Part shown: in pieces, positions 1 to 26,568 of the stretch
Position numbering within the stretch: position 1 is the stretch's first letter
Layout: the number at the start of each line of letters is the position of its first letter
DNA from: a virus
Length of the DNA stretch: 26,568 bases
Reading direction: 5' to 3' (one strand)
Virus record (IMG/VR): IMGVR_UViG_3300011114_000434
Location: 1-26,568 of that record
The notes under the pieces: generated by a model
Database searches by the model: none
Seen by the model: the letters and a program-made list of their open reading frames with translations, nothing else
What the model was told of the DNA's origin: nothing
Made by a program: the position numbers and the translations under genes

Positions 1-2
1 GA

Positions 3-2081
3 GTTATGCACAAAAGCCTTAGTGGTAGTGGTTGTGCACAGATTGCAAATATATATTTAAACCAGAACGATATTCCAGAACCTTTGTGGAGAGCAGGACT
101 TTCTATTGCTCAGTTCTGCGTAGATAAAGAAACAGCGATACACAAGATATCGTGTGCACATGATGAATACAATCCTGCTGAAACAGAGAGAAAAGCATGG
201 CTCATTAAAGGTCCGCATCTATGTGAAACCTTTGCAACTATTAACCCAGAATTATGCGTAGGGTGTAAGCACGCTGGGAATATAACAACACCCTTAATGC
301 TAGGTAGAGACATACTAGAAGCATCGCCCTCAGATAATCTGATTACCGCAGAGAGTAAAGAGCTTGGCACAATTGACATAGAGATACCCAAATACCCATA
401 CCCATACACTAGAGGCCCTAACGGCGGAGTATACGTTAAGAGCGTACTCGACTCTGGTGATGGTGAAGAGACTGATAAGACGCTGGTATATGAAAATGAT
501 TTTTATGTAGTGGGTAGACGTAGTGACCCAAACGATGGAGAGGTTCTGCATATGCGCCTTATCCGCCCACATGACGGCGTAAGTGATTTCATCGCCCCTC
601 TTGCAACCGTAACAGCAGGTGACAAATGTCGTGAGCTTCTATCCCATAAAGGTATTGCCGCTCATACCAATCAGATGAAACTGATTATGGCGTACCTTGT
701 AGCATGGACTAAGCATTTGCAGAACACCACGAAGGCAGAGCACGTTAGAGTGCAGTTTGGCTGGAACTCAGATAACACATCGTTTGTTGTTGGTGCACGG
801 GAAATGACTAAAGCCTCATCGCCTAAGTACAGTCCGCCCTCAGCCACCACACAAGAAGCCGCTAAAGTGTATACTAAAGAAGGGTCGCTAGAAGCATGGT
901 CAAACGTGGTGAATACATACGGGCTTCCTGGAAATGAAGTGCGTGCCTTTGCATTGTTCCTAAGTCTTGGCGCACCGATGTTTAAGGTGTTCTCACTGGG
1001 CGGTGCAATGCTCCACTTAACTAACGCTTCATCGGGTGTAGGTAAATCGACTATTCAATATGTAGCTAATAGCGTATGGGGTCATCCTACGAAAACCATG
1101 CTAGTAAATGACGATAAGATTCTTGCTAAGTATCAACGTATGGGTATCATCCAAAACCTTATTCTCTGCATTGATGAGCTAACTAATTTACCTGCTGATG
1201 AGATTAGTGACTTGGCATTTGGTATTACTAACGGTCGTGGTAGAAACCGTATGAGTTCTTCTGCTAACATCGAAAGGGTTAACAACACTACATGGTCTAT
1301 GCCTTGCATCACGTCTGGTAATAACAGCTTGCATGAGGTATTGCAAACCTTAAAGGCTGACCCAGAAGGCGAGATACTGCGTATCTTAGAGCTTGAAGTA
1401 GTACGCGCTGATTCATTAACAAAGCAACAGTCTGACCAGCTATTTAGTAGAGACCTCGTAAACAATTACGGTCATGCAGGGGATATCATTGCACAGGCTA
1501 TATTGGACAACTATGAGGATTCTGTTAACGATTTATTTGAGTGCCAACGACAGTTTGATATGAAGGCTAACCTATTTCAAAGAGACCGATACTATTCTGC
1601 TTTAGTTGCTACTGCAATATTTGGTGGAAAACTTGCTAATGAACTTGGTATTATTAACATTCCAGTTGAACCTGTGATTGACTATTTAGTTAAGAAGGTC
1701 GGTCACGCAAGAAAGGTAGAGAAAGTGCAAGAAGAAAAAGCGTCAGCTAATTTAGGGTTGTTCATGTCAGAGCATATGCAAAACCAGCTTGTGATAAACA
1801 ACAAAGCCCCCACCGTTCCTGGTGCATTAAGTGTTCCTATTGAAACTCCACGCGGTGCTCTTGTGATACGCAGGGAGCCAGATACACATAGAGCTTATAT
1901 CATAGCGTCAGTGATGAAGTCATGGTGTGCCAAGAAGCAGATATCCTATAAGTGCCTTGTAGACGACTTAAAGAAAATAGGTATCTTACTGGATACAGCA
2001 AAGGTTAGGATGTCATCAGGTACGGTGCAGGATAGTCCTGCTGTCATGGCGTTAGTAATAGATACCACGCAGATGGGGTAA
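3..2081 (+). CDS. DUF927-family phage primase/helicase, C-terminal part (cut by left edge)
   Basis: This is a replication protein of the DUF927 family, a P-loop ATPase usually fused behind an archaeo-eukaryotic-type primase in phages and plasmids, and thought to unwind DNA at the origin. Residues are counted from the first ATG at 6. Residues 20-100 match the Cys-rich linker found after the primase domain (PEPLWRAGLS, then C73, C84, C87 and H89, ending in an ITTPLMLG-like stretch). Residues 342-349 form a Walker A loop (SSGVGKST), and D390-E391 after LILCI form Walker B. The frame is open upstream of the ATG and there is no Shine-Dalgarno motif, so the primase domain probably lies beyond the edge and the ATG is internal. 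The gene is the only non-endonuclease gene on the plus strand and converges on the structural genes. The family is assigned from remembered motifs; the partial state is inferred. Confidence 0.85.
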   Translation, partial: VMHKSLSGSGCAQIANIYLNQNDIPEPLWRAGLSIAQFCVDKETAIHKISCAHDEYNPAETERKAWLIKGPHLCETFATINPELCVGCKHAGNITTPLMLGRDILEASPSDNLITAESKELGTIDIEIPKYPYPYTRGPNGGVYVKSVLDSGDGEETDKTLVYENDFYVVGRRSDPNDGEVLHMRLIRPHDGVSDFIAPLATVTAGDKCRELLSHKGIAAHTNQMKLIMAYLVAWTKHLQNTTKAEHVRVQFGWNSDNTSFVVGAREMTKASSPKYSPPSATTQEAAKVYTKEGSLEAWSNVVNTYGLPGNEVRAFALFLSLGAPMFKVFSLGGAMLHLTNASSGVGKSTIQYVANSVWGHPTKTMLVNDDKILAKYQRMGIIQNLILCIDELTNLPADEISDLAFGITNGRGRNRMSSSANIERVNNTTWSMPCITSGNNSLHEVLQTLKADPEGEILRILELEVVRADSLTKQQSDQLFSRDLVNNYGHAGDIIAQAILDNYEDSVNDLFECQRQFDMKANLFQRDRYYSALVATAIFGGKLANELGIINIPVEPVIDYLVKKVGHARKVEKVQEEKASANLGLFMSEHMQNQLVINNKAPTVPGALSVPIETPRGALVIRREPDTHRAYIIASVMKSWCAKKQISYKCLVDDLKKIGILLDTAKVRMSSGTVQDSPAVMALVIDTTQMG

Positions 2082-2083
2082 AA

Positions 2084-2107
2084 AAGGGGGCATATGCCCC
2101 CTCTCTT
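2084..2107. terminator. Intrinsic terminator between convergent genes
   Basis: A perfect palindrome, GGGGGCATATGCCCCC, occupies 2086-2101, between the stop of the replication gene (2081) and the stop of the 1674-aa gene (2108). Read on the minus strand it is followed by six T residues, the classic intrinsic terminator form, so it should end the late transcript. Read on the plus strand it is followed by TCTCTTTT, which is weaker but plausible. One hairpin can therefore serve both units. The hairpin is seen directly; the function is inferred. Confidence 0.8.
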
Positions 2108-5100
2108 TTAATGGACTTTATCGTATAAAGTCTGGACGTGTGACAGAAGCCTACGCTCCTTTGCTTCAAGCGCCCGTACTCTCTCCGCTTTTATCTCCGA
2201 AGATAAGTTCTTGTTACTTAGAATCTTACGAGTAGTTGCATGAATCTTATCCGTCTCAGTCTTTAAATGATTCATCTTCTGATGCACGGACTCGTTTAGA
2301 AGGTTTTTATTGCTCTCCTTATACTTACGAGCTTCCTCTAAGTTACCTTCCTTCTTAAGCCGGTTATATGTGCTGTGCGCCCCTTCTACATCTTCTCGCA
2401 AATCATAGTAAGTAGCCTTAGACTGCTCCATATGTTCTTCAGGAACAAGACCCGTCATACTAGGGAACATTCTAGCTATCTCCCTTGCTGTATGTTCTTT
2501 AGTAGGATTATCAGAACCTATGGATTCTGCAATATTAGATAAGCCTAGGATAGCCGTACCCACGCCACTAAACCAAGCTTTCATAAAATGATCAAACCTA
2601 ACAGGAGATAATTGAACTTCTTTAGGTAACCCTGAAGTTATTGTCCCAACTAACTTGCCTAACGCAGAAGTACGATTATCGTATTGATAAGAGGGGTCAT
2701 TCTTACGTAATCTTTCAGCAACAATCGGTCTGCCTGTAAACAAGTCATAATTAGTAGGTTGTTGCACAAGAATTTCTTTAAGTGCAGGTGGTAAAATAGG
2801 CGTACCAAATGCAGTAATTATAGCTTCTCTATAGGCCTCATAAGTCTGTCTAGGATTTTCAGTTTCTGCAACAGCCGATTGGAATAGATGGTTTCCTGTA
2901 ATATAAGGCAATGCAAATACACTAGGGCGCACAGGGATAGATAGCATAGAGCTGCCCCCAAATAACATTATGTGCGTATCTTTATAGCGGGTATCGCGTT
3001 TGTTAAACTCGTCTTTATCATCGTCATCTCCCAGCAAGCCGCCATACAGCATATTGTAGATAAAGGACATTGTAGCCATAGTGATGGATGTCATAGCTAG
3101 GCGTTTATGGGCACTCATCTTGTCTGCACTTGACTGATACGCAAGACCTCTCCCAGCTACCACTTGGTACGCCGCACGGTGTGCTTGCATTGCCGCCCCC
3201 ATAAAAGGCGTAACAGAACGTACTTGCTCTAGTACAGCTGATGCACCACGTCTACGGAAGTTAATAATGTCAAAGGCTCTTTGGTATGCGATAGACTTAG
3301 CACGAGGGTCGCCTTCAAGCTCCTTCATAGTACGCACATACACTGCTTGACGAATAGCGTTATCCCCAGCCATAGCAAACTTTTCTAGAGATGACCTAAA
3401 CTTACGCCATGCACCTTTGTCTCTACTTAAATTAGTATGGTGAAGTGTGTCATAGGCGTGCAATGCACGGGTATCCCCAATAGTATCTTTAATACCTACT
3501 GCACCGATAGCTCGCAGTATTTTATGAGCCTCTGTATCTTCTTTAGAGAACGCGGTTGTTTTAAACTCTGAGAGCATCGTAGTAAATAACTTAAACGGAT
3601 TCTTAACACCTGATGAGAACGCCGCGTCATAAATATCTTGAGGTAGCTGAGACAAGGTAAACGTAGGAGTTAACACGATACCGTCACGCATGATATTACT
3701 AATTTTAGAAATAGACTTAAATACAAAAGGCGCAGCGGGTACGCCAGTAAAAGCGGCAGCCATTAAAGGGTCTTCAAACTTCCAATACTGTTTTTTACCG
3801 TGGAAATAACACGTCACCGTACCATCTTTACTGGATTTAGTCCCTTGCACACGAGTTACTGTACCCTCAGGTAAGTGCCGTCTAGCGATGTCTATTAGGT
3901 CTGTGGCCTTCTTTGCACGGATTGCTCGTGATAGACTTAATTGTACCCAATGTTCATGGTTATCTACCATGTTGAATACTTCCCGCTTAGACCCTTTAAA
4001 CTTTTGTTCACGAAACCCTTTAGTTAGTGAGATGGTGTTTGTTTTAAACTTACCACTAGCCATGTCATCAAAGGTAGCTTCAAGCTCATCGGGCTTTGAT
4101 TCCTCTGTCATAACACGCCACATAGGTGTATAAAAGGCAGCGTCCATATAGGCTTCTGCTTGCTCTTCTGAGTACAAACCAGACTTCACAAGAACATCGA
4201 TGGTATTTTTTCTAATACCTTGCCACATCTTTTCAGCTTTTACGAACCCATCTACTGACTTATAGGCTTCTATTGCAGCATCGCACTCTTCTTCGGTTAA
4301 CCCTAGTTTTAAAGTATCCATAATTTCACGGGACTTTTTAAACAGTTTAGCTTTTGCAGCAGGTGTAGTCTGTTTGTTAGCTTCTACTTTTAATGCACGA
4401 GCTTTCTCGTACTTCTCTTTCAAACGCCCAGCTACTAGATACACGGTATAAAATCTATGGGTTTCCTGCTCAGACCAGCCGTACTCAGTACCTGCATCAT
4501 CAACAAGTTGCCGCTCACTAACTACGTTATCGGTTTTATCTACAGCCACAAAAAACTCCGTATTAGGGTCATACTCTATACTACCCATTAACGTCCCTTG
4601 TGCTGCCATAGAAGAGTCACTAACTGCTTGAGATTGCGATACTCTATCCATTACCTTACCAATCTCCATAGGGTCTTTATCCGAACTCTCTAAAGCTCTA
4701 CGCACAGTGTTAATAAACCCTGCATCATGACTAAAGAACTGCGTTTCATAAACATCCGCCGCTCGCTGGATATTACTACCAGACTTACTTAACCTCTCTT
4801 TAAGCCCTTTCTTCTGCTTAACTGCAGCAGGGCGCATACCCTGACGGTCTTTCTCTACTTGCTCTTGGAGTTTTGAGTTAGGGGCTACTGAAAACGCAGT
4901 CTCTTCTCTAGGTGCACGAGTAGCTGTCTGTGATTCTCTGCGCAGTGCTTTAGCTGCAAGATGATGAGCGTCCGCTTCTGTTAGGTTAAGTTTTGCACCA
5001 AATGTAGTGCGTACCCAGTTTTTAACAGCTGATATCGCACGTTTTACGATAGGTAGATTAGGCGCGTTCTCAACTAGGTATGCTAGAGTCTCTTCGCCTT

Positions 5101-7132
5101 TTAAATGTTCTGGTGTATTCTCAGGGACAGCTTGTCTTGCACGGTCAAACGCTTCACCTTTAGTAGTCAGAGCTTGAGACGTTAAATCGCCCCAGACTTT
5201 ATCACCTACCATACCTCTCATACCAACGTGCACACCCATCTCATGCATCGCTACTTTAGGTAGCGTCTCTGGGGTAAGTTTGTTAGCTACTAAGTGCACT
5301 TCACCTTGAGGTGTTGTAAGGCCTTGTACGTTCTCTGGATGCCCTTCGCCGGGTAGTGTATCTTTCGTATCATGCAGAGTTAACTTACCACTAGCTACAA
5401 GACGTTTCATCTCTGGTGTGAGGTGAGGTTGCAGTGACTCTACGTTATGCTCCGTTATGGCATCGGATGTTGATACAGAAGGTTTAGGTTCAGGTTCAGG
5501 TTCAGGCTGTTCTTCTGGTGTTACGTTTTCAGGCTGTACTTGTTCTTCTGGCGTTACGTTTTCAGGCTGTACTTGTTCTTCTGGCTTGAACATCTTAGTG
5601 ATATCTGCCATCGTGACATTAGTTTGCTTACCCACAGTATTATCAGGCATCGGGTACTCTACCGTATATAACGGCGTACCTTCAAAGTCTCCTGTTTTTG
5701 TGTAAGTTGCTGTCTGACCATTAACAGTAATTGTCCCTTTAGCTTCATCACCTACAATTTCTGGCTCTACGTTCTCAGCCTGTGGCTCTACTACTTCTGG
5801 TTCTACGTTCTCAGCCTGTGGCTGCTCTGCCGCTGGTGCTGCTTGTCTTGCATACTCACGTTGTTTTTCTAGGTGGGCTTCCCATGCAGCATCATCAAAT
5901 TCTTTAGGTAGAGCAGATGCAAAGTTTATCTCTTCCTCACCTTCTACAGGTGCTTCGTCTGACTTATAGCGTTTCAAACGCTCATCTAATGCATTGATAC
6001 TTTCTTCAGATTGATAATGTCTTGGGTCTGATAGTTCTGCATACAGTTCTGGGTGGTCGTCTGGATTTACCCCTGCAAGCTCAAGACCATTCTCCATATC
6101 TACTTTACGATCTCTTTCTGAGAACCCTTGCGGTTGCGTAGGTTGCACTGGTTCTACGGCTGGTTGTTCTGGTGCTTGTTGCTCACCTGAGCCGCTCATT
6201 ACAGATGCCCCGCCACCCATAACAGTACCTAGAATAGACCCTAGTGTTGCATCATCAACAGCACCTTCCAGCAAAGAAGGTAAGTTCGTAGCGCCTTTTG
6301 CATAGTTATCCCAGATACGCTCTTGTCCAGATTGCAGTGCTTCTTCTGCACCTTCACCCAAAGTAGATACAAGAAGTCGTTTAACCACACTAGGACTACG
6401 TGCTGCTTCCTCACCCATATCTCTGGCAATAGTTCTATATAGTGTATCTTCTACGTTAGTACCGCCTGCTTTAGACACAAGCTTACCTGCAAACCGTCCA
6501 ATGACTGCATCTAATGCACCTGACCCAATAGCGGCAAGCTCTCCTTTGCCTGAGAGTTCTTTATCTGGAGCTTCTGCGGTAAGTTTTTGGGCTTCTTGCC
6601 CCATCTGTGCAAGACCTTCACCGATACTCGGTGCGTACTTAGCTGCCGCAGGGATACCTTTAGTTAGTAGTTTAGCTTCTGCCCCGCCTGTAAGCATAGG
6701 GACAATATTCTCACCAACTAACTCAGCTACAGCAGAGGGGTTTTCTATAGCTGCACTTAGAATATTACCTGCGCCTTTTGCTTCGGTTAAGTTTTTATAG
6801 GCTTGCTGCTGTTGAGGAGATGCGTTCTCTTGCAAATACTCCTTAGCTTTCCCTAAATCAACACCACGCTCACTAAGATATTTAGTTGCGTTAACCCCTG
6901 GCAGTAAGTCTGCCAACCCTTCAACCTGTTGAAGCGCACTAAGTCCACTTCTACCCGCAGTAACACCTACATCTTTGACAATGTCTGCGCCAGTACGAGA
7001 AGGGAGTTCTTGAGACTCCTGCATTTGCGCCTGCATTTCACGGTAGTGGTTAGCCAATTCTCTAGCATCTTCTACATTACCCGCAGCATCAGCCTTCTCT
7101 AAAGCCGCACCAATTTCTTCTAACGTAGCCAT
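2108..7132 (-). CDS. Very large polyvalent/internal virion protein with LPD38-type domain and HExGxH motif
   Basis: This 1674-aa protein is probably packed in the virion and ejected with the DNA. Residues 1-40 have the charged helical start (ALEKADAAGN...) common in phage polyvalent proteins. Residues 50-320 are Gly/Ala-rich amphipathic helices with an EEALQSGQERIWDNYA segment like those of internal core proteins. Residues 320-600 are acidic, low-complexity sequence with two sets of tandem repeats. H630-E631-M-G-V-H635 resembles a zinc peptidase site, but with HExxxH spacing rather than HExxH. Residues about 1138-1538 resemble the large polyvalent protein-associated domain LPD38, and 1560-1674 are predicted coiled coil. 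It is the last gene of the late unit, just before the terminator and 11 nt after the 604-aa gene. Domain names come from memory. The peptidase activity and ejection are inferred. Confidence 0.8.
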   Translation of the reverse strand: MATLEEIGAALEKADAAGNVEDARELANHYREMQAQMQESQELPSRTGADIVKDVGVTAGRSGLSALQQVEGLADLLPGVNATKYLSERGVDLGKAKEYLQENASPQQQQAYKNLTEAKGAGNILSAAIENPSAVAELVGENIVPMLTGGAEAKLLTKGIPAAAKYAPSIGEGLAQMGQEAQKLTAEAPDKELSGKGELAAIGSGALDAVIGRFAGKLVSKAGGTNVEDTLYRTIARDMGEEAARSPSVVKRLLVSTLGEGAEEALQSGQERIWDNYAKGATNLPSLLEGAVDDATLGSILGTVMGGGASVMSGSGEQQAPEQPAVEPVQPTQPQGFSERDRKVDMENGLELAGVNPDDHPELYAELSDPRHYQSEESINALDERLKRYKSDEAPVEGEEEINFASALPKEFDDAAWEAHLEKQREYARQAAPAAEQPQAENVEPEVVEPQAENVEPEIVGDEAKGTITVNGQTATYTKTGDFEGTPLYTVEYPMPDNTVGKQTNVTMADITKMFKPEEQVQPENVTPEEQVQPENVTPEEQPEPEPEPKPSVSTSDAITEHNVESLQPHLTPEMKRLVASGKLTLHDTKDTLPGEGHPENVQGLTTPQGEVHLVANKLTPETLPKVAMHEMGVHVGMRGMVGDKVWGDLTSQALTTKGEAFDRARQAVPENTPEHLKGEETLAYLVENAPNLPIVKRAISAVKNWVRTTFGAKLNLTEADAHHLAAKALRRESQTATRAPREETAFSVAPNSKLQEQVEKDRQGMRPAAVKQKKGLKERLSKSGSNIQRAADVYETQFFSHDAGFINTVRRALESSDKDPMEIGKVMDRVSQSQAVSDSSMAAQGTLMGSIEYDPNTEFFVAVDKTDNVVSERQLVDDAGTEYGWSEQETHRFYTVYLVAGRLKEKYEKARALKVEANKQTTPAAKAKLFKKSREIMDTLKLGLTEEECDAAIEAYKSVDGFVKAEKMWQGIRKNTIDVLVKSGLYSEEQAEAYMDAAFYTPMWRVMTEESKPDELEATFDDMASGKFKTNTISLTKGFREQKFKGSKREVFNMVDNHEHWVQLSLSRAIRAKKATDLIDIARRHLPEGTVTRVQGTKSSKDGTVTCYFHGKKQYWKFEDPLMAAAFTGVPAAPFVFKSISKISNIMRDGIVLTPTFTLSQLPQDIYDAAFSSGVKNPFKLFTTMLSEFKTTAFSKEDTEAHKILRAIGAVGIKDTIGDTRALHAYDTLHHTNLSRDKGAWRKFRSSLEKFAMAGDNAIRQAVYVRTMKELEGDPRAKSIAYQRAFDIINFRRRGASAVLEQVRSVTPFMGAAMQAHRAAYQVVAGRGLAYQSSADKMSAHKRLAMTSITMATMSFIYNMLYGGLLGDDDDKDEFNKRDTRYKDTHIMLFGGSSMLSIPVRPSVFALPYITGNHLFQSAVAETENPRQTYEAYREAIITAFGTPILPPALKEILVQQPTNYDLFTGRPIVAERLRKNDPSYQYDNRTSALGKLVGTITSGLPKEVQLSPVRFDHFMKAWFSGVGTAILGLSNIAESIGSDNPTKEHTAREIARMFPSMTGLVPEEHMEQSKATYYDLREDVEGAHSTYNRLKKEGNLEEARKYKESNKNLLNESVHQKMNHLKTETDKIHATTRKILSNKNLSSEIKAERVRALEAKERRLLSHVQTLYDKVH
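5510..5584 (-). repeat. 33-bp tandem repeat inside the 1674-aa gene
   Basis: The motif TTCTTCTGG begins at 5510, 5543 and 5576, giving two full 33-bp units and the start of a third, nearly identical apart from a T/C change. On the coding strand each unit encodes the 11 residues TPEEQVQPENV. A PEPEPEP stretch lies next to it. The region is probably a flexible acidic linker whose length varies by slippage. Confidence 0.85.
5761..5823 (-). repeat. 36-bp tandem repeat inside the 1674-aa gene
   Basis: Two 27-bp near-identical blocks begin at 5761 and 5797, a 36-bp period. They encode the 12-residue unit PQAENVEPEVVE and its variant PQAENVEPEIVG. The acidic linker character matches the 33-bp repeat nearby, but the unit is different. 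Confidence 0.8.
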
Positions 7133-7143
7133 AAAGTTCCTTG

Positions 7144-8958
7144 TTATCTGTATTTATTTAGTAGTGCGTCTAACTTAGAGTTATCAGCTACAGTCTTAGA
7201 AGGTTGGGGTGTAGGACCTGAAGCGAAGTTCTTAATGTCCTCCCAAACACTAGATTTTTTTTGTACAGCCGGTGCTTTATATGCAGGGAATGGCTCGTTT
7301 AACTTCAATACCTCAGCAGGGTCAATACGATTACCGACCATAATACTTTCCATAATATCAGCTATCTGAGCTTGACGATCTTTACGAACATCTATTTCAT
7401 GTTGTTTCTCTTCGTCAGACAATCTATCATCTTTCTCTAAAGCTGCAATTTGTTTGCTTAGTTTTGTATCATGGTATTTGAGAGTGTTAACTTGTTGGTT
7501 AGCGGTCATAGCACCTTTAGCACCCCTAGACCCCGCTCCATCTCCACCGTAGTATTCCGCCTTAGCTCTAGCTTCCTCAGCTTGTGCACCGCGTAGAGAC
7601 GATGTAGCTTGAAGTTCTCTTTCTTTCTGGCCGTAATCAGCACCTTCTTTACCGTGTGTATATTTACGAAGTTTGTTTTCAGCATCTGTTTTAAAATTAG
7701 CGGCTCTAGCAGCTTCAGCACTTTCAAACCCTTTAAGTTTGATTGCTTTTTGTTCTGCGCGTTGCGCTGCTTCAACTTCGTCACGAAGGTCCATAAGTTT
7801 GTCTGAGCTTTTACTGATATCTTTACGAGCTTCCCCGTAGGATTTAAGACCTTCAGTTGCACCTGCACCGATATTAGCAAACGCATTAGGAGAAGTACCT
7901 GCCATTGTAGATAACCCAGCTTGCATTAGAGCCATCCAAGGAGAACGATCTTTTTCTTCAGCTAAATCAGCTTCACGTTTAGAAAGTCTTGCTTCCCGTC
8001 TTGCGGCATTAGGGTCTTCACCTAGTAAGTCTTGTAATTCTTTTGCTTTATATGCAGCAGACTCTTCTTCTTTGCTATGAGGCATAGGCATATCTTCTGG
8101 TGCTGCTGGGAACACCATACTACCTTTAGCTTCTGGTAGAGATGCAATACCTTGTTGAGTAGGCGGACTTGCAGCAGCTATTTTAGACGCCCCTTTAGGG
8201 CCCTTAACAGCAACGGGTGCCCCTTTTAAAATAGCGTCTTGGACTTCAGGAGTGAAGTTTATCAGCCCTTGCTCTTGGCGTGCTGTACCCTGCAATATTT
8301 TTTTAATTAAGTCGGGGTTATTTTTATCAATAACTGCATCGAGAGGTATTCCTGAATATTTAGAAGAACTGTTTAAATAATGAGTCATTTCCTCTGGTGT
8401 TTTATCATGTCCGTAATAGTCTGCAAGATGTTCTTTATAAGTTTTACCGTGGCGGCCCTCGATATTAGCGCGTTCGGCTAATATACTATCAATCATACTT
8501 CGTTGACGTTTAACATTCCCTTTATTAGATATGCCCCCTACAGCATTAGTAACACCGATTCTATCTGCGTTTTGAGAGTATAACTCAATAGGGTCCATTT
8601 CAGGAGCATCTTCAGCTTCAGGTACATCTGACCCATCCTCACCATTAAAAGCAACAATCCCACCGCCTGCATAGTCTTCTTCATCAATGCCACTAGGTAA
8701 AGAGTCAATGCCACGAGGTTCTTCTTGTGCTCTGCGTGCCATGTGTTCTTGCATGACATCATTATGAGCAGCGTCTAGTATTTGGTCAGCCACAGGAGGA
8801 GGTGGGTTCATACCTTGTTGAAGAGCTTGTTGCTGTGCCATCGCTTGCTTTTGAGCCATTGCTTTTTGTAGCATGGGGACTACAACGTAGTCAGGTACAC
8901 CGTTTTGACGAGCCTTAAGCAACTGATCAACTGAGTACATAGAAGGGGTATTCATCAT
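7144..8958 (-). CDS. Structural/ejected virion protein, 604 aa, function unknown
   Basis: I recognise this only as a type of large virion-associated protein common in environmental phages. The N-terminus (residues 1-60) is Met/Gln/Ala-rich (QKAMAQKQAMAQQQ). Residues 96-104 carry YAGGGIVAF, a motif also seen in two neighbouring proteins. Residues about 290-470 are strongly helical and charged, with probable coiled coil around a short hydrophobic helix (SPWMALMQAGLSTMAG, near 338). The C-terminus is basic and Pro-containing. The start is the first of two adjacent ATG codons, 8 nt after a strong AAAGGAGG site that lies in the last codons of the upstream gene. No catalytic motif is visible. The position between other candidate ejected proteins suggests a role inside the capsid or in DNA injection (inference). 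Confidence 0.7.
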   Translation of the reverse strand: MMNTPSMYSVDQLLKARQNGVPDYVVVPMLQKAMAQKQAMAQQQALQQGMNPPPPVADQILDAAHNDVMQEHMARRAQEEPRGIDSLPSGIDEEDYAGGGIVAFNGEDGSDVPEAEDAPEMDPIELYSQNADRIGVTNAVGGISNKGNVKRQRSMIDSILAERANIEGRHGKTYKEHLADYYGHDKTPEEMTHYLNSSSKYSGIPLDAVIDKNNPDLIKKILQGTARQEQGLINFTPEVQDAILKGAPVAVKGPKGASKIAAASPPTQQGIASLPEAKGSMVFPAAPEDMPMPHSKEEESAAYKAKELQDLLGEDPNAARREARLSKREADLAEEKDRSPWMALMQAGLSTMAGTSPNAFANIGAGATEGLKSYGEARKDISKSSDKLMDLRDEVEAAQRAEQKAIKLKGFESAEAARAANFKTDAENKLRKYTHGKEGADYGQKERELQATSSLRGAQAEEARAKAEYYGGDGAGSRGAKGAMTANQQVNTLKYHDTKLSKQIAALEKDDRLSDEEKQHEIDVRKDRQAQIADIMESIMVGNRIDPAEVLKLNEPFPAYKAPAVQKKSSVWEDIKNFASGPTPQPSKTVADNSKLDALLNKYR

Positions 8959-8959
8959 C

Positions 8960-10681
8960 TTATTTTCCTCCTTTCATCGCGTTATATACTGCTAAGTCAC
9001 CAATACCACTACCTTGAGCTTTAGGCTTTTTAATAATACCGCCTTTCTTCTTAAACCCACCACTAGCACCGTATACACCTAGTCCTGTGGCTGCTAAACC
9101 GCCATATTGAGAAAGCACACTAGGTGCAGGGGCGAACGTACTTACATTACCTGTCTGTACACCATTAAGCGCATTAGCAAGTCCTCCCAAGCGCTCCCAA
9201 GGATAATTTTGTTGGTAGTCGTTATAACTAATCGCGTTGTTAATGGCTTGTTGTCCCAGTGCTTGTTGTTGTGCACCGTAGGCATTCTGCATTGCCGCAA
9301 TAGACTGTCTTTGTGCAAGCTCTTGATTACCAAGATTTGCCATCTGTTGACCCGCATTACCCGCAAGACCATACCCAGCCTGTGCCCCTTGAACACCTTG
9401 AAGCCCAGTTTGAGCACCTTGTATCGCTTGTGCTTGTCCTGCAAGCCCCGTTCTAGCACCTTCAAGACCATACTGACCAGCGGCAGTTGCAGCGCCTACG
9501 CCAGCTAACCCAGCTTTCGCCCCTTCCATACCTTGCGCAGTACCTGCTAACTGAGCGTTAACACCTTGAAGTCCTGTGTTAGCACCTTGTATACCTGTTT
9601 GCAGACCTTGTAGTGATAAGTCTGACGCCTTACCAATGTTAGCTTGGGCGTTATTAAACGCAGTGTTGTAGCCTTGACCGATAAGGTTTGCTTGCGCTAA
9701 TGTGTTAGATTGGTTATTGAGGTTATTCACAACCGCTTGACGACTGCCACCATACGCACCTTGTTGCGCTGCTTGTGAATTGGCTTTTTGATTAGCTATA
9801 TCGTTTTGCTGTGCCATCAAATCTAACTGAGGTTGCAACGACTGCTCTAAGTAAGGGTTCATATACTGATTAACAGTTGAACTGTCTGTTATCTGCTTAG
9901 CATAGTCTGTCCCTACACCAGCGGCTGTGTTTCCGTAACCAGCACCTTGAGCACCGTATGCCATACCGCCTTGAATACCTAGACCTTGACCAGTTAACCC
10001 TGATATAGCACCTGAACCACCGTAATCGAGAGCATTGTTACCTAAGTTATAGGCATTTTGAGACGCTGTGTCCGCAGCGGCGTTACCAATAGTAGCCGAG
10101 TTAAGCCCTGCATTATAGCCAGCATCCCCATAATCCATTGCTTTAGAGGCTGTATTAAGTCCACCAGTAGCAGCGATATTAGTTAAGTCAGCGGCAGTTT
10201 GATTTTGTCCAGGTAGTCCCATATTTGCCGCAGCAGAATAAGACATATTCTGCAAGCCTGTGGCAGGGGCGGTCATTAAATTTGCGTCAAACTTACCCCC
10301 AGGAGAAAGAAAACTAGCAGGTTGATAAGGCGCAATTCCTGTAGGAGAGAACGTACCGTTAGTTGATGAACCTAAAGACTTTAAACTGTCCGCAATACTA
10401 GTACCACCAGCAGCATACCCTTTAACCTCTCCTCCCTTTGCGTAGTTAGAAGTTTGAGGTTTCCAATTACTGTCTATTTCTGGTACAGGCTTTCCAGGGT
10501 TATCTTCAGAAGTAAACGTCTGCCGTGTCATTGAATTGAACAGCATCTCATAATAAGGTTTAAGTTCATTAGGGATGTTACGCTGTTGCACAGTCGTGTT
10601 TTGACCGCCCCCGCTACCACCACCGTAAAATGTCGGTACGACATAAGTAAAAAAATACTTTTTAAAACTTTTAATAATCAT
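8960..10681 (-). CDS. Gly/Ala/Gln-rich virion protein with heptad repeats, probable DNA-ejection protein
   Basis: This 573-aa protein has a composition typical of phage ejection proteins: Gly, Ala, Gln and Asn dominate. A polar start (YGGGSGGGQNTTVQQ, residues 19-33) leads into IPNELKPYYE, which resembles the beginning of related environmental phage proteins. YAKGG (80-84) and YAAGG (89-93) match a motif in two other virion proteins. Residues 300-315 contain QQGAYGGSRQAV, a segment I recognise from this family. Residues 359-435 form eleven heptads of G-x-x-x-G-[L/I/M]-x type. NYPWERLGGLANALNG (492-507) precedes a small hydrophobic Gly-rich stretch and a basic end. The ATG at 10681 overlaps the upstream stop in ATGA. 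The role in ejection is inferred. Confidence 0.7.
   Translation of the reverse strand: MIIKSFKKYFFTYVVPTFYGGGSGGGQNTTVQQRNIPNELKPYYEMLFNSMTRQTFTSEDNPGKPVPEIDSNWKPQTSNYAKGGEVKGYAAGGTSIADSLKSLGSSTNGTFSPTGIAPYQPASFLSPGGKFDANLMTAPATGLQNMSYSAAANMGLPGQNQTAADLTNIAATGGLNTASKAMDYGDAGYNAGLNSATIGNAAADTASQNAYNLGNNALDYGGSGAISGLTGQGLGIQGGMAYGAQGAGYGNTAAGVGTDYAKQITDSSTVNQYMNPYLEQSLQPQLDLMAQQNDIANQKANSQAAQQGAYGGSRQAVVNNLNNQSNTLAQANLIGQGYNTAFNNAQANIGKASDLSLQGLQTGIQGANTGLQGVNAQLAGTAQGMEGAKAGLAGVGAATAAGQYGLEGARTGLAGQAQAIQGAQTGLQGVQGAQAGYGLAGNAGQQMANLGNQELAQRQSIAAMQNAYGAQQQALGQQAINNAISYNDYQQNYPWERLGGLANALNGVQTGNVSTFAPAPSVLSQYGGLAATGLGVYGASGGFKKKGGIIKKPKAQGSGIGDLAVYNAMKGGK
8967..8974 (-). promoter_or_regulatory. 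Strong ribosome binding site embedded in the upstream gene
   Basis: AAAGGAGG on the minus strand, 8 nt before the ATG at 8958, fixes the start of the 604-aa protein. The same bases encode the MKGGK ending of the 573-aa protein, so the two genes are physically locked together. Confidence 0.8.
9377..9607 (-). repeat. 21-bp periodic coding repeat (Gly heptads)
   Basis: Within the 573-aa protein, Gly falls at residues 359, 366, 373, 380, 387, 394, 408, 415, 422 and 429; the position at 401 is Ala. Most units fit G-x-x-x-G-[L/I/M]-[Q/A/E]. The DNA is degenerate, so this is an old repeat kept at protein level rather than a fresh tandem duplication. Confidence 0.8.
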
Positions 10682-11106
10682 ATTGATACTTCCAGTAAGG
10701 TACTGCGAGGTTGAAAGTTGAAGCGTTTCCAGAGCCTAATAATAGCTGGGCGTCCGTACCCTTGAATCATCGTTGCTCCGCGCATCTTAAATAAATTTTT
10801 TAATTGGTTAAAGCTATCTTGGGAGGCAATCAGTCTACCGCCTACTGCTGTAATAAAGGCAACACGATGCAGTGGGTAGTTAATATACGAGATAGTTACA
10901 GCACCTCTCATTACGTTATCCTCATCTACTGCCACAAAAAGCTCCCAATTACCGCTAACAAGATAGCTTAGTACATGGTCGTCATTATACGTCATGTTAG
11001 GTGAATTCTCACCACTCCCTTCCTGCAACCCAGCGATAATGTGGTGCTTAACTAGAGGCCATGTCTGTTGCACAAACTCAAGAGGCACTGCGTGTACGGT
11101 TATCAT
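10678..11106 (-). CDS. GNAT-like acetyltransferase-fold phage protein
   Basis: This 142-aa protein resembles the small GNAT-like proteins found among tail and internal virion genes of short-tailed phages. The pattern is an N-terminal helix with W16, a DHVLSYLVSGNWELFVAV strand region (residues 43-60), a GAVTISYI strand, an ITAVGGRLI segment and the end GRPAIIRLWKRFNFQPRSTLLEVSI, which fits the last helix and strands of the fold. The canonical acetyl-CoA loop (Q/RxxGxG/A) is not clear, so it may be structural rather than catalytic. It starts 7 nt after the stop of the 803-aa gene with no good Shine-Dalgarno site. Its stop overlaps the next start in ATGA, so translation is probably coupled at both ends. 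Confidence 0.6.
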   Translation of the reverse strand: MITVHAVPLEFVQQTWPLVKHHIIAGLQEGSGENSPNMTYNDDHVLSYLVSGNWELFVAVDEDNVMRGAVTISYINYPLHRVAFITAVGGRLIASQDSFNQLKNLFKMRGATMIQGYGRPAIIRLWKRFNFQPRSTLLEVSI

Positions 11107-11113
11107 ATTCTAT

Positions 11114-13525
11114 TTAGCGAGGTAGAGAACTTAAATATCCCTGCATAGCCGCCGTATCCGTGTAATCTCCTTGGTACCCTGCATTAACCGCTTGGTTCTC
11201 TAACTGCTGCCCTGTTAAAGATGTAAGTCCTGCATTTTGGTTAACTGTATTAGCAGAGGACAACGTAGTTGGGATTCCCGTTTCACCGTTAGGACCTAAT
11301 GCAAAGGTGTTCATATTTTTTTCGGACACAACATTATTTATACTAGGCGTTACTATCCCTGCATTGGTATTAACCGGTCTATATTGCGAGTTAGGATTTG
11401 CATCAAAAACACTCATATCAAAATTTTGGCTTTTGAGGTAATCTCTACTTTCATTTACTTTTTGTTGGTCATTAGCAATTTGCTGGTTAATAGCTGCTTG
11501 GTTTATATCATTTGTTTTATCTTGTGCTGTTTTAAACGCAGCAGCTTGCGCTGCGGCTTGTTGCTCGGCTATTAACTTATCTGTTGCTATCCGTCTAGCT
11601 TCAATTTCTGCTGACGTACCTAGATTTACACCGTTTGTATTTGTTACTACTGGCGTATCTGTTACGGCTGTTGGCGCCGCAAATTGACTATTCCATAATG
11701 CTAGTTTTGCCTGGTCAAAACCTGATTGAATTTTCCCATTATCACTATGAACCAATTGACGGTTCTTATAGTAATCTGTAACAGTCTCGAATTCTTTAGG
11801 CGTCAGTATTTGATTATTCCATATGCGAGCACCTTCTGTTGCATAATCATGCTCAGTGCCATCTGGACCAACCCCATATCTGGAGACAGGTTCTTCTACT
11901 CCGGCTATATACAGCCAGTCACCATTAGGGTTATTAACAGGGTCATAATACGACTTTTTAGGTTGCCCTGTATCCTTTTCAACTAAAGTATCAATACCAG
12001 CGTTGCCCGCTACAGTAGGTTTACCAGTTAACGTATCAATCCCTGCCGCAGTGTCTTGGTTAGCTACAAGATTAGGGTCAATTACTCCCTGTTCACGCAA
12101 TAAGCCACCTGGGTCTAACTGTACAAGTTCCGTTGACGTATCAATATCGGGCTTAGTTGTAGTAGGAATCACCATATCCTCAGTATCCGCAACCCAAGGA
12201 CTATTTATTGCACTACCGTCAGGGTTAGTTTGATACAGGCCTAGTAAGTTTTTACTAAGCGATGAGTCTTTAGTGAGTTCATTACCTGTAGGCAGTCCAG
12301 CAGAGTTCTGCAAGTTTATGATGTCCCTAGCTGTAGCATTTTTTTCAAACGGTTTACTTATGTTTGCTAATTGCGTTGATGTCATCTTGTCTGGCTGTGC
12401 AAGAGAGCTTTTATAATCTGAAGCAAAGGGGTTTTTAGTAGAACCTAGTAAACTGGTAAGCGCACTGGCATAAGGGGACTTTGATTTTGACTCATACATC
12501 TTTGTGTCAGTATTATAGGTAGGCGCAACATAAGCCCCTCTATTTGCTACTCCTTGATTGTTATATGTCTGCACAAACTCAGACATATCTTTAGGTTGTA
12601 TTTCCCCACCGTTGTAAACAAAATTACCCTTATCATCTTTGAAAGAACCTACAGGCAAAAGACCATTAATCCCAGTTTTAGACTCTGCTGATTTTTTATA
12701 CAGAGACTCAGTACCTGACGCTAGTGTACCAGGGTTTTTTAAAAGGTTAGTAAGTGCATCAGCCTTATCAGCGTCAGATTGCACCAAATAGTTAGAACCT
12801 GTTTGCGAAGCTAATACTTTTGAAGCTACTTTAGAGAGCGTGTCATTAAACCCTTGAACACCCCCTGCCGTAGTAGCTGACGCAACATTTTTTAAGTATT
12901 CATCTGAAAATAAAGGTTTTCCTGTATCAGGGTCTAGTATATTACCGTATGTGGATTTTAACTTATCAGCCGACATACTACCGGCTTTATATAAAGACGC
13001 TGATGGGGTTGAGCTAACAGCCTTAGTAAGGGTTGCAGGGTTATAAGGTTTAGTACTTGACCCGTTTACGATATCAGCTACGATAGTAGCTAACTCTGCT
13101 GGTGTTGCTTTAGGGTTAGCTAACTTGGCAGACTCAGTTGCTACTTTTGTCTTTGCTGTTTTTAGTGCAGTTGAGTTTGCAGTGCTAGTCTTTGTATCGC
13201 CAGAAATAATACCTTTATAAAAATCCGTAGAGAACGCGTCACCCTTAGAGTCTACTATTCCAGGGTTACTATCGGCTAACCACTTTACTCCTAAATCAGG
13301 AAACTTGGCTCTATACTTAGAGGCAATATCAGGGTTATTAATTATGGTACGGATATACGCTAGTTTATCGTCATACGTAGGTTTCTTTGAGAGAGCAGTA
13401 CCCCATGTGTTATACAGTTTTAATGCAAGGGGAGAATCTTTAATATTGTCATAAAAACCGTCCATGAAAGCTTGGTCTTGTGCATTTAAGCCAGCAATAG
13501 GTGTTGGTGTAGTAGTTGTAGCCAT
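11114..13525 (-). CDS. Large virion-associated protein, 803 aa, function unknown
   Basis: No known domain is recognised. The protein is rich in Thr, Ser, Asn, Ala and Lys and poor in Cys. Residues 10-100 look globular and helical (AQDQAFMDGFYDNIKDSP..., later KYRAKFPDLGVKWL). The middle is a long polar region with many short Ser/Asn/Gly stretches. Residues about 640-690 are Ala/Gln-rich and helical (KLIAEQQAAAQAAAF). It sits between a Gly/Ala-rich virion protein and a GNAT-like protein in the block of large candidate ejected proteins, which is the only clue to its role. The start is well supported: TAGGAG, which contains the stop of the upstream gene, lies just before the ATG. Confidence 0.65.
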   Translation of the reverse strand: MATTTTPTPIAGLNAQDQAFMDGFYDNIKDSPLALKLYNTWGTALSKKPTYDDKLAYIRTIINNPDIASKYRAKFPDLGVKWLADSNPGIVDSKGDAFSTDFYKGIISGDTKTSTANSTALKTAKTKVATESAKLANPKATPAELATIVADIVNGSSTKPYNPATLTKAVSSTPSASLYKAGSMSADKLKSTYGNILDPDTGKPLFSDEYLKNVASATTAGGVQGFNDTLSKVASKVLASQTGSNYLVQSDADKADALTNLLKNPGTLASGTESLYKKSAESKTGINGLLPVGSFKDDKGNFVYNGGEIQPKDMSEFVQTYNNQGVANRGAYVAPTYNTDTKMYESKSKSPYASALTSLLGSTKNPFASDYKSSLAQPDKMTSTQLANISKPFEKNATARDIINLQNSAGLPTGNELTKDSSLSKNLLGLYQTNPDGSAINSPWVADTEDMVIPTTTKPDIDTSTELVQLDPGGLLREQGVIDPNLVANQDTAAGIDTLTGKPTVAGNAGIDTLVEKDTGQPKKSYYDPVNNPNGDWLYIAGVEEPVSRYGVGPDGTEHDYATEGARIWNNQILTPKEFETVTDYYKNRQLVHSDNGKIQSGFDQAKLALWNSQFAAPTAVTDTPVVTNTNGVNLGTSAEIEARRIATDKLIAEQQAAAQAAAFKTAQDKTNDINQAAINQQIANDQQKVNESRDYLKSQNFDMSVFDANPNSQYRPVNTNAGIVTPSINNVVSEKNMNTFALGPNGETGIPTTLSSANTVNQNAGLTSLTGQQLENQAVNAGYQGDYTDTAAMQGYLSSLPR

Positions 13526-13534
13526 TTTTATCTC

Positions 13535-15160
13535 CTAAGCTGGCAGGTGTTTGTAGGCTTTTGGGTTGTCTGAGAACTTACCTTTGCCAGTTGTTTTTCT
13601 ACGTTCTGATTGAATGCGGTCCATCATTTGATATAAGCGTTTAGCACCCGCATCTGTAGAGCCATTACCTAACTCGGACACAATACGCGCGGGCACTACG
13701 AACTCACCTTCAGCGAGTCTTGCAGGTTGCTTACCACCAATAGAAGCAGGAATATCGTCAGAAACGCCATCACCAGGACCTTTAAGCAGTCTACCACCAT
13801 CAGAATACCCTCCTAAATCAGAAATACCCCCATGTGCATAAGCCATACCGCCCATTGCCATTTTCTTAGCAAACAATATAGCTTTTTGTTTACGTTGTTC
13901 TGGAGTGAGTTCAGTATCAGGAGTATCCTCTAAATAGTCACGTAAGTCTCGTGATGCTTCTCTATGCAGATTCCTACCGCCTACACCTTCAAGCATATAA
14001 GATTCTTCAGCTACTCCACCATGTGCCATCATCTGCACAGAGTCGCCCATATAACCTTGATTGTTTGACACTTCATTACGGTTAGGGATATCTAGTGTTC
14101 CTGGACTTTGCATCTGTGGTGTTTGGTCGTAGTTATCTAAATCTGTAATCCCACCTGCTGCAAACTGAGGGCCATACGGGCGATATACACTAGGATTCCA
14201 CTTTACGTTAGCACGGATACCGGGCTGAGTAGGCGCTACCTCCTCTTTAGGGTTATCAAGAGCCATATTAGCTGCTAGACCTATACCACCAGACGTAATA
14301 TAAGGGTGCGCAGTAGCAAACTTACCCACTGCATTGTCCATACCACTTAACGAACTAGTTGCCGCACCTCCAATCATACCCGTAGCAGCGCCTTTTGCCA
14401 TACCCTCACCAACATCTTCCCCTCTTGCTCCAGCCATAAGCCCACTAAGTCCAGCATTCATAGCGCCGCCTTGCAAAGCACTGCCCGCCATTTTAAGACC
14501 TGTGTTACCTACTATGTTTCCTTGTTGCCCAAACGCATCAGCAAGAAGCTGAGTACCCATATTAGCGCTTTCATAAGCTTTAACATTAGCTAGTTGCTGA
14601 GGAGTCTCCATAGGCCCAACAAAACCACCTTGTCCTGGAAGTGTTCCAGAACTACTCATAACAGACTGAGGACTTAACGCATTAACAGCCGCTTGATTAC
14701 CTGATGCACCTAAACTACCAATACCTCCACCACTGACACCTCCAGTAGCTCCACCAGTACCTCCAGCAAGGAGTCCAGCCCCTCCATTTACCCCTGCAAA
14801 CCCTGCTCCGCCTGTAGCACCAGCACCAGCACCAGCACCGACCGTACCAACAGATGTAGGTAATGCACTAGCCAACGCGGCGTTCCCTGCGTTACCTAAA
14901 GTTCCAGTGCCCGCACTGGTTAGAACACCAGTAGAAGCGCCAGCACCTCCTCCAGTAGCGCCTCCAGCCCCACCTCCAGCCGCAGCACCAGCCGCAGGGC
15001 CAGAAACAGCAGTACCGATACCGCCTCCTATACCACCCAACGTACCGCCGATAGCTACAGACTTTAATATATCTTCAGTACTGCCGCCGTTAACCCCTGT
15101 CATAATACCGCCAGAAGCTGCACCGACACTTGCGCCGACCATAACTCCAATCCAACTCAT
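13535..15160 (-). CDS. Gly/Ala-rich virion protein with conserved C-terminal module
   Basis: Residues 1-150 of this 541-aa protein are extremely Gly/Ala-rich with small hydrophobic residues (GGTLGGIGGGIGTAVSG-like), suggesting glycine-zipper helices able to sit in membranes. Residues 330-460 carry four [F/Y/M]-A-x-G-G units (333-337, 378-382, 435-439, 441-445). The C-terminal module, about residues 440-541, includes GYSDGGRLLKGPGDGVSDDIPA, the segment LAEGEFVVPARIVSELGNGS and a basic AKRLYQMMDRIQ end. I recognise that module from many environmental phage structural proteins, but it has no established function that I know of. The ATG at 15160 follows a GGGGA site and overlaps the cupin stop in ATGA. 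A role in virion or ejection-apparatus assembly is inferred. Confidence 0.7.
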   Translation of the reverse strand: MSWIGVMVGASVGAASGGIMTGVNGGSTEDILKSVAIGGTLGGIGGGIGTAVSGPAAGAAAGGGAGGATGGGAGASTGVLTSAGTGTLGNAGNAALASALPTSVGTVGAGAGAGATGGAGFAGVNGGAGLLAGGTGGATGGVSGGGIGSLGASGNQAAVNALSPQSVMSSSGTLPGQGGFVGPMETPQQLANVKAYESANMGTQLLADAFGQQGNIVGNTGLKMAGSALQGGAMNAGLSGLMAGARGEDVGEGMAKGAATGMIGGAATSSLSGMDNAVGKFATAHPYITSGGIGLAANMALDNPKEEVAPTQPGIRANVKWNPSVYRPYGPQFAAGGITDLDNYDQTPQMQSPGTLDIPNRNEVSNNQGYMGDSVQMMAHGGVAEESYMLEGVGGRNLHREASRDLRDYLEDTPDTELTPEQRKQKAILFAKKMAMGGMAYAHGGISDLGGYSDGGRLLKGPGDGVSDDIPASIGGKQPARLAEGEFVVPARIVSELGNGSTDAGAKRLYQMMDRIQSERRKTTGKGKFSDNPKAYKHLPA

Positions 15161-15585
15161 AATATTTCCCCAATTAACTGTTGTGTTTTCTGTTCATACT
15201 CTTCAAACGTATCGGATACAAGCTCTTCTTCAAGCTCTTCCATAGACGTTTTATCTGAACGATGAACTGTGATAAATGTGCAATCTGTTTCAGCATAGCC
15301 TAGGCGTTTAACACCGGGCTTATCTACTGTGATGTAAGGTGCGGTAACGACTACTGAAGTCTCACCGTTTGTGATGCGGAGTGTACCCTGAGCTAGAATA
15401 CCAATGCTTTCATGATTGTGAATCTTACCTGTAAGCAAACAGCCTTTAGGAATAAAAAGAGACCGACAGTAAACACCATTCAAATGGTAATGTTCCGCTG
15501 GCGAATCTACCTGCGGCATAGTCCGCATAAGGGCTTCTAATTCTAAGATTTTTGGCATATTGCCAATGGTTGCTAAGTCGCTCAC
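15157..15585 (-). CDS. Cupin-like phage protein, 142 aa
   Basis: The protein has a small double-stranded beta-helix look. HNHESIGILAQGTLRITNGE (residues 56-75) fits a cupin first motif with H56-x-H58-E59 as possible metal ligands. The following PYITVDKPGVKRLGYA stretch and the strand ending at H108 fit the second half. The last 30 residues are acidic and helical. Related proteins are common in phage structural regions with no known activity. The start is GTG at 15585, supported by GGAGG at 15590-15594; the next in-frame ATG, nine codons later, has no such site. The fold is moderately sure, the function is not known. Confidence 0.6.
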   Translation of the reverse strand: MSDLATIGNMPKILELEALMRTMPQVDSPAEHYHLNGVYCRSLFIPKGCLLTGKIHNHESIGILAQGTLRITNGETSVVVTAPYITVDKPGVKRLGYAETDCTFITVHRSDKTSMEELEEELVSDTFEEYEQKTQQLIGEIL

Positions 15586-15589
15586 GATA

Positions 15590-15594
15590 CCTCC
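15590..15594 (-). promoter_or_regulatory. Ribosome binding site choosing a GTG start
   Basis: GGAGG on the minus strand lies 4 nt before the GTG at 15585. The spacing is short but the match is strong, and it is the only such site near the beginning of the cupin gene. It lies in the 27-nt gap after the C1q-like gene. Confidence 0.6.
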
Positions 15595-15612
15595 AAAGTT
15601 TAGCTAATAATA

Positions 15613-16245
15613 TCATGAGTATAGTGCTGAAACAAACGTAGCTGTAAGGATTGCAGGGGGTATTGCAGGTGAGAATGCATTAGCGGCTTCTGCTTTAATA
15701 ATAGCGCGGGTATCGTCAGCAGCCCACATAAGCTCAAAATAATCTCCTGCATTCATAGGAAGTACAAAATTCCACGCCGCTACTGACTCAGAAGAGCTAG
15801 ACCCCGTTAACTGAAGCTTAGTATTTGAGTTTGCAATATCAACACCGTTTACTCTAGGCCACACCCATACACCAATATTTGAGCCGCCTGTTTTAGCTAA
15901 CTGCAAAGAGAACTGAAAGTTATAATACCCAGCCACGCTGGTTACGATGTGTGACGTAGTTGTTCCAATAGCAACTTGGTTTGCGTCAGCTGTATTGTTA
16001 AACGGTATGGCATAAGCTGTGTTTATAACAGGTATCGTCTGCTGCGTGGTTAAGTAAAAACTACCGTTTGGAAACTTTAAAATGCTTCCACCTGCTACAC
16101 TTAATAACTGTGAGTTAACATTATCAAGCTGGTTAAAATACAAACGCAAGATATTACATAGTTGGTTAAGATAGTCTTTACTATACTGCACCTCAGCAAA
16201 AGGTAAGCTGGGTGCTTTAGGGGTTTGGGGAGTATTAGAAGCCAC
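15613..16245 (-). CDS. C1q/TNF-like tail fibre or appendage protein
   Basis: Residues 1-45 hold a Pro-rich stretch and then a helix (YSKDYLNQLCNILRLYFNQLD), an arrangement that usually anchors small fibres to the virion. From about residue 55 to the end, the pattern is that of a C1q-like jelly-roll trimer: FNNT, then VTSVAGYYNFQFSLQL, a conserved-type VWVWPRVNGVDI, an LPMNAGDYFELMW segment and a final TATFVSALYS strand. Such domains bind surface ligands. Several GTG codons are possible starts. AGAGG at 16251-16255 sits 5 nt before the GTG at 16245 and overlaps the earlier GTG at 16251, so 16245 is preferred (210 aa). The gene overlaps the end of the 701-aa tail gene by 11 nt. Confidence 0.7.
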   Translation of the reverse strand: MASNTPQTPKAPSLPFAEVQYSKDYLNQLCNILRLYFNQLDNVNSQLLSVAGGSILKFPNGSFYLTTQQTIPVINTAYAIPFNNTADANQVAIGTTTSHIVTSVAGYYNFQFSLQLAKTGGSNIGVWVWPRVNGVDIANSNTKLQLTGSSSSESVAAWNFVLPMNAGDYFELMWAADDTRAIIKAEAANAFSPAIPPAILTATFVSALYS

Positions 16246-18340
16246 TACCACCTCTCGCGCCGTCTAGTTTGAAATCGAGTCGCATAGCACCCAACTGCCA
16301 CATAGACCCTAATTGATTATTCTCAATTTTAAAAGAGAACTGTCTACCACGTACACGAATAAAGACTTGCCCTGTGTACTGCTCAATAGGCACTGTTGCT
16401 GTTCGAGTTACCGCTGCGTTGTCACTACCTCCAACTGACGCTGGGTTGGTATATCCACTACCTGAGTTCATTAAAGGAATAACCGATAAAGTAGCTGTTG
16501 GTTCACTTACAGTAGAGCCTCTAAAAGTTAAATCTGGGAGCATTCTGCGAATAAACACAAAGTTATGCCCATCATCAATATCCGTTTCAGAGCTTGTGAT
16601 ATACGAGTAAATAGCCGTTGGCGTTGCAGTGGTGTTGTCGTCTACGCCATTCTCATGGTTAACTAAATTATGTGTGTACGTTGCAGCAATAGGGAAATCT
16701 AAAATTCCAGAGTCAAGCCAAGCGGTACGACCCATCGTACCGTAATACCATATATCCTCAGCGTAGTTATAGATTGCATATTTGTCCACCACTGTACTAT
16801 TCGCAGAGCAGTAGAACCACCAGACTTCGTTAAACCCTTCGTTAGTACTTGCAAACACCTGCTCACTTTGCAGGGTATTAAAATCATTAAATATGTACTC
16901 TCTTAAGTCACAGTTCTGAGTGCTTACACGACCATCGTATTTGTAAAATTTATCACGCCCCATCCAGTACACAACACCTGAAGCAAGCGTAGCGGCATTT
17001 TGTCCTACAATAGAGATGTTATCGCCTAAAAGCTGTGCATTCCACACCAGCGGATACCCTAAATACTGCATAGAATAGAGCGTAGAGTCTGTCCAAACTA
17101 GAATCTCTTGACGTGTTTGAAGCGCTGTAATGATTTGAGACCCACGAGTTAAACTCAGTGACCCTGCTTGGTTAGTAACTGACGGTGTCCAGTCAGCCGC
17201 ATTCTCTTGGTCAGACCAGCGTACTAACAGTGGGCTTTGAGTAGATACACCGTAGTCATTAGCGCCAAAAGCAAATACAAACCGGTAAGTATCTGATACG
17301 GTAATATAGTTCTGAATAGTGGGAACATCTGACGCTCCAGCAATAGTAGCTAAGTTTACTGCACGGCATGAAATAGACTGTGTACCCGACTGCGACCCTG
17401 TAGTAGTAATCAACGTACCGATAGAGTCTGTTATATTAAACACGCCAGACGCATAGTTTTTTATGTAGTATGTTGTACCTGTAGCTATTCCAGTAGGCAG
17501 TGCGCCTGTCGTTTCAAAGACTATCGGTGCGCCTTCAGTGTAGTGGTCTGTTGCAATTATCTGTGCTGGTGATGCGATACTAATCGATGCGGCTGTAGTT
17601 GCAAGCCCCCTATCTGCATAATAGTAATACATCGCACCCGTGCGAGGACCAAAGACTAAATCTTGACCGTAATTACTCTGCGACCATAAACGAAGCGAAT
17701 CACTAGAAGGAAGACCTATACCCCAAGCGCCGGTACCCCAACCCCCTGCACCCCATCCACTATTAGGTGTTTGATACGCAGGGCCTACCGATATCTGATA
17801 AACAGCACGAGGCGTTCCACCATGCCCAGTATCCAAACTGTTTGCGGCTATGCTAACTGAGATTGTATAAGAGTTTGCATCAATATATGTGATTTGATAC
17901 TCGGCATTGAGTATTGTTGCTGTAATCGTTCCGCCTAAACCCGTAGCACCGTTAAATGTAACATAGTCTCCATTGATGCATCCATGATTAGTCGCGCTAA
18001 CTGTAATGACAGTAGACCCATTCGTAGCTGTAAAAGGGTTTGTTAGGTTAGCTGCGGTGCGTATAGGGGTGATGTCGTAGTAATTGCCGCCACGAGAGAT
18101 ATAGAACTTTGTATTAGTCCCAACACCTATAAGCGTAACTTGCCCAAGCGTTTCCCAAGCCCACAAAGAGCGACATACACCATCAAAAGTAGAGCTAGAG
18201 ATTCTATTCCAGCCGCCTAGTTTCTGAGGCGAGCCTTGACGAAAGCGTATTTTATCGCAGTCATACCAGCCGCCTTCTGTGTAATAGCGTGTATTTTCTC
18301 TGTTTATTCCGCTCTTGATTGTGATCTTTTTTAACGTCAT
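16235..18340 (-). CDS. Large beta-rich tail protein (tail-tube-B / P22 gp10-like role suspected)
   Basis: A 701-aa beta-strand-rich protein beginning with the pattern IKSGINRENTRYYTEGGWYDCDKIRF, which I recognise from the tail proteins of environmental podoviruses. It has many aromatic beta-strands and regularly spaced Gly/Asp turns, in keeping with a beta-propeller such as those of T7 gp12 or P22 gp10. Around residues 193-209 there is a Trp-Gly motif (GWGAGGWGTGAWG) also seen in another tail gene of this window. Residues 390-520 contain LVWTDSTLYSMQYLG and YWMGRDKFYKYDGR, typical of this family. The start is firm: AAGGAAGG lies 8 nt before the ATG. The gene sits next to the antisense GIY-YIG gene, which may have separated it from the tail genes upstream. 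Function by analogy. Confidence 0.65.
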   Translation of the reverse strand: MTLKKITIKSGINRENTRYYTEGGWYDCDKIRFRQGSPQKLGGWNRISSSTFDGVCRSLWAWETLGQVTLIGVGTNTKFYISRGGNYYDITPIRTAANLTNPFTATNGSTVITVSATNHGCINGDYVTFNGATGLGGTITATILNAEYQITYIDANSYTISVSIAANSLDTGHGGTPRAVYQISVGPAYQTPNSGWGAGGWGTGAWGIGLPSSDSLRLWSQSNYGQDLVFGPRTGAMYYYYADRGLATTAASISIASPAQIIATDHYTEGAPIVFETTGALPTGIATGTTYYIKNYASGVFNITDSIGTLITTTGSQSGTQSISCRAVNLATIAGASDVPTIQNYITVSDTYRFVFAFGANDYGVSTQSPLLVRWSDQENAADWTPSVTNQAGSLSLTRGSQIITALQTRQEILVWTDSTLYSMQYLGYPLVWNAQLLGDNISIVGQNAATLASGVVYWMGRDKFYKYDGRVSTQNCDLREYIFNDFNTLQSEQVFASTNEGFNEVWWFYCSANSTVVDKYAIYNYAEDIWYYGTMGRTAWLDSGILDFPIAATYTHNLVNHENGVDDNTTATPTAIYSYITSSETDIDDGHNFVFIRRMLPDLTFRGSTVSEPTATLSVIPLMNSGSGYTNPASVGGSDNAAVTRTATVPIEQYTGQVFIRVRGRQFSFKIENNQLGSMWQLGAMRLDFKLDGARGGSGF
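16251..16255 (-). promoter_or_regulatory. Ribosome binding site deciding the start of the C1q-like gene
   Basis: AGAGG on the minus strand lies 5 nt before the GTG at 16245. It is inside the last codons of the 701-aa gene, where it encodes part of an Arg-Gly-Gly stretch. It excludes the in-frame GTG at 16251, whose first base it contains. Confidence 0.5.
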
Positions 18341-18375
18341 AATATACCTTCCTTAACCAAGAGAATAGAAATATT

Positions 18376-19122
18376 ATGTATGTGTATATTTGGAAAGATA
18401 TAAACCATGTTCCGTTTTATGTTGGATTGTCGAAAAAGTATCATAGAACTAACCCTAAAAATTCTGGAAGCAGGAATAAATCTTGTATTGAAAAACTCAC
18501 TGCAATTGGTGCAGATAATACCATAGTTGAGCTCATTCAAGTACCTACTTTAGAGGACGCGTGCCAACTGGAATTTAATTTAATTGAGAAATACGGTAGG
18601 TTAGATTTAAATACAGGTACGCTAACCAATAAAATGCCGGGAGGTTCACCTGGAAGTAAAGGTTTATCATCAGAAAAAATGATAGATTTAAAGTTTAGAT
18701 TGTCAGACCCAAACCACCCAATTAGGTCGCCAGAAGCTAGAGAAAAAGCCGTTACAAGGCTAAACTCACCGGACGTTAAAGAGAAATTTTTAGGCGATAA
18801 TAACCCAGCAAAATCACTTAAAGTTAGGCAAAAGTTAAAAGCTATTTGGGAGAATGAAGAGTATAGAGAATCGCAACGAGTCCGTAAATTAGGCAAACCT
18901 ATCCATTCCAATGAAGAAAAGGAAAAAAGAAAGCAAGCCTTATTAGACAAAAACCACCCCCTTAATATTTTGGAGTTTCATAAAACTTTAAATAGCGACC
19001 CAGATATAAAGGCTAAACGCGTTGCAACATTACAATCCCCAGAACAGCGAGCAAGGCAATCTGCGGCAATGAGAGCAAATTGGGCTAAACGAAAAGCCCT
19101 TAAATCTGAATCACAATCTTAA
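18376..19122 (+). CDS. GIY-YIG homing endonuclease with NUMOD-like repeats
   Basis: A 248-aa free-standing homing endonuclease. Residues 2-18 match the nuclease core (YVYIW ... PFYVGLS, a variant of GIY ... YIG). LEFNLIEKYGRLD (residues 65-77) carries the likely catalytic E66, and GTLTNKMPGG (81-90) closes the domain. The second half is basic and helical with NUMOD3-like units (SPEAREKAV near 118, SPEQRARQSAA near 226) that should bind the target DNA. Unlike every gene around it, it lies on the plus strand, just 35 nt from the start of the 701-aa gene. Its AAGAGAATAG upstream is a weak ribosome site. The sequence looks more A-rich than its neighbours. It probably arrived by transfer and may prefer the phage tail or lysis locus as a target. 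Confidence 0.85.
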   Translation: MYVYIWKDINHVPFYVGLSKKYHRTNPKNSGSRNKSCIEKLTAIGADNTIVELIQVPTLEDACQLEFNLIEKYGRLDLNTGTLTNKMPGGSPGSKGLSSEKMIDLKFRLSDPNHPIRSPEAREKAVTRLNSPDVKEKFLGDNNPAKSLKVRQKLKAIWENEEYRESQRVRKLGKPIHSNEEKEKRKQALLDKNHPLNILEFHKTLNSDPDIKAKRVATLQSPEQRARQSAAMRANWAKRKALKSESQS

Positions 19123-19130
19123 ACTAAATT

Positions 19131-19152
19131 GGCTCCCTGTAAAAAGGGAGTC
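19131..19152. terminator. Hairpin between the endonuclease and lysis genes, possible terminator
   Basis: An 8-bp stem (GGCTCCCT / AGGGAGTC, one G-T pair) with a 6-nt loop lies between the stop of the plus-strand endonuclease (19122) and the stop of the M15 peptidase (19157). Neither side has a strong T run: the minus strand continues with AATTTAGTTT and the plus strand with TACATTATCC. It may end the endonuclease transcript or weaken late transcription before the downstream virion genes. The hairpin is seen; its role is uncertain. Confidence 0.4.
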
Positions 19153-19156
19153 TACA

Positions 19157-19510
19157 TTATCCGTTCCAACGTGCAATTTTACCATCACGAACATCGATAT
19201 GCGTAAAAGAATTGTAGCGTCCAAGCCCTCGGCACTCTAAATCAAAATGCTTCATCAGATATTCTTGCACTTCGCGTGGTTCAACACCTTTAACTTTAAT
19301 GTCCGCTGCGTTACCGAGAACGTGTTGGCTTTCTTTTGCTCCGCCCACTTTAGTGTTGTGTGCTTTGCATCGTCTACCGCTCATGATGGTAATCGGCTTA
19401 TCAAATGATTTTCGGATGCGGTCTAACAGGTCAACGAGCTTTGGGTTTACGTCTTTCTCTCCGCACCCACAGTGGCAAGTAAATTCTTCTGGTTTAAAGT
19501 ATTCGCTCAT
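19157..19510 (-). CDS. M15-family D-Ala-D-Ala-type peptidase, phage endolysin
   Basis: A 117-aa zinc peptidase expected to cut peptidoglycan cross-links or stem peptides during lysis. It has a Cys-rich start (FTCHCGCGEKD, residues 10-20), then SGRRCKAHN (44-52), the metal motif S61-Q-H63-x6-D70 (SQHVLGNAAD) and the second ligand region FTHIDVR with H104 and D106. The length fits the short phage M15 group. ATG at 19510 is preferred over an upstream TTG because AGAAGG precedes it and it begins one base after the holin stop (TGATATG). No signal peptide is seen, so it needs the neighbouring holin or another route to the periplasm. Confidence 0.9.
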   Translation of the reverse strand: MSEYFKPEEFTCHCGCGEKDVNPKLVDLLDRIRKSFDKPITIMSGRRCKAHNTKVGGAKESQHVLGNAADIKVKGVEPREVQEYLMKHFDLECRGLGRYNSFTHIDVRDGKIARWNG

Positions 19511-19511
19511 A

Positions 19512-19700
19512 TCATTTGCCTTCTGATACAAATAACCCAATCATACCAAACACCACACCAGCCGCAGTTAACCCATCATGAATAGGACCAACCTCAATAT
19601 TCATACCCGCCATCGTTGCTAACGCTGCCACACTCGCGTGCGTAGAAGGCTCTTTCAAACGAGCCGTTAAGTAGTTCCATGCTTTAAGTAGTTTGTTCAT
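19512..19700 (-). CDS. Putative small holin
   Basis: A 62-aa protein directly before the M15 peptidase. Residues 1-20 are basic and amphipathic (MNKLLKAWNYLTARLKEPST), followed by a weakly hydrophobic Ala/Met stretch (ASVAALATMAGM) and a clear membrane segment near the end (AAGVVFGMIGLFV, residues 46-58). The RLKEPST...AALA pattern resembles small phage holins. TAGGAGAATATAAAATG, which includes the stop of the upstream gene, gives a good start. The holin role rests on size, membrane segments and the lysis-gene neighbour; spanin genes were not found. Confidence 0.55.
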   Translation of the reverse strand: MNKLLKAWNYLTARLKEPSTHASVAALATMAGMNIEVGPIHDGLTAAGVVFGMIGLFVSEGK

Positions 19701-19711
19701 TTTATATTCTC

Positions 19712-20437
19712 CTACGCTAAAACTCTACGGACGGCTCTGACCGGGCGGTTAGAATTTTTAGCACTATTAGTAGCTACACCATCGGTAAACCGCTTTCTTC
19801 TTGCACCAATAGAATCAACTTCAGTAGAAGTCCAATAACCATAATCATCAGAGTCAAGTGCATTAGATTCACCAACTCTAAACCCAATACCTGCACTCGT
19901 TTGCGCTGGAGAGCCACTAGTATAATTAGTGCTTATTGGTTCTGGTGATACTGCATTGGCATTTGAGCCGTTAGAGGTATTATTTGCATCTGTTGTAGGT
20001 TTTAAGAAGTAGTACAAAACTTCAAGTTCGTTTAACGCGGGTAAATACCAGTCGCTGTAACCGCCAATTGTAAGACCTTCACAAAATACAGCAGCTTGAT
20101 AATTTGCACCTAAAGCTGCTAAATTAGCAGAATTAGTTGGGCCGTTAATTACAGATGTCTGCGCGGTATCTACCCCGTAAACACCCCATGTTTTGCCTGT
20201 TGCTTCACCAGTTGCTTTAGGTGCTACAACAAGATTATATATAGTCCCAGAGACGTTAATTTGCCCTGCAAAATAACCACCACCGTATGCGCTACCTATT
20301 GGAGGAGTAGCTTTTGGCCACACACCTGCTGTCTGATACTGTGCTTGCTGAGATAACGTCCACATACCTTGTGCTGACGATGTGGTAACTGTGGGTGGCG
20401 TTTTGCTTATGAACCCGCCTGCGTATTGATTACTCAT
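19712..20437 (-). CDS. DUF1566-domain receptor-binding-type protein B
   Basis: A 241-aa protein with an N-terminal module (residues 1-35, ending SSAQGMWTLSQQAQ) shared with the larger paralogue at 21240-22256, probably a virion-attachment segment. After WPKATPP a DUF1566 (Lcl_C, C-type-lectin-like) domain runs from about 48 to 241: YGGGYFAGQINVSG, GGYSDWYLPALNELEV (126-140), SAGIGFRVGE (181-190), YWTSTE (201-206) and the ending VRAVRRVLA. Such domains act as adhesins. Identity to the paralogue is high up to about residue 195 and then falls. The start is ATG at 20437, where ATGA overlaps the cupin stop and AGAGGA lies upstream; an earlier TTG is less likely. Confidence 0.7.
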   Translation of the reverse strand: MSNQYAGGFISKTPPTVTTSSAQGMWTLSQQAQYQTAGVWPKATPPIGSAYGGGYFAGQINVSGTIYNLVVAPKATGEATGKTWGVYGVDTAQTSVINGPTNSANLAALGANYQAAVFCEGLTIGGYSDWYLPALNELEVLYYFLKPTTDANNTSNGSNANAVSPEPISTNYTSGSPAQTSAGIGFRVGESNALDSDDYGYWTSTEVDSIGARRKRFTDGVATNSAKNSNRPVRAVRRVLA

Positions 20438-20808
20438 ATATCTATCCTCTTTGCAGCGTCCCAATACCCATCATCTCTAGCACTAGCCGATTCTGGATCG
20501 TGTTGTTCACCGTAAATATCTTCAATCACTTCACCGTCCATATTACGCAAAGCATAAACACAGTAATAAACTGTGCCGTCCTCAACTGCTGTAATCTTGT
20601 GCTGGTGTTCTTTGCGGATAACGATAAAAGTCGGTGCTGTGAATTCTTTAGGCTCGTGACCTTCGATTTCAACAGATACCTTACCCGCTACAAGTAGTGT
20701 TACATGGTCAAATTTATGCTCATGCCCACCGTGTGTTTCACCGGCAAGCTCTAGGACGTTTTGTTTTACCCAAATATTGCCAAAATAACCTAGCTCAAAT
20801 GTTTTCAT
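20434..20808 (-). CDS. Cupin-domain phage protein, 124 aa
   Basis: This protein begins MKTFELGYFGNIWVKQN and shows a cupin metal site: H29-E-H31 with D34-H35, followed by strand-turn-strand (HVTLLVAGKVSVEIEG), then KEHQHKI with H68 and H70 and a final strand YYCVYALR. The tail is acidic. Proteins of this sort accompany fibre genes in environmental phages; no reaction is known to me. The start at 20808 makes a 4-nt ATGA overlap with the fibre-assembly-like gene, matching other junctions here; a TTG 11 codons upstream lies inside the previous gene and is rejected. It lies between the two DUF1566 genes' surroundings, so a role with the adhesins is possible (inference). Confidence 0.65.
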   Translation of the reverse strand: MKTFELGYFGNIWVKQNVLELAGETHGGHEHKFDHVTLLVAGKVSVEIEGHEPKEFTAPTFIVIRKEHQHKITAVEDGTVYYCVYALRNMDGEVIEDIYGEQHDPESASARDDGYWDAAKRIDI

Positions 20809-21230
20809 GGAAGCTGTACCACTGGCGTTTGTTCTTTCCAAGACACTGACGGTTCGTCCCAGTAATATTGTTTCTCATCTTGCGGATAAGGCACAGGTGG
20901 TTGCCATGACATTGTATTGATATCACCTACCCATGACGGATAAGGTTGACGTGCTAAATGCTCTGTTTCTTTGTCTGCATTAAACTCAGCTTCAGTAAGC
21001 ACTTTTACAACACCAACTAAAGTAGTATCTGCATCGTCATCACACGCCCCATAATACAGCGGCATTTCAGCATAAGAGCCGTCAGCGTTTGTATCAATAG
21101 GATAAACTGATTCTTTAGCAAAGTTGTACTGAAAACCTTTTACTTCTGGTAATACCGGGCCTGTGCGCATTGGGGCTTGAGTGCAAAGAATACCAGTGGT
21201 TGCGTCTATATTTGTTATTTGTATGTACAT
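20805..21230 (-). CDS. Tail-fibre-assembly-like small protein
   Basis: A 141-aa acidic protein. Its end, WQPPVPYPQDEKQYYWDEPSVSWKE (split here by PYPQ at about residues 112-117), has the W-x-P-P-x-P-x-P-x-D-x-x-Y-x-W-D-E-x-x-x-x-W pattern typical of small phage proteins that accompany tail fibres. The front half (IQITNIDATTGILCTQAP) is predicted beta. It lies between the two DUF1566 genes, as a fibre chaperone or accessory would. TTTAGGAGAATATAATG, containing the upstream stop, marks the start. The exact role is inferred from pattern and place. Confidence 0.5.
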   Translation of the reverse strand: MYIQITNIDATTGILCTQAPMRTGPVLPEVKGFQYNFAKESVYPIDTNADGSYAEMPLYYGACDDDADTTLVGVVKVLTEAEFNADKETEHLARQPYPSWVGDINTMSWQPPVPYPQDEKQYYWDEPSVSWKEQTPVVQLP

Positions 21231-21239
21231 TATATTCTC

Positions 21240-22256
21240 CTAAACTGGGATTCTACGGACTGCTCTGACATAATTTGTAGTCCCTTTAGTATTATCATAT
21301 TGACTTCCATAATTAAAGTTTCCTACCCATGCTCTCCCATTTCCTAACCCCCCCAAATCATATTGAGTAGATGCCCAATAAAAATCAAGAGCAAAAGCAT
21401 TCGTTTCACCAGTTCTAAATCCGATACCTGCACTAGTTTGTGCTGGTGAGCCAGTAGTATAGTTAGTGTTGACAGGCTCTGGAGATACTGCGTTTGCGTT
21501 TGCACCGTACCTTGTATCGTTTGCGTTTGTGCCAGGTTTTAAGAAGTAATAACAAACCTCTAACTCATTTGTAGCTGGTAAATACCAATCGCTATAACCG
21601 CCTATTGTTAACCCTTCGCAGAAAGTTGCTGCCGCATAGGTTGACCCTAACCCAGCTAATGTTGCGGAGTTAGTGGGACCGTTAATAAGACTCGTCACTC
21701 CCGTATTTACTCCGTAAGTACCCCATACCGCTGTTGATTCACCACTAGCTTTTGGAGATACAACTAAATAATACTGTGTGCCAGATACATTTATTTTACC
21801 TGCATAATACCCACCACCGTAGGCTTGACCAATTGTAGTTGGAGGGGCAAGAGGTGTTGTTATGCTATTACTTGCAGCACTTGGAGAACTTACACCTATT
21901 GGATTAGTAGCAGTTACTGTAAATGTGTACGATGTAGAAGCCGATAATCCACTGACTGTAATCGTACCAGAACCAGAACCACTAATTGTGCCTGTTATAC
22001 CCCCTGGCGAGCTTGTAGCCGTGTATCCTGTAATTCCATAACTTCCACTAGGCGCAGTAAAAGACACCGTAGCAGAACTATACGAAGTAGCAGTAGCAGT
22101 GCCGATAGTAGGAGCTGGAGGAAGCGCACCGTACGGCCACCCAGTCCCACCAACAGCTTGTAGCTGTTGACGCATAGACCACACGCCTTGCGCACTAGAG
22201 CTTGACGTTGTTGGTGCTGTGGCTGACAGCACCGCGCCTTTATATCGCATCGACAT
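21240..22256 (-). CDS. Fibronectin-III plus DUF1566 receptor-binding-type protein A
   Basis: A 338-aa protein. Residues 1-35 (ending SSAQGVWSMRQQLQ) match the first 35 residues of the paralogue at 19712-20437. Residues 47-135 are a fibronectin type III domain (PPAPTIGTATATS, GITGYTATSSPGG, LSASTSYTFTVTATNPIG), absent from the paralogue. Residues 142-338 are a DUF1566 domain: YGGGYYAGKINVSG, GGYSDWYLPATNELEV (219-234), SAGIGFRTGE, FYWASTQY (292-299) and the Asn/Tyr/Gly-rich ending before VRAVRRIPV. It probably binds a surface ligand. AAGGAG before the ATG overlaps the stop of the gene upstream. See the findings for the candidate variable region. Confidence 0.75.
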   Translation of the reverse strand: MSMRYKGAVLSATAPTTSSSSAQGVWSMRQQLQAVGGTGWPYGALPPAPTIGTATATSYSSATVSFTAPSGSYGITGYTATSSPGGITGTISGSGSGTITVSGLSASTSYTFTVTATNPIGVSSPSAASNSITTPLAPPTTIGQAYGGGYYAGKINVSGTQYYLVVSPKASGESTAVWGTYGVNTGVTSLINGPTNSATLAGLGSTYAAATFCEGLTIGGYSDWYLPATNELEVCYYFLKPGTNANDTRYGANANAVSPEPVNTNYTTGSPAQTSAGIGFRTGETNAFALDFYWASTQYDLGGLGNGRAWVGNFNYGSQYDNTKGTTNYVRAVRRIPV

Positions 22257-22266
22257 AAAAGACTCC

Positions 22267-22638
22267 TTAAGTAATCGCTTCGTAGCTGGCTACCATTTCA
22301 ATAGCGTTGGTTGTACCAGAAGTAACCACAACAGACTGTGCCTCACCTACATAAAATGCAGTGGTTTTATCAGTGACGATTAACGATGCGTTAGCAGGAA
22401 CAGTGATTTGATAAGCTAGGCGATATGCTGTGCCGCCACCAGAAACTGCGCTATTTACTGAAACTGTAATGGTTGCCGCTGTACCTGTGACGTTTGCCGC
22501 CACAATGTTATCAATTTTATTTACCGTACCCGCAGCAGGTGTTAACGCTGTCCACGTTGTTGCCGTAGTGGTTGTGGGTACTAGATACGATGTATTGCCA
22601 TAAATCGATGTTACGTTAACTATATTTGGACTGGCCAT
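22267..22638 (-). CDS. Small beta-rich virion/tail accessory protein
   Basis: A 123-aa protein made of Thr/Ala/Val-rich beta strands: NVTSIYGNTSYL at the front, NKIDNIVAANVTGTAATITVSV in the middle, AYQITVPANASLIVTDK and the ending IEMVASYEAIT. I recognise this pattern from small structural proteins of environmental phages, but it has no firm function. The start at 22638 is preceded by TTAGGAAATATTC. The HNH gene directly upstream separates it from the rest of the tail accessory genes. Confidence 0.6.
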   Translation of the reverse strand: MASPNIVNVTSIYGNTSYLVPTTTTATTWTALTPAAGTVNKIDNIVAANVTGTAATITVSVNSAVSGGGTAYRLAYQITVPANASLIVTDKTTAFYVGEAQSVVVTSGTTNAIEMVASYEAIT

Positions 22639-22660
22639 GAATATTTCCTAATAAATATGA

Positions 22661-23164
22661 TTATATTGCAAAAGAGCCGTGATACTTGTCACGCGCTTCA
22701 GATGCTACAAGTTCTGCTAATTCAAAATCTTTAAAGTAGCCTAAGTTAATACGCTTTCTATTTACATTAATATATACAAACCATTTGCTAGAAAACTTAT
22801 GCCATGATACACCTTTAGCACTAGACGTGTTTGAGGTAAATACCTTTCGGTTACTTGCATTTTCACAGGCAGTTGCTTCTCTTAGATTTTCAATACGATT
22901 ATCTAAAGATACTCGGTTTATGTGGTCTACTTGCTCTGGCATATACCCATGATGCCACATATAAATTAACTTATGCACACAGTAATGCTGACCATTTATC
23001 TTTGTAATAAGGTATTTTTTATCCATCCTATTTCTACCAGCATTTGAAATACTGCCAATAGCTCGCCCAATTTGTCCACACGGTCCACCAGTAGGTACAA
23101 GGCGTACTAAATTTCCGTCATCCCTATAATAAAACAATTCTTTTAATTTAGATTGAGTAACCAT
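22661..23164 (-). CDS. HNH homing endonuclease with AP2 DNA-binding domain
   Basis: A 167-aa mobile endonuclease. Residues 59-95 hold the HNH site: H64 in CVHKLIYMWHHG, D80-H81 in VDHINRVS, N89 and N93-L-R. Residues 112-162 form an AP2-like DNA-binding domain (AKGVSWHKFSSKWFVYI, then GYFKDFELAELVASEARDKYHG). The start is ATG at 23164, one base after the stop of the upstream gene (TAATATG); an in-frame TTG at 23176 would overlap that gene. The gene sits in the same orientation as the tail genes and would travel on the late transcript. No host gene is disrupted: the upstream protein keeps a family-typical ending. Cutting of an unoccupied site in related phages is family knowledge. Confidence 0.85.
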   Translation of the reverse strand: MVTQSKLKELFYYRDDGNLVRLVPTGGPCGQIGRAIGSISNAGRNRMDKKYLITKINGQHYCVHKLIYMWHHGYMPEQVDHINRVSLDNRIENLREATACENASNRKVFTSNTSSAKGVSWHKFSSKWFVYINVNRKRINLGYFKDFELAELVASEARDKYHGSFAI

Positions 23165-23165
23165 A

Positions 23166-23624
23166 TTAAAATCCAAAAATCATTGCCATTGCAATGGATT
23201 TGCCTGTTGATAAACCTGGTGGGGTTAAATTAACAAAGTCACTACCGTTCCAAGCAACAATGGCTTGAGAGCCTGCTGTAATCGTTACGCCTGTAGTGGG
23301 GCCAGTAACGCCTTTAACAACAACTGAGCCTGTGGCTTGGTTAATAACAACATAAATTTTACTTTGATTGGGTGCAAGAATTGAACGAGTTGTAGCGCCG
23401 TTAGTTCCCGTAGGGATTAGTACAGCCGCCCTTGCAGTATCATCTGCACCGTCAATATCGGTTAATGTCCAGTTACTTGATGTTACGTCAGCTGTTTTAG
23501 TACCTGCAATAGCTGTATCAAGAAGAGAGGTGATACTGTCATTAACTACCTGCCCCCAAGTACCAGTAAGCTCCCCGTCAACGGGTAGAGCTAGTCCTAA
23601 AAGTGATGTATATGCTGTTGTCAT
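23166..23624 (-). CDS. Conserved phage virion protein, 152 aa
   Basis: The sequence begins TTAYTSLLGLALPVDGELTG and TWGQVVNDSITSLLDTAIAG, a start I recognise from many environmental phage structural proteins, probably tail or fibre accessory. The middle (RSILAPNQSKIYVVINQATG, then VVVKGVTGPTTGVTITAG) is beta-rich, and the end GKSIAMAMIFGF is also typical. The protein is complete. The ATG is preceded by a modest TTAGGTTAAAAAC site that contains the stop of the gene upstream. The exact role is unknown. Confidence 0.65.
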   Translation of the reverse strand: MTTAYTSLLGLALPVDGELTGTWGQVVNDSITSLLDTAIAGTKTADVTSSNWTLTDIDGADDTARAAVLIPTGTNGATTRSILAPNQSKIYVVINQATGSVVVKGVTGPTTGVTITAGSQAIVAWNGSDFVNLTPPGLSTGKSIAMAMIFGF

Positions 23625-23628
23625 GTTT

Positions 23629-24138
23629 TTAACCTAATGTGTTAATGGGTGTCCAAGTTGGGTCTTGTGTTGTGGTAATTGGTGTCCAGTTAGCAGTCTG
23701 TGTATCATCTATAAGCTCCCATAAAAAGCGTGAAGATACTGAAGAAGTTGCAATTACTGCCTCACTAATACTACTGACAATCGTACCCTGCACGCTAACT
23801 GTATCTATTGTGGTCACAGCTTCAGTAATACTTGATGGGTAGGTAGCTACCGCAGATACCGTGTCTACAGCATTTACAGGCTCCAAAACACTATCAGTTA
23901 TTACTACAGTAGCTATCTGACTATCAGTTGCTGTTACCGATTCGCTAATAGACGGGCTTAATATTACTAGTCCTGATTGAGAGTCAGTTACGGTTACCGT
24001 TTCAGTTAAACTTACTGTCGCATTTAAAAACGCAGTCTGAGTATCCGTTGCTGTAACCGCTTCCGTGACAGAATCTTCATAACCAGAGCCGCCCCATGCC
24101 GATGTTCCCCAACTTCCGCTACCCCAACCGCCAGCCAC
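23629..24138 (-). CDS. Tail protein with Trp-Gly motif and six 20-residue repeats
   Basis: A 169-aa protein in three parts. Residues 1-20 carry a Trp-Gly motif (GWGSGSWGTSAWG). Residues 23-142 are six units of exactly 20 residues, each beginning S-[V/I/L]-x-E-x-V near S23, S43, S63, S83, S103 and S123, mostly with T-D at positions 9-10. Residues 143-169 end in paired W-T-P-I motifs (NWTPITTTQDPTWTPI). The repeats look like beta solenoid or stalk units. The start is GTG at 24138, 8 nt after a TAGGA site containing the upstream stop. A fibre or stalk role is inferred; no catalytic motif is seen. Confidence 0.6.
   Translation of the reverse strand: MAGGWGSGSWGTSAWGGSGYEDSVTEAVTATDTQTAFLNATVSLTETVTVTDSQSGLVILSPSISESVTATDSQIATVVITDSVLEPVNAVDTVSAVATYPSSITEAVTTIDTVSVQGTIVSSISEAVIATSSVSSRFLWELIDDTQTANWTPITTTQDPTWTPINTLG
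23713..24072 (-). repeat. Six 60-bp-period coding repeats (20-residue units)
   Basis: Units begin at residues 23, 43, 63, 83, 103 and 123 of the 169-aa protein. All six keep S at position 1, E at position 4 and V at position 6. The spacing is exactly 60 bp without insertions, although the DNA has diverged. Confidence 0.8.
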
Positions 24139-24147
24139 AAGAAATTC

Positions 24148-24642
24148 CTACGCTGATGCTGTATAGGTTACAAGCAATGAATCGCCTGAAATAACCGAGC
24201 GAGATGTTGCAAAACTTCCTGCTGAATATAGGGTTCCAGTAGTACCGCTCTTAGTACTATTATTAACTAAAAAAGCCCCTGCAATAGTAGCGGTAGTGTT
24301 AATGTTAAACGTAGCTTGAGAGCTTGAGATAGAACTAGTAGCAGTAGGTGTACCAAATACCGCTTGTGGTCTAGTAGCGTTAGAGTAAGCAGTGCTTTCT
24401 GTCCAGCCAGCGTGAGAGCTTATAGTATCTGCATCCGCATAAGTTGGTGAAGTAGCACCACTAACTAATCCTAAATACCACGTAGTTGTTTGAGTGCTTG
24501 ATGCAAGGTATACGTTTAGTAAGTTAGCTTTACCTACAGTCACAACAAGATTGTCAATCTCATCTTCCCATTTTAAATTTCCATTAGCATCAAGGCACTT
24601 TACTTCATACCGTCCTGTTACATTTACTGATTCTACATACAT
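24148..24642 (-). CDS. Conserved phage virion protein, 164 aa
   Basis: The N-terminus (VTGRYEVKCLDANGNLKWED) and the middle (TWYLGLVSGATSPTYADADT, then SSHAGWTESTAYSNATRPQAVFG) are hallmarks of a small structural protein common in environmental phages. The rest is Ser/Thr-rich beta sequence. It lies among the other small virion proteins. The ATG at 24642 follows TTAGGTAATAGAT, which contains the stop of the previous gene. Probable tail or fibre accessory role; the exact function is not known to me. Confidence 0.65.
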   Translation of the reverse strand: MYVESVNVTGRYEVKCLDANGNLKWEDEIDNLVVTVGKANLLNVYLASSTQTTTWYLGLVSGATSPTYADADTISSHAGWTESTAYSNATRPQAVFGTPTATSSISSSQATFNINTTATIAGAFLVNNSTKSGTTGTLYSAGSFATSRSVISGDSLLVTYTASA

Positions 24643-24651
24643 ATCTATTAC

Positions 24652-25068
24652 CTAATTAGAAGACCGGATGATGGCAGAAGTTGCTGTATTCGCCGGAAAG
24701 GTTATTGTAAAAGTTGAAGTCGTTGTTTTATCGCTACCAAAGTCTAGTACAGCTACAGAGCGATTAGCTTTAGAGCTATTATATATCAGAGCGCCGCGTG
24801 CTGTGAAACTAGCTGATGTCCACGAAATATTGTCAAAACTAATGTACGCAGTTCCATCAGAGGCGTTTACTGTTGGCGCTACTAAGGCTTTACCTGTCGC
24901 TGTATACCCAGTGCCAGAAATCTCATCTACAGCTGTATACTCAGTGGTGTTTTGATTAAGCGTAGCGTTAGCTGTGTACAAAGCAATTTTAAACGTATCC
25001 GTAGTAAAGTTATGGATAGCCTCGTAAAGCTCTTTTTTAAAACTCGTTGTTTGTCCTTGTACTATCAT
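24652..25068 (-). CDS. Conserved phage virion protein, 138 aa
   Basis: It begins IVQGQTTSFKKELYEAIHNF, continues TDTFKIALYTANATLNQNTT and EYTAVDEISGTGYTATG, and is beta-rich to the end (FDNISWTSASFTARGALIYN). I recognise the family from many phage genomes as a small structural protein whose role is undetermined. The ATG overlaps the stop of the adaptor-like gene in ATGA, so its translation is probably coupled to it. Confidence 0.65.
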   Translation of the reverse strand: MIVQGQTTSFKKELYEAIHNFTTDTFKIALYTANATLNQNTTEYTAVDEISGTGYTATGKALVAPTVNASDGTAYISFDNISWTSASFTARGALIYNSSKANRSVAVLDFGSDKTTTSTFTITFPANTATSAIIRSSN

Positions 25069-25724
25069 CTGACAGGAATCCTTGCTTGACCATTACGGTA
25101 TGCATCACCTCTATCTTTACCTGTAGCAAGCGTATTGAGTAGAGTCATTGCTTCTTCGTATCGTTGACGGTAGTTTGTCATGATGTCTGCATCACCTTTA
25201 AGGAAGGTGTACGCCTCTAGGATAGACCCATATAATAAAGCAGAGTCAAAGTTATCTCCTAACCATGTTATACCACCAGATTCTTCGCTTGTAATTGAAG
25301 GCGGGTAGTAGAAGTAATGAAGCTCTGTACCGTAGTCTTGATCTGGAGTAGGCCCTAAAATAAAGGTTAGCTCGTCTATGTTATTAGATTGAGGCCCAAA
25401 AATAGCGTAGTACTTAGGTGTTCCTGTACTGTTAGGGTTTGGGTATGCTTCACGAATAAAGTTTACGTCCTTATTTAAAAGGTAAGTATAGTTATCGTCT
25501 GCATCAATAACAGCAATCGAGTAGGCAGATAGGAAGTCCCCAGGGCATTGCAAGTATTTATTGTTTATACTAATCACGCCCGTGACGTTTTTACGTAAGT
25601 CTGGCAGCTGTATGCTGTTGTAAATACGCTGTTCTGCTTGCTCAATAAATAAGTTAAGCTGAGTCGTAGAGAACGTATTCTCTACGTAATCTTGAATCGC
25701 TGTACACAATTCTGCGTAAGTCAT
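25065..25724 (-). CDS. Tail-tube-A / head-to-tail adaptor-like protein
   Basis: A 219-aa protein with the pattern of the adaptor that joins the portal to the tail nozzle in short-tailed phages (T7 gp11 type). Residues 1-40 are helical (MTYAELCTAIQDYVEN, then LNLFIEQAEQRIYNSIQLPDLR), the usual front helices. A beta region follows (LQCPGDFLSAYSIAVID, YAIFGP, LTFILGP, ELHYFYYPPSI). The final helices (DSALLYGSILEAYTFLKGD and RYEEAMTLLNTLA) and the end RIPVR fit too. It lies at the start of the tail gene run, where the adaptor is expected, 3 nt after a 45-aa gene. No good ribosome site is visible. Confidence 0.7.
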   Translation of the reverse strand: MTYAELCTAIQDYVENTFSTTQLNLFIEQAEQRIYNSIQLPDLRKNVTGVISINNKYLQCPGDFLSAYSIAVIDADDNYTYLLNKDVNFIREAYPNPNSTGTPKYYAIFGPQSNNIDELTFILGPTPDQDYGTELHYFYYPPSITSEESGGITWLGDNFDSALLYGSILEAYTFLKGDADIMTNYRQRYEEAMTLLNTLATGKDRGDAYRNGQARIPVR

Positions 25725-25727
25725 AGC

Positions 25728-25865
25728 TTATGCCATCGGTCCGCGAGCTGTTTTACCCTTAGTTGCAGCGCCATTACCACGAGTTTTAACACCAGACGTT
25801 TTAATGCCTGTTTGTGGGTAGCCTGCTACTTTAGGGGTTGGTTCTGTTTTAATTTTGCCTGACAT
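25728..25865 (-). CDS. Conserved 45-aa basic phage protein
   Basis: A small gene encoding 45 residues: it begins MSGKIKTEPTPKVAGYPQTG and ends GAATKGKTARGPMA. It is rich in Lys, Thr and Gly, has no membrane segment and is probably disordered. The GYPQTGIKTSG...KTRGxGAATKG...RGPMA pattern is one I recognise from many phages at the head-tail boundary; its role is not established. The ATG at 25865 begins 9 nt after the stop of the zinc-ribbon gene, and its stop lies 3 nt before the start of the adaptor-like gene. Confidence 0.75.
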   Translation of the reverse strand: MSGKIKTEPTPKVAGYPQTGIKTSGVKTRGNGAATKGKTARGPMA

Positions 25866-25874
25866 AATCGTTCT

Positions 25875-26282
25875 CTATGTTGTGATGGTAACAGTGCCAA
25901 CAGAAGTTTTGGCAACAAGGTAATTAGGTGTAAGGGCTGCATCAAACTGTGAAGCGCCACCAACTGGTGCCCAACCCCATTGGAAAATACGACTTCCGTC
26001 TGTTGGTACACCGTTATCCGTTAAGGTCAATTGTAACCCATTTAAGCCCGCTTGATAATAGCTTGTATCAGGGCGCGGATTACGCAAAGCTTGAGGATCG
26101 AATATTGGATATAAGCCAAGTAATAACTGTGGATGATCAAAATCCCAACAACTCTTACATACAAGTATGTTTGTCACTTTAGTTTTAATGGTTAACTTTT
26201 TAAGGTCTTTTAACTGAAACCTTTGCGAGCAACGATCGCAAAACGCATGGCTCCACTTACCTGAAGAGTACTTAACAGACAT
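25875..26282 (-). CDS. Zinc-ribbon phage structural protein
   Basis: A 135-aa protein. Residues 10-50 form a zinc ribbon with pairs C15-x2-C18 (AFCDRCSQRF) and C42-x2-C45 (LVCKSCWDFDHPQ). FDPQALRNPRPD (61-72) is a motif found in this phage family next to the head-tail genes. The second half is beta-rich (LQLTLTDNGVP, IFQWGWAPVGG). The start is clear: AGGAGACCTAG precedes the ATG, and the site lies inside the last codons of the homing-endonuclease-like gene, which it overlaps by 11 nt. Function unknown; probably structural. Confidence 0.7.
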   Translation of the reverse strand: MSVKYSSGKWSHAFCDRCSQRFQLKDLKKLTIKTKVTNILVCKSCWDFDHPQLLLGLYPIFDPQALRNPRPDTSYYQAGLNGLQLTLTDNGVPTDGSRIFQWGWAPVGGASQFDAALTPNYLVAKTSVGTVTITT

Positions 26283-26568
26283 CTAGGTCTCCTACAAATT
26301 CTGGATATCTACGTGCGTATTCCACTTTCCAAGTATCCCCATAATTTCTTTTCATATTTGAAATTCGCCCTGCGCGTTTTCTATTTTCAACTTGCTCAGG
26401 TGAACATTTATAACCTTTACTATATGCGTTTCCTTTTCTAGCATTTACGGCGTTCTCCCTATACTCTGGGGTTGCCCATAAAGCTTTAACTCGTTCAGAT
26501 TTTTTCTTACGCTCTTCGTCAGTAAATGCAATTCTACCATCTTTACGCTTCATTGTATTTTCTGTAGG
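26272..26568 (-). CDS. NUMOD3-like DNA-binding C-terminus of a homing endonuclease (cut by right edge)
   Basis: From an ATG at 26553 this frame gives 93 residues of very basic helical sequence. It holds NUMOD3-like units, a DNA-binding element of phage homing endonucleases: FTDEERKKKSERVKALWATP, then YSKGYKCSPEQVENRKRAG, and the end ISNMKRNYGDTWKVEYARRY. No nuclease domain is present. The frame has no stop up to the window edge and the ATG lacks a ribosome site, so this is probably the C-terminal part of a longer protein. Its last codons overlap the zinc-ribbon start. A free-standing remnant is the alternative. Confidence 0.55.
   Translation of the reverse strand, partial: PTENTMKRKDGRIAFTDEERKKKSERVKALWATPEYRENAVNARKGNAYSKGYKCSPEQVENRKRAGRISNMKRNYGDTWKVEYARRYPEFVGDLDVC

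Follow-up and report, generated by a model that had tools for sequence, protein, structure and literature searches.

The window analyzed here is a 26,568-nucleotide stretch, the virus record IMGVR_UViG_3300011114_000434. A minus-strand block in it encodes, in this order, proteins of 541, 803, 142, 573, and 604 amino acids and then a 1674-aa LPD38 protein, which also contains a metallopeptidase-like stretch (MHEMGVH). Three proteins of the block, called g541, g573, and g604 after their lengths, carry the pattern [FYM]AxGG (an aromatic residue or Met, Ala, any residue, Gly, and Gly); its extended form is [FYM]-A-x-G-G-(I/V/M). Coordinates are collected in Table 1.

The cultured phages DSL-LC04, GB2A, and MinM2 have the same gene order as the window, and their genes are annotated as a stabilization protein, a tape-measure-like protein, two hypothetical proteins, and a DNA transfer or lytic tail protein. 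By this order, g541, g573, and g604 lie between the tail-closure gene and the large terminal ejection protein, which supports, but does not prove, that they are ejected proteins; we infer their virion location. g604 has a weak match to a tape-measure PHROG (E value of 0.001). Searching cultured phages with tblastn retrieved nothing for g573 or g604, and the proteins of the block that were searched had no reported match to P22 or T7.

Table 1. Features of the minus-strand block (positions in the window; residues in the respective protein)
Feature	Coordinates	Strand	Basis or remark
g541, 541-aa candidate ejection/tape-measure-like protein	13535..15160	-	Sequence comparison
FAAGG, g541 residues 333-337 (context FAAGGITDL)	14150..14164	-	Kept in 11/22 homologues, the nearer half
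MAHGG, g541 residues 378-382	14015..14029	-	MAHGG[IV] in most near relatives
MAMGG, g541 residues 434-438	13847..13861	-	Sequence
YAHGG, g541 residues 441-445 (context YAHGGISDLGG)	13826..13840	-	G444 and G445 identical in all 22 homologues
YSDGG variant, g541 residues 452-456	13793..13807	-	In 22/22 homologues; best-conserved copy of all
Hook-like module GPGDGVSDDIPA...GEFVVPARIVSELGNGSTDAGAKRLYQMMDRI, g541 residues 461-516	13613..13780	-	Common to siphophage tape-measure proteins; two predicted helices
803-aa protein without the motif (negative control)	11114..13525	-	0 motifs in 14 homologues
g573, 573-aa candidate ejection protein	8960..10681	-	Weak match to phrog_4287, DNA ejection protein (E 0.007)
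YAKGG, g573 residues 80-84	10430..10444	-	Kept in 9/11 homologues
YAAGG, g573 residues 89-93	10403..10417	-	GYGSGG instead in some relatives
Putative degenerate C-terminal copy FKKKGGII, g573	9032..9055	-	By-eye alignment
g604, 604-aa candidate ejection protein	7144..8958	-	Gene order as in phages annotated stabilization/tape measure/DNA transfer
Extended conserved stretch GI..LP....YAGGGIVAF, g604 residues 83-104	8647..8712	-	(Near-)invariant alignment columns
YAGGG, g604 residues 96-100	8659..8673	-	No change at A, GG, or I among 12 homologues
1674-aa LPD38-containing large virion-type protein without the motif	2108..7132	-	Family match

Motif sites in the three proteins and their relatives

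The sequence-only reading had listed seven [FYM]AxGG sites. All are present, and the pattern search with permutation puts the motif above chance, but one position was misnumbered: MAMGG starts at residue 434, not 435. The YSDGG variant at residue 452 of g541 was absent from that list. The next residue, described as usually I, V, E, or M, is one of these at six of the seven sites, with YAAGG followed by T. The three proteins otherwise look unrelated, as had been noted: in blastp, none matched the families of the other two at an E value of ≤1e-4. Since the seven copies are written in different codons, they are not recent DNA duplicates, and a DNA-level repeat is ruled out on the same grounds. 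Shuffling of residues gave expectations of 0.03 (g604), 0.20 (g573), and 0.26 (g541) copies against 1, 2, and 4 observed. The corresponding Poisson probability is ~1e-6, a value that carries no penalty for the pattern having been picked after looking at the sequence.

We scanned IMG/VR with the 541-aa protein, which yielded 25 loci. The earlier suggestion had been open to the objection that these sites might not be conserved; instead, homologues of all three proteins at these loci have the motif at corresponding positions, with a variable x residue (YAGGG, YAHGG, or MAGGG at the g604 site; YAKGG, YANGG, or YAEGG at the first g573 site; and FAAGG, YAAGG, or MAAGG at g541 residue 333). Even distant g604 homologues (20 to 24% identical) all keep A-x-GG-I. 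In most g604 relatives, another copy follows at a distance of eight residues (MAGGGIVAFADGG; FAEGG/FADGG); in the window, it has degenerated to FNGED. Alignment by eye suggests that relatives of g573 carry FAKGG or YARGG near the same C terminus.

Reversed and scrambled patterns served as composition-matched controls, the reversed motif being GG.A[FYM]. Metagenomic relatives of the three proteins contained 151 forward and 4 reversed motifs (g541, 92/3; g604, 31/0; g573, 28/1). Single-linkage clustering of open reading frames merged families and was left out of the counts. At loci that had not been selected by the motif, we counted 218 forward versus 30 reversed motifs and, with [IVM] as the next residue, 100 versus 3. 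Because these loci were retrieved through homology to the window, the counts are not independent events, and persistence in diverged homologues is the stronger argument. The excess over shuffles and over the reversed control, together with positional conservation, supports the proposal of a shared, selected motif of candidate ejected proteins.

The motif often occurs in tandem, with copies eight residues apart and up to five in one protein; a spacing of eight was the commonest (15 cases in a nonredundant set drawn from loci chosen without the motif). Selected positions following it are I/V/M at +5, V at +6, and F/L at +8, and a DNA pattern for MAxGGIVAFAxGG had at least 120 matches in IMG/VR. 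No forward motif was found in homologues of eight other families of the window, which comprise the neighboring 803-aa and 701-aa proteins (g803 and g701), g691, g212, the two 142-aa proteins, the M15 peptidase, and g219; homologues of g1674 had three in 36 kaa. Three stretches of Escherichia coli K-12 (38,945 aa) contained none, which rules out, on that sample, a generic bacterial protein motif.

The C-terminal module of g541 and tape-measure proteins

Whole g541 has no full-length family match in Pfam, PHROGs, or NCBIfam, and no model in these collections covers its C-terminal module. Relatives of very different length have only this end in common. It is near-invariant (YSDGGxxxxGPGDGxSDDIPA...GEFVV) and agrees with the profile GPGxGxSDxIPA..GExV of a hook-like module in siphophage tape-measure proteins; the YSDGG variant lies 9 residues and YAHGG 20 residues upstream of the element. 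Searched alone against cultured phages, the g541 C terminus retrieved 75 records at an E value of ≤1, many of them weak, and the matched genes are mostly annotated as tape-measure genes. In those records, [FY]AxGG directly precedes GPGTGxSDSIPA, for example, GFADGGLVRGPGTGRSDSIPA (Flyfo podovirus), GYAAGGLLRGPGN (MiniMac), GYAGGGRISGPGT (Psycho), and GFATGGRVDGKGTGTSDDIPA (REQ1).

Scanning IMG/VR again, this time for the element, and adding the earlier loci gave 120 nonredundant GPGxGxSDxIPA elements. [FYM][AS]xGG lay within 40 residues upstream in 71 of the 120 (the reversed motif in 2), with sharp positional peaks at -8/-9 and -20/-21. Members of the set match many tape-measure PHROGs. Against the PDB, the element profile matched the tape-measure proteins of JBD30 (8RK3; E value of 1e-11; GFASGGHIKGPGTGTSDSIP) and Douge (8ZDO; E value of 3e-32), the latter with two copies. 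In the element of the JBD30 and Douge proteins (GPGTGTSDSIPA), [FY]AxGG stands right before GPGTGxSDS, a feature in common with the window; both differ from the window's protein in being long siphophage tape-measure proteins. Judged by sequence, the C-terminal hook module is clearly common to podoviral and siphoviral proteins. The sequence-only reading had noted the motif in three virion proteins; it is also found widely among tailed phages, tied to the conserved C-terminal module.

AlphaFold models of g541 were of low to moderate confidence (mean pLDDTs of 44 and 66). The full-length model (22 homologues) was poor, with a mean pLDDT of 44 and most residues below 50, most motif sites included. 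The model of the C-terminal 110 residues (60 sequences) has two helices after GEFVV at a pLDDT of ~90, with the motif residues below 50. Local disorder is thus predicted for the motif segments, which adjoin a compact hook module. When the C-terminal model was used for a BFVD fold search, most matches were uncharacterized metagenomic phage proteins. The published structures of the JBD30 and Douge proteins resolve only C-terminal residues, and the element lies outside the resolved part. In JBD30, residues 930 to 1021 are predicted to be unstructured and are followed by a predicted hook (1022 to 1066; two helices plus a short hairpin), by which, its authors propose, the protein is anchored in the baseplate (PMC11445458). 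FASGG, at ~1019 to 1023 as counted from the alignment, falls at the junction of the two. The predicted 1022-1066 region has the same makeup as our g541 C-terminal model, with two helices after a disordered stretch.

Some laboratory phages also contain the motif. Lambda gpH has FATGG at residue 733 and YATGG at 778, within its C-terminal 120 residues, and N15 has the same pair (FATGG/FAGGG and YATGG across the two proteins); in each protein, the two copies flank GEFVFTKEATxRIGVGNLYR[LM]M[RK]G. Lambda gpH aligned with the profile of the window's module in hhalign (E value of 4e-6; probability of 87%). TM4 has one strict copy, plus LATGG before GPGTGTSDSILA. Tape-measure proteins of eight laboratory phages contained five copies in 7.2 kaa, compared with five in 48.6 kaa of other open reading frames; the motif is thus enriched in tape-measure proteins and not confined to them. 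The tip plug gpI of lambda was considered as a carrier and rejected, as it has no copy; gpI-like proteins of HK97 and N15 carry the motif.

Possible roles of the motif

The motif recurs in excess of chance, keeps its position, is restricted to these families, and is linked to the tape-measure module. It probably serves the phage DNA-delivery machinery as an attachment or hinge element. More specifically, we tentatively read it as a short linear motif by which conduit proteins dock or flex, located in segments predicted to be disordered beside a compact hook module, a view that we hold at somewhat short of even confidence. Proteins with the motif would line or travel through the DNA-delivery conduit, as tape-measure proteins in long-tailed phages and as ejection proteins in short-tailed ones. 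The motif would lie in flexible glycine-rich segments, often in tandem at a period of eight, next to the C-terminal hook-like module. Each copy may act as a small sticker, with the aromatic residue or Met, the Ala, and the next Ile or Val providing a conduit partner with a short strand or a hydrophobic contact. The Gly pair could serve as a hinge while the chain threads the portal or tail and redocks after ejection, and the neighboring compact module is thought to anchor the chain in tape-measure proteins. Docking itself, like the nature of any partner, is what we infer. That tape-measure and ejection proteins would use one docking code for the trans-envelope DNA conduit, with the same kind of partner, is doubtful; if true, such a code would link two delivery systems that are usually treated as separate.

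Several other readings have to be weighed against a docking or hinge motif. The motif might be a flexible hinge only, marking the boundaries of compact segments that unfold for the portal or tail, without a specific partner. The predicted disorder of the motif segments suits this account, as does the place of the motif bordering the hook module, which it brackets in lambda and N15. For a plain hinge, however, Gly would be enough, yet A at +1, an aromatic residue or Met at 0, and I/V at +5 are selected, and the A, the GG pair, and the I never change in g604 homologues, even at 20% identity. A plain spacer is disfavored because the aromatic residue or Met, Ala, and Ile are selected; the selection after the motif likewise exceeds the needs of a plain flexible linker. 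We consider a hinge alone a minority reading, at best a possible one. It is less probable still that recombination spread the hook with its flanking motif as a mobile mini-module, the extra copies being remnants of shared descent and not of function. Both the presence of the C-terminal module in podoviral and siphoviral proteins and the very different lengths of the g541 relatives that share this end point that way, but in g604 and g573 the motif lies close to the N terminus, with no hook module, the codons differ, and copies are kept by selection in diverged homologues.

The sequence-only reading had suggested a packaging tag, a protease site, or a docking element. Docking (or a hinge) fits best, a packaging tag leaves the copies in tape-measure proteins unexplained, and the protease site is the least supported. 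As a cleavage site, the Gly-Gly pair would be cut by a virion or host protease that matures the ejected proteins, as in lambda and T5 tape measures. In favor of this, lambda gpH undergoes cleavage at a late stage of tail assembly (PMC3224144, PMC10038345), with both motif copies located among its last 120 residues. However, the T5 tape measure is cut after Arg1127 (PMC10038345), the cut proposed for JBD30, at 1066, is outside the motif (PMC11445458), and tandem copies at a spacing of eight (as many as five in one protein) would give a protease more sites than it needs. In seven relatives, some of whose records may be fragments, we found no prohead protease of the S78, ClpP-like, or S49 type, and the window itself yielded no S78 enzyme. 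Cleavage is an improbable role. A tag that, like the T4 capsid targeting sequence, brings ejected proteins into the procapsid is very unlikely. It would account for a short sequence in several candidate interior proteins that is absent from the tail-stabilization-like and 803-aa proteins. The motif is, however, internal and repeated (positions 80 to 96 and 333 to 456, never terminal), and it occurs in tape-measure proteins (lambda gpH, N15, TM4, JBD30, and Douge), which are not capsid cargo. Tape-measure proteins go into tails, not heads, which makes a capsid-entry tag a poor fit. Chance, for which the Gly/Ala-rich composition of g541 and g573 might speak, has a negligible probability: it fails because seven copies stand against ~0.5 from the shuffles, and the reversed-motif control and the conservation refute it as well.

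Comparison with known systems

Tape-measure and ejection proteins diverge so fast that sequence alone rarely reveals them. The conserved motif and module provide a sequence handle for finding such proteins in metagenomes. The open literature yielded no description of the motif, of the tape-measure element, or of a link between the two kinds of delivery proteins, which is weak evidence given that subscription papers were mostly outside its scope. The cross-family motif and the podoviral version of the module appear to be undescribed. For lambda-like phages, the module is implicitly captured, because the C-terminal region of the lambda protein lies inside NCBIfam TIGR01541.

The T4 capsid targeting sequence and the N-terminal signal of P1 DarB resemble the motif in being short sequences shared by, or sufficient for, interior virion proteins. 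Both are N-terminal, and the T4 sequence is removed by the prohead protease (PMC9024508, PMC5694885), whereas the motif described here is internal, repeated, and also found in tail proteins. The ejection proteins of P22 (gp7, gp16, and gp20) and T7 (gp14, gp15, and gp16) are like the window's proteins in their likely role and in gene position after the tail-closure genes, but none contains a strict copy. Strict copies are also absent from the tape-measure proteins of HK97, Mu, P2, phiC31, and TP901-1, so the motif is not universal among delivery proteins.

A further point against docking is that the tape-measure parts docked in tail tips are, where resolved, C-terminal coiled coils (in lambda, residues 818 to 842), not the motif (PMC10721106). 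The processing of the lambda tape measure has been an unsettled matter since the 1980s. Lambda gpH belongs to TIGR01541 and lacks the GPGTGxSDSIPA stretch; g541 has no NCBIfam match, and its phage is apparently short-tailed, judging from gene content only. The bracketed GEFVFTKEAT...NLYRLM of gpH nevertheless aligns with the g541 C terminus as a divergent copy, and because gpH has two copies of the motif, its function is testable in lambda.

Large and small proteins of the motif-protein block and neighboring genes

The 1674-aa LPD38-containing virion-type protein beside the block contains a short tandem repeat, EEQVQPENVTP. Within the block, the 142-aa protein is more conserved than its neighbors across the ten related loci; it had no family match and, by eye, looks like an internal virion protein of the acetyltransferase-like gp13 kind. 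The domain common to the two tail paralogues appears DUF1566-like by eye, and the longer carries an extra fibronectin-type segment. Three ORFs interspersed with structural genes look, by eye, like mobile endonucleases.

Features of the window and of two comparison phages
Feature	Position	Strand	Detail
1674-aa protein	2108-7132	-	LPD38, DarB-like stretch, MHEMGVH metallopeptidase-like motif
142-aa protein	10678-11106	-	79-92% identity, ten related loci
Paralogous tail protein	19712-20464	-	WYLP..NELEVxYYFLKP
Paralogous tail protein	21240-22256	-	WYLP..NELEVxYYFLKP
Putative mobile endonuclease	18376-19122	+	GIY-YIG-like start MYVYIWKDINHVPFYVGLSKK (by eye)
Putative mobile endonuclease	22661-23176	-	HNH/AP2-like (by eye)
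Putative mobile endonuclease	26272-26553	-	NUMOD3-like (by eye)
gpI-like tail-tip protein, HK97 (L328)	6335-6943		SYAFGGVTN
gpI-like tail-tip protein, N15 (L333)	14700-15290		SYAFGGVTN

Redundant records among cultured phages

The search of cultured phages returned an identical match in OQ594354, OL906435 and PP438419, with recorded sources Synechococcus, Planktothrix and Planktothricoides. Since each is also 65014 bp long, they are probably a single phage deposited three times.

Tape-measure module and motif in other phages

The module GPGTGxSDSIPARLSDGEFVxTKKATDQIGADNLQxMMDDAERAYDGG is found widely among metagenomic phage proteins 130-700 aa long that form a separate group (loci L207, L209, L220, L232, L244 and others). 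In both HK97 and N15 the gpI-like tail-tip protein contains SYAFGGVTN, whereas lambda gpI lacks it.
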